A DNA stretch of 64,000 nt from Solirubrobacterales bacterium (GTDB lineage Bacteria > Actinomycetota > Thermoleophilia > Solirubrobacterales > Solirubrobacteraceae), in the NCBI GenBank assembly GCA_019241635.1, contig JAFAWR010000329.1:1-64000 (forward strand). Direction: 5' to 3'. Positions 1-64,000 of the stretch are shown here, in pieces. A program made the position numbers and the translations under genes. Under the pieces are notes generated by a model. The model was given only the letters and a program-made list of their open reading frames with translations, was not told the DNA's origin and did no database searches. How positions within the stretch are numbered: position 1 is the stretch's first letter; every line of letters starts with the position of its first letter.

Positions 1-2459
1 TGCGGCTGGACGCGGTGCAGGTGCGGCAACAGGCGCAGGAGCGCGATCTCGCCCCCGGACATCTGAGCGACGTGGTCGACATAGACGACCTTCAAGCGCT
101 GGTCATCGCGCCGGCGGCGATCCGCCCGGCGCCGCGCCGAGCCCGCAGGGGCGCGGGCGCTCAGGGCAGCACGGTGAACGATGGCGCGATGGCGCTGCGC
201 GACCGTGGGCCAATGGAAGCGCTCCGCGTACGCCCTCGTCGCCTCCCGCGACGGCAACTCGGCCGGCGCGCGCAGCAAGCGGTCCCGAAGGGCGTTGCGA
301 TCGCCGGCGGGCACGATCAACGATGGGTCGAGGCCGGCGACCGTCTCGGGCAGGCCGCCCACGTCGGTGACGATGCTCGGCGTCCCGCATGCGGCCGCCT
401 CGATCACGACCAGTCCGAACCCCTCGTGCTCGAGGCTGGGAACGACGGCGACGTCGGCGGCCCGGTAACAGTCGACGAGCCGCGCGTCGCTGACCCGGCC
501 GAGGAGACGCACGGAGTCCTGGACGCCGTTGGCGGCGATCGCTTGCTCGACGCTTCGGCGCAGCGCGCCGTCCCCGGCGATCAGCAACGTGCTCGGCTCG
601 GGTAGCCCCTCGATGGCCCGTGCCCACGCCTGCACGAGGAGCTCGAGGCCCATCCGGGCGACGAGCCGGCGCACGGCGACGGCCACGAACCCCTCGGCGG
701 GTAGGGACAGGCGGCGCCGGGCGTCCGCCATGGGTGCCGGCGAGAAGCGCTCAAGGTCCACGCCGGGCGGCTCGACGGTAACGGTCCAGGGCGAGACGCC
801 GTAGCGCTCGACGAGCACCTGGCGGAAGGCCGAGCTCAGGACGATCACTTCCTCGGCGCGGCGGTACGCGGCGCGCTCGACCAGCCAACGTACGGTGCGG
901 CGCAGGCTCGAGGGGTCATCCGACACGTTCTCGGCCGCCCACGGACCGTGGAAGTGCAGGACCGCGGGCTTACCGCGCAGGCGGCCGACCAGCAATGGCG
1001 CGAGGGCGTAAAGGGCGAAGTGGGCGTCGACCACGTCGGCGCCGTCCGCCGCTCGTTGCGCGGCTCGCCAAAAGGCGAGGAGCCGCTGCGCCAGCGGCTG
1101 CTCGTGCTCGGAGACGCCGGTGACGCGGCCGGGAACCGACGCGGCAGCGCCAATCAGAACGCCGTTGGCCTCGGGAAGATGCTCGAGGAGGTCGCGGTAG
1201 TAGCGATCGAGCCCCCCGGGCTGATCGGGAAACCATCCCATGCCGAGCATCAGGGGGCGCGGGGCCGCGGTGCTCGTGTCAGGGCCGGCGACCGTCGGCT
1301 CGCCGGCGGGTCGCCGCGAGCCCACGCGTGCCGTTTGCTCCCGGTGGGCGCGCACCCCTTCGTGTAACGCGGCCAGCAGCCCGGCCTCGAACGCGCGGGG
1401 GGAGAAGCGCCGCGCCGCTGCGGCGAGTTCTTCGGGTTGCGCGTCGATCGCGTCGCAGCGGCGGATCGCCGCGAGGATCTCGTCTGCCTCGTGGCGGGGA
1501 AAGAACGAACCGGTGACGCCGTCGACGACCGTCTCGAGGGCTCCGCCGGCGCCGAAGGCCACCACCGGCTTGCCGGCGGCATTCGCCTCGACCGGGGTGA
1601 TCCCGAAGTCCTCCTTGGCGAGTACGCAAAGGGCACGGCAGGCTTCCATGAGCTCGGTCACCTCGTCGTCACCGAGCCGCCCGTGGAAAGCCACCGTCGA
1701 ACCGGCGCGCCGGCGCAGGTCGTCGAGCGCGGGGCCGGTCCCGACCACGTCTAACCCGATCCCGGCGCGAGTCGCGACGTCGACGATCGCATCGACTCGC
1801 TTGTAGGGGAGCAGGCGGGAGACGACCAGCAGCCGCTCACCGCGCGGGCGCGGACGGAAGCGGTCGACGTCGACCGGCGGATAGACGACGGGCGCGTCGA
1901 CGCCGTACTGACGAGCGATCCTGCGCCTGACCTCCTGGCTGATCGCGATGTACAGGTGTGCTCGGCCGGCGGCGTGCCGATCCCAGCGCTGCATCCGGCC
2001 CACGACCGGCCGCAACAGCGCCTTGCGCCGGTCGGCCCCGAGATACTCGCCGCCGTAGAGCCATCGCGCGGGCGTGTAACAGTAGACGGCGTGAAAAGTG
2101 TCCGGCCCGGTGCGCACGCTGTGGGCCCACCCACTCGAGCTAGAGATCACCACATCGTGCTCGAGCGGCCCAAACGAGCGGAACGCCGCGGGGTAGAGCG
2201 GGAACAGGTTGCGAAAGCCGCGATCGACCGGCAGCCAATGCAGACCGGTGACCTGGACGTTGGCGGCGCCGAAGCCGGGGAAGGTCGAGCCGGCTCGGTA
2301 GAGCGACGTGTAGATCGGAGCGTCCGGCCAGATCGCCGCCATCGCGAGTACCACTCGCTCCGCGCCGCCAGGCTGGTTCAAGTAATCGTGGACGATCGCG
2401 ATCGATCCGAGCGCCTCGGGCGCGTCGACCGGCGCGGACAGCGGGAGCGAGATCGACAC
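1..2459 (-). CDS. Fused glycosyltransferase (two complete GT4-like domains plus N-terminus of a third), partial at left edge
   Basis: Manual reverse-strand translation from GTG at 2459 (VSISLPLSAPVDAPEALGSIAIVHDYLNQPGGAERVV...) stays open to base 1; absent from the ORF track because no stop lies in the window. Frame checked at 1379, 1253 and 62. Two GT4-type C-terminal segments (KEDFGITPVEANAAGKPVVAF; LEHEGFGLVVIEAAACGTPSIVTDVGG), then LKVVYVDHVAQMSGGEIALLRLLP. Confidence 0.82.
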   Translation of the reverse strand, partial: MSISLPLSAPVDAPEALGSIAIVHDYLNQPGGAERVVLAMAAIWPDAPIYTSLYRAGSTFPGFGAANVQVTGLHWLPVDRGFRNLFPLYPAAFRSFGPLEHDVVISSSSGWAHSVRTGPDTFHAVYCYTPARWLYGGEYLGADRRKALLRPVVGRMQRWDRHAAGRAHLYIAISQEVRRRIARQYGVDAPVVYPPVDVDRFRPRPRGERLLVVSRLLPYKRVDAIVDVATRAGIGLDVVGTGPALDDLRRRAGSTVAFHGRLGDDEVTELMEACRALCVLAKEDFGITPVEANAAGKPVVAFGAGGALETVVDGVTGSFFPRHEADEILAAIRRCDAIDAQPEELAAAARRFSPRAFEAGLLAALHEGVRAHREQTARVGSRRPAGEPTVAGPDTSTAAPRPLMLGMGWFPDQPGGLDRYYRDLLEHLPEANGVLIGAAASVPGRVTGVSEHEQPLAQRLLAFWRAAQRAADGADVVDAHFALYALAPLLVGRLRGKPAVLHFHGPWAAENVSDDPSSLRRTVRWLVERAAYRRAEEVIVLSSAFRQVLVERYGVSPWTVTVEPPGVDLERFSPAPMADARRRLSLPAEGFVAVAVRRLVARMGLELLVQAWARAIEGLPEPSTLLIAGDGALRRSVEQAIAANGVQDSVRLLGRVSDARLVDCYRAADVAVVPSLEHEGFGLVVIEAAACGTPSIVTDVGGLPETVAGLDPSLIVPAGDRNALRDRLLRAPAELPSREATRAYAERFHWPTVAQRHRAIVHRAALSARAPAGSARRRADRRRRDDQRLKVVYVDHVAQMSGGEIALLRLLPHLHRVQP

Positions 2460-2516
2460 GCGAAGAACCTACGGGTCCCGGGGTGGCCCGGCGGTTACCG
2501 CGTCGGGGCCGGCAAG

Positions 2517-2768
2517 TTAAAGAAAGGTGACCAAAGCTCCGACGGTGAGCAACGCGGCGCCGCACGACGCGAACAGCGCGATCAGGGTGACCGTGTGGCG
2601 CTCATCGCGCTCGGCCACGGCGGCGAGGCGGTCCAGCACCTTGCGGCGCCACGCCGCGCTCGGCACCGGCCGGTTCGCCCGCAGGCGGTCGGCGAGCGAC
2701 GCGAGGTCGGCCGCCAGACCGTCTTCGTCGCCGTCGGAGCCGCGGGGGTCGGTCTCGTGCGAGCTCAC
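2517..2768 (-). CDS. Small membrane protein, hypothetical
   Basis: GTG start at 2768 overlaps the stop of the upstream gene (GTGA); C-terminal hydrophobic helix TVTLIALFASCGAALLTVGALVTFL. Confidence 0.6.
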   Translation of the reverse strand: MSSHETDPRGSDGDEDGLAADLASLADRLRANRPVPSAAWRRKVLDRLAAVAERDERHTVTLIALFASCGAALLTVGALVTFL

Positions 2769-4825
2769 GGGCCGCCGGCGAACAGGCTCGATCGCGGGTT
2801 CAGCCGGCGCGCCCGGGCGAGCTCGGAGATCGCGGCGCCGATCGCGCCGCGCCGGGCGTCGATCCGGGCCAGGGTGAGCCATGTCGTCCAGTCGGTCGGG
2901 GCGTCGATGCTGGCTTTCCGCGCGGCCGCCGACGCGGCATCGAGCCGACCGGCCTCCTCGAGCACCAGTGCTTCCTGGAGATGCGCGCCGGCGGCGTAGG
3001 GCTCGATGCGCTCGGCGGCGCGGCTCGCGGCGAGCGCGGCCGAAAGGTGACCGGCGGCGGCGTCGGCCTGGCTGTTACGGATGGCCAGCTGACCGGCGAG
3101 CGGGACGAGGATGGCCCCGAGGGCGGCCACCGCGAGCAGGGCGAGGAGCGTCCGAGGTAGGCGCCGTGCCGGCTCGGGCTCGCTCGCGCCGCCACGCCCG
3201 GCCACGAGAACCGCGCCGAGCACCAATGCGGAGGCGGCGATCGCCGCCAGTTGCCAGACCCACTCCACGGCGGCCGAGAACAGGAACACGGCCAGTCCGG
3301 CGGACGCACCGGCGAGCCACAGGCGCACTCCGGGTGGCTCGCTGACGGCACGCTTGATCGCCACCCCGACGAACCACACCAGCAGCCCCCCGAGAAGCAA
3401 GGTCCCGACGATCCCGGTCTCGGCGAGCGTCTCGAAGTACAGCGAGTGGGCATTGCGGATGAAGCCGGGCGCCGTGGCGTGCTCGGCCCACCAGAACTGG
3501 AAGGTTCCGGGTCCGATCCCTCGCCACGGATCGGTCTCGGCGGCATGCAGGGCGGACTGCCAGAACTGGTAGCGGCTGTTGCCGTTGGCGGCCTGGAGCC
3601 GGGAGAAGACGCTGTTCTCGTTGCCCGGCAGCACGACTCCGCTGGGTTGCTTGAAGTCGTGCCACGCGTGCGCGACCTTTCCCGGGCCGCCGGCGGCGAG
3701 GGCGACGAGGGCCAGGGTGCCCGCCAGGGCCAGCGCCCACCTCGTCGTGGCGCGGCGATCCGGGGCAAGCCACGCGGGCCGTTCGAACCGAGCGGCGCCG
3801 AGTGCGACGGCGACCTGGAGCATCGCGGCCCCCAGGCAGACGATGAGCGCGATCCACGCCAGGCGAGTCCCCTCGGCGATCGCGGCGTGCGTGGGTAGGC
3901 CGCTGGTCAGAGCCGAGCGCTCAGCGGTGGCGCGCAGGAGGATCGCGGCGGCTAGCGCGGTCACGAACAGGGTCAGGAGCGTCTCGAGGCGGCGGGGCAC
4001 GAGGGCCAGGAACACGGCGATACCGACCCCGAGCGCGATCACGCCGCCGCGCGAGACGGTCAGGTACACGCAAACCGGCACCAGGGGCAGCACCGCTGCC
4101 GCGAGCGCGCGGCCCGCGAGCGTCCGGCCGCCCACCGCCACCGCCAGGAGCAGCGGGAACCCGATCGAGCAGTAGTCGGCCAGCGCGTTCCAATAGCCCA
4201 GCGGGTAGCTGAGCTTGCGCCCGCTCGGCGCACCCAAGAACTGGAAGTCGGGATTGGCCGGGAACGCCTGTGGGTGAAGCCTGGAGAGCAGGGCCAGGAC
4301 GGTGACCAAGCCGATCGCCGCGGCCAGCCCGTTGATCGTGTGCCGGGCCGCGGCGCGGCCCTGCAGGGAGATGGCGAGCACGAGGACTCCGAGGTAGGCA
4401 GCGATCCGGCCGAGCTCGATCACGGTTTGCTCGGCGCTCTGCGACCAGCCGGTGGCGAGCCCGGTCCAGGTGGCGAATCCGGCCAGCAGCGCCACCGCGA
4501 CCCAGCCGCGAGGGCCGAACCGGGTGGGCAGCAGGCCGGCCAGGCTGCCCACCAGCACGATCCACCACACCGCCATGCCGGCTTCGCTGCGCACGACGAT
4601 GTCGTAGCCGCCACCGCGCAGAGACAGATAGCTCACAAGGACGAAGGCCAACGCCCACGCGGACAGCGCCGGGATGTCGATCCGGCGCGCCACCCTGGGC
4701 ACGGGGGGCGACGCGGGCGCCGGAAGCCGGACAGCGAGTTCCACCACGTACCGGAGTACGGATCGTCCAGGCCGGACCTGACAGATTCCGCCGCTCCGCG
4801 GAGACGACGACCAAGAAAATAACAA
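2765..4825 (-). CDS. O-antigen ligase/polymerase-like membrane protein with C-terminal TPR-like region
   Basis: Multi-TM protein with Wzy_C-like loop (GIGPGTFQFWWAEHATAPGFIRNAHSLYFETLAETGIVGTLLL) and TPR-like tail; exact start uncertain. Confidence 0.82.
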   Translation of the reverse strand: MLFSWSSSPRSGGICQVRPGRSVLRYVVELAVRLPAPASPPVPRVARRIDIPALSAWALAFVLVSYLSLRGGGYDIVVRSEAGMAVWWIVLVGSLAGLLPTRFGPRGWVAVALLAGFATWTGLATGWSQSAEQTVIELGRIAAYLGVLVLAISLQGRAAARHTINGLAAAIGLVTVLALLSRLHPQAFPANPDFQFLGAPSGRKLSYPLGYWNALADYCSIGFPLLLAVAVGGRTLAGRALAAAVLPLVPVCVYLTVSRGGVIALGVGIAVFLALVPRRLETLLTLFVTALAAAILLRATAERSALTSGLPTHAAIAEGTRLAWIALIVCLGAAMLQVAVALGAARFERPAWLAPDRRATTRWALALAGTLALVALAAGGPGKVAHAWHDFKQPSGVVLPGNENSVFSRLQAANGNSRYQFWQSALHAAETDPWRGIGPGTFQFWWAEHATAPGFIRNAHSLYFETLAETGIVGTLLLGGLLVWFVGVAIKRAVSEPPGVRLWLAGASAGLAVFLFSAAVEWVWQLAAIAASALVLGAVLVAGRGGASEPEPARRLPRTLLALLAVAALGAILVPLAGQLAIRNSQADAAAGHLSAALAASRAAERIEPYAAGAHLQEALVLEEAGRLDAASAAARKASIDAPTDWTTWLTLARIDARRGAIGAAISELARARRLNPRSSLFAGGP

Positions 4826-4848
4826 CGCCCGACACAGGTCAGTGACAT
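4811..4848 (+). promoter_or_regulatory. Upstream element shared with 7108-7145
   Basis: 38-nt ungapped alignment with 7108-7145, 31/38 identical by hand count (CCAAGAAAnTAACAnC...ACAGGTCnGTGACAT). Confidence 0.5.
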
Positions 4849-4872
4849 GTGTCAGTCGGCAACCACCGTAGG

Positions 4873-5430
4873 ATGCCCGGCGCGGCAGTCACCGCGCGTG
4901 TGGCGATGAGACACCCGACCCGCATCATCGCGCTCGCGATCGTCGCCCTCGTGCTACCCGCGGGCGCATCGGCGAGCCCCCGCGCTACCGTGGCGCCGCC
5001 CGGTGCGTCGGGCATCACGCAGTACCTCGAGGTGGTGCCGAGCGCGACTGGGGCGAGGCCGCCCGGCGCCGGGGGCGGATCCGGGGGCGTCCTGACCGAG
5101 GCGGCGCGTGGGCGGCTCGGCCGCTATGGCCCGGCTGGCCGAACGCTCGCCGCCGTCGTCGACGCGACCGCGCCACCATCGGTGGGGGACGCCGCGGGGG
5201 TGCCGCGGTCCCTGTCCGGACCGCCCGCCGGCTCAGCTCGCGCGGGCGGCTCGGGCGTGGACGCCTCGCGACCGCTGCCGTCGCGGTCGGTCGGGTCGCC
5301 GGCGTCGCTGATGCTCGATGCAGCGGGCGGCGGCGGGAGCGGCGGGCTCGGTCTCCTGCTCCCGACGTTCATGCTGACCAGCGCGCTCGGCGCCGGCGTC
5401 TACGCGGTCCGGCGGCGGATGCACTCGTGA
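4873..5430 (+). CDS. Hypothetical exported protein with C-terminal TM segment
   Basis: ORF with signal-like N-terminus (MRHPTRIIALAIVALVLPAGASA) and C-terminal hydrophobic segment plus basic tail; start could be 4849, 4873 or 4906. Confidence 0.55.
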   Translation: MPGAAVTARVAMRHPTRIIALAIVALVLPAGASASPRATVAPPGASGITQYLEVVPSATGARPPGAGGGSGGVLTEAARGRLGRYGPAGRTLAAVVDATAPPSVGDAAGVPRSLSGPPAGSARAGGSGVDASRPLPSRSVGSPASLMLDAAGGGGSGGLGLLLPTFMLTSALGAGVYAVRRRMHS

Positions 5431-6842
5431 GCGTCGCCGTCGTCCGGGTACGACGCGCCGCCCTGATCTGCCTGGCGCTTGCCCTGCTCGTGCCGTCCGG
5501 CGCGTGGGCGGCTCGCCCGTTGATGCTCGGGTTTACCGACACGACGTTCGCGACGCCCGGTGGCGGCGTCTGGCTCCAGCGCAGCGCCGCGGCCGAAGCT
5601 GACCTGGTCCGGATCGACGTCGGCTGGCCGGTCACCGACAGCCCCGGGCGCCCGGCTGACTTCGCGCCTCGCAATCCCGCCGATCCCCACTATGACTTCA
5701 CATCCGACGACATCGCGATCAAGCAGGCCACGGCTGCCGGGCTCCGCGTGCTGGTGGTCTTCAACGGTGCGCCGCGGTGGGCCGAGGGCCCCCACCGCCC
5801 CGCGGGCAGCCCGGTGGGAAGCTGGCGGCCCGATCCGCAGGCGATCGAGGACTACGGAATCGCCCTGGCCACCCGTTACTCAGGTCACTTTCCCGATCCA
5901 GCGCAGCCCGGCCATGCGCTGCCCAGGGTCTTCGCCTTTCAAGTGTGGAACGAGCCGAACCTGAGCCTGTACCTGAGCCCTCAGTGGTCGGGCGGACGGG
6001 CCGTGGCGCCCGTGCTCTACCGGGCGATGTTGAACGCCTTCTATCGGGGGGTCAAGTCGATCGATCCCCACGCGCTTGTGGTGGCGGCCGGCACCGCGCC
6101 GTTCGGCGATCCTCCGGGGGGACAGCGAATCCCGCCCGTCGTGTTCTGGCGCGATGTCCTGTGCCTCACCCCGGCCGGCGGCGGGGTGCGAGCGGCGAGT
6201 TGCCCCGATCCGGCCCACTTCGATGTGCTCGCCCACCACCCGTACTCGGTCGGCGATCCGACGGCGACGGCGCTCGAGCCCGACGACGTCTCGATTCCGG
6301 ACCTGGGCAAGCTGACCACGCTGCTGGACGCGGCCGAGCGCTTCGGAACCGTACTGCCGCGGGCGTCGCACCCCGTGTGGGTCACCGAGGTGTCCTATGA
6401 CTCCGACCCTCCCGACCCACAGGGCGTCCCAATCGACGAGCAGGCGCGCTGGCTCGAGCAGGTGCTGGCCGAGCTCTGGCGTCAGGGGGTCCAGGCCGTG
6501 TTCTGGAATCAGGTCGGCGACCAGCCGCCGGTGCCCAGCTACGGGGCGACGGCGCAGTCCGGCGTGTACTACCTGGACGGGCGTCCCAAGCCGGCGCTCA
6601 CCGCCTTTCGCTTCCCGCTGGTGGCATGGCGCAGGGGCAAGGCGAGCCTCGAGGTTTGGGGACGCGCGCCCACGGCCGGCCACGTGGTCGTGCAGGAGCG
6701 TGCCGGCGGGACGTGGCGGCCTGTGAAGACGCTCTCGGTGCGCGCGCGCGCCACCTTTGTGTTCGAGATCGCGGCTGCGCATCCGGTCGACCTGCGGGCT
6801 CTCATCGGCGGCCAGACCAGCCTGGTCTGGCGTGCGCGCTGA
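5427..6842 (+). CDS. Glycoside hydrolase-like (GH39/cellulase-like TIM barrel) secreted protein
   Basis: GTG start overlaps previous stop; signal peptide; LRVLVVFNGAPRWAEGP...FAFQVWNEPNLSLYLSPQW typical of GH clan A folds. Confidence 0.72.
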   Translation: MSVAVVRVRRAALICLALALLVPSGAWAARPLMLGFTDTTFATPGGGVWLQRSAAAEADLVRIDVGWPVTDSPGRPADFAPRNPADPHYDFTSDDIAIKQATAAGLRVLVVFNGAPRWAEGPHRPAGSPVGSWRPDPQAIEDYGIALATRYSGHFPDPAQPGHALPRVFAFQVWNEPNLSLYLSPQWSGGRAVAPVLYRAMLNAFYRGVKSIDPHALVVAAGTAPFGDPPGGQRIPPVVFWRDVLCLTPAGGGVRAASCPDPAHFDVLAHHPYSVGDPTATALEPDDVSIPDLGKLTTLLDAAERFGTVLPRASHPVWVTEVSYDSDPPDPQGVPIDEQARWLEQVLAELWRQGVQAVFWNQVGDQPPVPSYGATAQSGVYYLDGRPKPALTAFRFPLVAWRRGKASLEVWGRAPTAGHVVVQERAGGTWRPVKTLSVRARATFVFEIAAAHPVDLRALIGGQTSLVWRAR

Positions 6843-6858
6843 CCGCCTGAGGGCGGTC
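6841..6858 (+). terminator. Short hairpin at the stop codon
   Basis: GACCGCC-TGAG-GGCGGTC perfect 7-bp stem; no T tract. Confidence 0.35.
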
Positions 6859-7107
6859 GCCGGACCTGAAGGGCGAGCCGCTCGCGCGTCAGCGCCGAAG
6901 TGACATTTCGTATACACCGGTGTCACATCTCCCGAGCGCGGTTCAAACTGGCATATGCGGCCGTCGCCGCTGCCGGGCCAATGGCGGTTGACGATCGTTT
7001 CACACGTGGCGAACCGTCCGACGACGAAGCATTCACAGGACCTCGCGAGGAAAGTGCACAGAGCGTTTACACAGCGACAATGATTTCAGCCCAACGCTTT
7101 CACGACT

Positions 7108-7145
7108 CCAAGAAAGTAACAGCAACAGATACAGGTCGGTGACAT
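7108..7145 (+). promoter_or_regulatory. Upstream element shared with 4811-4848
   Basis: 31/38 identity to 4811-4848; GTGACA 21 nt upstream of TAAGCT here and 21 nt upstream of TAGGAT there. Confidence 0.5.
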
Positions 7146-7201
7146 CGGGGATCATCGGGCGCCCGTAAGCTCGCCCCCGGAAAGAGCACGAGGGCGCAAA
7201 C

Positions 7202-8836
7202 GTGGGGACATACATGCCTGATTCACCCGCCGGTGTGAAGCCGAATCACGCGGGGATGATCTATCCGCCGGCAGTGGAGTTTGACCGTCTTGCCCCCCAG
7301 GACCGCAGCCGCCCGGTGAGCCAGTCCGGACTGGAAGCCCCCCAGGGGCGTGCGACGGAGAGCACCGAGCGTCGTCGCTGGCGCCGCCCCCGCCTGGCCA
7401 TCCCGTTCGCCGGGCTCGCCGGCGGCTTCGGTCTCACCCACGGCGAGCTCGAGCGTCCCATTCGCGAGCCCAACCAGCGCGTCGATGTGAAAAGGCGCGA
7501 CGCTGCCTTCCGGCGATCGCTTGCCGTCGCCGATCTGGTGGCGACCGGTCTCGCCGCCCTCGCCGTGACGATGCTGGCGCATCGCGCGCTCGAGCCCGTA
7601 GCGCTGCTGGGTCTCCCGCTGGTCGTGCTGAGCGGAAAGCTCGTCGGAAGCTATGACCGGGACGAGCTGATCGTCAACAAGGCGACGATCGATGAGGCGC
7701 CTAGGCTGTTCCAGCTCGCCACGCTCTACACGCTCCTGTTCTCGTTGCTGGAGGGGGAGTTCGTGTCCGCACCGCTCGGAGCGCTGGCGCTGACTCTTCT
7801 TTGGGCGACGATGTTCGTGTTCGCGCTGCTGGCGCGCGGCGCGGGCCGGCGAATCGCCCAGGCGGTCACGCCGGCCGAGCGGTGCCTGTTCGTGGGGACC
7901 GAGGGATCCGGAGAGCGACTGCGCTCCAAGCTCGGCGCGCTCGGTGGGCGCGCCGAGCTTGTCGGTCGCATGTCGATCCCCGACGGTGGAGACCGAAGCG
8001 ACGTCGCCGAGGCGGCGGGCGTGCTTCACCGGGTGGTGCAGGAGCTTCGCGTGCACCGGGTCGTGATCGAGCCGAGTGAACCGCAGCCGCAGACGACGCT
8101 CGACTTCGTGCGCGAGGCCAAGAGCACCGGCGCGCGCGTGAGTCTGCTGCCACGGATCCTCGAGGTCGTCGGTTCTTCGATCGAGGTCGACGACGTGGAT
8201 GGTCTCACGCTGCTCGGCGTACGGCAGTTCGGCCTTTCGCGCTCTTCGGCGATCGTCAAGCGCTGCTTCGACGTGGCGGGCGCGAGCGTCCTGTTGGCCC
8301 TGCTCGCCCCGTTGCTGGGCGCGCTCATCCTCCTCATCCGCCTGGACAGCCGCGGCTCGGCCATCTACCGCCAGACCCGGATCGGACGAGGCGGACGACC
8401 CTTCACGATGCTCAAGCTCCGCACGATGGTCGAGAACGCGGATGCGCTGAAGTCGCAACTGCGTGCCCGCAACGAGGCACTCGGCCTGTTCAAGATCGCG
8501 GATGACCCGCGTCTGACGAGAGTGGGGCGGATGCTGCGGCGCTTCTCGGTGGACGAGCTGCCTCAGCTGGTCAATGTGCTTCGCGGCGAGATGAGCCTCG
8601 TCGGCCCGCGCCCGCTGGTCAGCGATGACGACGCGCAAATCACCGGGCTCGATCGTCGGCGGTTGTACCTGACACCCGGAATGACCGGTCGGTGGCAGAT
8701 CCTCGGTTCGGCCCGGGTGCCGTTGGCGGAAATGATCAAACTCGACTACCTGTATGTGACTGGGTGGTCGCTCTGGTCCGACGTGAAGATCCTGCTTCGG
8801 ACCGTGCCGTACGTCCTCGCGCGCCGGGGGATGTGA
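7202..8836 (+). CDS. Exopolysaccharide biosynthesis polyprenyl glycosylphosphotransferase (WbaP/bacterial sugar transferase)
   Basis: C-terminal sugar-transferase signature (KRCFDVAGASVLLALLAPLLGALILLIRLDSRGSAIYRQTRIGRGGRPFTMLKLRTM...FSVDELPQLVNVLRGEMSLVGPRPL...LTPGMTGRWQILG); start may be ATG 7214. Confidence 0.93.
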   Translation: MGTYMPDSPAGVKPNHAGMIYPPAVEFDRLAPQDRSRPVSQSGLEAPQGRATESTERRRWRRPRLAIPFAGLAGGFGLTHGELERPIREPNQRVDVKRRDAAFRRSLAVADLVATGLAALAVTMLAHRALEPVALLGLPLVVLSGKLVGSYDRDELIVNKATIDEAPRLFQLATLYTLLFSLLEGEFVSAPLGALALTLLWATMFVFALLARGAGRRIAQAVTPAERCLFVGTEGSGERLRSKLGALGGRAELVGRMSIPDGGDRSDVAEAAGVLHRVVQELRVHRVVIEPSEPQPQTTLDFVREAKSTGARVSLLPRILEVVGSSIEVDDVDGLTLLGVRQFGLSRSSAIVKRCFDVAGASVLLALLAPLLGALILLIRLDSRGSAIYRQTRIGRGGRPFTMLKLRTMVENADALKSQLRARNEALGLFKIADDPRLTRVGRMLRRFSVDELPQLVNVLRGEMSLVGPRPLVSDDDAQITGLDRRRLYLTPGMTGRWQILGSARVPLAEMIKLDYLYVTGWSLWSDVKILLRTVPYVLARRGM

Positions 8837-8883
8837 CGCATTGCCATGTCGACTATGTCGTCTATCAAACGAAAGGACCAGGC

Positions 8884-9693
8884 ATGAAGAGGCTGTTCGG
8901 ATCGCATCGCCGGCGGATGGGCGGTGCGGGGCTGGTGGTTGCCATGCTCGTGCTCGCGGCCAGCGTCGGAACCGCCCTGGCGGCGACACTCACCGGTGGC
9001 AACACCAACAACACGATCATCGGGACTCCCAACGCCCCAGACACGATCACTGACGGCAATGGGAACGACATCATCTTTGGGCTCGGCGGTAGCACGACGC
9101 AGGGTGACACGATCACGGCCGGTAACGGGAACAACGTGATCGACGCCGACGGGAAGTGCTCGCAGGGGTATGACACGGTAACGCCTGGCTACGGCGCGGC
9201 GGCATATTGCGAGCTCAGCCAGGGCAACCCCAAGGAAGGGCGGAGCACCATCACCGTGGGGAGCGGCGACAACGTGATCGTCGGGGGCGCTGGCCCCAAT
9301 ACGATCACGGCGGGGGTCGGCAGCAAGGGCAGCGACCTCATCGTCGGCGGCCAGGTTGGCGACACCATCACCTCGGGCAACGGCGGCAACCTGATCTTCC
9401 TCGGCTCGGGCTCGCTCTACAAGGGCAGCACGGTGACCGACGGCAGCGGTAGCAGCGTGATCGTCGCGCAGAACGGCGTCAAGGACACCATCACATGCGC
9501 GCCGGGAAACAACACAACCGTCTTCGCAGACAAGATCGACGTCATCCATGGCTGCGCGCACGTCACGTACAGCCACAACAACGCCCCTTCGTACAGCCTC
9601 GCCACGGTGCGGATGCCGAGCGCCAGGGGCGCTACGCACAAGGCCAAGAAGGCCGCGCACAAGCACAAGGGCCGACGCCATACCTCACGCTGA
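8884..9693 (+). CDS. Secreted RTX-like repeat protein
   Basis: Signal peptide (MKRLFGSHRRRMGGAGLVVAMLVLAASVGTALA) then degenerate repeats such as DGNGNDIIFG, AGNGNNVID, SGDNVIVGGAGPNTIT; basic C-terminal tail. Confidence 0.72.
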   Translation: MKRLFGSHRRRMGGAGLVVAMLVLAASVGTALAATLTGGNTNNTIIGTPNAPDTITDGNGNDIIFGLGGSTTQGDTITAGNGNNVIDADGKCSQGYDTVTPGYGAAAYCELSQGNPKEGRSTITVGSGDNVIVGGAGPNTITAGVGSKGSDLIVGGQVGDTITSGNGGNLIFLGSGSLYKGSTVTDGSGSSVIVAQNGVKDTITCAPGNNTTVFADKIDVIHGCAHVTYSHNNAPSYSLATVRMPSARGATHKAKKAAHKHKGRRHTSR

Positions 9694-9798
9694 GGGCCGG
9701 CGGCACCACGTGCATGCAAATGAGGGCTCGCGTGAGCGATGCGACCGCGAAACACGATTCACCCCAACAAATCACTCGAATCGGAGGTGCAGCAGAGG

Positions 9799-11751
9799 AT
9801 GAGACGGCGTATGTGTAAATCGCTGTCGGCGCGGGGCGTCGCGCTGGGGCTGGCCGTCGCGGCGGTCGCTTCCCTGGCCATGGCGCCTGCGAGTTTCGCC
9901 GCCGCGCCGCAGCCACCCGCAGTCGGTACCAACTGTCAGCCGGACGGCAAGATCAGCGGCGCCGGCTCGACGTTCCAGGCCAATGCCATCAACAACTCCT
10001 TCACCTACGGCTTCCAGCAGGATGTCTGCGGCCCGCAGCCGAACGTGGCCAACCTGACCTCGGCCTGGGGAACCACCGCCCCATCGGTCTTCAGCTTCAC
10101 CGATGCGGCGGGTACTCACAGCGTCCAGGGAATGGTCGCCTACAACTACAGCCTGAACGGCACCGCGGCCAGCAGTGGCTCCGGCGCCGGGCTGAACCGC
10201 CTCAGCTGTCGGACGGATTTCTTCTCCGGCACCGACCTTCCCTACAACTCCTCTCAGTTCACGTCTTTGAAGGGCGCTCCCGGCGCTCTGCCAACCGCCA
10301 ATGGCACCACCTGTGCCGCGGCGATCAACACGGGCACGGTTCCGGCTCCGTTCGGGCCGCAGCCGACCTCCAGCCCTCCGGCCACGGGTGACACGGCGAG
10401 CACGCCGATCAACTTCCCGGTCGCCGGCGGCGCGGTCGCGTACGCGGTCAACCTCAACGGCATGTGCGCCTCGGGGCCGCCGACCTCGATCAGCCTCACC
10501 GCGGATGAGTTCAACAAGATCTGGATGGGCACGATCAACCAGTGGAACGATTCTGAGCTGGTGGCCACGAACCCGTCGCTGAGCAACGACGGGTGCGCGG
10601 GGAACATCCAGCGCGTCGTGCGGTTCGACAACTCGGGCACCACGGCGATCACGATGTTCACGCTGAACGGCATCGATCCGCAGCCGAACACGCTCTGCGG
10701 CACCGATGCGAGCACGACCTGGCTGGGGATCGCCACCAGCTCGAACAACTCGGGCAAGTGGCCGCAGGCGAACGGGACGGCCCCGGATTGCGTCGACTCC
10801 ACCAGCCATGCCGCTCCCAACCCGGTGACCGCCGGCGCCAACGGCTCTCCGGCGCTGATCAGCAAGCTGCTGAACACCGATGGGGGCATCGGGTACGCCG
10901 AGCTCGGCCTGTGGCCTAACCCGCTGCCCACCGGCGTGTCGTTCGCGACGGTCCAGACCCACGATGACCTGAACACGTCGGGCAACGGGCTGTCGAATCC
11001 GAACCCGGGCCCGGACAGCAACGGCAACCCGGCGTTCCAGGGTCCCGGCAACCCGGGCGCGGCCTCGAACTGCAAGTTCCCGGCTGCGGTTCCGACGGGC
11101 AACAGCGCAACCCTGGCGGTCGGACTCGGCACCCCGAACTGGGAGAACGACGCGTCCGGTCCGCTCAAGCCGGAGAGCGTCGCCTTCACCGGCGCCGGTT
11201 ACCCGGCGTGCGGGCTGACGTTCGACATGGTGCAGAGCAAGATCCACTCCGGTGAGACCGGTGAGGTTGCGGCGCCGTCGGGCGGTCCGTTCACGGCGGG
11301 ATGCCAGATCCCGGCCGAGTCGACCACGACCAACGGCGATCAGACCCTCCCCGAGGCGACGGTCACGGTCGCTTCGACGGCGGGCTTCCCGACCGCCGGG
11401 ACGCTGAACGTGGGCGGTCAGACCGTGACCTACACGGGGGTGACGGCCACGACGTTCACCGGCGCGGCCGGCGGGTCGGGTGCGATCCCGTCCGGGTCTG
11501 CGGTCACCCTGGTCTCGACCACGGCTCCGTCGACCAGCGCGCGGCCGGGCGTGAACGGCGCCTGCCAGACGGTGCCGGGAACGACCTCGCCGATCGTCGG
11601 GGCGACCGATGACCAGCTGCGGACCGAGTACTCGTACTTCACGTACGTGCTCTCCCCGCTCGGCCAGAGCTACCTGGCCGGACAGACCCTCGACCAGCTG
11701 CCCGCCCAGTGGTTGACGGCTGAGCAGGCAGGGTTCCAGCAGAACTTCTAG
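9799..11751 (+). CDS. Secreted PstS-like (phosphate-binding/PBP fold) protein with inserted repeat domain
   Basis: Signal peptide; GAGSTFQANAINNSFTYGFQ...LSCRTDFFSGTD...SKLLNTDGGIGYAELGLWP; insert TLPEATVTVASTAGFPTAGTLNVGGQTVTYTGVTATTFTGAAGG. Confidence 0.68.
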   Translation: MRRRMCKSLSARGVALGLAVAAVASLAMAPASFAAAPQPPAVGTNCQPDGKISGAGSTFQANAINNSFTYGFQQDVCGPQPNVANLTSAWGTTAPSVFSFTDAAGTHSVQGMVAYNYSLNGTAASSGSGAGLNRLSCRTDFFSGTDLPYNSSQFTSLKGAPGALPTANGTTCAAAINTGTVPAPFGPQPTSSPPATGDTASTPINFPVAGGAVAYAVNLNGMCASGPPTSISLTADEFNKIWMGTINQWNDSELVATNPSLSNDGCAGNIQRVVRFDNSGTTAITMFTLNGIDPQPNTLCGTDASTTWLGIATSSNNSGKWPQANGTAPDCVDSTSHAAPNPVTAGANGSPALISKLLNTDGGIGYAELGLWPNPLPTGVSFATVQTHDDLNTSGNGLSNPNPGPDSNGNPAFQGPGNPGAASNCKFPAAVPTGNSATLAVGLGTPNWENDASGPLKPESVAFTGAGYPACGLTFDMVQSKIHSGETGEVAAPSGGPFTAGCQIPAESTTTNGDQTLPEATVTVASTAGFPTAGTLNVGGQTVTYTGVTATTFTGAAGGSGAIPSGSAVTLVSTTAPSTSARPGVNGACQTVPGTTSPIVGATDDQLRTEYSYFTYVLSPLGQSYLAGQTLDQLPAQWLTAEQAGFQQNF

Positions 11752-11775
11752 GAACCCAAGGCGAATAACCGGCAG

Positions 11776-11799
11776 TCCGCCCCGCCGCGGCGGGGCGGA
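11776..11799 (+). terminator. Perfect GC palindrome downstream of the PstS-like gene
   Basis: TCCGCCCCGCCGCGGCGGGGCGGA, 24 nt self-complementary. Confidence 0.45.
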
Positions 11800-11878
11800 G
11801 TCGCCGAGAACAGCACCGGAACAGACGTAACACGATCAAACAACGTCCACGAGTAGAGCTCTCGAAAGGAACAGGTTG

Positions 11879-13216
11879 ATGAGAAAGTCACCCCCCGCGC
11901 GGTGGCGGCCGCTGAAGGCGGCGGTCGGGATCGGCGCGGCCGCCCTGGCATCGCTCGCGTTCGCGGGCGCGGCCAGCGCGGCGGTGATCGTTGTCCCGGC
12001 CGATAGCAGCGGTTCGGACAACTTCACCGCGGCAGTCAACCAGGCGAATACCAACTCGTCCTCGGTCAACACGATTGTGCTGGAGCCCGGTCAGTACCAG
12101 CCGAAGTCCCAGCCGATCACGATCACCAAGAACCTGAACATCGTCGCCGACCATTCGTTCCAGGCGCCGGAGGGCCTGGGGACGGCGATCGAGATCAACG
12201 GAGCCCTGGCGAACCAGAACGTCAGCAACCAGAACTTCCTGGTGGTCAACCACGGCGTCAACGTGAGGATGGACGGATTCAACCTCGACGGCGCTGGCAA
12301 CGGGCCGGGCAACGCGTCAGTGCTGGTCAACGGCAGCCTGACTACCTACGGCGTGACGATGGACGGTCCGCCCAGCTACGCCATCTCGGTGAGCGCCACC
12401 GGAACCGCGACGCTGAACGGCTCGACGATCAACGGCGGCACGGCACAGTCGCTTCGCAACGCCGGGTTGCTGAATCTCAACAACGTCACGGTCTGGGCAG
12501 GATCCAGCGACGGGCTCGACAACCTCGGCGGGACGTTCAACATGACCAACACGATCATGGCGAACAACGGCTCTCCAGGTCAGGAGTGCATCGGTGGTCA
12601 TGCCGCTAACGGCGGTCCCGGGAGCATCTCTGACGACTCGAGCTGCGGTGTGCAGATCCAGAACGACACGACGCTCGACAGCCAGGCTCCGCTGGGCGAC
12701 GACGGCAACGGCGGACCGGAGACCACGGTCGAGTTCTCCTCGCCGGGCGTCCAGACGAACGTCGGGGTCAACTGCCCGACCACCGACGGACGGTTCTTCG
12801 TGAACCCGGGATCGGCTAGCTCGAGGACGTGCGATGCCGGCGCGGTCACGAGCAGTGCGACCCGGCAGACCTCAGCGCCGGGGTGCTCGGTCTCGAGCAC
12901 GGCACCCGATCACTCGAGCCAGCAGGTCACGCTGCAGGACGCAGCGAGTGGCGAGGGTCCTCAGCCCGGACCGGCGACGGACAACCCGTCGAACACCGTG
13001 GCCACGGCGTATCCGCCGCCCGCCCCGGCTCCGGTCCCCGGGTATGCGGTGACGAATGAGCAGATCAACAACGGAACGATCGCGGCGTTCACTCCGTTCA
13101 CGGCGCCGTCGAACAGCGGGCTGGTGCTGACGGCAACGAAGACGACGGCGGGCACGCCGACGCAGTGGAGCTTTACCGGCATCAACTGGGCCGGCATCGC
13201 CAAGAACTGCTTCTGA
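11879..13216 (+). CDS. Secreted right-handed beta-helix-like protein
   Basis: Signal peptide (AAVGIGAAALASLAFAGAASA); ITITKNLNIVADHSFQAPEGLGTAIEINGALANQNVSNQNFLVVNHGVNVRMDGFNLDGAGNG pattern of parallel beta-helix proteins. Confidence 0.65.
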   Translation: MRKSPPARWRPLKAAVGIGAAALASLAFAGAASAAVIVVPADSSGSDNFTAAVNQANTNSSSVNTIVLEPGQYQPKSQPITITKNLNIVADHSFQAPEGLGTAIEINGALANQNVSNQNFLVVNHGVNVRMDGFNLDGAGNGPGNASVLVNGSLTTYGVTMDGPPSYAISVSATGTATLNGSTINGGTAQSLRNAGLLNLNNVTVWAGSSDGLDNLGGTFNMTNTIMANNGSPGQECIGGHAANGGPGSISDDSSCGVQIQNDTTLDSQAPLGDDGNGGPETTVEFSSPGVQTNVGVNCPTTDGRFFVNPGSASSRTCDAGAVTSSATRQTSAPGCSVSSTAPDHSSQQVTLQDAASGEGPQPGPATDNPSNTVATAYPPPAPAPVPGYAVTNEQINNGTIAAFTPFTAPSNSGLVLTATKTTAGTPTQWSFTGINWAGIAKNCF

Positions 13217-13259
13217 TCGCGCGGCGTCAACCAACCAGCACATACACGGAGACCGATTG

Positions 13260-13334
13260 ATGAAACGGAAATACAGAAAGCCAGTGCTGCGCCGGTTGGG
13301 CCTGCTCCGGCGCCTCACCAGGTTCACGTTCTAA
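13260..13334 (+). CDS. Candidate lasso-type RiPP leader peptide (24 aa) with almost no core
   Basis: ATG AAA CGG AAA TAC ... translates to MKRKYRKPVLRRLGLLRRLTRFTF*, an exact match to YxxPxLxxxGxxxxxT (Y5, P8, L10, G14, T20); purine-rich GGAGA upstream. Too short for the ORF track. Confidence 0.5.
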   Translation: MKRKYRKPVLRRLGLLRRLTRFTF

Positions 13335-13353
13335 CCCTGCTGATGCAGTAGCG

Positions 13354-13395
13354 CACGCCGTCGCGCCCGCCCGAATGGGTGGGCGCGGCGGCGTG
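13354..13395 (+). terminator. Strong hairpin downstream of the leader-like ORF
   Basis: CACGCCGTCGCGCCCGCCC-GAAT-GGGTGGGCGCGGCGGCGTG, 19-bp stem with two G-U wobbles. Confidence 0.55.
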
Positions 13396-13445
13396 TTGAC
13401 ATCTGCGTGACAACGTGGCGCGGTCCCGGCGATAGGTTGCCTTTC

Positions 13446-15437
13446 GTGCGCATCATGAGCTCGCCTGGCCGCCTCGCATGGCTCGCGGCTCTGCTCGTCC
13501 TCATGGCCGGGGTGACGCTTGCCGGTGCCCCCGCGGCCCATGCCGCGGGGCTGACCTGCGCGCAGACGAGCTCCCCATCGACCCCGGCCGCCCCGAGCAG
13601 CGGCCGGCCGTGCTGGACCGACGTGCTGCCGTATCCGTTCGGGTCCGATGGCAACCCGGTCGATCCGACCTCGGCGTTCTGCGATGGCTCGACCGACTAC
13701 GGTCCCCATTGGACCGGCGATTTCGGTCCGGCGTTCGGCTCCAGTCAGACCCCGCCTCCTGAGCCGCCGTGCTACCTCCAAGTCAGCTCACTCGCATTCC
13801 GGGCCTGGAATCGCGGGCTCGCCGCGACGACCCAGCCGACCACCAACTCCAGCCTCCGATCCAACGCGCCCGTCGCCTTCGGCGTGTGGCTGTACAACGG
13901 GAACGACTGGTCGCCCGACCCTACGTTCCCGGGAAGCGCGGTGTGCCCGGGGAGCACGATCCTATGGGCAGGAAAGCTGGACTACTGGTTGATCGGCTCC
14001 TCGTCGACTCCCCAGACGACCGTGTGCCGGTTCGACGGAGTCAATCTCCAGTGGGAGCCGCTGACCCTGCCGGCGGCGACAGTTGCGCGGCTTCCGACCA
14101 ACTTGTCGCCGACGGGAGCCGTGATTCCCGTCGGCGGTGTCACATCGGGCGGCTGCTACAGCTGGGACAACTGCTGGTTCTTCGGTACCGACGGCATCGA
14201 AGTCCACTGGGACGGCCAGGAGCTGAGCGACGTCTCACAGAGTCCAGCCGTCAGCCCGTGGCTCGAAGGCGATTTCACCAGCGCGGTCGCCGGCACCGAT
14301 CCGTCGGGCCGGCCGTTCGGCCTTGCGGTCACGAGAAGCAGCATGTCGAACGCGAGCGGCACGGCACCAACGCCTCTGCCCGCCGCGCCGGACGGCTCCC
14401 CTCCGGCCCAGATGTTCGGTTCGCAGGGCGGCTCGTTCGAACCACTTGAATACTCTCCTCCTGCCGCAGGTCTATCAGGTGATCCGTTCACGACGGATCT
14501 GACCCAGGTGAGCGCAGACTCGCAGGGTGACGTGTGGATCGCCGGTACGCCGGCCGGCCGTCTGGGTGATCCTCCCGACAACGTCACGCAGGGCGAGCCC
14601 GCGCCGCTCCTCCGGCTGACGGCGACTGGAGCGCCGGCGTCGTGCCCGGGCTACGGCGCGAATACGTTCACCGTCGTGCCTCGGGGGAGTATCGGGGACG
14701 TTTGGACCGGGCTGTCGACGTTCCCCGACGGAAGCGCGCTCGCGGGCGCGGCCTCGCAGAGCATGACGCAGTTCCCGCCGGGCTCAGATCACGAACCGGC
14801 GCTCGTCAACGCGGTGTGCGGCCAGCTACCTGTGGTGACGGAGTTTCGCCGACCGGATCCCCTGGGCGCCGACCCCTCGCCGGTCCCGGTCGACTTCAAC
14901 GGGCAAACCACGGCGGTGGCGGCAAACGCATCCAACGACGCCTGGGCGGCCACGAGCGACGGCAACTGGATACTGAATCCCAGCACGTCCCCGCAAGGCG
15001 GGCCCCTGGCGCCCCATCTGTATCTGTTCACGGACGGTCAGCCACCGGACGCGCCCGCTGGCGACGACAACGAGACGCGGCCTTCGCTGTTCACGCTCGG
15101 ACCCCCGGTGTTCCAAATCGGCACGGCGACGATCGTGGTCACGCCCGGAACGACGACCACCACGACGAGGAGGCACAAGCCAAGGAAGATCAAGCTCCCG
15201 GCGCCGATCTATTCGATCCACACCAAGCTCGTCTCGACGGGGAATGGTACGTACACCCTTTACCTCACCTTCAAGGTGCGACGCAAGGTGAAGATCGGGG
15301 TGCAGGCGCTCAAGGGCAAGAAGGTGGTCGCCTCGAGTGGCGTCAGGCGGTTCAGCGGTCACAGCGGACAGCTTGCGCTCAAGCTGAACCGAAGCGACTG
15401 GCCGAGCGGACTGCGGTGGGTCACCCCGAAGCGCTGA
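13446..15437 (+). CDS. Hypothetical secreted protein
   Basis: ORF with signal peptide (MSSPGRLAWLAALLVLMAGVTLAGAPAAHAA); basic C-terminal domain; TAGGTT 7 nt upstream of GTG. Confidence 0.6.
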   Translation: MRIMSSPGRLAWLAALLVLMAGVTLAGAPAAHAAGLTCAQTSSPSTPAAPSSGRPCWTDVLPYPFGSDGNPVDPTSAFCDGSTDYGPHWTGDFGPAFGSSQTPPPEPPCYLQVSSLAFRAWNRGLAATTQPTTNSSLRSNAPVAFGVWLYNGNDWSPDPTFPGSAVCPGSTILWAGKLDYWLIGSSSTPQTTVCRFDGVNLQWEPLTLPAATVARLPTNLSPTGAVIPVGGVTSGGCYSWDNCWFFGTDGIEVHWDGQELSDVSQSPAVSPWLEGDFTSAVAGTDPSGRPFGLAVTRSSMSNASGTAPTPLPAAPDGSPPAQMFGSQGGSFEPLEYSPPAAGLSGDPFTTDLTQVSADSQGDVWIAGTPAGRLGDPPDNVTQGEPAPLLRLTATGAPASCPGYGANTFTVVPRGSIGDVWTGLSTFPDGSALAGAASQSMTQFPPGSDHEPALVNAVCGQLPVVTEFRRPDPLGADPSPVPVDFNGQTTAVAANASNDAWAATSDGNWILNPSTSPQGGPLAPHLYLFTDGQPPDAPAGDDNETRPSLFTLGPPVFQIGTATIVVTPGTTTTTTRRHKPRKIKLPAPIYSIHTKLVSTGNGTYTLYLTFKVRRKVKIGVQALKGKKVVASSGVRRFSGHSGQLALKLNRSDWPSGLRWVTPKR

Positions 15438-15581
15438 GCTCAGACGTCGGCGTGACGACCGTATGGCCGAGGCGTGTCCATCCAGTGAAACCGCCTTGCA
15501 CGAGGTTGACAGGCCGATAATCGTCTGGAAGGGTGAGTTGTCACGGGCTCGGAACCCGCTTGGGCATTTACCTCTTGGAAT

Positions 15582-16355
15582 ATGGCCGCTGTTCACTTCG
15601 ACAAACGTCGCGGCTGGCGCCGCTCGCGCTTGCTTGCCACCAGTAGCCTCGTCGTGGCCGCCGCGGCGATCGGCCTAGGCGCCTGCGGTGGCTCCGGCAA
15701 GACGACCGCGTCGACCGGTGCGACCCTGGCGAGCTCACCCGCGTACTCTCCGGCCGCGGGCGGCCAGACGTCCACGGGCAGAGATCGAACCGGTACGACA
15801 CGCGGGGGGTCGGGTGGCAAGACCGATCCTCCGGGCTCGAGCACGGCTGGCGCGGATCCGAGTCCGGCCACCGCGACCTCCTCGACGACCGTCCACCAGC
15901 CCGCCGGCGGCAGCGCGGCATCGGGCAGGAAGACACCGACGCACAAATCGGGGCGTCCGACGCGCGCACCGGTGGTCACGAGCACCAACCCAAACTGGGT
16001 GACCACGACGGGCAACTCCCAGACCACGACGATTCCCGCCACCGCCGCGTCGCCGGCCTACGCGGGTCGCTCACCGATCGGCTGCCTGCAGACCGCCGGG
16101 CTGAACCGGGCCCGCCCGGCCACCGAGCCGTTCGTCTGGGAGGCCAACAGCGGCCTGACCTCCGAAGACGACCGCCTCGCGATCGTGTTCCTCTCAGGCC
16201 CGTATCAGGACACGACGACCGCGGCGAGCTACGCGCAGTCGCTCACTTCGGTGGAGCTCGCCGCGAGCGGCGGGCGGTGGGTGGCCTCGGCCGCGCAGAC
16301 GAGTGGGCTGGGCCAGGCGGTTAGCCAGGTGGCGGCGTGCATGGCCGCGGGATAG
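15582..16355 (+). CDS. Putative lipoprotein, paralogue of the next gene
   Basis: Lipobox-like LGACGGSG after hydrophobic N-terminus; Thr/Ser/Gly-rich linker; C-terminal domain beginning IGCLQTAGLNRA. Confidence 0.58.
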   Translation: MAAVHFDKRRGWRRSRLLATSSLVVAAAAIGLGACGGSGKTTASTGATLASSPAYSPAAGGQTSTGRDRTGTTRGGSGGKTDPPGSSTAGADPSPATATSSTTVHQPAGGSAASGRKTPTHKSGRPTRAPVVTSTNPNWVTTTGNSQTTTIPATAASPAYAGRSPIGCLQTAGLNRARPATEPFVWEANSGLTSEDDRLAIVFLSGPYQDTTTAASYAQSLTSVELAASGGRWVASAAQTSGLGQAVSQVAACMAAG

Positions 16356-17071
16356 CGCCCCGGTTCCTGCGGGTCGATGCGCCGGTGATCGCCGGGCTCA
16401 TCGCACTGGCGCTGAGCTCCGCGGGGTGCGGAGCGAGCGCAGCGCATAGGACCAATCCGGCTCGGACGCTCGCCCTGGCCAGCGCAGCGGGAACGGTTCA
16501 GCCGGGCTCGGGCCCAGGGGGCAGCGGCGGCGCTTCGCTCGCGCCCGATGCGGCGATATCCACGGCCAAGGCGCCGACCAAGGCGCCCGCCGGTCATGCC
16601 CGCACACCGGGCACGACCGACTCGACCACCGCCGGGGTCCTGACCAATCCACCGGCGACGAGCACACCGGTCAGAACGGCCCCGGTAGCCGCGCGGACGG
16701 TTCGCAAGAAGAAGCCCTCGCGGCACGTATCGCCACCGCCCGCGAGCCCCGGGCAATCGGGGCAGGTCCTGTCATGCCTGACCAGCGCCGGCCTCGGAGA
16801 AGTGAGCGCCGACCGGGGAATACTGTGGACGGGCTGGGACTCGCGGACCGGGACATTCGTCTATGTGCAGGCCTATCCCACGGCGTCGGTGGCCGCGGCC
16901 CAGTCGGGACAGTTGGCGCCTCTCGAGACCGCGGCCGCCGGCCGGTACGTGGTCCACCAGCCGATTGCTCGCTACAGCGCCTCACCCGTGCCCGTGGTGG
17001 CCGGCTGTCTGACCGGCCATCCCGTTCACAAGGGAAAGCCAAGTAAGAAGCCGGGCTCGTTCACATTCTGA
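16337..17071 (+). CDS. Putative lipoprotein, paralogue of the previous gene
   Basis: LALSSAGCGAS lipobox-like; low-complexity linker; C-terminal domain beginning LSCLTSAGLGEV; 19-nt overlap with the upstream ORF (start may be later). Confidence 0.55.
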   Translation: MHGRGIAPRFLRVDAPVIAGLIALALSSAGCGASAAHRTNPARTLALASAAGTVQPGSGPGGSGGASLAPDAAISTAKAPTKAPAGHARTPGTTDSTTAGVLTNPPATSTPVRTAPVAARTVRKKKPSRHVSPPPASPGQSGQVLSCLTSAGLGEVSADRGILWTGWDSRTGTFVYVQAYPTASVAAAQSGQLAPLETAAAGRYVVHQPIARYSASPVPVVAGCLTGHPVHKGKPSKKPGSFTF

Positions 17072-17104
17072 TCACCGTGTGCCGTCATGCTCGCGGGTGC
17101 CCTC

Positions 17105-17120
17105 GACTAACCCGTTAGTC
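17105..17120. promoter_or_regulatory. Perfect palindromic operator candidate
   Basis: GACTAAC-CC-GTTAGTC in the intergenic region before the 1845-aa ORF. Confidence 0.4.
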
Positions 17121-17235
17121 AGTCGTGAATGTCTGGTTACCGAAGCCGCTTCGGCGTTGACACTGTCTGCCCCGTCTGAAAGCGTGGACCGGCGCCGGTT
17201 TGGGGCGAGGCGTTCGCTGCGCTGGCGCACATAGG

Positions 17236-20200
17236 ATGCCGACCTCCGATCCAGACAAGCGAGGACGCCTCGCATGGGTGCTGCTGCTCGCCATCGGGTT
17301 GTGCGTGGCGATGGTCTCGCCCCCGGCGGCGACCGGTCGCGCCACCGGGAACGCGGAGATTGGGTCGACGGGCCGGGTCCTCGCGGCCTTCGGGGCCACG
17401 CGGAAAGCGACCGGCAATGCCGCGCGAGAGGCGCCCGGCCACCCCACGCCCGCGCTGCACCGGCGCGCGCTGGCGGCCGCCGGGACCGCGCCGATGGTCA
17501 CTTTCGCCCCGCTCAGCAATCCGCTGCGCGGCAACCCGGTGACCATCAACGTCACCGCCACGGCGGTTGCCGGCCAGACGATCACCTCGGTTCAGTTCCA
17601 GGACTCGCCGGCCGGCGCCAACCGGTGGACGACGTTCGACTGCTGGCAGGCATCGTTCAATGCGACCTGCCAAGCCACCCAGAGCACGAACACCTACACG
17701 AGCAACTTCGACTCGACGACCCTTCCGAACGGGGTCTACGACTTCCGGGCGCTGGCCACCGACAGTGCCGGAAACAGCGGGACTTCGGCGATCGACTCCG
17801 ACCTGGTCGTCGCGAACAACGCCACCTATGTCGGGCTCGGCAGCCCCGGGACCCCCCTCAGCGGCAGCGTGGATCTCACCGCCACACCCGAGGTGGGTGG
17901 CACCACCCCGGGCGCGGTCACGTTTCTGATCTGCCCGACGTCCGAGGATTGCCCGGCCAACCCGTCTCGCTGGAAGACGTTCTCCACCGTCACCACGGCC
18001 CAGCTCGACAACAACGGAAACCCGTACTTCACGACAACGCTGGATACGACCACGCTCTCGGACGGCACGTATGACCTCGGTGTGAATGCACAGGACCTCC
18101 CGGCTCAGGACGCATTCCAAGGGGGCGCGGTCAGCGACCTGGTCATCGACAACACGCCTCCCACCGTCACGCTCGACAATCCGGGAGGCTCGCTCACCGG
18201 CACCGCCACGCTGAGCGCTTCGGCCAGCGGCTCGCTCTCGGGCGTGGCAAGCGTCAAGTTCGAGGTCTCGCCGGCAGGGACGGGTAACTGGACGACGGTC
18301 GGCGTCGCCGCCAACCCGCCCTACTCCGCGAGCTTCGACACCCGGCAGTTCGGGGACGGCAGCTATGACCTGCGCGCCGAGGCGCAGTCGGGATCGGGCG
18401 TCGGCGCCACATCGAGCGCGGTTTCGGGTGTCACGATCTCCAACCCCGGCGCGCAACGATTCGGCGGCCTTACCCTGACCAACTTCGCCGCCCCGGCCTC
18501 GAACATCAAGCTGCTGGGAGAGCTACCCGGCGCCAGCCACGAGACCTGGGCGATCGGCCAGACGAACGCGCCCCCGCCACCCCCCTTGCGCAACGCCTAT
18601 ACCGCGCAGGGCAACGGCCAGGTCGTGCTGCTGAACTACACCGACGCCAGCGGCTGGCAGATCGTCGACGTCCTGCGCAACGGCGACGGCAGTCCCTACC
18701 CGCTGATCCCGGGTGCCAGCCTCCAGGTGAGCGGGGCGATGACCAGCTCGGGGGAAGCCTGGGTGACGCTCAGCGAAACGCTCAACAGCGGCGGGCATAG
18801 CCAAGCGGAGAGCGGCGTATTCCATCGCCTCCCGGGCGGCCAGTTCACGCTCGACCCGGCCGCGACGGACACCTTGAAGGCGCTGTTGGGCAGCCCGACG
18901 ATGGTTCTCCACGAGACATCGAACGGGACCACGTACGGAATGCTGATGGCCTCGACGCCTCCTGCGCCCAGCCCCCTGCCGACGGTCCCGTCCCCGAATG
19001 GCCCGGTCCCGGTCGGAGTTCACCTCGAGTACGGGCAGCTGTCGGGCGGTACGTGGACGGTTCAGGGCAACACGCTTCCGGCGAGCTACACCGCGCCCGA
19101 CTCGACCACCACGATCACGCTTCCCGCCGGAGCCGCGGACATGACCGGGCCGGGCACGGGGTGGGCCGAGCTGGATCAGTCCTCACAGGCGGGGAGCGTC
19201 GATTCGCTGATCCTGGCCCGCTTCGACCAGACCGGATGGACCTTCCTCCCCGCCACCGGGCTCGACGCGCTCGATCAGACCGGTCCGTTCGCGGTAAATT
19301 CACAGCAGTCAGTCGCCGCTGGGAACACCGTCTCGGTGAAGCCGGTTGCCCTCCACGCCGACGGCAGCGGGCTCTGGCTCAGCGGGACCGTGAGCACGAC
19401 CAGTACCACGGGTTCCGTCGTCGCCCGCTATGACTTCGCTCGCAGCCGGGTCGTGCAAGCGTGGTGTGCCACGCTACCGCGAGCCAGCTTCCAGTGCACC
19501 AGCCCGCTCGACCTCGACCATCCCGCGGCCATTCCGGACGCGGTTTTCGACACCGCGCAGGGACAGGTGGCCGAGGCGCTCTCGCGAACCTCCAACTTCA
19601 TCAACGTGTACTCCGACGGCGCGTGGACGTCGACGCCCACACCAGGGATCAGCGGCGGCCGGACTGGCGCGTCGGCGTTCGCCGACCCGACCGACGGATG
19701 GATCGTCGGCCCGAACACTCTCGCTCAGGTCTCGAGCGCGGCGCCGGCAAGCCCACTGGCGAAATGGCCCGAGCCGAACCGAAATCCTCTGCTGAGCGTG
19801 GCGCTGCCTCCCGGTCAGAGCACCACGGACACGGCCGGGGCGCTCGCGGTGGGGGTGCTGGGCACAGCCATGCACTACGACCCCGTGGCCGGCTGGCTGG
19901 TCGACACCACTCCGGCTCGCGTTCAGCACATCGAGCTCACCGGCGTCGCCTTCGCGAACCCGTCGCTCGCGTTCGCGGTCGGGCAGGCGGGTGCGATCCT
20001 GCGCTGGAATGGGAGCAGCTGGAGCGAGGACCCGCAGTCGGTTCAGGTCACGACTTCCACGCTCAACGCTGTCGCGTTCGGATCGGACGGCCAGGGCTGG
20101 GCGGTCGGGGGCTTCGGAACCATCCTGCACTTTGACGGCAGCGCTTGGTCCCGAGAACCGCTGGACAGCCAGGACGCCGGCGCGAACGTCACGTCGGTCA

Positions 20201-22773
20201 CGGTGGCCGGCGCAGACGTGTACGCGATCGCCAGTGGCAACCTGGTGATGCGGCAAGCCGACGGGACCTGGCAGCGAGTCCAGTCGAGCTCGCTACCGAC
20301 GCCCGCGCCGCCGACCGGCTCGTTGAAGCTCGTCTCCGGGCTGCCGGACGGAGGTCTCGCGGTCGCCGGAAAGTCAGTGCTGATGGTGAGGCAATCGGCA
20401 TCCGACCCCTTGGCCTACGCGCCGCAGAGCTTCAACGGAATTCCGGTCGCGCTCGCCGCCTTCCGAGACGGGGCAGGCACGCTGCGGGCGTTCGTCTCAA
20501 TCGCCCCGCCGATCGCGACGGCCACGGGGCTAAGCACCGACGACGGTGGCTATCCGCCCGGCGACGGCGACCTGCTGCTCCAGAGCAGCGGCGGCTGGCA
20601 GGACCTGAGCCGGGTCCTGCCGGCGGGCTCCACATACTTCGCCGCCGGCGACGGCGTGGTTCAGCCGGACCCGGTGCTGGCGGTCGCGGCATCGCCGGAC
20701 GGCTCCCACGCCTGGGCGGTGGGCGGCTTCGCCGGGACCCACACCGCCGACGGCGTCGGGACCGATCAGATCCTCGCCTCTCGATCCGCCGACTGGTTCA
20801 CCTCGGCGGTCTGGCGCTACGACGCCGGCGGCAGCGTGGGCTCGAGTGCAATCACGGAGGGAAACGTCGATCTTCCGGCCAACCCGGGCACGGTCAGCTT
20901 CGCCTACTTCTCGAGCCCGCTGTGCAAGCTCCAGTGCGCCGCGGTGCAAGACGCCCAACCCGACGTCAACCTGACCAACGCGGCGGCCGAGATCAGCGCG
21001 TTCGCGCAGCAGCCCGGCGGACCCGCGTTCGCGCTCCTCGGCGGCAATGCCCGCGGCCCGATGGACGACAGCGCCTGGGGGACCGGTGGCGGACAGCTCG
21101 ATCTCGGTCGCCTTCCGAGCCTGCTCGCGGGGTTATCGGGCGTGCCCACCTACGCCGCCTACGGTCCTCGGGACGCCGTGCCGACCAGCTCTGATCCGCC
21201 GCTTGCCTGGGCGCAGGCGTTTGCGAACGCGCCGGCGCCGTTCGGTCCAGGGTCACGCCCGCCGGGCGTCACCCCTCAGGGGTCGGGCGATGCGACGGCG
21301 GCGGTCAACAAGTACTACGCGTTCGACGTGAGCCAGAACGGGGGCACGCTGCGCGCGATCGTGCTCGACAACTCAGCCGGCTCACTCGACGCCAGCGCGC
21401 CGGGACAGGAGGCCTGGCTGACGGCGCAGCTCAGCCAGGCGCAGTCGGAGGGCGTGCCAGTCGTCGTGTTCGCAGCCGAGCCACTCAACGTCAACGACGT
21501 GGGGGCGGCCGACGACGCGGATGCGGTCGCCGCCCAACTCGCCGCGGCGGGCGTGCTGGGGGTCTTCACAACCAGCGGGGGTGGGACGAACGCGTGGCAG
21601 AACCAGCAGGACCAGGTCGTCCAGGTGCCGGCGGACGCGCCGATCGGCGCCGCCCAGGTCCCCGAGTACGAGGGGGCAACGCTCACCTACCAACAGCCCA
21701 AGAACAACGGAGTGCTGTGGTACGACGTGTCGGTCGACACGACGACTGACAAGCTCACCGTCAACGCGGTCCCGGTCATCTCCTCGCTGGCGCTCGAGCC
21801 GAAGGACGGACTGAGCGTTGCCCGCAGCCGGACGCTCAGGTTCGTGGCCATCGCCCGGCGCCCGTCCGGCACGATCGCCACCACGCCGGTCGACCCGACC
21901 TTCCCGGGCTACGACCAATACGTCAACATCCCGGCGAGCACATGCTCGAGCTGCGTGGGGCCGTCCTACTCGTTCACGAGCTCGAACCCGGTCGTGGGCA
22001 ACTTCGTCGCTCCGAGCGCCCCGGGGTCGACATTTCCGGCGCACGACCCGAACGGCAAGACGATCCCGTCCTCGAAGTCGGGGTTGTTCTGCGCGTTCAA
22101 CGGCGGCACCACGACCGTCTCGATCACCACCGGCTTGTTGACCACGTCGCTTCCCGTGACCGTGCAATCCGGCGGCTACGGTCAGCCATGTGGGACCGTC
22201 CCCGGTGGCCCCAGCACGAACGTCATCACCGTCCCGGGTCGCGTGATCAACCGGACGGCGCCAAACCCGAACGAGGGGACACCGCTCCCGCCGGGCCAGG
22301 GCCAGGTCCAAGCCGGGCTTCCGAGTACCGTCCCGCCGCCGCCTCTGCCGGCAGCAGCCCCGGTCGGCCACATCGCCGCCAAGGCACCCAAGCCGTCGCC
22401 GCCGCATCGGCCGAGCCCCGTCGTGCCGCCGATCCCCACGCCCGTGCCGGTGCAGCAAGGCCAGCTCGGGGTCCCGCCGGTCGTCCCGCCACTGATCCCG
22501 CCGGCGCTCACTCCGGTCCCACCCGGCGGCGCCACGGTATCCGCTCAGGCCACGGCCCGGCGGGAGGAAAAGGCTCGCAAGCACGCACAGCAGTCGGCCT
22601 TCCTCATCCGTCCGGCGGGCACGAGCGCGACGGAGTGGTTCTATCCGGCGGCCGGCCTGATCACCGTCCTCGCCCTGTTGCTGGCGGCGGGCGGGCTCCG
22701 GCCCGGACCGCGCCCCCGGCCGGCGCTGGCCGAGCTGTGGGAGCCGGTCGAGCGGACGCGGCCCCGGCGCTGA
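17236..22773 (+). CDS. Very large secreted multi-domain protein (Ig-like, BNR/Ycf48-like, metallophosphoesterase-like, C-terminal TM)
   Basis: Ig-like repeats (SNPLRGNPVTINVTATAVAGQTITSVQFQDSP; GSLTGTATLSASASGSLSGVASVKFEVSP); LNAVAFGSDGQGWAVGGFGTILHFDGSAW; GVPTYAAYGPRD...LRAIVLDNSAGSLDASAPGQEAWLTAQLSQAQSEGVPVVVFAAEPL; TM EWFYPAAGLITVLALLLAAGGL. Confidence 0.7.
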   Translation: MPTSDPDKRGRLAWVLLLAIGLCVAMVSPPAATGRATGNAEIGSTGRVLAAFGATRKATGNAAREAPGHPTPALHRRALAAAGTAPMVTFAPLSNPLRGNPVTINVTATAVAGQTITSVQFQDSPAGANRWTTFDCWQASFNATCQATQSTNTYTSNFDSTTLPNGVYDFRALATDSAGNSGTSAIDSDLVVANNATYVGLGSPGTPLSGSVDLTATPEVGGTTPGAVTFLICPTSEDCPANPSRWKTFSTVTTAQLDNNGNPYFTTTLDTTTLSDGTYDLGVNAQDLPAQDAFQGGAVSDLVIDNTPPTVTLDNPGGSLTGTATLSASASGSLSGVASVKFEVSPAGTGNWTTVGVAANPPYSASFDTRQFGDGSYDLRAEAQSGSGVGATSSAVSGVTISNPGAQRFGGLTLTNFAAPASNIKLLGELPGASHETWAIGQTNAPPPPPLRNAYTAQGNGQVVLLNYTDASGWQIVDVLRNGDGSPYPLIPGASLQVSGAMTSSGEAWVTLSETLNSGGHSQAESGVFHRLPGGQFTLDPAATDTLKALLGSPTMVLHETSNGTTYGMLMASTPPAPSPLPTVPSPNGPVPVGVHLEYGQLSGGTWTVQGNTLPASYTAPDSTTTITLPAGAADMTGPGTGWAELDQSSQAGSVDSLILARFDQTGWTFLPATGLDALDQTGPFAVNSQQSVAAGNTVSVKPVALHADGSGLWLSGTVSTTSTTGSVVARYDFARSRVVQAWCATLPRASFQCTSPLDLDHPAAIPDAVFDTAQGQVAEALSRTSNFINVYSDGAWTSTPTPGISGGRTGASAFADPTDGWIVGPNTLAQVSSAAPASPLAKWPEPNRNPLLSVALPPGQSTTDTAGALAVGVLGTAMHYDPVAGWLVDTTPARVQHIELTGVAFANPSLAFAVGQAGAILRWNGSSWSEDPQSVQVTTSTLNAVAFGSDGQGWAVGGFGTILHFDGSAWSREPLDSQDAGANVTSVTVAGADVYAIASGNLVMRQADGTWQRVQSSSLPTPAPPTGSLKLVSGLPDGGLAVAGKSVLMVRQSASDPLAYAPQSFNGIPVALAAFRDGAGTLRAFVSIAPPIATATGLSTDDGGYPPGDGDLLLQSSGGWQDLSRVLPAGSTYFAAGDGVVQPDPVLAVAASPDGSHAWAVGGFAGTHTADGVGTDQILASRSADWFTSAVWRYDAGGSVGSSAITEGNVDLPANPGTVSFAYFSSPLCKLQCAAVQDAQPDVNLTNAAAEISAFAQQPGGPAFALLGGNARGPMDDSAWGTGGGQLDLGRLPSLLAGLSGVPTYAAYGPRDAVPTSSDPPLAWAQAFANAPAPFGPGSRPPGVTPQGSGDATAAVNKYYAFDVSQNGGTLRAIVLDNSAGSLDASAPGQEAWLTAQLSQAQSEGVPVVVFAAEPLNVNDVGAADDADAVAAQLAAAGVLGVFTTSGGGTNAWQNQQDQVVQVPADAPIGAAQVPEYEGATLTYQQPKNNGVLWYDVSVDTTTDKLTVNAVPVISSLALEPKDGLSVARSRTLRFVAIARRPSGTIATTPVDPTFPGYDQYVNIPASTCSSCVGPSYSFTSSNPVVGNFVAPSAPGSTFPAHDPNGKTIPSSKSGLFCAFNGGTTTVSITTGLLTTSLPVTVQSGGYGQPCGTVPGGPSTNVITVPGRVINRTAPNPNEGTPLPPGQGQVQAGLPSTVPPPPLPAAAPVGHIAAKAPKPSPPHRPSPVVPPIPTPVPVQQGQLGVPPVVPPLIPPALTPVPPGGATVSAQATARREEKARKHAQQSAFLIRPAGTSATEWFYPAAGLITVLALLLAAGGLRPGPRPRPALAELWEPVERTRPRR

Positions 22774-22808
22774 GCGGCGAGGGAGCGCGGCTCAGGCGGG
22801 GCGCGAGG

Positions 22809-23804
22809 TCAGACGACGGCTCGGACGAGCGCCACGGCCCGCTCGAGATCGCGCCCCGAGCTCAGCCTGTAGCAGCGCACCTGCCTGAGCAGCGCGGCGA
22901 TCGCCCGTAGGTGCGAATGCGTCGCCGCCGGATGGGTGAGCAGCACGTCGGGCACGAGCCGGAGCATCGCCGCGCCCTGATCGAGTGCAGCGATCCGGCT
23001 GGGCGCCCCGGGGGCGATCGTGGGGAAGACCAGCGCGCGGGGCTCGCAGTCCGAGAGGGCGGGCACCCCGAACAGGTCCTCGCTGCGGTGCAGGCGTTTC
23101 GGAAAGCCGTCGGGGAGAGGCTCCTCGGTTGCGGGCCGAAGCTCGGGAAAGTGGGCGGCGGCATGTTCAGTGAGGCCCACGGTGTCGGCGAAGCCAAGCA
23201 CCCGAACTTCGCCCGGGTCGGTGCCGGACCCGGGGCGCGGGGCGAGAAACACGATGTCGTCCGAGAGAAAGCGCATGCCCGAATGCGCGAGCGCCACCGC
23301 AAGCGTGGACTTACCGGCGCCGCTGGCGCCCGCGAGCAGTACGCCCTCTCCGGTCGCGGAGGCCAGGCACGCGGCATGCAGGGCGAACCGGCCGCGGCGC
23401 TCGAGCAGCTCCATCAAGCTGATCGTGGCCAGCGGGTGAGTCGCCAGGTACAGGTCGCGGCCGACGAACGCCGGGCTGCGCAGGCGGGCCACGCCGCGGC
23501 CGGCCTCGGCGCGGAGCTCCACCGCGCCCAGGCGGCCGAGGAGCAGGTCGGCATCGGGGAGGTAATGGAGCGTTCCGTGGGGGGTGTCGTACACCGGGCG
23601 GGCCGCTCTCGGGGGCGCATGCGCTTCGGGCGCGTCGGCGGTGACGAACTCGAGGCGAAGCTCCGGGTCCGGCGCCTCCTCGCTGGCGAAGTCGCGCAGG
23701 CGAAGCTCCATCGCATCGATCACCGCGCCGTCTTCCGCGTAGACCCCGAGCTCGACTCCGTGCAGCTCGAAGCTCCGCGGTGCGACGGTCGCCGCGCTGC
23801 TCAT
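22809..23804 (-). CDS. HprK-like/lasso-associated kinase
   Basis: Walker A GASGAGKSTLAVALAHSGMRFLSDDIVFL typical of HPr-kinase-related RiPP kinases; ATG overlaps upstream stop (ATGA at 23801-23804). Confidence 0.8.
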   Translation of the reverse strand: MSSAATVAPRSFELHGVELGVYAEDGAVIDAMELRLRDFASEEAPDPELRLEFVTADAPEAHAPPRAARPVYDTPHGTLHYLPDADLLLGRLGAVELRAEAGRGVARLRSPAFVGRDLYLATHPLATISLMELLERRGRFALHAACLASATGEGVLLAGASGAGKSTLAVALAHSGMRFLSDDIVFLAPRPGSGTDPGEVRVLGFADTVGLTEHAAAHFPELRPATEEPLPDGFPKRLHRSEDLFGVPALSDCEPRALVFPTIAPGAPSRIAALDQGAAMLRLVPDVLLTHPAATHSHLRAIAALLRQVRCYRLSSGRDLERAVALVRAVV

Positions 23805-24262
23805 GCGTTCGCGAGCGGCAGCCGGTAGAGCTCGGCGAACCGCGGTCGAGGATCACGGCGCTCGAGGAACGGCTCGCCGTCGAGCGAGAGCCAACAGTGG
23901 CCATCGGTGCCGTGCTCCTCCCGTGGATCGAGTCCGAAGCGCAGCTCCACGTCGAGTCCGGCCCGGCGCAGGAACCAGAACAGCGTCACCCCCCGGGTCA
24001 GGCAACCGGGGCGGACGAGTGGCCGGGCGACGCGCGGCGCGAGGGTGGCCAGACGGTCCAGCCGTTCGATCTGGGCCGCGCACGGAGCGGGCCGAGGCCG
24101 CCGCGGGGCGCGACTGAGCAGCGCCGCCGCGCGGGGCAGCGGGAGGTGCATCATCAGGGGCACGGCGGCCGCGAACGCGCTGACGCGGACCAGGAGGACT
24201 AGCTCGCCGGGCCCGCGCAGCTCCCGCAACGCGCCCAGCCGGCTAGCCAGCGGCGAGAACAA
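23801..24262 (-). CDS. Lasso peptide biosynthesis B2-like (transglutaminase-core 3) protein
   Basis: CLTRGVTLFWFLRRAGLDVELRFGLDPREEHGTDGHCWLSLDGEPFLE is the Cys/His core of the B2 family; TTG start at 24262. Confidence 0.82.
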   Translation of the reverse strand: MFSPLASRLGALRELRGPGELVLLVRVSAFAAAVPLMMHLPLPRAAALLSRAPRRPRPAPCAAQIERLDRLATLAPRVARPLVRPGCLTRGVTLFWFLRRAGLDVELRFGLDPREEHGTDGHCWLSLDGEPFLERRDPRPRFAELYRLPLANA

Positions 24263-24539
24263 GCAGCCGCTCGCGGCGCAGATCGTCGATGAACTCGAGC
24301 ACGTCGGCCTGAACGATCCGCTCGGGCACGTCGAACTCCTCGCAGAGAAGCGCGACGATCTCCGCGACTGCCCGTTGGCCGTCGCACAGCTCCCAGATCA
24401 TCGCCCCGACCTCGTCGAGCGCGTAATAGCCGCCGTCCTCGAGGCGGAGGAGGACCGTCTGGCCGTGCGCCTCCTGGGCGAGGATCCCCTCCTCGCGGCG
24501 TACCCGCTCCGCCAGGACGGTGTCCGAGCCGCCGCTCAC
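24243..24539 (-). CDS. PqqD-family RRE protein (lasso B1-like)
   Basis: GTG at 24539; GQTVLLRLEDGGYYALDEVGAMIWELCDGQRAVAEIVALLCEEFDVPERIVQADVLEFIDDLRRERLL matches the PqqD fold pattern. Confidence 0.85.
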   Translation of the reverse strand: MSGGSDTVLAERVRREEGILAQEAHGQTVLLRLEDGGYYALDEVGAMIWELCDGQRAVAEIVALLCEEFDVPERIVQADVLEFIDDLRRERLLVLAAG

Positions 24540-25732
24540 GTCCGCTCCTCGAGCGCCTGGATCTGATCGCCGAGTCGCTGGTCCTGCACGAGCAGCCATG
24601 GGCGCCGGAGCGCCGCGCGGGCGAGCGGAACGTTGGCCCGCGCCCGTCGCATGTAGGCGCGGGCGAGCGACATGGTGGCGGTTGGATCCGCGTTCCATCC
24701 ATGACTGAGCACCTCGCGACTGGGGGCGAACATCCAGCGCAGGGTGCGAACCGGCAGCTGATCGCCGCTGCGCAGGACCCGGAGCGCGATCAGCCGCCGG
24801 CCGAGCGCGGGATCGAAGCCGGGCGGCTGGAGCTCGGCGAGAAGGCTCCCCGGAATCGCCACACCGAGCTCGCGGGCGGCGAACAACCCGAGAAAGATCC
24901 GCGTCTCGAGGCGATAGCGACGCGTCATCTCCGCCAGGCCGACCCAATCGACGCTCTGGTGCTCGACGATCCGGGCGATGTCGCAGATCTGGCCGAGCGC
25001 GCCGCCGGTGTGGCGCCGGCGATAGCTCCCGCCAAGGCGATTGCGCGTGAAGTGCAGGCACACGTGGAGCAGGAGATCCTCGGGCGCCGGAAGCAGATGC
25101 ACGCCGCGCCCACTGGGGCGGCCGCGTTGCCAGACCTCGTCGATGTCGAATCGCCTGCCCTCGCCGGCGATCAGGATGTGGCGGTGAAGCTCCACCGCGA
25201 GCAGCCGCTCGTCGCCGATCAGGGCCGGCGCGTGATGGTCGTCCGGGCCGAGATGGATCGCCATGGTCGTGCTGGGGCTCTCCCCGTCGCGCGGAGCCGC
25301 GCGGTAACCGAGCTCTGCCAGCGTCGCGCTCGCGGCGTCCACCCGGTCGGCCGGGACCAGGACATCGAGGTCGAGCATCTCCCGCTGGGCCGGGTCGGGA
25401 TAGGCGGTCTCGGCCAGGGCTGCGCCCTTCAGGAGCAGCGCGGGGATGCCGGCGCCGGACAGGGCATCGACCACGCGGCGCAGCGACGAGGCCATGAACA
25501 TGTTGCGTGCCGCGTTGGCCAGGTACACGCGCTCGAGCGCACTCTGGACAGCGGCCGGCGCATCGTGGCGCGGCTTCAGATGGCAGAACAGCACGGGCGA
25601 GAGCCGGTGCCAATCGGCGATCTGGAGCGTCCGCCCCCAGCCCGGCTCGTCCCAGCCCTGGTAGTCGACGCGCGGCTGCGCGAGCGGCACGATCGCGTCG
25701 AGCAACAGGGCGTATTCGGCGGTCAGCGGCAT
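24536..25732 (-). CDS. Nucleotidyltransferase family protein (NTP_transf_5-like) of a RiPP-type cluster
   Basis: IPALLLKGAALAETAYPDPAQREMLDLDVLVPADRVDAASATLAELGY...VELHRHI...LLPAPEDLLLHVCLHFTRN; GTGA overlap with the PqqD gene. Confidence 0.78.
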   Translation of the reverse strand: MPLTAEYALLLDAIVPLAQPRVDYQGWDEPGWGRTLQIADWHRLSPVLFCHLKPRHDAPAAVQSALERVYLANAARNMFMASSLRRVVDALSGAGIPALLLKGAALAETAYPDPAQREMLDLDVLVPADRVDAASATLAELGYRAAPRDGESPSTTMAIHLGPDDHHAPALIGDERLLAVELHRHILIAGEGRRFDIDEVWQRGRPSGRGVHLLPAPEDLLLHVCLHFTRNRLGGSYRRRHTGGALGQICDIARIVEHQSVDWVGLAEMTRRYRLETRIFLGLFAARELGVAIPGSLLAELQPPGFDPALGRRLIALRVLRSGDQLPVRTLRWMFAPSREVLSHGWNADPTATMSLARAYMRRARANVPLARAALRRPWLLVQDQRLGDQIQALEERT

Positions 25733-26078
25733 TGCCCCTCGGTGACGGGTGGAGTGTCCACCGGTTCTCCTTCCGGGGTGATCGTCGCGGCTGGCGCCCG
25801 CCCGGTAGTGACCGCTGCGTAAACGTCGTGTGGGCAAGCGGTGAACGGTGCCGTCGGGCGCGAACGCACGACCTGTGAAGGGTCCATCGGCCTCAGTCTG
25901 AGCCTAGACCTGACGGTTACTCCCGGGGCAGTTTTGACCAGGACGTCAGCGTCTGGTGTCCGTGCTGTGAACCGGGGCCCGTCGGGATTGACACCGCTCT
26001 GAGGGTCTGTGACGGTTGGGCCCGCTTGGGGCGTTGGGGGCGGCCGTGGTCGTTCCGTGACCGGCCGAGTGATCCTTC

Positions 26079-28331
26079 ATGCGTGGGACCAAGTTCACAA
26101 TCGTCGTGACGCTGGCCGGGCTGCTCGCCGCCGCCTCCCCGGCGCTCGCCGCGACCCGCATCGGGGCGCGTCATCATGCGTCGCTCCAGACGCAGATCAC
26201 GACCACGATCGTGGTCAGCGCCGCCGCGCCCGCGACCCGGTCCAATCCGGCGCCGGCGCCGGCGCCGGGATCGGAGAAATGTCCGCCGGGCGTCACCCAG
26301 CGGAGCCTCTGCGAGGTGGTGCCGGCGGGCTCGGCGCTGAGCTCAGCCGGCCACAAGACGCCCGCGCCGACCCCACCGCCGGCGCCGCCGCGCTCCGTCA
26401 GCGCACCGGCCGCGACCCCCGCGATCAGCACGCCCGCAATGCCCAGCGGCGCGCTGGCCAACCTCCCGCCGCTCATCTCTCCGCTGCAGCGCTCAGCGCT
26501 CGACCTGCTCCTCGGGGTGTTCCCCGTCCCCCCGTTCCTGCTGCCGATCTACCACGCGGCGGCCGCCGACTACGGGGTGCCGTGGCAGGTGCTGGCCGCC
26601 ATCAACGAGATCGAAACCGATTACGGACGCAACCTGTCCACGAGCTCGGCCGGGGCCGTGGGGTGGATGCAGTTCCTTCCGTCGACGTGGGCCAGGTTCG
26701 GCGTCGACGCCGATGGTGACGGTGTCGCCAACCCTTACGACCCGGTTGACGCGATCTTCTCGGCGGCTCGCTACCTACGCGCGGCGGGCGCCTGGCACGA
26801 CCTGCCGAGCGCGATTTTCGCCTACAACCACGCGGCCTGGTACGTCAACTCGGTCGAGCTCCGTGCGCAGCTGCTCGGCCTCCTGCCGGGCCAGCTGGTC
26901 GACGTGCTGACCGGGCTGATGCAGGCGCGGTTCCCGATCGGGGGCCATCTGGGGCGCTACGCGAAGCAGTCGCCGGCGGCGAGCCGCCTCGCGGGCCAGC
27001 CCGCTGTCGTCCTGAGCGCCCCTCCGGGCGCACCGGTGATCGCCTCGGCCGATGGGCGGGTCATCTCCGTCGGGAGCGATCAACGGCGCGGGCGCTACGT
27101 GACGATCGAGGACTCTTACGGAGACAGGTTCACCTACGGTCAGCTCGGACGGGTCGAGCCTCTGTACCCAGTGGTGCGGCCGCGGGTCGCGTCGGCCCTG
27201 AGCGTCGCGGCGGCGCTGGCCGTCGGGCTCGTGACGAAGCCCAGGATTCCCGCCGCCACCAGGCTGCTCAGCTCGGCGGCGTCCGGGCATTCGCTCCCGG
27301 CGCGCGGCGCGGCTCGGACGGCGGCACGCCCCCGGGCGACTCCGTTCGTCCCGCTGGCCAAGGAACGCCTGTTTGCCGACCCATCCCGCCCCGCCTCCTA
27401 CGCGGCGGGGGGCATCATCCAGCTCCGCTCCGAGCTCGGCGCGTACCTGGGATTGGACGGGCTGTCGGCCTCCGGAGCACAGCCCGACTACTACTCGGAA
27501 ACGGTTCACCTGAGGCCCGGCGGGTTCGCGCTCGCGCCTCTGTCGCCCGGGTCGGTGGTCCTCGCCGGGACGATCCTCGGCCGCGTGGCCCGGCCCGCGC
27601 ACGGGCCGGGGAGGATCACGCTTCAGATCCGGCCCGCCGGGGCAAGCGCCCCGGTCGATCCCGGTCCGATCGTGTCCAGTTGGGAGGTGCTCGGCAAGCT
27701 GTCCGCGGGGCGGCCGTCGGCGGCCGGCGCGGCCCAGGCCGGGGCATACGGTTCGCCGAACCCGTGGGTCGGGCAGCTGCTCATGGCGCCCAGGGCGGAT
27801 CTGGAGCGATCGGTCCTGGTCGATTCGCGGGTGACGCTCGACGACTGCGGCCGTAGCGCGGTGAAGGCCGGAGCGGTTGATCGACGCGTCCTCGCGGTGA
27901 TCGAGTACCTCGCCTACGCCGGACTGAGCCCCGGAGTGTCGGGCCTGCCATGCCCGCGGGGACGGGCGCCCGGTCAGGCCCGCGACACCCGGTTCTTCAT
28001 CAACGAGATCGACCGGATTCCCGTGGCGGGACGGGGGCGGGCACGCGGGCTCGTCGACGTCACGGTCCGCCAACTCCTGGTCCTGCAGGGCGCCCTGCGG
28101 CCATCCCAAATCGTCAGCGCGCTCAGCTACCCCGGGAACCTCGAGACGATGGCCTGGCCCGGCCGGGCCACGCAGATCGAGGTCGACTTCGACCCGGTGG
28201 CGTCGGGGTCGCTCGCCTCGCTCGGCTCGCTCCCGAGTCTCTCGGGGGTGCTGGACACCACTCAGTGGAGGCTCCTGGTCCGCCGGCTGGTCCGGCTCGG
28301 CGGGGCCATCCCGACGCGGACCGTGCGATGA
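26079..28331 (+). CDS. Lytic transglycosylase with M23-like (LytM) segment
   Basis: LAAINEIETDYGRNLSTSSAGAVGWMQFLPSTWARFGVDADGDGVANPYDPVDAIFSAARYLRAAGAWHDLPSAIFAYNHAAWY; PVIASADGRVISVGSDQRRGRYVTIEDSYGDRFTYGQLG. Confidence 0.85.
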   Translation: MRGTKFTIVVTLAGLLAAASPALAATRIGARHHASLQTQITTTIVVSAAAPATRSNPAPAPAPGSEKCPPGVTQRSLCEVVPAGSALSSAGHKTPAPTPPPAPPRSVSAPAATPAISTPAMPSGALANLPPLISPLQRSALDLLLGVFPVPPFLLPIYHAAAADYGVPWQVLAAINEIETDYGRNLSTSSAGAVGWMQFLPSTWARFGVDADGDGVANPYDPVDAIFSAARYLRAAGAWHDLPSAIFAYNHAAWYVNSVELRAQLLGLLPGQLVDVLTGLMQARFPIGGHLGRYAKQSPAASRLAGQPAVVLSAPPGAPVIASADGRVISVGSDQRRGRYVTIEDSYGDRFTYGQLGRVEPLYPVVRPRVASALSVAAALAVGLVTKPRIPAATRLLSSAASGHSLPARGAARTAARPRATPFVPLAKERLFADPSRPASYAAGGIIQLRSELGAYLGLDGLSASGAQPDYYSETVHLRPGGFALAPLSPGSVVLAGTILGRVARPAHGPGRITLQIRPAGASAPVDPGPIVSSWEVLGKLSAGRPSAAGAAQAGAYGSPNPWVGQLLMAPRADLERSVLVDSRVTLDDCGRSAVKAGAVDRRVLAVIEYLAYAGLSPGVSGLPCPRGRAPGQARDTRFFINEIDRIPVAGRGRARGLVDVTVRQLLVLQGALRPSQIVSALSYPGNLETMAWPGRATQIEVDFDPVASGSLASLGSLPSLSGVLDTTQWRLLVRRLVRLGGAIPTRTVR

Positions 28332-30397
28332 GACCCCCGATGGGCAAGCTCGCCGGGGCCGTCCTGATCGCGGCCCTGACCGGCGCCTCGCCGGCCGCCG
28401 CGGCGCTCACTCCGCCCCAGATGCACACGGTGGCGGGTGGTGGCAGCTGCTCCGCGGCCGCGCCGGCAGCCCTCTCCGGGGGCTCGTGCGACGGCGTCGC
28501 GGCGACTTCCGTGGCGATCGGGGAGCCCGGCGACGTCGCTGCGCTCCCCGGCGGAGGGTTCCTGTACGTCGACTCGGCCGGGCCGACCCCGGGGTACGAG
28601 TTCGTGCGCGAGGTCTCGAAGAGCGGGAAGGTCTTCACCGTCGCCGGCGACGGCACCGACACTGACGCCCCGGATGGCACGCTCGCGGTGGAGTCCGGGC
28701 TCGACGGACCCGTGGCGGTCGCGCCGCTGGCCGACGGCGGGTTCCTAATCACCGAGAAATACGGCTCGGTGATCCGGATGGTCTCGCCCGGGACGCCGGC
28801 CACGGCGACGATCACCACGATCGCCGGCACCGGCACCCCCGGCTTCAACGGCGACGGGCCCGCGACATCGGCGAAACTGAACGCGCCGACCGACGCCCAG
28901 CCGCTAGCCGACGGCCGTGTGTTGATCGCCGACGCCGGCAACGGCCTGATCCGGGTGCTCTCCGCCGCTGCCCCCGGAGCCACGATCGCCACGATCGGCG
29001 GCGGCGGCTCGTGCGACGACGTCACCGGCCCGTGCGACGGGATGGCGGCCGACGCGGTGAAGCTGTCCGATCCGGTCTCCGTCTCGCCGATCCAAGGCGG
29101 CGCCGGCGGCTACCTGATCGCCGAGGACGCGGCTCACGGAGCCAACGCGATACGCGAGGTATCGCAGCCCTCAGCCGCGGGGACCTTCGCGACGGTGGCC
29201 GGAGTGCCCGGCGCTGGGCCCGGCTACGGCGGCGACGGCGGACCCGCCGTGTTCGCCCAGCTCGACAACCCGCAGCGGGTGATGAGCACGCCGGGCGGCG
29301 GCTTCCTGATCGCCGACAAGGACAACAACCGAGTGCGGGCGGTCTCCCCGGCGGGGATCATCACGACGATCGCCGGCGACGGCACGCCCACGTATGCGGG
29401 CGACGGTGGACCCGCCACCGGGGCGTCGCTCTTCGGGCCGGTCGGCGTATCGCCGACCAGCGACGGGGGACTGCTGATCGCCGACGCCTCCGATCCGGCC
29501 ATTCGCGAGGTGACCAACCCGCCGACCACGATAATCACCACGACGCCTTCGAGCCCCAACGGCACCAACCAGTGGTTCATCGGAACCGTGCAGGCCAAGG
29601 TCTCGGCCGGCTCCGGCACCTCGACCAGCTGCGACCTCGACCTCACCACCGCGCCCACCGTCTACGACGAGCTGGACTCGCCGTGTGCATTCTCGGGCTC
29701 CGGCGCGACGATCAGCGGCAACGGGGTGCACGTGCTGTGGGCGGCCAGCATCAACTCGTTCGGCGACAAGGAGACACCGGTGAGCTTCACGATCGGCATC
29801 GACTCGACCCCGCCGGCGATGCGCTGCGAGAGACCGCTGAAGTTCGCCGCGGGGTCCCAGCATGAGCGAGTGAGGGCGACGGTCAGCGACGCTGTCTCGG
29901 GGCCACGGCGGCCCGTCGTGTCCGCCGCCGCGGACACCAGGAACATCGGTCGTCACACGGTCACCCTGGTGGGCGCGAACAACGCCGGCATCTCGACACT
30001 CGTGCACTGCCAGTATGCCGTGGTGGCGGCGGCGCTCCGACCGACCCCCGCGATGGGCTGGGCGTTCACGCCGGTCGGGGCGGCCACGGACGTGAGGCGG
30101 CTCCTGGTGCGCGACGTGCCGGCCCGGGCCAGCGTCGAGGTGAGCTGTGCCGGCACGGGCTGTCCGTTCTCGTCGCTCACGAAAGACTCGCGCCGTCGCC
30201 ACGGGAGATACTCGATCGACCTCGCGGCAGCGTTCTCGGGCGCGCGCCTCGCGGCCGGGGCCCAGCTCACCGTGCGCGTGTCGGAGCGGAACACGGTGAG
30301 CCGAGTCTGGATGTTCACGATCCGGGGCGGACATCCGCCGGCGCAGCGAGTCGGGTGCGTGTCGCCCGGATCAACCGGCCCACCCCAGCGTTGCTGA
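28328..30397 (+). CDS. Secreted NHL-repeat protein
   Basis: ATGA overlap with the previous gene; repeats ITTIAGTGTPGFNGDGPATSAKLNAPTDAQPLADGRVLIADAGNGLIRV, ITTIAGDGTPTYAGDGGPATGASLFGPVGVSPTSDGGLLIADASD. Confidence 0.8.
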   Translation: MRPPMGKLAGAVLIAALTGASPAAAALTPPQMHTVAGGGSCSAAAPAALSGGSCDGVAATSVAIGEPGDVAALPGGGFLYVDSAGPTPGYEFVREVSKSGKVFTVAGDGTDTDAPDGTLAVESGLDGPVAVAPLADGGFLITEKYGSVIRMVSPGTPATATITTIAGTGTPGFNGDGPATSAKLNAPTDAQPLADGRVLIADAGNGLIRVLSAAAPGATIATIGGGGSCDDVTGPCDGMAADAVKLSDPVSVSPIQGGAGGYLIAEDAAHGANAIREVSQPSAAGTFATVAGVPGAGPGYGGDGGPAVFAQLDNPQRVMSTPGGGFLIADKDNNRVRAVSPAGIITTIAGDGTPTYAGDGGPATGASLFGPVGVSPTSDGGLLIADASDPAIREVTNPPTTIITTTPSSPNGTNQWFIGTVQAKVSAGSGTSTSCDLDLTTAPTVYDELDSPCAFSGSGATISGNGVHVLWAASINSFGDKETPVSFTIGIDSTPPAMRCERPLKFAAGSQHERVRATVSDAVSGPRRPVVSAAADTRNIGRHTVTLVGANNAGISTLVHCQYAVVAAALRPTPAMGWAFTPVGAATDVRRLLVRDVPARASVEVSCAGTGCPFSSLTKDSRRRHGRYSIDLAAAFSGARLAAGAQLTVRVSERNTVSRVWMFTIRGGHPPAQRVGCVSPGSTGPPQRC

Positions 30398-30572
30398 GAG
30401 CTACAGCGCGGAGTCGAGCAGCTCGGCGCGCTGGTGCTCGGCCGGCGCACCGCAGGCGAACACGATCAGGTCTGCGCTCAAGCCTCGGGCGGATCTGGTC
30501 GATAACCCAGTTGAAACGACCTTCCGAGCGCCAACGGCGCTCCGTCACCGCCGCTATGGAGGCCCCGCCGCA

Positions 30573-30899
30573 ATGAGCGTCACCGACCAGCTGAACGAGT
30601 CCCTGAACGGGAGCAACAACGAGCCGCGGCTCGTCCTCGACCTCGACCTGATCGAGGCGCAGGCGCTGCGCGCGTGGTTGCTCGAGACCGAGCTCAACGG
30701 CCTGAGCGCGCAGGACACCCCGGTGGTGAGCACGGCCCTGGCCAAGCTCGGCCGTGCGGTCGACACCGCGCAGGCCACGGTCAACATCCGTCGCGAGTTC
30801 CAGCAGGCCGGCGTCAACCTGGCGCATTGGTCCGACGAGCAGGTGCTCGAGCTGGGCCGCCGCATCGCCGAGGCAGCTCGGCCCATCCTCCAGGGCTGA
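30573..30899 (+). CDS. Hypothetical small protein
   Basis: 108-aa ORF MSVTDQLNESLNGSNNEPRLVLDLDLIEAQALRAWLLETE... Confidence 0.55.
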   Translation: MSVTDQLNESLNGSNNEPRLVLDLDLIEAQALRAWLLETELNGLSAQDTPVVSTALAKLGRAVDTAQATVNIRREFQQAGVNLAHWSDEQVLELGRRIAEAARPILQG

Positions 30900-30935
30900 G
30901 CCGCACCGTCCACGGGTAGCCCGGGGTCGGTCCCC

Positions 30936-32069
30936 ATGCCACTGCTGATCGGGTTCATCAGCGGCGCGATCATCGGCGCCGTGGTCATGCTGCTGATCCT
31001 CGGCCGCTCGTCTGGGGCGGCCGGCGAGGCGCCGGTAAGCGCCGAGACGGTTCTCGATCCGGTCACCGGCCTGGCCACCCACGACCGGCTCCTGGCTGAC
31101 ATCGGCCGCGAGCTGGCCGGCGGCCGCGAGGTGACGCTGTACCTGTTTGCGCTCGACGGCTTCAAGGACTACAACGACGCCTACGGCGATCAGTGCGGGG
31201 ACGCGCTACTCGGCTGGCTGGGCCGCAAGCTGCGCGACGCGGTCGGCTCCTACGGCACCGCCTACCGCATGCGCGGCGGCAGCTTCGCGCTGCTCGCGGT
31301 GGGGTCCGAGCGGTTCACCAACGCCCTGTGTGCGTCGGCGGCCAGCGCGCTGGGCGAGAGTGGGGACGGGTTCCAGATCTCCTGCGACGTGGGCAGCGCC
31401 AGTCTCCCGGGCGAGACCGTGCTTGCGCGCGAGGCGCTTGAGCTGGCCGCCCGCCGGGCCAGCAAGGCGGCCGGCGAGCGCCACGTGAAGTCCGGGCGCC
31501 GGGCTCCGGCCGACGCCATCGAGGCGCTGCGGCTGGTGCGGTCTCGCCAGGACGTCGGGGCGCTGGCCGTGGCCATCGCGCGGAAGCTGGACCTCCCCGA
31601 GGACGAAATCGCGCATGTTCTGAACGCCATGCACTTCTGCGACGTTGGCAACGTCGCGGTGCCGCGGACGGTGCTCGGCTACCCGGGCGAGATCACCGGG
31701 CCGGAGTGGCAGTTCATCCACCTTCACACGCTCGTCGGCGAACGGCTCCTGGCGGGTCCCCTCGGGATGGAGCCCGTGGCCAGTCTGGTTCGTCACAGCC
31801 ACGAGCGCTGGGACGGCTCCGGCTATCCCGACGGACTCGCGGGTCAGGCGATCCCACTGGGGTCGCGCATCGTGTTCGCGTGCAGTGCCTTCCACGACAT
31901 GACCTCGGACCGCCCGCATCGTGCCGGTCTCGAGCCGGCTGACGCGTTGGCCCAGCTCGAGCGCGGCGCCGGCAGCCAGTTCGACCCGGACGTCGTGCGA
32001 GTGTTCGGCCAGGAGTTCCTCGGCGCGGCGGACGAGCCGGTGCTCGAGGAAGCTGCCGAGCAGCTCTAG
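30936..32069 (+). CDS. Degenerate GGDEF plus HD-GYP-like protein
   Basis: [56 protein letters not shown]...[13 protein letters not shown] and [20 protein letters not shown]...[30 protein letters not shown]. Confidence 0.78.
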
Positions 32070-32133
32070 CCAACCAGACCGCGGTCACACGCGGGTCACT
32101 CGGGCGCGGCCGGGCGTGGCTAGGCTCGCGGCC

Positions 32134-33156
32134 GTGCCCATCCGTCGTGCGCTGATAACCGGCATCACCGGCCAGGACGGTTCCTATCTCGCCGAGCTCC
32201 TGCTCGAGCGCGGTTACGAGGTGCACGGGCTCGTGCGCCGCTCGTCCTCGGAGCACTTCGAACGCATCGAGCATCTCCGCCACCGCATCCGTCTGCACCA
32301 GGCCGACCTGCTCGATCAGCGCTCGCTGTTCGATGCGCTCCGCGAGGCGCGGCCAACCGAGATCTACAACCTCGCCGCGATGTCGTTCGTCGCGGTGTCG
32401 TGGATCCAACCGACGTTGACCGCGGAGTTCACCGGCGTGGGGGTGACCCGGATGCTCGAGGCCGTGCGCGACGCCTGTCCCGAGGCACGCTTCTATCAGG
32501 CCTCCTCGAGTGAGATGTTCGGCAACGTCCGTGAGGTGCCTCAGAACGAGCTGACCGCGTTCTACCCCCGCTCGCCCTACGGGGTCGCGAAGGCGTACGG
32601 CCACTTCATCACCGTGAACTATCGCGAGTCCTACGATCTGCACGCGACGAGTGGGATCCTGTTCAACCACGAGAGTCCCCGGCGCGGACTCGAGTTCGTG
32701 ACCCGCAAGATCACCTCGCACGCCGCGGCCATCCGGCTCGGCCTGGTCGACCAGCTGGAGCTCGGCAACCTCGACGCCGAACGCGACTGGGGATACGCGC
32801 GGGACTACGTCCAGGCGATGTGGATGATGCTCCAGCAACCCGAGCCGCAGGACTACGTGATCGCCACCGGCGTCGCCCACTCGGTCCGGGACTGCCTCGA
32901 GATCGCCTTCGACCACGCCGGCGTCGAGATCGACGGACACGTGGTGATCAACGACGCCCTCAAGCGCCCGGCCGAGGTCGACCACCTGATCGGCGACGCC
33001 TCCAAGGCCAAGCGGGACCTCGGATGGGAGCCGGCGACGAGTTTTGAGGAACTGATTCGGCTGATGGTGGACGCCGACTACGAGCTGCTCAGCCGGGAGC
33101 CATCCGCCGCGGGGCTGCGCGGCGGCGCCCGCGCGCTCGCGCTGCCACGCTTCTAG
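32134..33156 (+). CDS. gmd: GDP-mannose 4,6-dehydratase
   Basis: [33 protein letters not shown]...[75 protein letters not shown]. Confidence 0.92.
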
Positions 33157-33158
33157 GC

Positions 33159-34217
33159 GTGGCCGCCCGCCCTACTCACCCGCCTCGAGCGCTCGTCACC
33201 GGATTGAGCGGACAGGACGGCTCGTTCCTCGCCGAGCTGCTGCTCGACCGCGGTTACCAGGTGATCGGCCTGGCCCGCTCAGAAGCGCTTGGATGGGCGC
33301 AGCACCTGGCGGGACGAGTCGAGATCGTGCCGGGCGATCTCCTCGATCCGGGCAGCCTCGAGGCCGCGGTTCTGAGCACGCGACCCGACGAGCTCTACCA
33401 CCTCGCCGGACCGTCGTACGTCCCGGAATCCTGGATCGATCCGGGCCGTACGTTCGCCGCCATCGCGGTCGCTTCGGCCACGCTCCTGGCCGCGGTGCGT
33501 GATCACACGCCCGGCACGCGGGTGTGTGTGGCGGGCTCGGCGGCGATGTTCGGGGACACGCCGACCATCCCCCAGCGCGAGGACACCCCGTGCCGGCCGC
33601 GGACGCCTTACGGCACCGCCAAGCTGGCCGCTCACCAGCTCACGGGCCAGATCCGCGCCCACTCGGGCGTGTTCGCCTGCTCGGCCATCCTGTGCAACCA
33701 CGAGTCCGAGCGGCGCCCCGAAGCCTTCGTATCCCGCAAGCTCACGCGCGCGGCGGCCGCGATCAAACGCGGGCTGGCCGACCACGTCGAGGTCGGCGAT
33801 CTGTCGAGCGTTCGCGACTGGTCCTTCGCGGGCGACATCGTGCGCGGAATGTGGCTCATGCTCCAGCAGGACGAGCCCGACGATTACATCCTGGCCAGTG
33901 GCGAGGGACACAAGGTGGCCGAGCTGGCCAAGCTGGCGTTCGGCGCGGTAGGGCTGGTGGCCGACGACTACGTGCGGGTTAACGCGGACGGGTTGAGCCG
34001 TCCGCCCGAGGGCACGCCGCCGGTCGGCGATCCGAGCAAGGCGCGCGCGCGCCTGGGGTGGCGGCCGGAGGTGTCCTTCGAGGCGCTCATCGAGCGCATG
34101 GTCCAGGCCGACCTGAGAGAGCTACGGGAGCGGCGCGACCTGCGCCATCTGTCGGCTGTCGACGGCGGACTCACGGCTCGTGACCCGGCTCGATCCGCTT
34201 GGCCCGGCGGAAGGTGA
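33159..34217 (+). CDS. GDP-mannose 4,6-dehydratase-like NAD-dependent epimerase/dehydratase
   Basis: ALVTGLSGQDGSFLAELLLDRGYQVIGLAR...FGDTPTIPQREDTPCRPRTPYGTAKLAAHQ...NHESERRPEAFVSRKLT; divergent tandem paralogue of gmd. Confidence 0.85.
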   Translation: MAARPTHPPRALVTGLSGQDGSFLAELLLDRGYQVIGLARSEALGWAQHLAGRVEIVPGDLLDPGSLEAAVLSTRPDELYHLAGPSYVPESWIDPGRTFAAIAVASATLLAAVRDHTPGTRVCVAGSAAMFGDTPTIPQREDTPCRPRTPYGTAKLAAHQLTGQIRAHSGVFACSAILCNHESERRPEAFVSRKLTRAAAAIKRGLADHVEVGDLSSVRDWSFAGDIVRGMWLMLQQDEPDDYILASGEGHKVAELAKLAFGAVGLVADDYVRVNADGLSRPPEGTPPVGDPSKARARLGWRPEVSFEALIERMVQADLRELRERRDLRHLSAVDGGLTARDPARSAWPGGR

Positions 34218-34656
34218 GCGGGTCTTCCGATTGGTGGGTCTCGCCCTCGATCGGCTCGAGCAGGAACCCGGTGTGATCGCCGAACGGGATGCGCTCGAGC
34301 ACGCCGCCGGCGAACCAGTCGGTCAGTTCGGCGAGCACGGGGGCTCCGCCGGGACCAGGCCGCCACTCGCAGCGGGCGAACTTGTCGATCTCATCCCCGG
34401 TCTCGCCGCCGAACAGCTCCGCCAGATCCTCGGCCTGCTCGGGAACGAAGTGGACGACGAGCACCTCGGCGCCTGAGCAGGCCACCCGATAGGTCCGGTT
34501 CTTGACCGACAGGCCGACCAGGAACCGCGGCGGGTGGATCGAGACCTGCGAGGCGAAGCCGACCAGGCAGCCGGCGCGCTCCCCCTTGGAGGCGACGGTG
34601 ACGATCAGCAGCGAGTAGTCGAGCCGGCCCATCAGGCGCTGGAAGTCGTCGGGCAT
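34171..34656 (-). CDS. Flavin reductase-like domain protein
   Basis: YSLLIVTVASKGERAGCLVGFASQVSIHPPRFLVGLSVKNRTYRVA...FGGETGDEIDKF; convergent overlap with the preceding gene's 3' end. Confidence 0.8.
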   Translation of the reverse strand: MPDDFQRLMGRLDYSLLIVTVASKGERAGCLVGFASQVSIHPPRFLVGLSVKNRTYRVACSGAEVLVVHFVPEQAEDLAELFGGETGDEIDKFARCEWRPGPGGAPVLAELTDWFAGGVLERIPFGDHTGFLLEPIEGETHQSEDPLTFRRAKRIEPGHEP

Positions 34657-34719
34657 CGGGTTGGTGCTACCCGGGAGCGGCCGGGTTACCGGTCGCGATC
34701 ACCGGGTAAGCCGCGGAAC

Positions 34720-35616
34720 GTGACCGGTTCCGACGCCCCTCGCCGCCAGCTCACCCCGCTCGAGCCGCTCGTCCGGGCGGTCGAGTCCGCCGAATTCCTC
34801 GATCCGGCGGCGGAGTGGGTCGGCAAGAATGTGCGCGGCCTCATCTCGGGCGGAGCCCTCAAGGATGCGCTCAGCGGCACCTGGCTCGGCCATGCCCTGC
34901 ATCCGATGCTGACCGACGTGGTGATCGGCGCGTTCACCGGCGCCTCGCTGCTCGACCTGCTCGCGCCGGACGCCGACGGGGTGGCCAGCGAGCGGCTGAT
35001 CGCGCTCGGGCTGGTCGCCTACGCCCCCACCGCGGCGGCCGGGATCAACGACTGGGCCGACTCGGAGGCCGTCGACGACACCGTCCGGCGGGCCGGCCTG
35101 GTCCATGCCGCCTGCAACGGAGTCGGCGCGACGCTCTACGCGGCATCGCTGAGCGCCCGCCGGCGCGGCGCCCGGGGGCGCGGCGCGGTGCTCGGCCTCG
35201 CCGGGATGGCGGTGATGAGCGCGGGCGGCTACCTCGGCGGCCACCTCTCGCTGAGCAAGGGCGTTGGCCCTAACCAGACCGTTTTCGATCCCGGCCCGAC
35301 CGACTGGACCCCGGCCGCCGATGCCACGGTGCTCCCCGACGGCCGCCCGACGCGGGTGGTGGTCGATGACACGCCCGTTTTGCTCGTGCGCGACGGCGAG
35401 TTGATCTTCGCCATCCACGACCGCTGCTCGCACCGGGGCTGCTCGCTCAGCGAGGGCGAGCTCAAGGGCTCGGAGATCGTGTGCGGGTGCCACGGCTCAC
35501 GGTTCGATCTGCGCAACGGCGCGCTGCTCGGTGGCCCGGCCACCTCGGCGCAGCCGGCCTTCCAGGTTCGGGTCGAGAACGGCGTCGTGCAGGTGCGCCG
35601 GCTTCAGCCGGCCTGA
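34720..35616 (+). CDS. DUF2231-like membrane protein with C-terminal Rieske [2Fe-2S] domain
   Basis: GTWLGHALHPMLTDVVIGAFTGASLLDL...; Rieske motifs CSHRGCSLSEG and CGCHGSRFDLRNGALLGGPA. Confidence 0.82.
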   Translation: MTGSDAPRRQLTPLEPLVRAVESAEFLDPAAEWVGKNVRGLISGGALKDALSGTWLGHALHPMLTDVVIGAFTGASLLDLLAPDADGVASERLIALGLVAYAPTAAAGINDWADSEAVDDTVRRAGLVHAACNGVGATLYAASLSARRRGARGRGAVLGLAGMAVMSAGGYLGGHLSLSKGVGPNQTVFDPGPTDWTPAADATVLPDGRPTRVVVDDTPVLLVRDGELIFAIHDRCSHRGCSLSEGELKGSEIVCGCHGSRFDLRNGALLGGPATSAQPAFQVRVENGVVQVRRLQPA

Positions 35617-35624
35617 TCCGGCCG

Positions 35625-36371
35625 TCAGGCGACGGTCAGGACCAAAGGGTCGCCGGCTTCGGAGACCATGATCGTGTGCTCCTCATGGGCCGACGGGGCG
35701 CGGTCCGCGGTCCGGATCGTCCAGCCATCCCGCTCGAGCACGATGCGCGGCCGCCCGGCGGTCAGCATCGGCTCGATCGTGAACACCAAACCCGGGGTGA
35801 GCCGCGTCTTCGCTTCCGGCGCGGCCCAGTTGAACACGATCGGGTCCTCGTGCATGGCGTATCCGATCCCGTGGCCGGTCAGCTCGCGCAGCACCGTGAA
35901 CCCGCGCCGGCGCGCCTCCCGCTCGATCGCGGCCCCGACGTCGCGGAGCGAGGCCCCCGGTTGCGCCGCCCGGATGCCCTCGGCGAGCGCGGCCCGGGTG
36001 GCCTTGATCAGGCGCCGGCGCGGAGCGTTGACGTTCCCGACCGGCACGGTGACCGCGGCGTCGGCGTGGTAGCCGCCGAGCTCGGCCGCGACGTCGAGCG
36101 TGACGAGCTCCCCGGGGCGGAGGATCCGGTCCCCGGGCACGCCGTGGACCACCTCCTCGTCGACCGAGATGCAGACCGATCCGGGATAGGCGTAGGTCAG
36201 GATCGGCCCCGAGCGAGCCCCGTGGCGGGCAAACGTCTCGGCGGCCAGCCGGTCCAGTTCGAGCGTGCTCACGCCCGGCGCCACCGCGCCGCGCAGGACG
36301 CGCAGCGTCTGCGCCACGAGTTCTCCGGCCCGTTTCAAGCCGCGCAGCTGCTCGGGCGAGTCGACGGACAT
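35625..36371 (-). CDS. map: Methionine aminopeptidase, type I
   Basis: VHGVPGDRILRPGELVTLDVAAELGGYHADAAVTVPVG...LTGHGIGYAMHEDPIVFNW...GLVFTIEPML. Confidence 0.93.
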   Translation of the reverse strand: MSVDSPEQLRGLKRAGELVAQTLRVLRGAVAPGVSTLELDRLAAETFARHGARSGPILTYAYPGSVCISVDEEVVHGVPGDRILRPGELVTLDVAAELGGYHADAAVTVPVGNVNAPRRRLIKATRAALAEGIRAAQPGASLRDVGAAIEREARRRGFTVLRELTGHGIGYAMHEDPIVFNWAAPEAKTRLTPGLVFTIEPMLTAGRPRIVLERDGWTIRTADRAPSAHEEHTIMVSEAGDPLVLTVA

Positions 36372-36570
36372 GGAGACAGCTTACGCGCGGTCACGAGAGG
36401 CGATTCGGCAGTCCGGCGGCGGCCGTGGCGGGCCGCCGCCGCTTGCCGGGCACGAGGGGGGCTTCGCGCCTGTGCGACTAAAGACGCAGCCGGGGCTGAT
36501 TTCTTCCCGGCGCTCGCGGTAGGATTCCCGCGCCCGTCCAGCCCGTCGGAAACCGAAACCGTCTGCACTA

Positions 36571-36912
36571 TTGGCACTAACCGGGCCGTCATTCGAGATA
36601 CGGGAAACCGCCGATGATGATGGGGCGGCGCGCGTGACGCTGATCGGCGAGCTTGACATCGCCGTGGCCGACGGGGTCGAGGAGCGGCTGAGGCGCCTGC
36701 GCGAAGCGGGCCGGCGGGTGCGGCTGGACCTCTCCCAGCTCGACTTCATCGACAGCTCGGGGGTGCGAGCGATCGTGCTTGGCCTCAAGCACGCCCGGCA
36801 GGGCGGCCACGAGCTCGATGTCGACCGGCAGATCAGTCCGACCGTGCAGCGGATGATCGACATCATGGGGATCGCGCCCCAGCTGTGGCCCGAGCACCGG
36901 GCGACCGGCTGA
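36571..36912 (+). CDS. STAS-domain anti-sigma factor antagonist
   Basis: ARVTLIGELDIAVADGVEERLRRLREAGRRVRLDLSQLDFIDSSGVRAIVLGL. Confidence 0.85.
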   Translation: MALTGPSFEIRETADDDGAARVTLIGELDIAVADGVEERLRRLREAGRRVRLDLSQLDFIDSSGVRAIVLGLKHARQGGHELDVDRQISPTVQRMIDIMGIAPQLWPEHRATG

Positions 36913-37013
36913 TCGCTCGCGCACGGGAGATTGCAAGCGCGCCGGCGGCGGAGGGATCGCCCCCGCGCCGTGGAAGCACGCGCATGACCGTGAGACGCGC
37001 AGAGGAGTTATGG

Positions 37014-37865
37014 ATGAGCGACTTCGAGAGAAGCGGCATGGCCTACGACGAGCCGGTCAAGCGCCGCTCGCCCGGGAATTGGTTCGCCGACATCGGCGAT
37101 CGGCTGTCGAGGGGCTTCACCGCCATCGACCGGCCCCAGGAGGACGAGGGCCAGTGGGACGAATATGAGTCCTACGAGGAGACCGATCAGCCCACGGCGG
37201 CCGTGGAGGCGATGCCGTGGGAGCCGGAGCGCAAGCGCTTCCCGACCGTTCTGCACGGCTATGACCGCGACGCGGTCGACGCCCACCTGGCCGCGCTCGA
37301 GCGCGAGATGACCGAACTGCGGGCCCACCGCTCGCCGGCGCCCGCGGTGGAGGAGGAGCTCGAGCGCCTCGGCGAGGAGACCAGCGCGATCCTCCGTGTG
37401 GCCCACGAGCAGGCGGCCGAGATCACCCGCCGGGCGCAGACCCAGGCCGATCGCTGCGTGTCCGACGCGGCGGCCAACGCGGTCGCGATGACCGAGGACG
37501 CCAAGCGCAAGCTGCGCCAACTCGACACCGAGACTGACGCGGTGTGGGCCGAGCGCGGGCGCCTGATCGAGGACGTCCGGAACGTCGCCACCGCGCTGTT
37601 CTCGCTGGCCGAGGATGCCGCCGATCGCTTCCCGGAGGATGGTGAGCGGGGTGGCGCCACGGTGGCCGTGTCCCCGGCCCCTGCAACTGCGTCGCCTGCC
37701 GGTGTGCCGGCCGCGAGTGCGCCGTCGCCGGCCCCCGCCGCGGCGGCTGTGCCGGCGGCCCCCGCAGCGGCCCCGGCCCCCGCGCCCACGGCCCCCGCGC
37801 CCATGGCCCCCGCCCCGGTGGCCGCGCCGCCCGGGACTGCGGACTCAGCCCGCCGGCCGCACTGA
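37014..37865 (+). CDS. DivIVA-like coiled-coil protein with Ala/Pro-rich tail
   Basis: KRFPTVLHGYDRDAVDAHLAALEREMTEL (DivIVA-like N-motif), coiled coil, then A/P-rich tail; AGGAG upstream of ATG 37014. Confidence 0.6.
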   Translation: MSDFERSGMAYDEPVKRRSPGNWFADIGDRLSRGFTAIDRPQEDEGQWDEYESYEETDQPTAAVEAMPWEPERKRFPTVLHGYDRDAVDAHLAALEREMTELRAHRSPAPAVEEELERLGEETSAILRVAHEQAAEITRRAQTQADRCVSDAAANAVAMTEDAKRKLRQLDTETDAVWAERGRLIEDVRNVATALFSLAEDAADRFPEDGERGGATVAVSPAPATASPAGVPAASAPSPAPAAAAVPAAPAAAPAPAPTAPAPMAPAPVAAPPGTADSARRPH

Positions 37866-38963
37866 CTCGAACCGCTCGGCCCCGAGCTTGGCCTCGGGGT
37901 GTAGCTGCGGCGGGATGCCGTCGCCGAGCGCGGCATCGGCCAGCACCCGTCCGAGCTCGGGTGCGTGCTTGAACAGGTTGTTGCCGGCCGCGATGAGCAG
38001 GCCGCCGAGCTCCCACGCCGCGAATCCGTCCTCGTGCCAGGTCAGCTCGGTGACCCAGCAGTGGCGGACGTCGACCGGCTCGGGCTCGAGGCCGGGTAGG
38101 GCGCGAGCCGCGTACGCCGTGGTCCGCTCGGCGATGGTCTCCAGCGCGCCGGCCTCGATCAGGCTCCCGTCCTCGTGCACCGGGGTGTCGGCCAGCCCGA
38201 TCGCGTAGGCGGCGTTGCCCGGGATCGGATCCGCGTAGGCGCCGGCCTCGCCGAAGGCGCCGCTCGAGTCGAGCAGGCAGGCGAGCCGGTCGGGGGCCTC
38301 GCCGCGGACGCGGTAAGTCAGGCGGACATGGGCGGCCTGGCGCAGGGGAAGCGGCAGCCCCGCCCCGCGGGCCAGCGCGGCCGTGCCGCGACCGGCGCAG
38401 ACGATCACCCGGCCGTGCTCCACGCGCGCGCCGCCGGTACGCACCTCGACCGCGTCTCCGGGCAGCGGCCGCACGGACAGGACCTCGTCGAACACCAGGT
38501 GCGGGCGCAGCGCGGTGGTCAAGGCGTCGATGCTCGCGCGGGTGCGGATCGCGCCGCCGTCCTCGTCGAGCACAGCACGTTCGGAGGAGGCCGCGAGCAG
38601 CGGCAGGTGTCCGGCCAGCTCCTCGGCGGCGATCAGGTGCGCGCGTACGCCGGCGCTCCGCATCGCCTCCAGGCGCCGGTGCGCGGCCGGGCCGAGGGCG
38701 ATGACGCCGTCGCGCGAGAGCAGCTCGGCGCCGAAGCGCTCCTCCCAGTCACGCCAGGCGCGTCGGGCCCGGACGGCGAACTCGACCAGTCGCCGATCGT
38801 CATGAGCGTGGCGGAAGATCCGCGACTCGCCCCCGGACTGCGCATTACCGGGCACGCCGCGCTCGTAGACGGTCACCGAGGCGCCGCGCTCGCTCAGGGC
38901 ATGGGCGGTGGCGAGCCCGACGATCCCGGCCCCGATCACCGCGACGTCCGCACCGGTGTGCAT
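37845..38963 (-). CDS. FAD-dependent oxidoreductase (monomeric sarcosine oxidase-like)
   Basis: ADVAVIGAGIVGLATAHALSERGASVTVYERG Rossmann motif; DAO-family C-terminus. Confidence 0.85.
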   Translation of the reverse strand: MHTGADVAVIGAGIVGLATAHALSERGASVTVYERGVPGNAQSGGESRIFRHAHDDRRLVEFAVRARRAWRDWEERFGAELLSRDGVIALGPAAHRRLEAMRSAGVRAHLIAAEELAGHLPLLAASSERAVLDEDGGAIRTRASIDALTTALRPHLVFDEVLSVRPLPGDAVEVRTGGARVEHGRVIVCAGRGTAALARGAGLPLPLRQAAHVRLTYRVRGEAPDRLACLLDSSGAFGEAGAYADPIPGNAAYAIGLADTPVHEDGSLIEAGALETIAERTTAYAARALPGLEPEPVDVRHCWVTELTWHEDGFAAWELGGLLIAAGNNLFKHAPELGRVLADAALGDGIPPQLHPEAKLGAERFESVRPAG

Positions 38964-39081
38964 TGCGAGGGACAGTAGCTCGCGACCCCCCACCGAGGGG
39001 GTCGGGCGGCTCCGGGTTCTGTGTGGGCTTCGATCGATGGGGTAGGCTCGAATCACGTAACAGCGAAGGAGGAATAGGCGA

Positions 39082-39447
39082 ATGGCAGACCGGCGCAACG
39101 GTGCACAATCGCCCGAGGAGCAGGTGCGCGCGCTGTTCGAGGAGGCCGAGTCGAGCGCGGCCAAGGCGTTCGAGGAGCTGGTGGGCAAGCCGAGCTTCGG
39201 CCGGCTGCTTGCGCTCAGCGCCGAGAACACCGCGGCGCTGACCCGGATCGCCTTCGACGCGGTCGATCTCCTCTGGCGCAATCTTCGGCTGGCCGGCCGA
39301 GCCGACATCGTGCGGCTCTCGCGCCAGCTGCACCGCAACGAGGACAAGCTCGAGCGGGTGCTGCAAGAGGTGGAGAGCTTGCGCGAGGAGGTGGCGCGCG
39401 ATGCGCGCGAGGCGCGCGATCGGGAGCGCGAGGAGGCGCGATCGTGA
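39082..39447 (+). CDS. Putative PHA synthase accessory subunit/phasin-like protein
   Basis: Helical, charged 121-aa protein overlapping phaC start (39444-39447). Confidence 0.55.
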   Translation: MADRRNGAQSPEEQVRALFEEAESSAAKAFEELVGKPSFGRLLALSAENTAALTRIAFDAVDLLWRNLRLAGRADIVRLSRQLHRNEDKLERVLQEVESLREEVARDAREARDREREEARS

Positions 39448-40511
39448 GCGTCGCCGAGCGCGTGATGCGCTTTCCGGTCAACGCCCTCGAGTACGCGAAC
39501 ATCCTCCTGACCACCGACGACGCGGCGGTCGGCGTCACCCCCAAGGAGGTGGTCTGGACCCACCGGGAGACCACGCTCTACCGCTACCGCTCCTCGAACC
39601 GGCGCTACGCGGTGCCGCTGCTGTTGGTGTTCGCGCTGATCAACCGTCCCGACATATTCGACCTGCGCCCCGGGTCGTCGCTGGTGGAGTTCCTGCTGGA
39701 GGAGGGCTTCGACGTGTTCCTCGTCGACTGGGGCTATCCCGACGAGGAGGACGCGGACATGGGGCTCGACGAGTTCGTGTGCGACGAGCTCGATTGGGCG
39801 GTGCGCGAGACGCTACGGGCATCCGGGGCCGAGGAGCTGACGCTGGTCGGCTGGTGCATCGGGGCCACGCTGTGCGCGATGTACTGCGGGCTCGACCGCG
39901 GCTCGCGCGGGCGAGTTCCCGTGCGCAACCTGGTCGAACTGACCATGCCGATCGACGGCCGCCAGTCGCGCTACGCGAAGTGGGTGGGCGATCCTGAGCT
40001 CGACGTGGAGCGGGTGGCGGAGCTCTACGGATCGCTGCCGGGCGGGGCGATCGATTTCGCCAACAAGATGCTCAAGCCGGTGACGAACTTCTGGACCACC
40101 TACCGGCGGCTGTGGGACGGGGTCCAGGACGGCAACGCGCGCCGCGAGTCTTACCAGCCGATGGCCAAGTGGGTGGGCGACAACCCGCCGTTTCCCGGCC
40201 GGGCGTGGGCCGAGTGGATCGAGTTGATGTACCGGGACGCCGGCCTGCTCCGCGGGCGGGTGCGCCTGCGCGACCGGTTGGTCGATCTACGGCGGATCGA
40301 TCAGAGCGTGCTGGTGATCACCGCCGGGGCTGACCACATCGCCTCGCGGCCCGGGACGATGCCGTTCTTCGATCTGATCTCGAGCGAGGACGTCGAGCAC
40401 ATGGACCGTCCGGGTGGCCACATCGGTCTGGTCGCTGGCTCCGCCGCACGCAAGGAGCTGTGGCCCGAGATGTCGGCCTGGCTGGCCGAGCGATCGGAAC
40501 CCAAGAGTTGA
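39444..40511 (+). CDS. phaC: Poly(R)-hydroxyalkanoate synthase, class III-like PhaC
   Basis: LLLVFALINRPDIFDLRPGSSLVEFLLEEGFDVFLVDWGYPDEED...LVGWCIGATLCAMY (lipase-like box with Cys)...GGHIGLVAG. Confidence 0.9.
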   Translation: MSVAERVMRFPVNALEYANILLTTDDAAVGVTPKEVVWTHRETTLYRYRSSNRRYAVPLLLVFALINRPDIFDLRPGSSLVEFLLEEGFDVFLVDWGYPDEEDADMGLDEFVCDELDWAVRETLRASGAEELTLVGWCIGATLCAMYCGLDRGSRGRVPVRNLVELTMPIDGRQSRYAKWVGDPELDVERVAELYGSLPGGAIDFANKMLKPVTNFWTTYRRLWDGVQDGNARRESYQPMAKWVGDNPPFPGRAWAEWIELMYRDAGLLRGRVRLRDRLVDLRRIDQSVLVITAGADHIASRPGTMPFFDLISSEDVEHMDRPGGHIGLVAGSAARKELWPEMSAWLAERSEPKS

Positions 40512-40537
40512 CCAACGTCAAGGAGGCGAGGGATTTC

Positions 40538-41407
40538 ATGAGCACCGAAACGACAGGCACCGAGACACGCGCCCAGGACACGATCATCCCGACGGACGAG
40601 TCATTCCCCGCCGGGGTGCGGCGTCCGCGGATGACCGGCCGGGTCGTGTTCGTCACCGGCGGTACGCGCGGGATCGGGGCCGCGATCAGCCGGAGCTTCG
40701 CCGAGCAGGGCGCCGTGGTCGCCGCCGGCTACGGCCGCGACAAGGACACCGCCGAGGGGCTGCTGCGCCAGTTCGAGGAGAACGGGATGACCGGCAGCAT
40801 CCACCAGGGGAACGTGGGATCGGCCGAGGACTGCCGCCGGACCGTCGGCGAGGTCTGCGAGCGCCACGGCCGGATCGACGTGCTGGTCAACAACGCCGGC
40901 ATCACGATCGACAAGACCGCGCTGAAGATGACCGACGAGGACTGGTACAAGGTGCTCGCGGTCAACCTGTCCGGCGCGTTCTTCATGAGCCAGGCTGTGC
41001 TGCCGCACATGCTCGAGCGCGGGACGGGGCGGATCATCAACATATCCTCGATCATCGGCTCGACCGGGAACATCGGCCAGGCCAACTACTCGGCGTCGAA
41101 ATCGGGCTTGTTCGGGCTGACCAAGTCGCTCGCTCGGGAGACCTGCTTCCAGCTCGCGCGCGCGGGGAAGCTGAGCGAGGACTCGATCGGGCTGACCGTG
41201 AACGCGGTCGCGCCGGGCTTCATCGCCACCGAGATGCTCCAGGCGATGCCCGAGAAGGCCCAGGAGCGGGTCAAGTCCCAGATCCCGGTGGGCCGGTTTG
41301 GCCGGCCCGACGACGTGGCCCGGGTCGTGCACTTCCTGGCCTCGGACTACTCGTCGTTCATCACGGGCGCCGTGTACGACGTCAACGGCGGGCAGGACAT
41401 GTCGTAG
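40538..41407 (+). CDS. phaB: Acetoacetyl-CoA reductase-like SDR
   Basis: VVFVTGGTRGIGAAISRSFAEQGAVVAAGYGRDK...LVNNAGITIDKTALKMTDEDW...NYSASKSGLFGLTKSLA...GFIATEML; downstream of phaC. Confidence 0.85.
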   Translation: MSTETTGTETRAQDTIIPTDESFPAGVRRPRMTGRVVFVTGGTRGIGAAISRSFAEQGAVVAAGYGRDKDTAEGLLRQFEENGMTGSIHQGNVGSAEDCRRTVGEVCERHGRIDVLVNNAGITIDKTALKMTDEDWYKVLAVNLSGAFFMSQAVLPHMLERGTGRIINISSIIGSTGNIGQANYSASKSGLFGLTKSLARETCFQLARAGKLSEDSIGLTVNAVAPGFIATEMLQAMPEKAQERVKSQIPVGRFGRPDDVARVVHFLASDYSSFITGAVYDVNGGQDMS

Positions 41408-41442
41408 CGGGTAAGCCGGTCACATAGGCCCGTCTACATCTC

Positions 41443-41475
41443 TTTCACAACTCCTTCACAATTCACTCACAAGTC
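41443..41475 (+). promoter_or_regulatory. Pho-box-like triple 11-nt direct repeat
   Basis: TTTCACAACTC-CTTCACAATTC-ACTCACAAGTC in perfect 11-nt register, upstream of a Pit-type transporter. Confidence 0.65.
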
Positions 41476-41512
41476 TGTGTAAGGCTCGCGGCATGGCCGT
41501 TGGAGGTGCCGC

Positions 41513-42616
41513 GTGAAGGAGACCCTGCTCGTCGTGGTGATCATCACCGCGCTGGCTTTCGACTTCACCAACGGCTTCCACGACACCGCTAACGCGGTCG
41601 CCGCCTCGATCTCCACCCGGGCCATGCCGCCTCGGATCGCGGTGACGTTCTCGGCGATCCTCAACTTCGTCGGCGCCTTCATCTCGCTCAAGGTGGCGAC
41701 GACGATCGCCAGCGGGATCGTGGCCACCTCGGCCACGACGACCACGGTCGTGTTCGCCGCGCTGCTCGGAGCGATCGCGTGGAACCTGGTCACGTGGTGG
41801 CTGGGGCTGCCGTCGAGTTCCTCGCACGCGCTGATCGGGGGTCTGGTCGGGGCGGCCTGGGCCGCTTCGGGGGCAGGGGCGATCCAGGGCACGGGGATCC
41901 TCGACAAGGTGATCGTCCCGGCGGTGCTGTCGCCCACCTTGGCCTTCGTTGTCGCCTGGGCCTCGATCATCCTGGCCTACCGGGTGATCGGTCGGCGCCG
42001 GCCGGGCGTGGTCACGCGCGGCTTCAAGCTCGGGCAGGTGCTCTCGAGCGGGGTACTGTCGCTCTCGCATGGCACCAACGACGGCCAGAAGACGATGGGC
42101 GTGATCACGCTGGCGCTGGTCGCCGAGGGGTCGATCTCGCGCTCGCACGTGCACGTGCCGACCTGGGTGATCATCGCGTCGGCGAGCGCGATCGCCTTCG
42201 GCACCTACGCAGGCGGCTGGCGGATCATCAAGACGACCGGCATGCGGATCATCAAGATGGACCCGAGCCAGGGCTTCGCGGCCCAGAGCGCGGGGGCGGC
42301 GGCGATTCTGGCCGCCTCGCACTACGGCTTCCCGATCTCGACCACGCACGTGATCAACGGTGGCGTGATGGGCGCGGGCGCCGCCAAGCGGCTCTCCGCC
42401 GTGCGCTGGGGCGTCGCCGGCAACATCATCGTCGCCTGGATGCTCACGCTCCCGGCCGCCGCGGCCATGTCCGCGGGCGCGTGGGCGCTCACCCGGGCCC
42501 TCGGCGGGGGCATGACCGGATCGCTCGTGCTATTCGTGGTCGGGCTGCTCGGGCTGCTGGCCGTGGCGCTGACCCGCCGGATGCGCTCGGGGCCCGTCCC
42601 GGTGGCGCAGTCATGA
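41513..42616 (+). CDS. pit: Inorganic phosphate transporter, PiT family
   Basis: FDFTNGFHDTANAVAASISTRAMPPRIAVTFSAILNFVGAF...WWLGLPSSSSHALIGGLVG...SLSHGTNDGQKTMGVI...GFPISTTHVINGGVMGAG. Confidence 0.95.
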   Translation: MKETLLVVVIITALAFDFTNGFHDTANAVAASISTRAMPPRIAVTFSAILNFVGAFISLKVATTIASGIVATSATTTTVVFAALLGAIAWNLVTWWLGLPSSSSHALIGGLVGAAWAASGAGAIQGTGILDKVIVPAVLSPTLAFVVAWASIILAYRVIGRRRPGVVTRGFKLGQVLSSGVLSLSHGTNDGQKTMGVITLALVAEGSISRSHVHVPTWVIIASASAIAFGTYAGGWRIIKTTGMRIIKMDPSQGFAAQSAGAAAILAASHYGFPISTTHVINGGVMGAGAAKRLSAVRWGVAGNIIVAWMLTLPAAAAMSAGAWALTRALGGGMTGSLVLFVVGLLGLLAVALTRRMRSGPVPVAQS

Positions 42617-42864
42617 GCCTGCTGGCCGCGGCCACGCTGACCGTCGGCACGCTGGTCAACGTGGTGATATCGGCCCTGGCCGCCGGGATCGGCGTCACCG
42701 TGGCCTTCTCGGCGGTGATCTACTGCGCCGACCGGGCCAGCGAGCTGCGCCGGGATGACCGCGGGGGCGCGGCGGCGGCCATGACCGCCGGCGGTGTGAT
42801 GGCGCTGGCCGCGTGCCTGGCGCTCGTGGTCTACGGGCTCGTGCTCGTCACGTCCAAGAAGTAG
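42613..42864 (+). CDS. Small two-TM membrane protein downstream of pit
   Basis: ATGA overlap with pit; MSLLAAATLTVGTLVNVVISALAAGIGVTVAFSAVIYCADRAS...VMALAACLALVVYGLVLVTSKK. Confidence 0.7.
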   Translation: MSLLAAATLTVGTLVNVVISALAAGIGVTVAFSAVIYCADRASELRRDDRGGAAAAMTAGGVMALAACLALVVYGLVLVTSKK

Positions 42865-42873
42865 CCCGGTACC

Positions 42874-42926
42874 GCGAGCAATCCGCCATTCGCCGCCCGC
42901 GCCGGGGTGAATGGCGGTTCACTCGC
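42874..42926. terminator. Hairpin between convergent genes
   Basis: GCGAG-caat-CCGCCATTCGCC ... GGTGAATGGCGG-ttca-CTCGC; 12-bp inner stem (one wobble) and 5-bp outer stem. Confidence 0.55.
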
Positions 42927-43016
42927 GCATCGCGCATACGATCTGCCATTCGGCGCGGAGGAGAGGTCGAGTGTCGGAAAACTCGCGCTCCGGGGGAACG
43001 CCCGGGGTCGGGACGC

Positions 43017-45092
43017 CTACGGCGGGGTGGAGGCCGGCCCGGGGGCGGGATGCACCGAGAGGATCAGGGGCGGCCGGGGCGACTGGGTGAAGTCGAAGTC
43101 GGAGGCCAGGTTGCCCAGGATCGGGTTGTTCTCGCGGACGTCGGGGCGGGGGTCGGGGCGGCCGTCGGTGGCTGGGTCCAGGCGCGCGCCGCCGAGGAAG
43201 TCATCCTCGATGAACTTGTTGTAGGCGTCGTGGCTGAGCGTCTGGTGGTCGATCATGCCCTGCTTGGCGTACGGGCTGATGACGATGCCCGGCACGCGCA
43301 AGCCGTACCCGTCGCGGTCGACCACGGGCGGGACGACGTGGTCGTAGAAGCCGCCCCAGTCATCCCAGGAGAGGAAGATCGCCGTGCTGTCCCAATTGGG
43401 GCTCTGCATGATCGCGTTGATCAGGCCGGTGACGTAGGTCTGGCCGGCGCTGACCAGGGCGGGCGGATGCTCGGACACGGTGCCGTTGGGGTCGATCCAG
43501 GAGACGGCCGGGAGGGTGCCGTCGTGCGCGGCGGTGAAGAAGCTCGAGAGCGACTGGATGCTCGACAGCTGGTTGTCCTGGCTGACGTCGGTGAACGAGG
43601 GCAGGGGGTTCCAGATCCCCGGCGTGGTCGGACCCTGCTGGACCGGGGCGCAGGTCATCGAGGCGTCGTTCTCGCAGTCGGGCTCTGAGCCCTGGAACAC
43701 GTAGTAGCCCCAGTTCACGTTCTGCTGGTGCAGGAGGTAGGTGATGTCGGTCCAGGCGTAATGGAGCTGGCCGTCGTTGGCGGTGGCGAACGTGGTGGCG
43801 TCCAGGTTCGAGTCCGGGTTGGGGTTCTGGAGCGCGTTGGTGCACGACGAGGGGTCCATCGGATTCGAGCAGAAGGCCGACCACTCGGACACCATGTACA
43901 GATGCTCGGGCAGGCTCCAGGACGCGTTGGGCTCGAACATGTGGTCCTGGAGCACGTAGTTCTCGGCGTAGGCCCAGTAGTTGGGGATCTCGCGGGCGTC
44001 GTGGTAGCCCATAACGTCGATGCAGCGCTGGTTCGGGGTCTGGCCGCCCGTGGTCTCGGTGCAGGGGCTGCAGTTCGGGTCGCCCGAGTTGCAGCCCGAG
44101 CCGGCCTCGGCCTGGGCGACGAACCCGTCCATCCGGCCGCTGTCGATGTCGGCGAGCGAGTTGCCCATGCCGTGCGGCCCGCCGTAGTTCAGATCGGCGG
44201 GGTCGTGATAGGGCGTCACGCAGCCGCCGTTGTCCGGGTCGGGGACGCAAACGCCGGGGGGGATCCCGTCCGCGCCCGGGTAGGTGCCGAAGTAGCTGTC
44301 GAACGAGCGGTTCTCCTGCATGATGATCACCACATGGCGGATCTTGTGGATGCCGGTGGCCGGGGCGATCCGGATCCTGATCACCGGCGAGGCCGAGCCG
44401 ATGTTGTGGACCGTGGTCGGCACCATCGCGCGCCACTGCTCGGTGCGCCCGGTGGTGAACCGGTGCGAGACAACGAAAGTGGCGCTGCGTCCGAGGCGGG
44501 GCCGCGTGACCGTGATCCATCGGGGGCCGACCTGGCGCTGGAGGTAGATCCGCTCGCCGACCGCGCCGGGCGAGAGGGCCCCGCTAAGCATCTCGGTGTC
44601 GCCCGCGACGGCGAACGTCGCCGTGCTGGTCAGCGTGATCAGCGGGCGGACGCGCTCGGCGAGGACTCGGCTGCGCACGCCGCGGGTCGTCGTCACCCAG
44701 TCGCGATTGGTGCTCACCGACCGCGCGGGGATCATGAAGCTGTAGCTCCCGCCGGTGAGCGTCCGGGTCCGGGCCACCACGCTGTAGGCGCGCTGGCCGG
44801 GGAAGCGTCGCCAGAGCGCGACCACAATGCCGCACCGTTTGACCCCCCGGCGGACGCCGACGAGGGCTCCGAACACGCGGACCTGGCGCCCCGCGGTCAG
44901 GGGATTGGGCGAGGCGTAGATCGTGATGCCCTGGGCCACGGGCGGCCGGGCAGGCTTACTCGCGGGCTTGCAGGCTGGGGTGCTCGCGACGGGCGACTGG
45001 CCCCGGGAGGTCGGTGTGAGTGCCCCCGCGCCCCCGACCAGGACGATGACAACGGCGGATACGAGCAGAGCAAGTGAGCGGCGCAGCGGCAT
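43017..45092 (-). CDS. Secreted phospholipase C/acid phosphatase-like phosphoesterase
   Basis: [28 protein letters not shown]...[14 protein letters not shown]...[42 protein letters not shown]; signal peptide. Confidence 0.9.
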
Positions 45093-45171
45093 TCCTCCCG
45101 CGGGGGCGATCCTGCTTTCTGGTGCTAACCCACGCCGGGCGCGCGAGTTGCGATCGTGCGATTCTCCCAGC

Positions 45172-45909
45172 GTGACCGGCGGTCCTTCCGGCGATCAGGA
45201 GTTCGGACCGCCCGAGCGGGGGGTCGCCGGGCACCCCGTGCTCGCGCTTCGGGCCGCGCTGGATCGCTATGACGACGCCCGGTCAGGGCGGGCGCTCGAC
45301 GTCGCGTTCGCCGCCGCCGCTGCGGCGGTGGCCGAGCTGCGCGGCGAGCGCGCGCACGTCGCACCCGACGTCGATGAGGTCCGGGCCCTGTTCGAGCAGC
45401 TGCCCGACTACGAGCGGCTGGTCGAGGTCGCGGTTTCCGAGACCGAGCGCTCGGTTCAGGCCGCGGGAGTCCGGGTGTGGTCGTGGTTCGGGCTGGAGTC
45501 CGAACCGCCGCGCTGGAACCAGGGCGAACGGCAGCGGGCCCGGCTGCTCGTGGCGTGCGCCTGCGCGCCGCTGGATCAGCAGGTCGTCGGCTGGCTCGGC
45601 CCGCGGCTGCTCAAGCTGGCCGCCGGGCGGTGGGCCGGGGTGCTGGTCGGCGAGCTGCGCCGGGCCGACGAGGAGCTCTGGCGGCGCGTGCTCGGGGAGC
45701 GCTACGAGTCGGTGTGGCGGCGCTTCGCGCCGCGGGGCCGGTGGCGCACCCGCGAGCTGGCGGACCTGATGGCCCGCGACGACGAGGTGGCCGGCGCAAT
45801 GGAGCGCCAGCTGTCGCGGTGGCTGGCGGCCGGCGGCCAGGTCGAGCGCCTGCCCGGCGAGCTCGAGGCGGCGTTCGTGCACAGCCGCACGCCGGACCGC
45901 CTGGCCTGA
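45172..45909 (+). CDS. Hypothetical protein
   Basis: ORF in good frame from GTG 45172; [28 protein letters not shown]...; no family recognised. Confidence 0.55.
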
Positions 45910-45931
45910 GCGGCCGGGCGTCTCGCCCGTG

Positions 45932-46672
45932 TCACATGCGGACGGCCACGAGTGCCACCGCGAGCACCACGAGCGCGAGCCACAGGGTGCGCAGCGCGCC
46001 CTCGAGCGGCTCCGACAGGCTTGCCCGGGTCAGCTCGATCACGGTCCCGTCGCGCAGCCGCTGCTGGCCGGTCACCTCGGTCGTCTCCCGGCGCAGGCGG
46101 CGCACCGGCGTGGAGAGCTGGCGCTGGGCGGCGCTCAACAGACAGCACGCGGCGGCGACGAGCAGCCCAGCCGGGCGGATGGTCAGGGCGCCGACGAAGT
46201 AGCCGGTGAACGCGGGGAATCCGCCCCAGGCGAGCGCGAACCAGGTGTCGTTGTGCAGGCGCCCGCCGGCCAGCTCGAGGTTGTAGGCCGGCACGAGGAC
46301 GGCGCCCGCCAGGACGAGCGGGATGATCAGCGGCGAGACGATGATCGCGCCGGCGACGCCGATCGCCACCGCCCCGACCAGCCCGGCGGCGGCCAGGCCG
46401 ATCAGCGTGGCGCGCGTGAGCTTCGTCCCCAGCGGGCGGCCGTTCAGCTCGTCGAGGGCGTGGGCGCTCACCCCCACGGCGAGGAAGAACGCCCCCAGGG
46501 CAGCAAGCAGCCGCCCGGCGTAGATGTGCGGCGCGGCCGCGGCGCCGATCGCCACGTAGCTCAGGTGCCAGGCGGTGTAGGGCGGGTGAAGGAGGGTGAC
46601 GAGGTCGCGCCAGCCGCCCGAGCGCAGCGCGTAGAAGGCCGGGCGGTCGAGCTCACGGGGTGCGCTGGCCAT
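45932..46672 (-). CDS. UbiA-like multi-TM membrane protein
   Basis: Multi-TM; AHALDELNGRPLGTKL and YNLELAGGRLHNDTWFALAWGGFPAFTGYF resemble UbiA prenyltransferase loops. Confidence 0.6.
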   Translation of the reverse strand: MASAPRELDRPAFYALRSGGWRDLVTLLHPPYTAWHLSYVAIGAAAAPHIYAGRLLAALGAFFLAVGVSAHALDELNGRPLGTKLTRATLIGLAAAGLVGAVAIGVAGAIIVSPLIIPLVLAGAVLVPAYNLELAGGRLHNDTWFALAWGGFPAFTGYFVGALTIRPAGLLVAAACCLLSAAQRQLSTPVRRLRRETTEVTGQQRLRDGTVIELTRASLSEPLEGALRTLWLALVVLAVALVAVRM

Positions 46673-47378
46673 CGCTGTCCCTTACCGCCGACATGACCAC
46701 ACCGGCGCCGAAGCTCATCCGGCGGGTCCGCACGGCTTCGATCCCGGCGGCCTGCCACAGCGTCTCGAGGTCGGGCTCACGCGCGTGAAACTCCTCGATG
46801 TTCGGGCCGAGGAAGCGGCCCACCTCGACCCACGCCGGAGACACCGCGCGGCCGAGCAGCGGCAGGCCGGCGCGTGTGTGGATCCGCCAGGCAACCCGCA
46901 ACGGGGGGCTCGAAGGAACCCCGAACTCGACCATCCCGATCCGCCCGCCGGGCTTGACCACGCGGGCCAGCTCGCGCATCGTGGCGGCGGGATCGTCGAC
47001 GTAGCGGAGCAGATAGGTGAAGCTCAGCGCGTCGAACTCGCCGTCGGCGAACGGGAGGTGCTCGGCCTCGCCGATGATGAAGCTGGGGTTCTCGTTCCCG
47101 GGGGCGAGGCGCTGCCGGGCCCCGGACAGCATGTCCTCGCTCTGGTCCAGGCCGACGACGGTCGCGCCCCGGCGGGCGAGCGCGAACGCCACCATCCCGG
47201 TGCCGGTGGCCACGTCGAGGATGCGCTGGCCGGGACGCGGGTCGATCGCGTCGACGAGCGCGCGGCGCCACCGGGGATCCTGGCCGAAGCTGAGCACGGC
47301 GCCCATCCGGTCATAGGCGCGCGGCAGGCCGGCGAACAGTCCGAGCGCGTGCTGCTTGCGGGGCGAGAGCGCCGTCAT
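46653..47378 (-). CDS. UbiE/MenG-like class I SAM methyltransferase
   Basis: ILDVATGTGMVAFALARRGATVVGLDQSEDMLSGARQRL...AEHLPFADGEFDALSFTYLLRYVDDPAATMRELARVVKPGGRIGMVEFG. Confidence 0.85.
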   Translation of the reverse strand: MTALSPRKQHALGLFAGLPRAYDRMGAVLSFGQDPRWRRALVDAIDPRPGQRILDVATGTGMVAFALARRGATVVGLDQSEDMLSGARQRLAPGNENPSFIIGEAEHLPFADGEFDALSFTYLLRYVDDPAATMRELARVVKPGGRIGMVEFGVPSSPPLRVAWRIHTRAGLPLLGRAVSPAWVEVGRFLGPNIEEFHAREPDLETLWQAAGIEAVRTRRMSFGAGVVMSAVRDSDGQRTP

Positions 47379-47381
47379 GGC

Positions 47382-49538
47382 CTACGGGCTCGCGACCGGC
47401 TGGCGGGTCAGGCGCTCGGCCAGGCGGCTGTGGCGCCGGCCGGTGTCCGGGGTGCGGGCGGCTCGCCGGACCACGTCGCGGGATCCGACGATCACCGTGG
47501 CCAGCTTGGCGCGCGTTACCGCGGTGTAGAGCATCTCGCGACGCAGGAAGAACGCGCCGGCGGCCGGGTGGGCGACGATCACCGCCACCGGGAGCTCGAT
47601 CCCCTGCCCGCGGTGGACCGAGCAGGCGTAGGCCAGCCGGAGTCGCTCGGACTGCTCGGGGGGCAGGCGGAACACCTGGTCCTCGGCGGCGAGCAAAAGC
47701 GCGGCGTCGTCCTCGGCGTCCTCGCCGCCGCCGACCTCATCCAGCAGCGTCAGCAGGGTGCCGTTCATGAGGCCGAGGTCGTGGAGGTTTCGACCGGTCA
47801 TCATCAGCTTGTCGCCGATCCGCAGCCGCCCGCCCCGGACCCGCGGGCCATCGGGGTTGAGGCGATCGCGCAGGGCGTCGTTGAGCGCGTCGATCCCGAG
47901 CTCGCCGCGGTAGACCGGCGCGAACACCTGGATGTCCTTGATCGGGTCGACCCCGTAATGGGCGGGGAGGCGCTCGCACACGAGCGAGACGATCTCGTCG
48001 CGGGCGGTGGCGGCGTCGGCGCGCTCGATCAGGAACAGGTCGCGGCGCATGTCGCCCGTGGCGGCGAAGCTGGGCTCCTCGCCGCGGCGGATCGCGTGGG
48101 CGCCCTGGACGATCATGCTGCCCGCGGCCTGGCGGAAGATGTGGGTCAGGCGGGTGCTCGGCACCGCGTCCGCGGTGATCAGCTCGGCGAACGGCTTGCC
48201 GGCGCCGACCGGGGCCAGCTGGTCGGCGTCGCCGACGAGCACGACGTTGGTCTTGGGGCCGACCGCCCGCAGGAGCGTGACCAGCAGCTCGAGGTTGGCC
48301 ATCGAGGTCTCATCGACGATCAGCAGGTCGCAGCGCAGCGGGTCGTGCGCGTCGTGGGTGGGGCCCTCTCCGGGGATCCAGCCGAGCGCCGAGTGCACGG
48401 TGGTCGCGTGCATCCCGCTGGCTTCGTGCATGCGGATCGCGGCGCGGCCGGTCGGCGCGACCAGGAGCACGCGCGCCTGGCGTGCCGCGGCCAGGATGGC
48501 GATCGTGCGGATCGAAGCGGTCTTGCCGGTTCCGGGGCCGCCGGTGATCAGCGACAGGCGGTGGCCGAACGCGTTGGCCACGCCGCCCATCTGCTCGTCG
48601 GTGAGCCCGTCGGCGTTCTCGGGCGGCGGGCCGGCGTCGCTCAGGCGCTCGCCGGGGGCGCCGGCGAGCAGCTCCTGCACGCGCTCGGCCAGCTCGGCCT
48701 CGAGCTCGGCGGTCGCCGCGCGGTAGATCCAGCCGTCCTCGCGGACGAGATCGCCGTCCCGCACGAACGCGTCGATGTCGCCTTCGTTCAGCTCGCTGGC
48801 GTCGCCGAGCAGCTCGCGGGCGGCTCCGAGCAGGAGCTCGACCGGCATGCAGGTGCTCCCCCCGCGCTCGGCCTCGGACAGCGTGTGGAGGATCGCGGCG
48901 CGGTCGCGCTCGGGCCCGTCGGCGGCGCTGCCGAGCGCGCGGGCGATCCGGTCGGCGATCAGGAACCCGACCCCGAACACGCTGGTCAGCTCGTAGGGGC
49001 ACTCGGACAGGATGCGGTGGGCGCCGTCGCCATAGGTCTCGCGGATCCGCGAGGCGAGATAGGCCAGGCCGTGCGGCGCCAGCAGCAGGTGCAGCCGGCG
49101 GGTGACCCGCAGGCGCTCCCAGGATCGGGTGGCCTCGGCCAGCGCGGCGCCGCGGATGCCGGCGGCGGCGAACGCGCTGTGCGGGTCCGCGTCGATCGCC
49201 TCGAAGGTTGCCGCGGGGCCGTAGCGCTCGATCAGGCGCGTGGCCCGCTTGGCTCCGACGTGCTTGACCCGCACCAGGTAGGCGAGGACCGCCTCGGCGT
49301 CGGTGTCCGCGGGCGGCAGCGGGCTGGCCTGGCTGACCTTGACCTGCCGGCCGTAGCGGCTGTCGGTCACCCACGCACCGACGACGTGCGCCCGCTCGCG
49401 CTCCTCGAGGTGGATCAGGGGGCCCACGAGTGCGATCGGGGTGCCGTCCGCGGCGGCCGCGTCGAGGACCGCCCAGCCGGTTTCGGGGTTCGAGAAACGG
49501 ATGTGGCGGACGATCACCTCTGACTCGAACGCGCTCAC
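47382..49538 (-). CDS. recD2: RecD2-like SF1B DNA helicase
   Basis: GPGTGKTASIRTIAIL; LLIVDETSMANLELLVTLL; VVLVGDADQLAPVGAGKPFAELI; HRGQGIELPVAVIV; helix-hairpin-helix N-region; GTG 49538. Confidence 0.9.
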   Translation of the reverse strand: MSAFESEVIVRHIRFSNPETGWAVLDAAAADGTPIALVGPLIHLEERERAHVVGAWVTDSRYGRQVKVSQASPLPPADTDAEAVLAYLVRVKHVGAKRATRLIERYGPAATFEAIDADPHSAFAAAGIRGAALAEATRSWERLRVTRRLHLLLAPHGLAYLASRIRETYGDGAHRILSECPYELTSVFGVGFLIADRIARALGSAADGPERDRAAILHTLSEAERGGSTCMPVELLLGAARELLGDASELNEGDIDAFVRDGDLVREDGWIYRAATAELEAELAERVQELLAGAPGERLSDAGPPPENADGLTDEQMGGVANAFGHRLSLITGGPGTGKTASIRTIAILAAARQARVLLVAPTGRAAIRMHEASGMHATTVHSALGWIPGEGPTHDAHDPLRCDLLIVDETSMANLELLVTLLRAVGPKTNVVLVGDADQLAPVGAGKPFAELITADAVPSTRLTHIFRQAAGSMIVQGAHAIRRGEEPSFAATGDMRRDLFLIERADAATARDEIVSLVCERLPAHYGVDPIKDIQVFAPVYRGELGIDALNDALRDRLNPDGPRVRGGRLRIGDKLMMTGRNLHDLGLMNGTLLTLLDEVGGGEDAEDDAALLLAAEDQVFRLPPEQSERLRLAYACSVHRGQGIELPVAVIVAHPAAGAFFLRREMLYTAVTRAKLATVIVGSRDVVRRAARTPDTGRRHSRLAERLTRQPVASP

Positions 49539-49582
49539 AGGCGTGACATTAGACCCGCGCGCCGCCGACTCCCCGGTTTGTT

Positions 49583-50149
49583 TCAGAGTTGTTGCTCCGC
49601 GCGGCGGGCCGCGAGATCGATCCCGTCGCTGCCGACCAGGCTTCCGAACGCGCGCACGAGCGGGCGCACGGCGGCCACCCCGACCCGGCCCTGGGCGCCG
49701 ATCGCCTCGACCCGGGCCTCGGCGTGGATCGAGGCGCCGGTGTCCGATGGCTCGATCCAGTTGGCGAACACGACCTTGGCGGTGCCGGACGTGTGCCAGC
49801 CCATAAAGTCCTCGGGGTCTTTGAGCTCGGGGTAGTCGCGGCGGAGCGTCCAGATGCGGCCGACCAGACCGGACACGAGCATGCGCCCGGGGTGTTCGGC
49901 CAGCACGATGAACGGCGGCGCGCGGAACAGTTCGTCGAACGGGAGGTCGGCCTGCAGGCCGGGGATGCGCCAGCGCACCAGGCGCCCCAGGCGGCGGGCG
50001 TCGCTCAGACGCACGCTTCGGGCGGCCTCCCACAACTGCTCGGGCGGGGCCTTCGTGGCGCGGCGGTGGCGGACGCGGAGCGAGGGGTCGGGGAGCCAGG
50101 CGTCGAGGTCGGGCGTCACTGGGGGGTCGGTGGGCGGCGTGCGCAACAC
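49583..50149 (-). CDS. SRPBCC-like hypothetical protein
   Basis: RATKAPPEQLWEAARSVRLSDARRLGRLVRWRIPG...GRIWTLRRDYPEL...AEARVEAIG. Confidence 0.55.
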   Translation of the reverse strand: MLRTPPTDPPVTPDLDAWLPDPSLRVRHRRATKAPPEQLWEAARSVRLSDARRLGRLVRWRIPGLQADLPFDELFRAPPFIVLAEHPGRMLVSGLVGRIWTLRRDYPELKDPEDFMGWHTSGTAKVVFANWIEPSDTGASIHAEARVEAIGAQGRVGVAAVRPLVRAFGSLVGSDGIDLAARRAEQQL

Positions 50150-50265
50150 GTTACGGGGACCAGGACGCCGCGGCGGCGCTCGGGATTCCCGGCGGGCGGC
50201 GCAGTCCGCTCGATGGCGAGCCGGTTGGCCGGGCGCGGGCGGAAAACCCCATCATCATTCCCGCA

Positions 50266-50913
50266 GTGATCGCCCATCTGCTTGCTCCCCATGTTCCCCG
50301 CGCCGCTCGGGGCCTCGGCATCACGTGCACCGTGTCCGGCGGCGGGGTCGCGCTGACCTTCGACGACGGGCCCCACCCGGTTGGCACGCCCGCGGTGCTG
50401 GCGATTCTGGAGGAGGCGCAGATCAAGGCGACCTTCTTCCTGGTCGGCGAGCAGGTGCAGCGCCGGCCGGCGCTGGCCGCCGAGATCGCCCAGCGCGGGC
50501 ACGGGGTGGCGCTTCATGGGTACCGCCATCGTCCGATGCCCGTCCTGAGCGCGCGGGCGGTGCAGGACGATCTGGACCGCGGCGCGGAGGCGATCGAAAC
50601 GGCCACCGGCGTCCGTCCGAAGATCCACCGGCCGCCCTACGGGCTCTACAGCCCCGCCGGGCTGGACGCGGCGCGCGATCGGGGCCTCAAACCGGTGCTC
50701 TGGTCGCGCTGGGGCAAGGATTGGCGAAGATTTACCACCCCTGAGCGAATCGCCAGCCGGGCCGGCGCGAACCTGTGCTCCGGCGACGTGATCCTCCTGC
50801 ACGATGCGGATTTCTATAGTTCACGGGGCTCTCACGAGCGCACCACGGAGGCTCTAAAGCTCATCGTGAGAGAACTCAAACGCCAGAAAATCGGTACCGT
50901 CCTAGCTCTCTGA
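50266..50913 (+). CDS. Polysaccharide deacetylase (NodB/CE4)
   Basis: VALTFDDGPHPVGTPAVLAILEEAQIKATFFLVGEQVQRRPALAAEIAQRGHGVALHGYRH...GDVILLHDAD. Confidence 0.9.
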   Translation: MIAHLLAPHVPRAARGLGITCTVSGGGVALTFDDGPHPVGTPAVLAILEEAQIKATFFLVGEQVQRRPALAAEIAQRGHGVALHGYRHRPMPVLSARAVQDDLDRGAEAIETATGVRPKIHRPPYGLYSPAGLDAARDRGLKPVLWSRWGKDWRRFTTPERIASRAGANLCSGDVILLHDADFYSSRGSHERTTEALKLIVRELKRQKIGTVLAL

Positions 50914-50994
50914 CAGGCTGGATCGTGGTGCCCCGGCCGGCGTAGCAGCGCACGATCGGTCTAATTGGGCCCCGCCCAACCCACCGCCAAGACG

Positions 50995-52005
50995 ATGACT
51001 ACTGCTTCCTCGCAACAGACCGCGCCTGCGTACGCGCGCTTCGCGATCGGGTTCGACCCGCGCGACCGCGATCGCTTCCACGCCCTGATCGACGAGGTGA
51101 TCGACTCGGGCCACTGGTCCGAGGGCGAGATGAACCGGCGCTTCGAGGCGGCCTGGGAGGACTACAACGGCCTCCCCGCGGTGGCCACCGGATCCTGGTC
51201 CGGCGGGGCCGTCGCCGCCTTGCATTTCGCGGGTGTGCAGGGGGAAACCGTGCTCTGTCCGTCGAACACGTTCATGGCCACCCCGCTCGCGGCGATCAAC
51301 GCGGGCGCGAGCGTGCAATTCGTCGACTGCAACCGCGAGGACCTGTGCATGTCGTTCGCCGACTTCGAGGCCAAGGCGGAGCGTTACAAGCCGCGGGCGG
51401 CGTTCCTCGTCCACATCGGCGGCCACATTGCCTTCGACACGATCCAGATCGCGGATTACTGCCGGGAGAACGGCATCTTCCTGATCGAGGATTGCGCCCA
51501 CGCGCACGGCGCCGAATGGAATGGCGTCCGGGCGGGAACCTACGGTGACGCAGGGATTTATTCCCTGTACGCGACCAAGTCGATCACGACCGGAGAGGGA
51601 GGCGTGCTCGTCTCGCGCCATGCCGAGGTGATCGAGCATGCGCGTGCCTTCCGCAACTACGGCAAGCCCACCTATGACGTCCCGGGTCTCAACTTCCGCA
51701 TGAACGAGTTCACCGCCGCGCTGGGCCTGGTCCAGATCGAGCGCCTGCCCGAGATCGTGGCGTTCAAGAACGCGGTGGCGCGGGATGAGCTGAACCCGCG
51801 CTACCCGAGCCGCCTGGAGCTCCCCGAGGGCATGACCTCGGGGCTGTACAAGTACATCGTGTTCGACTGGCTCGAGCGCTCGACCGGGCGCGTCTACGAC
51901 GAGCCGTGCCACCGGATCATGGGCCACGACGTCGAGCTGCCCAATTCCGACTGGGTGGCGCGAAACCATTCCTGCGTCCCGCTGTACTACCGGCCATCGG
52001 CATGA
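50995..52005 (+). CDS. DegT/DnrJ/EryC1/StrS-family aminotransferase
   Basis: GGAVAALHFAGVQGETVLCPSNTFMATPLAAINAGASVQFVDC...LIEDCAHAHGAEWNGVRAGTYGDAGIYSLYATKSITTGEGGVLVS. Confidence 0.9.
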   Translation: MTTASSQQTAPAYARFAIGFDPRDRDRFHALIDEVIDSGHWSEGEMNRRFEAAWEDYNGLPAVATGSWSGGAVAALHFAGVQGETVLCPSNTFMATPLAAINAGASVQFVDCNREDLCMSFADFEAKAERYKPRAAFLVHIGGHIAFDTIQIADYCRENGIFLIEDCAHAHGAEWNGVRAGTYGDAGIYSLYATKSITTGEGGVLVSRHAEVIEHARAFRNYGKPTYDVPGLNFRMNEFTAALGLVQIERLPEIVAFKNAVARDELNPRYPSRLELPEGMTSGLYKYIVFDWLERSTGRVYDEPCHRIMGHDVELPNSDWVARNHSCVPLYYRPSA

Positions 52006-54725
52006 GAGTTCTGGTTACAGGAGGGTCGGGGTTCATCGGCTCGCACGTGGTCGACAAGCTCCGCGCGGCCGGACACGAGCCGGTCATCTACGACCTGCGC
52101 CCCTCGCCCTGGCACGAGGCCGGCAGCGTCGACACGGTGCTCGGGTCGATCACCGACCGCGAGTCGCTCGAGCGCGCTCTGCACTCCTGCGACGCGGTCG
52201 CCCACCTGGCCGCGGTAGCCGACGTCAACGACGTCCACGCCGAGCCCGAGGACGCCGAACGGGTCAACGCGCGCGGGACGGTGGCGGTTCTGGAGGCGGC
52301 GCGCCGCGCCGGCGTCAAGCGGATCGTCTACGCCTCGACGATCTGGGTGTACTCCGACTGCGACGGCGAGGTGGTCGACGAGGACACGCTGCTGCCGGCG
52401 CCTTCGCATCTGTACACCAGCACCAAGCTGGCCGGCGAGCTCTACTGCAAGGCCTACCAGGAGCTCTACGGGATCGACTTCACGATCCTGCGCTTCGGCA
52501 TCCCATACGGTCCCCGCGCGCGCGAGGCCGCGGTCATCCCCGCCTTCGTGAACAAGGCGCTGCGCGGCGAGCCCTTGACGCTGGCCGGAGACGGCGGGCA
52601 GTCGCGACGGTTCGTCTACGTCGAGGACCTGGCCGAGGGCGTGGCCTCAGGCCTGGCCGATGTGGCGCGTAACCGGGTCTACAACCTGGCCAGCGACGAG
52701 AACGTGACGATCAAGCAGATCGCCCTGCGGGTGCAGGAATTGCTCGGCGACGTCGAGATCGTCTACACGCCCGCGCGCCCGGGAGACTTCGGCGGCAAGG
52801 TCGTGCTCAGCGCGCGCGCCGAACAGGAGCTGGGATGGACGGCGCGCACCCCGTTCTCCGAGGGCGTCAAGCGCTATGTCGACTGGCGCCAGGAGCAGGC
52901 GGCACGAGACTCCGAGCGCGCGGCCGCTGCGGTCATCCCGGCCGGCGAGCCCGACGCCGAGTCCCGCCCCCGCCAGATCCTGATCATCTCGGCCGACATC
53001 GGCGAGGGCCACGACCTGCCCGCGCGCGCGGTGGCCCGCGAGTTCCGCGACGAGGATCCCGACGCCAACATCGCGATCGTCAACGGCCTGCCGGCCATGG
53101 GCTGGTTTTTGACCAAGCTCCTGCGCGAGAACTCGGAGTTCATGTTCCGCTGGGTGCCGTGGCTGTTCGACTTCCAGTATCGGCTGTTCATGGGCGTCGC
53201 TCCGACCCGCTGGCTCTCGATGAAGCTGCTCACGCTGCTCGGGCGCCGCGGGCTGATGCGGCTGATCCGCGCGCACAACCCGGATGTGATCGTCTCGACC
53301 TACCCGGGGGTCACCGCGGTGCTCGGCGAGCTGCGAAGAACCGGGCGGCTCAAGGTGCCGTGCTACTCCTCGATCACCGACCTGGCCGGCATGCAGTTCT
53401 GGGCCCATCCGGGGATCGACCTGCACTTCATCACCCATCCCGAGACGGCCGAGGAGGTCGAGTCGATCGCCGGGCCGGGCAGCGTGCGCTGGGCCAAGCC
53501 CCCCACCTCGGCCTCGTTCCTGGCCGCTCGCTCGCGCGCCGACGCCCGACGGGCGCTGGCGCTGCCGGCCGACGACACCAAGGTGATCGCGGTATCGGGC
53601 GGAGGCTGGGGCGTCGGCGACCTGCTCGGCGCCACGCGCGCCGCGCTCCAGGTGCCCGGCGCGATCGTGCTGTGCCTGTGCGGGCGAAACGACACGCTGC
53701 GGGCACGGGTCTCGCGCGAGCTCGGCTCCGATCCGCGGCTGCGGGTGATGGGCTTCACCGACCGGATGGGCGATGTGCTGGCCGCCAGCGACGCGCTGAT
53801 CCACTCGAGTGCCGGCCTGACCGTGCTCGAGGCGATCATCCGCGGCTGCCCGGTCATCTCCTACGGCTTCGGCTACGGACACGTCCGGGTCTCCAACGAG
53901 GCGCTCCTGCGCTTCGGCCTGGCCCAGGTGGCCGAGACCGTCGCGGACATCCCGCCCGCGCTCGAGCGCGCGCTGGCCGAGCGACCGGAGCCCGATCCGC
54001 GCTTCGCCCGCCGGCCGGCGACCGCGTCGCTGATCATGAGCGACGAGCGCCGGGCGACCCCGCTGCCGGCCTGGCGGGTGCGCACCGCCCGCGCGATCAC
54101 CGGCACAGCGGCGGCGCTCGTGATCGCGGGCTGGACGCTCACCACCGGCGCCTCCTACAGCCTGGTCTCGCACTTCGTGCACATGAAGCCGGTGACCGCG
54201 GTGGCCACCAGCCACCCGGAGGTCGGGGTGCTGATTGACGCGCCGGCATCCGAGATTCCGACGATCGCCAACCAGCTGGCCGAGCGCGGCATCCGCGCGT
54301 CGTTCGCGCTCGCCCGGCCGGCGCCGCTCCAGGAGACGCTGGTCGTCGCCTACGGCGATCAGGCCGTGCCGCGGCTGCCCAACGGCGGGCTCGTGCGCTG
54401 GCTCGGGGCCCGCGACGAGCTGCACGACCTGATCGCGCGGCTGGGCTTCCACCATCACTTCCTGTATGCCTCGAGCGGGCCGAGCGTCGGCCAGTGGTTC
54501 ATGGCCCACGGCGCCGGCGGGCGTCTGGTCGCCGGCGCGGTCCGGCTGCGCGACCTCGACGACCGAGTCGGCAACCTGCACGCCGGCGAGGTCATCGAGT
54601 TGACGCTGACCAGCTCGCGGCAGGTGCACGCGCTCGTCTCGAGGCTCGAGGAGCGGCTGCTCACCGAGCACCTGCGCGCGGTGCCGGTGGGTCAGCTCAT
54701 GCGCGACGCCGGCAGCTCGGTCTAG
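52002..54725 (+). CDS. Fusion: NAD-dependent epimerase + MGDG synthase-like (GT28) glycosyltransferase + degenerate NodB-like domain
   Basis: ATGA overlap with aminotransferase. MRVLVTGGSGFIGSHVVDKLRAAG...; QILIISADIGEGHDLPARAVAREFRDEDPDANIAIVNGL...HSSAGLTVLEAIIRGCPVISYGFGYGHV; C-terminal EVGVLIDAPASEIPTIANQLAERGIRASFAL...GEVIELTL. Confidence 0.85.
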   Translation: MRVLVTGGSGFIGSHVVDKLRAAGHEPVIYDLRPSPWHEAGSVDTVLGSITDRESLERALHSCDAVAHLAAVADVNDVHAEPEDAERVNARGTVAVLEAARRAGVKRIVYASTIWVYSDCDGEVVDEDTLLPAPSHLYTSTKLAGELYCKAYQELYGIDFTILRFGIPYGPRAREAAVIPAFVNKALRGEPLTLAGDGGQSRRFVYVEDLAEGVASGLADVARNRVYNLASDENVTIKQIALRVQELLGDVEIVYTPARPGDFGGKVVLSARAEQELGWTARTPFSEGVKRYVDWRQEQAARDSERAAAAVIPAGEPDAESRPRQILIISADIGEGHDLPARAVAREFRDEDPDANIAIVNGLPAMGWFLTKLLRENSEFMFRWVPWLFDFQYRLFMGVAPTRWLSMKLLTLLGRRGLMRLIRAHNPDVIVSTYPGVTAVLGELRRTGRLKVPCYSSITDLAGMQFWAHPGIDLHFITHPETAEEVESIAGPGSVRWAKPPTSASFLAARSRADARRALALPADDTKVIAVSGGGWGVGDLLGATRAALQVPGAIVLCLCGRNDTLRARVSRELGSDPRLRVMGFTDRMGDVLAASDALIHSSAGLTVLEAIIRGCPVISYGFGYGHVRVSNEALLRFGLAQVAETVADIPPALERALAERPEPDPRFARRPATASLIMSDERRATPLPAWRVRTARAITGTAAALVIAGWTLTTGASYSLVSHFVHMKPVTAVATSHPEVGVLIDAPASEIPTIANQLAERGIRASFALARPAPLQETLVVAYGDQAVPRLPNGGLVRWLGARDELHDLIARLGFHHHFLYASSGPSVGQWFMAHGAGGRLVAGAVRLRDLDDRVGNLHAGEVIELTLTSSRQVHALVSRLEERLLTEHLRAVPVGQLMRDAGSSV

Positions 54726-54740
54726 GTTTTCAGCCTCGCG

Positions 54741-55703
54741 CTACCAGTGCACGCCGCGCGTGGCGCGCACGAACGCGCGCTCCTCGGGTGTCGGCTCGTG
54801 GGCGGGCTGCTTCTGATCGCCCTCGGGGATCAGGTGGTAGGCGCGGTTCACCACGAGGTCCTGGGCGCCGGGTGCGATCGCATAGCTCAGCTGGCCGATG
54901 GTCCCGAGCGTCGTGGCCATGCGCTTGGGCCGCTTGCGGATGGCCTCGGCGATCATGTGGCCGGCATCCTTGGGGCTCAGCGTGGGGAAGCGGTCGTAGA
55001 TCTTGGTCGGCGCGATCATCGGCGTGCGCACGAGCGGCATGTACACGGTGGTGATGTGGACGCCGTCGTCGATGATCTCCGGACCGATCGAGCGACTGAA
55101 CGCATCCAGCGCCGCCTTGGAGGCCACGTAGGCGCTGAACCGCGGAGTGTTCATCTGTAGGCCGATCGTCGAGATGTTCACGATGTGGCCGTTACCTCGC
55201 TCGCGCATGGTCGGGAGCAAGGCGAGGATCAGCTTGACCGCGGCGAAGTAGTTCAGCTGCATCGTCCGCTGGTAGTCGTGGAAGCGCTCGTAGGCGCGAT
55301 CGACCGAGCGGCGGATCGACTTGCCGGCGTTGTTGACCAGGACGTCGACCGACTCGTGCTGCGCCAGCACCTCCCGGCACATCCGGTCGATGTCGTCGGT
55401 GTCGCTCAGGTCGGCGGTATGGACGTACGCGGTGCCGCCGAGACCCTCGATCTCGTCGGCCACCTCCTGCAGCTGGTCCTTGCGACGGGCCACGAGCAGC
55501 ATCGTCCCGCCGGCCTCGCCGATCTCGAGCGCCGCCGCCCTGCCGATCCCCGACGAGGCGCCGGTGATCATCACCGTCCGGCCGCTCACCGCGTCCTTCA
55601 GCGAGCGGGCGAGCACGTCGCCCGCGCCGGGGATGCGCTGCCCGAACGCCCTCAGCGTGCGGATTCCCTCGGAGGCGATGTCGAACGGGTTCGGTGGCGC
55701 CAT
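54741..55703 (-). CDS. Short-chain dehydrogenase/reductase
   Basis: VMITGASSGIGRAAALEIGEAGGTMLLVARRKDQL...VLVNNAGKSIRRSV...YVASKAALDAF. Confidence 0.9.
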   Translation of the reverse strand: MAPPNPFDIASEGIRTLRAFGQRIPGAGDVLARSLKDAVSGRTVMITGASSGIGRAAALEIGEAGGTMLLVARRKDQLQEVADEIEGLGGTAYVHTADLSDTDDIDRMCREVLAQHESVDVLVNNAGKSIRRSVDRAYERFHDYQRTMQLNYFAAVKLILALLPTMRERGNGHIVNISTIGLQMNTPRFSAYVASKAALDAFSRSIGPEIIDDGVHITTVYMPLVRTPMIAPTKIYDRFPTLSPKDAGHMIAEAIRKRPKRMATTLGTIGQLSYAIAPGAQDLVVNRAYHLIPEGDQKQPAHEPTPEERAFVRATRGVHW

Positions 55704-55767
55704 GGTCAGCGTGACCGTACCAGCGCGGGGCGGTCGGTGGCGCGGTTGCGCGGGCGCTCCGGGTGGC

Positions 55768-56634
55768 TCAGCCGAGCGCGATCAGCGACTGCCGGGCCAT
55801 GTTCGCCTCGCCCGCCTGGTTGGGATGGAGCGGGAAGGCGGCCGAGGTCGGCACGATCCCGTTGACCCAGGCGACGCCCGGTGGCTTGCAGGCGTCGTGG
55901 CCGATGCTCGAGTTCCAGGTGTCGACGAACGTCGCGTTGTTGTTGGCCGCCTGGGTGGCGATGACCTGGTTGAGCTGCTGCTCGAGGCCGTTGAAGTAGG
56001 TGATGTCCCCGGCGGTGATCGGCACGAACGGCCAGCACGCGGTGCCGTTCGTGGGCAGGCCGTCCGGATAGCCGACGATCAGGACCTTGGCACTGGGGGC
56101 TCTGCTGTGGATGCCCTGCAGTACGGAGGCGACCTTCGGACCGGTGGCGTTGATCGCGGCCACGTTCGGGTCGCTGCCACCCGCCGTGTAGTGGTTCTTG
56201 CACGGGGTTCCGAAGGGCGTGGTCGCGTCGAGCTTGGCGCAGGTTTCCGCGACTCCAATGAGGCCCGCGTCGTTGCCGCCGATCCCGACCGTGACGAGTG
56301 CGTCGTTGCTGGCCAGCGCATTGAACTGGGGCGGGTTGGTCTGGAGGCCGTAGAGGTTCTGGGGCTGGGTCATGTCCGCCGTGGTCGCGCTCGAGCAGCT
56401 CGCGTCGGTGAAGCTGGCCGGGGAGATCGCGCGGGCGATGTCCGAGGGATAGTTGTTGGTCGAGCGCCCGCATAGGATCGGGTTGCCGGTGGGGGAGGGA
56501 ACCAGCGGGGCGGCCGTGTAGGAATCTCCGAGTGAGACGTATGGTCCGGTGGCGGCTGCCGCGCTCGCAGTGCCGGTGACAAGCAGCATTGAAGCGGCAA
56601 GCAGCGCTGCCGTGGAAAGGAACCGAACCCTCAT
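55768..56634 (-). CDS. Secreted SGNH/GDSL lipase-esterase
   Basis: YVSLGDSYTAAPLVP, VTVGIGGNDAGL, FPLHPNQAGEANMA blocks; signal peptide. Confidence 0.9.
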   Translation of the reverse strand: MRVRFLSTAALLAASMLLVTGTASAAAATGPYVSLGDSYTAAPLVPSPTGNPILCGRSTNNYPSDIARAISPASFTDASCSSATTADMTQPQNLYGLQTNPPQFNALASNDALVTVGIGGNDAGLIGVAETCAKLDATTPFGTPCKNHYTAGGSDPNVAAINATGPKVASVLQGIHSRAPSAKVLIVGYPDGLPTNGTACWPFVPITAGDITYFNGLEQQLNQVIATQAANNNATFVDTWNSSIGHDACKPPGVAWVNGIVPTSAAFPLHPNQAGEANMARQSLIALG

Positions 56635-56779
56635 TGCGACCTCCCTCTTGGTCTGGCGATGTTCCCGCACGCGCGCGAGGCGTCGCGAGACTACCCGGCG
56701 CTGAGTTCGACAAATCGCCGCTACGGCTGCTCGGTCGCCCGCGGTCACAGATCGGTGCTGCTCGTGCGAAGAGGAATCA

Positions 56780-57328
56780 GTGACCGAGCTCGAGCACCTG
56801 TCCGATGCGGAGTTGCTGGCCCGGACGCCCGGCGAGCCGGATGCGTTCGCGACCTTCTACCGCCGGCACAGCCGGGCGGTTCTCGCCTTCGTCGCGCGTC
56901 GTGCCGCGGCGCCCGACGTCGGCGATCTCGTGGCCGAGGTGTTCGCCACCGCGCTGGTCCACTGCCGCCGCTATGACCCCGCCCGGGGCGCAGCGGGGGC
57001 GTGGTTGACCGGGATCGCCGCGAATCTGCTCGCCGGCGCCGCGCGTCGTGGCGCGGTCGAGGCGCGCATGTGCCGGCGGCTTGGGATTCGGCGCCCGGTG
57101 CTCGAGGAGGTCTCCGGCATCGACGCCGATGTCGTGCTCGAGCTCGGCGGCGAGGAGCTGCTGGGTTCGCTGCCGCGCGATCAGCGGGTGGCCGTCGAGG
57201 CCCGGGTGCTCCACGACAAGGACTACGACCAGATCGCGCTCGAGCAGTCGGTCTCGCCGCAGGTCGTCCGCAAGCGGGTGAGCCGCGGGCTGGGAGCGCT
57301 GAGGGCCAGGCTGAAGGAGGAAGAATGA
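56780..57328 (+). CDS. ECF-type RNA polymerase sigma factor
   Basis: FATFYRRHSRAVLAFVARRAAAPDVGDLVAEVFATALVHCRRYDPARGAAGAWLTGIAANLLA...LPRDQRVAVEARVLHDKDYDQIALEQSVSPQVVRKRVSRGLGALRARL. Confidence 0.88.
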   Translation: MTELEHLSDAELLARTPGEPDAFATFYRRHSRAVLAFVARRAAAPDVGDLVAEVFATALVHCRRYDPARGAAGAWLTGIAANLLAGAARRGAVEARMCRRLGIRRPVLEEVSGIDADVVLELGGEELLGSLPRDQRVAVEARVLHDKDYDQIALEQSVSPQVVRKRVSRGLGALRARLKEEE

Positions 57329-58305
57329 TCGATCGCTACCTCGATGAGCTGGAGGGCGAGCTTCGGCTGGCCGCGGAGAGACGGATGCGTCTGGCGCTGG
57401 CGCGCGCGCCCCGGCCGCCGGCCGGCACGTTTGCCGGTGTGTCGGCGGTTGCGGCGTGCGTGCTTGTCGCGGTTCTGCTGCTGCAGGCGGGAACCGCTCG
57501 TCACGGGGCGTCTCAGCCTCTGTCGCCTGCGGTGGGGGTTCCGGCCGGGGCGCGGGCGCTCGTAGGGGAGCTTGGGGTATTCAGGCGACCGCAGACCGCC
57601 GCCGATCGGATCGATGCGCCGATCCCGCACCTGTTCGTCTTCGAGTCCGGTCCCGGGGTTCATCCGGGCACGGGTCCCCAGAACCTGACCGTGGTGCCGA
57701 GCCTCACGCGCCTGGTGGCGCGGCTGCCCGGCAACCGGCGGATCTTCCTGGCCATCGGCAGGACCGCCGGGCTCGACATTGACGTCGCGCAACCTGTCGT
57801 CACGCGACCCGCTCCAGGCTTCGGGAATGCGCTCACGGGCCGGGGCCACGTGCGGTACTACGTCCCCGCGCCGCATTACGTGGTGGTCTGGCTCGAGGTC
57901 CCCTTCGCTCGGTATCTCCCGATCCAGGGGAGTCACAGGGCTCTCGTCCAGTCGATCGGACGCAGGGGGGCGTTGCTGGCCAGCCCGGCGCTGACCGCCG
58001 GCGCCGTGATGGTACGCGGTCGGTCCGCGTCTCCCCCCGAGGGGATCGCGGACGAGCCGGCCCGCGATTTTCTGAACGGGCCGAAGACCTGGCTTGACAT
58101 CCTCCCGGATGGAGTGGTCCGAGCCACGTGGTCGATCCAGTACCCGGGACGGCGCCATCAGGTCGCAAAGAGCGTGCCGGTCTCGAACAATGTCGCGCTG
58201 CTGCGCGTCCCCGATGGGCAGCGTGATGAGGTTTGGTCGATCACCTGGCTGTCGGCGGATGGGCGGGCCATCGAGGTCAAGAGCTATCCGGTGGCGTTCC
58301 AGTGA
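57325..58305 (+). CDS. Single-TM protein coupled to ECF sigma gene (candidate anti-sigma/sensor)
   Basis: ATGA overlap with sigma gene; one TM segment (FAGVSAVAACVLVAVLLLQ) and large extracytoplasmic domain. Confidence 0.65.
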   Translation: MIDRYLDELEGELRLAAERRMRLALARAPRPPAGTFAGVSAVAACVLVAVLLLQAGTARHGASQPLSPAVGVPAGARALVGELGVFRRPQTAADRIDAPIPHLFVFESGPGVHPGTGPQNLTVVPSLTRLVARLPGNRRIFLAIGRTAGLDIDVAQPVVTRPAPGFGNALTGRGHVRYYVPAPHYVVVWLEVPFARYLPIQGSHRALVQSIGRRGALLASPALTAGAVMVRGRSASPPEGIADEPARDFLNGPKTWLDILPDGVVRATWSIQYPGRRHQVAKSVPVSNNVALLRVPDGQRDEVWSITWLSADGRAIEVKSYPVAFQ

Positions 58306-58320
58306 CCTAAGCCGTTCTCG

Positions 58321-58382
58321 TCCGGACTGGGTGACCCCTCCGGAGTGGGTCATCCCGTCCGGACTGGGTCATCCCGTCCGGA
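58321..58382 (+). repeat. Tandem 18-19 nt repeat with TCCGGA core, four copies
   Basis: TCCGGA at 58321, 58339, 58358, 58377, separated by ctgggt(g/c)a(c/t)ccc(g/t)-like sequence. Confidence 0.7.
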
Positions 58383-58389
58383 CCATATG

Positions 58390-58403
58390 CGAACATGCGT
58401 TCG
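58390..58403. promoter_or_regulatory. SOS/LexA box
   Basis: CGAAC-ATGC-GTTCG matches the Gram-positive/actinobacterial LexA consensus core CGAACNNNNGTTCG; sits at the 5' end of an ImuB-like gene. Confidence 0.75.
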
Positions 58404-58406
58404 GTC

Positions 58407-59597
58407 ATGATCGCGTGCGTTTTGATCCCTCGGTTTCAGCTGACGGTCGCCGCCGGTGACCGATCCGAACTGCTGCAGGAGGCGGTGGCGCTGGCCCCGG
58501 AGCCCGGCGGCACGCAGCAGATCGGCGAGGTCTCGCTGTCGGCCGAGGCGTTCGGGGTTCAGCCAGGGATGCGCCTGGGAGAGGCCCTCGCCCGCTGCCC
58601 CCGTCTCTCGCTGATCCCCCCCGATCCGGCCGGTGTGGCCGATTTCTGGGAGCGGCTGCTGGTGCGGCTCGAGTCGATCGGCGCCGCGGTCGAGCCCGAG
58701 CGACCCGGGCTGGTCTGCTTCGACGCCCGCGGGCTGCTGCGGCTGTACGGCGGGATCGAGGGAGTGCTGGCCGCGGCACGCCGGAGCCTGCGGGTGCCGG
58801 CTCGCTATGGGGTGGCGCCGTCGCGGTTCGCCGCGGTGGCGGCGGCCACGCGCGCGCGAGTCCGCCGGCCAATGATCGTTCAGGGCGGACGCAAGGAGGC
58901 CGGCGCCTTCCTGGCGCCCTTGCCGGTGGCGCTCCTGCGCGCCCGGCCGGCGCTGGCCGACCTGCCGGTGGCGCTTGAGCGATTGGGTATCGGCACGCTG
59001 GGCGAGCTCGCCGCGCTTGCCCCGGCGGCGCTGGCCGACCGCTTCGGCACGGCCGGGCTGCACGCCCACGAGCTCGCCGGCGGGGGCGACGGTGCCCTGC
59101 GGCCGCGACCGGCGCGCGAGTTCCTGCGTGAGGCGCTCGAGCTGCCCGAGGCCGCCTCCGGGGTTCAGCTCGAGCGGGCGCTCGGGTTGCTCATCGATCG
59201 CCTGTTGGCGCGGCGAGAGCGGCGCGGCCGAACGCTGCGCGCGGTTGTGCTCTCGGCGGTGCTGGTGGAGCAGGGCGGCACCTGGCGCGAGCAGGTGGTG
59301 TTCCGCGAGGCGCTGGCCGATCCGGCGCGGATGCGGCTCGTGCTCGCGCCTCGGCTGGCCCTGATGCCGGCGCCGGCGCAGCAGCTCCGCCTGGCCGTCG
59401 AGCGGTTTGGGCCGCACGCCAGCGACCAGCGCGGCCTGCTTGACGATCCCGTGGCCGCCCGGATGGCGCGCCTGCGCGAGGCCATCCGCCAGGCCCGGGC
59501 GGCCGCCGGGCCCGACGCCGCCCTGAAGGTGCTCGAGGTGGATTCCGATTCCCGTGTACCCGAGCGGCGCGCGGTGCTGACGCCCTTCGAGGGATGA
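58407..59597 (+). CDS. Y-family DNA polymerase-like protein (ImuB-like)
   Basis: MIACVLIPRFQLTVAAGD...LSAEAFGVQPGMRLGEALARCPRLSLIPPDP...RYGVAPSRFAAVAAA; lacks the usual catalytic acidic residue near the start. ATG 58395 is an alternative start. Confidence 0.8.
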   Translation: MIACVLIPRFQLTVAAGDRSELLQEAVALAPEPGGTQQIGEVSLSAEAFGVQPGMRLGEALARCPRLSLIPPDPAGVADFWERLLVRLESIGAAVEPERPGLVCFDARGLLRLYGGIEGVLAAARRSLRVPARYGVAPSRFAAVAAATRARVRRPMIVQGGRKEAGAFLAPLPVALLRARPALADLPVALERLGIGTLGELAALAPAALADRFGTAGLHAHELAGGGDGALRPRPAREFLREALELPEAASGVQLERALGLLIDRLLARRERRGRTLRAVVLSAVLVEQGGTWREQVVFREALADPARMRLVLAPRLALMPAPAQQLRLAVERFGPHASDQRGLLDDPVAARMARLREAIRQARAAAGPDAALKVLEVDSDSRVPERRAVLTPFEG

Positions 59598-59606
59598 GGT
59601 CGCGCA

Positions 59607-59849
59607 ATGACGGGACCACGTCGACTGGCCACTCCCCGGCGGGTTGAGGTCGGCGCGGCCGAGGACGGCTGCCCGGTGACCGTGGACGGCCGCACCGTCG
59701 ACGCGGTGCGGGAGTCGTGGCTGATCGAGGATCGCTGGTGGACCGACCGGCCGCTGCGCCGGCGCTACTGGGAGGTGGTGACGACCTGTGGCCGCGACGA
59801 GATCGTCTTCCACGACCTGGAGAAGGGGCGGTGGTGGCGGCAGCGGTGA
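59607..59849 (+). CDS. Small protein linked to ImuB-like gene
   Basis: 80-aa ORF VTVDGRTVDAVRESWLIEDRWWTDRPLRRRYWEVVTTCGRDEIVFHDLEKGRWWRQR. Confidence 0.65.
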   Translation: MTGPRRLATPRRVEVGAAEDGCPVTVDGRTVDAVRESWLIEDRWWTDRPLRRRYWEVVTTCGRDEIVFHDLEKGRWWRQR

Positions 59850-59916
59850 CCACCAGAGGGGCGATGGAGGCGGGGCGGGAGGCCGCAACGGTGACCCCGC
59901 CTAAACTGCACGACCC

Positions 59917-61092
59917 ATGGCGGACCAATCCTCAGCCGCGGGCGCTCGGGCGCTCGCCCCCGGGCCGGTCGCCGTCGGCACCTGGAGCGGCGGGCGGTTC
60001 ATGCGCTTCGGCGAGGCGCTCGACGACGAGCGCTTCCTGGCCCTGATCACCCCCGACGAGTCGATCCGGACGGTGATGACCGCCGATGTGTACGGGACGG
60101 GCGAGGCCGACCGGATGCTGGGTCGTGCGATCGCCGGCCGCGCGCGGGAGGAGATGTGCATCGTCGGCGCGGTGGGACACGACTTCTATCTGGGCGAGCG
60201 CGACGGGGCCAAGGGCTTCCCCCGCTTCACCGATCGGCGCCTGCGAGACGAGTCCGGCTACGGCGACTACCTGCGGATGGCCACCGAGCGCAGCCTCGAG
60301 CGGTGTGGGATCGATCGCTTTGACCTGCTGCTGCTCCACAACCCGGACCGGACCGGATACACCAGCGAGCGCGTTTGGCAGGAGATGGCCGCGCTCCGGG
60401 ACGCCGGACTGACCCGCCTGATCGGCGTGGCGCCCGGCCCGGCCAACGGCTTCACGCTCGACTTGATCGACTGCCTGGAGCGGTTCGGCGGCCTGCTCGA
60501 CTGGGCGATGATCATCCTCAACCCGCTCGAGCCGTGGCCGGGTGAGCTCTGCCTCGACGCTGCGGCGGCGGCCGGGGTGAAGGTGATCACACGCGTGGTC
60601 GACTACGGCGGCCTGTTCTTCGACGATGTGCTGCCCGGCCAGGAGATGGCGCCGCAGGACCACCGCGGCTTTCGCCCGGCGGGTTGGATCGAGCAGGGTC
60701 GCGACCGGCTCGACCGGATGCGGCCGATTGCCGAGCGCGCCCGCCTGAGCATGATCCAGCTGGCCTGCCAGTGGAACATGGCCCACGCCCCGGTCGCCTG
60801 CGTGGTCCCGACCCTGATCCAGGAGGCTGGTGCCGATGCCCGCCCGGTGGAGAGCAAGCGCGCCGAGCTGGCCGCGCTGCCCGCCGAGCTGCGGCTGAGC
60901 GCCGAGGACGTCGACGAGATCCGGGCGATCGGCGACAACGCCGGGTGCATGGCGCTCAAGGGCGCGAGCCCCGAGCATTCGGGCGAGGAGCGCCCCGACC
61001 GCTGGGACCTCGACGATCACCTCACGCAGGTGGCCGAGCGGTGGGGGATCGCCCCCGAGCGCGACCTGACCAAGCTGGCGGCCCAGGTCTAG
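59917..61092 (+). CDS. Aldo/keto reductase-like protein
   Basis: SLERCGIDRFDLLLLHNPDRTGYTSERVWQEMAALRDAGLTRLIGVAPG...ACQWNMAHAPVACVVPTLIQ. Confidence 0.85.
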   Translation: MADQSSAAGARALAPGPVAVGTWSGGRFMRFGEALDDERFLALITPDESIRTVMTADVYGTGEADRMLGRAIAGRAREEMCIVGAVGHDFYLGERDGAKGFPRFTDRRLRDESGYGDYLRMATERSLERCGIDRFDLLLLHNPDRTGYTSERVWQEMAALRDAGLTRLIGVAPGPANGFTLDLIDCLERFGGLLDWAMIILNPLEPWPGELCLDAAAAAGVKVITRVVDYGGLFFDDVLPGQEMAPQDHRGFRPAGWIEQGRDRLDRMRPIAERARLSMIQLACQWNMAHAPVACVVPTLIQEAGADARPVESKRAELAALPAELRLSAEDVDEIRAIGDNAGCMALKGASPEHSGEERPDRWDLDDHLTQVAERWGIAPERDLTKLAAQV

Positions 61093-61101
61093 CTCGCGAC
61101 G

Positions 61102-61524
61102 ATGGCGACGAGCTTTCGACTGACCGGGGGGTGTGGCTGCGGTGCCGTCCGCTTCGCGGTCACCGCGCCGCTGGTCTCCGCGCAGTACTGCCACTGCACC
61201 CGCTGTCAGCGCCGCACCGGTACCGGCGCCTCGGCCAGCGCGGCGGTAGAGCCGGGGTCGTTCGAGATCATCGAGGGCGAGGACCGGCTGCGGGCCTGGA
61301 AGCCGGAGGGCGGCGCGGAGAAGTGGTTCTGCGGCGACTGCGGCTCGGCCTTGTTCAGCCGCCAGCCGAACGACGCCACCCGGGTCGGGGTCCGCCTAGG
61401 GGCCTTTGACGAGGACCCGGGCATCCGGCCGGCCGCGCGGCAGTTCGTGGCCTACGCGGCGCCGTGGGAGCCGATCCCCGACGACGGCCTGCCGCGCTAT
61501 CCGGAGCGCCGGGTGGCTGACTGA
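61102..61524 (+). CDS. GFA-family (glutathione-dependent formaldehyde-activating-like) protein
   Basis: LTGGCGCGAVRFAVTAPLVSAQYCHCTRCQRRTGTGASA...WFCGDCGSALFSRQ zinc-binding Cys pattern. Confidence 0.88.
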   Translation: MATSFRLTGGCGCGAVRFAVTAPLVSAQYCHCTRCQRRTGTGASASAAVEPGSFEIIEGEDRLRAWKPEGGAEKWFCGDCGSALFSRQPNDATRVGVRLGAFDEDPGIRPAARQFVAYAAPWEPIPDDGLPRYPERRVAD

Positions 61525-62127
61525 TCAATCAGTAGGGGGTGGGGTCGCGCCGGCCTGCGCCTCGGCACGCATCCACTCACACCCGGCCGAGAGATCCTCG
61601 ACCCCGAGCGCGGCGGCCACGTTCAGCCACATGCCGTAGCGGAAGAAATCGTCGATCTCCTCCGGGTTCGCATCCCACAAGCTTTCGACGTGCGCCACCA
61701 ATCCTGCGTAGGCCGCTCGCACGCGTTCCCGAATCTCCTCGTCGTCGCAGGCGGCGTAGGCGTGGAGCTGCAGCATCAGGTAGTCGCGATCGGAGGCCAG
61801 CATCTCGACATACGCGGCGCCCATCGCCTGGCGCAGGTCGGCTTCGGGCGGTGCGGTTGCCGGGTCGAACTCGGCGGCGGCCTTGGTGAATGTGTCGGCT
61901 ACGAGTTGGAAGCCCCGCTCCACGGCGGCGAGGAACAGGTCGCGCTTGCTGCCGAAGAGGCTGAACACGTAGGGCTGCGCCACGCCCACGCGCCGGGCGA
62001 TCCGGTCGACCGGCGTGCCGTGCAGCCCGCCGTGGGCGAACTCGTGGACGGCGGCGTCGATGAGCGCGTCCCGGCGCTCGGACGCCGGGACGCGCTGACG
62101 GGGAGTCTTGGGCGATGTCGTGGCCAT
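61525..62127 (-). CDS. TetR-family transcriptional regulator
   Basis: ASERRDALIDAAVHEFAHGGLHGTPVDRIARRVGVAQPYVFSLFGSKRDLFLAAVERGF helix-turn-helix. Confidence 0.9.
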   Translation of the reverse strand: MATTSPKTPRQRVPASERRDALIDAAVHEFAHGGLHGTPVDRIARRVGVAQPYVFSLFGSKRDLFLAAVERGFQLVADTFTKAAAEFDPATAPPEADLRQAMGAAYVEMLASDRDYLMLQLHAYAACDDEEIRERVRAAYAGLVAHVESLWDANPEEIDDFFRYGMWLNVAAALGVEDLSAGCEWMRAEAQAGATPPPTD

Positions 62128-62174
62128 CTCGCTCAGCACCGATCGTAGGGCAGGTTCAGGCGGGTAGGGGCGGG

Positions 62175-63623
62175 TCACGCGGTGATCGCCATGGCGTGAG
62201 CCTCGCTCGCGGCTCCTTCGGCGGCGGCGTGCTCGGCGGCCGACGCCCGAGTGCTGAACGGGAGGACGAGCGCGATCAGCGCGCCGGCGGCGAGCACCGC
62301 GGTTCCGACCCACAGGGCCGGGACCAGGCCGTTGACGAACGCCTGCGGCGCGACATAGCTGCCGTGGCTCGTGAACACGGTGGCCAGTACCGCGATGCCG
62401 AGCACCCCGCCCAGCTCGCGGATCGCGTTGGTGGCGCCCGAGGCTTGGCCGGTCTGCGAGGTCCGAACCGAGGCCAGGACGGCGTTGGCCGAGGGCGCGA
62501 AGACCAGCGCCATGCCGCTACCGGCCAGGACGAACGGGATCAGCATGCTCGCGTAGCTCTCATGCACGCCGGCCAGCGTGGCCAGCATCCCGAGCGCGAC
62601 CGCCTGGAGCCCGAGCCCGGCGGCCATGAACATCCGGCTGCCGTAGCGCTCTGACATGAATCCGGCCACCGGCGCCACGATCATCACCGCGCCGGTCCAC
62701 ACCAGCAGCTTCACGCCGGCCTGGAGTGGTGAGTTGTGCAGCACGTTCTGGAGGAACTGGCTGAGGAAGAAGATCGAGCCGAACATCCCGAAGTACATGG
62801 CGATCGACACCGCGTTGGTCACGGCGAAGCCGCGGTTGGCGAAGAACTCCATCGGCAGCATGGGCTCCGAGGTGCGCAGCTCCTGCCAGACGAAGGCCAC
62901 GAGCAATGCGGTTCCGGCGGCCAGGCCCACGACCACCTCGGCACTGGACCAGCCGAGCGACTGTGAGCGGACCAGGCCGTAGACGACGCCGAACAGGCCG
63001 GCGGAGGCCAGGACCAGACCGGGGAAATCCATGTGCTTGACCTCGCCCCGGCTCTCGACCAGCCGAGAGGCGGCCAGCGGGATCAGGGCGATGCCGATCG
63101 GGACGTTGACCCAGAAAATCCAGTGCCAGGAGGCCGCCTGGGTGAGCGCGCCGCCGACCAGCGGTCCGAGCGCGACGCCGATGCCGCTGATGCCCGACCA
63201 GACGCCCAGGGCGAGGCCCCGCTGCTCGGGCGGGAAGGCCTCGGCGAGAAGGGTCAGGGTCAGCGGGGTGACGAGCGCGGCGGCGACGCCCTGGATGGCG
63301 CGGGCGCCGATCAGGAAGTCGATCGAGGGAGCCAACGCGGCGGCGGCCGAGCCGGCCGTGAACAAGGCGATCCCGGCGATGAACATGCGCTTGCGCCCCA
63401 GCCGGTCGCCGAGTGCCGAGCCGGTCAGCAGCAGGACCGCGTAGGCGAGGATGTAGGCGTTGACTGTCCATTCGAGCGTCTGGATCGAGGCTCCGAGGTC
63501 GACCCGGATGCTCGGCAGCGCGACGTTCACGACGAGGTTGTCGAGAACCATCATGAACAGCCCGAGCGACACGATCACGAGCGTCCAGATCCGGCGGGCT
63601 GGGGTGGCGGTGGTGGATGGCAT
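62175..63623 (-). CDS. MFS drug efflux transporter (DHA2/EmrB-QacA type)
   Basis: LGLFMMVLDNLVVNVALPSIRVDLGASIQTLEWTVNAYILAYAVLLLTGSALGDRLGRKRMFIAG; 14-TM-type. Confidence 0.92.
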   Translation of the reverse strand: MPSTTATPARRIWTLVIVSLGLFMMVLDNLVVNVALPSIRVDLGASIQTLEWTVNAYILAYAVLLLTGSALGDRLGRKRMFIAGIALFTAGSAAAALAPSIDFLIGARAIQGVAAALVTPLTLTLLAEAFPPEQRGLALGVWSGISGIGVALGPLVGGALTQAASWHWIFWVNVPIGIALIPLAASRLVESRGEVKHMDFPGLVLASAGLFGVVYGLVRSQSLGWSSAEVVVGLAAGTALLVAFVWQELRTSEPMLPMEFFANRGFAVTNAVSIAMYFGMFGSIFFLSQFLQNVLHNSPLQAGVKLLVWTGAVMIVAPVAGFMSERYGSRMFMAAGLGLQAVALGMLATLAGVHESYASMLIPFVLAGSGMALVFAPSANAVLASVRTSQTGQASGATNAIRELGGVLGIAVLATVFTSHGSYVAPQAFVNGLVPALWVGTAVLAAGALIALVLPFSTRASAAEHAAAEGAASEAHAMAITA

Positions 63624-63640
63624 ATCCCGTAGACTCCTTC

Positions 63641-63680
63641 TTAGTGAGTGCTAACTAGGAAATAGATTAGCAGCCACTAA
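63641..63680. promoter_or_regulatory. TetR-type operator candidate (paired inverted repeats)
   Basis: TTAGTGAGTGCTAA (63641-63654) and TTAGCAGCCACTAA (63667-63680), inverted relative to each other with 12/14 match. Confidence 0.6.
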
Positions 63681-63708
63681 TAAGTTGTCAAGGGCTTTCA
63701 CCGGGACG

Positions 63709-63819
63709 TGCAGAACCTGCCACTCGGCACCGTCCTGGCGGACCTAGGCACGCCTCGCATGCCCCAGCTGCAGAACCTGCCACGGTTCGCCCTCCCGCCG
63801 GCGAATGGCAGGTTCTGCA
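63709..63819. repeat. Intergenic repeat TGCAGAACCTGCCA (two direct, one inverted), forming a hairpin
   Basis: Copies at 63709-63722, 63769-63782 and reverse complement at 63806-63819; inner TTCGCC...GGCGAA extends the stem. Confidence 0.7.
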
Positions 63820-63861
63820 TGACGGTCCGTGGGAGGGGAGGAGCGCTCGGGCAGCCGGGGC

Positions 63862-64000
63862 CTAGAGCGCGATCCGCCGGCCGGCGCGGGGCGGCCGGGC
63901 CAGCGCGGCCTGCGCGTCGGCCAGCGCGGCGAGCCGCTCGCGAACGCCGTCGCGGACCGGGGCGGCCCGGCCGGCCTCGGCGTCGACGTGCAGGAGCATG
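63862..64000 (-). CDS. Acyl-CoA thioesterase C-terminus (partial)
   Basis: Reverse strand ...MLLHVDAEAGRAAPVRDGVRERLAALADAQAALARPPRAGRRIAL*; resembles C-termini of hot-dog thioesterases; runs off right edge. Confidence 0.5.
   Translation of the reverse strand, partial: MLLHVDAEAGRAAPVRDGVRERLAALADAQAALARPPRAGRRIAL

What the first reader, a model, noticed from the sequence alone, without database searches (positions are those of the whole stretch)
13260..13334. Unannotated 24-codon ORF: perfect lasso leader motif but essentially no core
Seen: MKRKYRKPVLRRLGLLRRLTRFTF* fits YxxPxLxxxGxxxxxT at every defined position, has a GGAGA ribosome-site candidate and is followed 19 nt later by a 19-bp hairpin. 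It lies directly after a secreted beta-helix gene and about 9.5 kb from the RRE/B2/kinase operon. Known: this motif is what the lasso RRE (PqqD-like B1) binds; the core normally starts two residues after the Thr. Here only FTF would remain. Inference: a leader-only peptide, a minimal signalling peptide, or a guide/decoy for the maturation enzymes.
Basis: partly seen in the sequence, partly recalled or inferred. Interest (0 to 1): 0.85.

Follow-up and report, generated by a model that had tools for sequence, protein, structure and literature searches.

The report
Tiny conserved kinase-guided peptide precursor
A 24-residue gene too small for gene finders is real and conserved: it carries the docking signal for a lasso-peptide-type binding protein, plus a four-residue tail with a Ser/Thr that a nearby kinase probably phosphorylates, and so may be the smallest precursor yet seen for such phosphorylated peptides.

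Summary
The ORF at 13260-13334 (MKRKYRKPVLRRLGLLRRLTRFTF*) is real and is more than a chance motif. A leader profile built without it scores it at 13.5 bits against a noise ceiling of about 6.5. That profile also found a homologue beside a PqqD-kinase pair in another genome (MRRRYVKPKLTRLGLLRKLTGAFSF*). A two-sequence profile then found a second copy in that genome (MTTRKRYAKPRLRRLGLLRTLTRFSF*) and two long-tailed relatives in a third. The three short forms share Y.KP.L.RLGLLR.LT and the ending F[ST]F-stop. Most shared residues use different codons, so the early stop is conserved and is not a frameshift.

The tail keeps a Ser/Thr 3-4 residues after the leader Thr, the spacing phosphorylated by HprK-like kinases of linear polyphosphorylated peptides (LPPs, 2026) and of Bsf lasso peptides. 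The window operon holds nucleotidyltransferase, PqqD, B2 peptidase and HprK-like kinase. No cyclase was found in the 75%-complete genome. Best reading: an ultra-short, LPP-like, PqqD-presented kinase substrate. Phosphorylation and cleavage are inferred, not shown. New variant of a known kind.

The parts
13244..13253 (+). ribosome-binding site region (contains GGAGA)
   Evidence: sequence
13260..13334 (+). 24-codon precursor ORF, MKRKYRKPVLRRLGLLRRLTRFTF*
13272..13319 (+). leader motif Y-x-K-P-x-L-x-R-L-G-L-L-R-x-L-T
   Evidence: conserved in five family members
13320..13331 (+). four-residue tail RFTF, with the candidate phosphoacceptor Thr23 at 13326-13328
   Evidence: F[ST]F-stop shared with L108 and L146
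13353..13396 (+). 20-bp hairpin, probable terminator of the secreted gene-peptide unit
11876..13216 (+). secreted, possibly beta-helix protein gene 43 nt upstream
   Evidence: no relative in 100 genomes
22809..23804 (-). HprK-like kinase with intact H/P-loop/DD motif
23801..24262 (-). lasso B2-type leader peptidase with conserved Cys and His
   Evidence: NF033537 56.8 bits, cut-off 33; alignment
24243..24539 (-). PqqD-type RiPP recognition element
   Evidence: PF05402 1.1e-22; matches TbiB1 and PbaB1 structures
24536..25735 (-). nucleotidyltransferase, PF14907
   Evidence: 1.5e-48

Best explanation
The ORF is a real, conserved, ultra-short RiPP-type precursor. Residues 5-20 are a leader that docks on a PqqD-type recognition protein. 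The last four residues (RFTF; RFSF or GAFSF in homologues) are a minimal core whose Ser/Thr is presented to the operon's HprK-like kinase and phosphorylated, perhaps repeatedly, and possibly altered further by the PF14907 nucleotidyltransferase. B2 would then cut beside the leader Thr and release a phospho-tri- to pentapeptide. Shown: existence, conservation at protein level, conserved stop, genome-level co-occurrence with the PqqD/kinase system, intact kinase motif, no cyclase found. Inferred: binding, phosphorylation, cleavage, and any role with the secreted partner.
For: Homologue MRRRYVKPKLTRLGLLRKLTGAFSF* lies divergently beside a PqqD-kinase pair in L108 and was found with a profile that excluded the window. 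Second copy MTTRKRYAKPRLRRLGLLRTLTRFSF* in the same genome, E = 5e-8, not in the training pair. Between short forms, 10 to 14 of the 15 to 17 identical residues use different codons, so the peptide is conserved rather than the DNA. It was found only in genomes with a window-type kinase operon: relatives of the window (201, single-sequence search), of G439 (299) and of G438 (291) gave no convincing other member. Kinase residues H142, G158, G161, G163, K164, S165, D181, D182 match the BsfK motif H148-G163-G166-G168-K169-S170-D186-D187 (PMC10368454). LppK phosphorylates the Ser 3 residues after the cleavage Thr (PMC13381572); BsfK phosphorylates core Ser3, 4 residues after leader residue -2, helped by its recognition protein. 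The family shows exactly these two spacings. The LPP core set (recognition protein, HprK kinase, NTP transferase, no cyclase, polysaccharide locus) matches the window.
Against: No expression or biochemistry. The peptide lies 9.5 kb from the operon on the other strand. It is strongly basic with no acidic residue, unlike nearly all lasso leaders. The L108 operon has no B2 or nucleotidyltransferase beside it, although that genome has a B2 elsewhere, so cleavage is doubtful. BsfK tolerated S3T, but LppK did not phosphorylate an S3T variant, and the window copy has Thr. One genome with a close operon (L106) has no family member. The operons whose B2 groups nearest the window's in the class have no motif peptide nearby.
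Confidence: 0.6

Rival explanations
1. Leader-only regulator: the peptide is never cut or modified. It occupies PqqD as a guide, decoy or activator for maturation of another precursor or of the secreted partner.
For: Almost no core; the L108 operon lacks its own B2; lies directly after secreted genes in the window and L146.
Against: The F[ST]F end is conserved, which a pure docking peptide would not need. No other precursor with the motif was found in the window.
Confidence: 0.2
2. The peptide is processed or acts together with the secreted protein encoded just upstream, as a small partner or cofactor-bearing subunit of a two-gene unit.
For: Secreted gene then peptide within about 13-50 nt in the window and L146. 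In a sister family of genomes, 40-44-residue YxKPxLVxH peptides follow secreted genes around the same kinase type, usually twice per locus.
Against: L108 and the long-form homologues show no such clear arrangement. The secreted partners of the window and L146 have no detected common family.
Confidence: 0.1
3. Truncated or frameshifted lasso precursor. The +1 frame after LT reads GSRSNPADAVAH..., a lasso-like Gly1...Asp8 core.
For: The +1 frame does contain Gly then Asp at ring distance. Long-tailed homologues exist in G438.
Against: Three short copies in two genomes share the ending F[ST]F-stop. The +1 frame has GC at only 3 of 12 third positions, against 20 of 24 in the ORF. A strong hairpin lies in the would-be core. 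No cyclase was found.
Confidence: 0.03
4. Chance ORF, or a transcription-attenuation leader for the next gene (short ORF followed by a hairpin).
For: Short, Arg-rich, hairpin 19 nt later; composition favours Arg in GC-rich DNA.
Against: Protein-level conservation with synonymous change, a lasso-leader profile match, and co-occurrence with PqqD-kinase operons.
Confidence: 0.05

Closest known systems
Linear polyphosphorylated peptides (LPP; LppA/LppB/LppK/LppN/LppS), PMC13381572
   Same: YxxPx[V/L] leader for a discrete recognition protein, HprK-like kinase, NTP transferase, no cyclase, polysaccharide locus, Ser/Thr 3 residues after the leader Thr, patchy distribution
   Different: Precursor 24-26 aa instead of 35-200; B2 peptidase in place of the SpI-like peptidase; no MsbA-like transporter seen; leader body RLGLLRxLT instead of LxHQxIxFET; found in an Actinomycetota-type class rather than only in Bacillota
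Phosphorylated lasso peptides of the Bsf type (BsfA/B1/B2/K), PMC10368454
   Same: YxxPxL leader, separate PqqD-type B1, B2 and HprK-like kinase acting on a core Ser near the cleavage site
   Different: No cyclase found; tail too short for a lasso ring
lasso_leader_L3 precursors (NCBIfam NF033521)
   Same: YxxPxLxxxGxxxxLT
   Different: All other motif peptides found near B2 genes in this class carry 11 or more residues after the Thr; the window has 4 and scores below the family cut-off
PQQ and mycofactocin precursors (PqqA, MftA; from general knowledge)
   Same: Very short precursors with PqqD-type recognition and a core of a few residues
   Different: No radical SAM partner tested or seen here; different motif

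Membership tests
LPP | precursor with YxxPx[V/L] recognition motif | tested here: met
   YRKPVL in the ORF; conserved Y, P, L in five members
LPP | discrete PqqD-type recognition protein | tested here: met
   PF05402; structure relatives 5v1u, 9x90
LPP | HprK-like kinase with intact catalytic motif | tested here: met
   motif compared
LPP | uncharacterised NTP transferase | tested here: met
   PF14907 in the window operon; absent beside the L108 operon
LPP | SpI-like leader peptidase | tested here: not met
   none among the window proteins scanned with Pfam; a B2-type peptidase is there instead
LPP | MsbA-like transporter | tested here: not met
   none among the window proteins scanned; rest of the genome not searched
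LPP | full motif YxxPxVLxHQxIxFETxxS | tested here: not met
   window YRKPVLRRLGLLRRLTRFT lacks HQxIxFE; it keeps Y, P, V/L and T..S/T
LPP | phosphorylation of the Ser/Thr near the cleavage site | not testable with these tools
   needs kinase assay
Lasso peptide | asparagine-synthetase-like macrolactam cyclase | tested here: not met
   PF00733 absent from the held genome, 75% complete
Lasso peptide | core able to form a 7-9 residue ring plus tail | tested here: not met
   only 4-5 residues after the Thr in three short forms
Lasso peptide | B2 cysteine leader peptidase | tested here: met
   NF033537 56.8 bits, cut-off 33; Cys and His conserved
NF033521 lasso_leader_L3 | score above curated cut-off (19 bits) | tested here: not met
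   13.3 bits

The most novel reading that the evidence does not exclude
A class of near-coreless RiPP precursors in which the only modified unit is a terminal F[ST]F. The product is a phospho- or polyphospho-tri- to pentapeptide, or the uncut phosphopeptide works as a signal or partner of the co-transcribed secreted protein. The same HprK-like kinase type serves tiny and longer peptides.
Probability: 0.4. Interest if true: 0.85.

Novelty: new variant of a known kind. Interest (0 to 1): 0.7.

Why it matters
Gene finders drop ORFs this short, so such precursors are invisible to genome mining, and PqqD-kinase operons without an obvious substrate look orphaned. A natural precursor reduced to a leader plus a phosphorylation site makes a clean minimal test system: whether PqqD presentation alone sets the site, and whether phosphate is the end product or a step. 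It would also extend the newly described linear phosphopeptides beyond the Bacillota.

Tried and rejected
BLAST-type search of the peptide in 201 relatives: only weak hits; the best (G005) is a genuine long-core leader. Ortholog by synteny of the upstream secreted gene: none in 100 genomes. Frameshift idea (+1 core GSRSNPAD...): rejected by conserved stops and third-position GC. The window operon as an ordinary lasso operon: its B2 groups, weakly (83/63), with operons that have no motif peptide nearby; this lowered belief in the finding until L108 turned up. Conserved small ORFs in the f9 B2 operons: only fragments of larger genes or antisense. Plasmid and viral collections: nothing. G567 hit: inside a long, unrelated ORF, so chance. 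The first NCBIfam scan used the wrong strand for the operon genes and was repeated.

Full report
The observation. The ORF 13260-13334 reads MKRKYRKPVLRRLGLLRRLTRFTF*, with GGAGA seven bases before the ATG and a 20-bp hairpin at 13353-13396. The operon 9.5 kb away on the other strand encodes a PF14907 nucleotidyltransferase, PqqD, a B2-type peptidase and an HprK-like kinase. B2 passes the NCBIfam lasso B2 cut-off. PqqD matches lasso PqqD models below their cut-offs. The kinase is nearest to HprK_rel_A.

More than chance. The CTN-codon version occurs once in the held genome. In 61 relatives there were 4 hits against 1 for the reversed control, and at least two of the other hits look like genuine leaders. 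I built a leader profile from 28 motif peptides found mainly near B2 genes in the same class, leaving the window out. The window ORF scores 13.5 bits. Unrelated ORFs reach 6.5 at most in about 0.96 Mb, and true long-core leaders mostly score 27-40. All other motif peptides of the class have 11 or more residues after the Thr, apart from chance hits; the window has 4.

A doubt, then its resolution. A B2 tree showed that leader presence follows B2 lineage and that the window B2 sits, with weak support, beside operons with no motif peptide nearby. A wider scan with the kinase alignment then gave three closer operons, L106, L107 and L108. In the 33 loci of that scan the only ORF above noise (15.5 bits) is MRRRYVKPKLTRLGLLRKLTGAFSF* in L108, divergent from the PqqD gene. 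A profile of just these two peptides found a second copy in the L108 genome, MTTRKRYAKPRLRRLGLLRTLTRFSF* (E = 5e-8). It also found two long-tailed relatives in the L107 genome: VKKLYRRPVLRHLGLLRRITHVLSGVGDPDPPRG... (E = 6e-5) and VRATYTKPVLMKHGLLRRITQVLSSTEGADPPRG... (E = 0.0015). The L108 genome appears to be in the same class as the window's, judged from identical B2 coordinates and scores under two handles, G377 and G439.

What conservation says. The three short forms share Y.KP.L.RLGLLR.LT and end F[ST]F-stop. Of the 15-17 identical residues per pair, 10-14 use different codons. The stop is therefore conserved and the peptide is under protein-level selection. The +1 frame (GSRSNPAD...), which looks like a lasso core, has a non-coding third-position pattern and runs through the hairpin. 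The family is very patchy: 201 relatives of the window (single-sequence search), 299 of G439 and 291 of G438 gave no convincing further member. The members lie in genomes with a window-type kinase operon, though the L106 genome has that operon and no member.

Context. In the window the peptide follows a secreted-protein gene by 43 nt. In L146 it follows another secreted gene within about 20 nt. Both are followed by strong hairpins, and L108 by a weaker one. In a sister family of genomes (f9) the same kinase type is flanked by secreted genes followed by 40-44-residue peptides YxKPxLVxHxNLxxTFECxxWxCSVxVP. Their leader resembles the published LPP motif YxxPxVLxHQxIxFETxxS.

Mechanism. LPPs are linear peptides made by a recognition protein, an HprK-like kinase and an NTP transferase without a cyclase, in polysaccharide loci. 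LppK phosphorylates Ser3, three residues after the leader Thr (PMC13381572). BsfK phosphorylates core Ser3, four residues after leader residue -2, and its PqqD-type partner accelerates this (PMC10368454). The family here has Ser/Thr at exactly +3 (window, L146) or +4 (L108 and both long forms). All eight BsfK motif residues are present in the window kinase. No asparagine-synthetase cyclase was found in the 75%-complete genome, and the surroundings include O-antigen ligase, sugar transferase and sugar-nucleotide genes. I therefore read the ORF as leader plus phosphorylation site and little else. Binding, phosphorylation and B2 cleavage are inferred. Cleavage is the weakest step, because the L108 operon has no B2 beside it.

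Membership. It works like an LPP but does not meet every LPP feature: no SpI-like peptidase or MsbA-like transporter was seen, the leader body differs, and the length is below the published 35-200 residues. It is not a lasso peptide. I call it a new, ultra-short variant of the phosphorylated linear RiPP kind.

Noticed in passing
L115 9037 and 13072; L119 9016 and 13101; L120 835 and 4916; L124 9008; L125 588; L126 6 and 5280; L127 9021: A family of 40-44-residue peptides (YxKPxLVxHxNLxxTFECxxWxCSVxVP) with ribosome sites lies close to HprK-like kinases. In the four loci examined gene by gene (L115, L119, L120, L126), peptides directly follow large secreted-protein genes, usually two per locus; it looks like an actinobacterial LPP-type precursor with a conserved CxxWxC core.
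   Followed up: partly
L154 about 9890-10051 and L155 about 1205-1357 (minus strand): Long-tailed homologues of the window peptide with Asp/Pro/His-rich tails, GTG starts, in a MAG labelled Bacillota; one lies between rplI-like and dnaB-like genes.
   Followed up: partly
class loci L042-L105: Presence of a lasso-type leader peptide follows B2 phylogeny closely (5 changes against 17.5 for shuffled labels); B2-kinase-PqqD operons of family f9 have no motif peptide within about 10 kb.
   Followed up: partly
window 17200-22773: Very large secreted protein with Ig-like and BNR-type repeats beside the kinase; in the L108 genome a secreted protein of 811 aa also lies next to the PqqD-kinase pair.
   Followed up: no
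window 2765-4825, 7202-8836, 31921-34217, 50965-54725: O-antigen ligase, sugar transferase, GDP-mannose dehydratases, DegT aminotransferase and glycosyltransferase: the operon sits in a surface-polysaccharide region, as reported for LPP and paeninodin clusters.
   Followed up: partly
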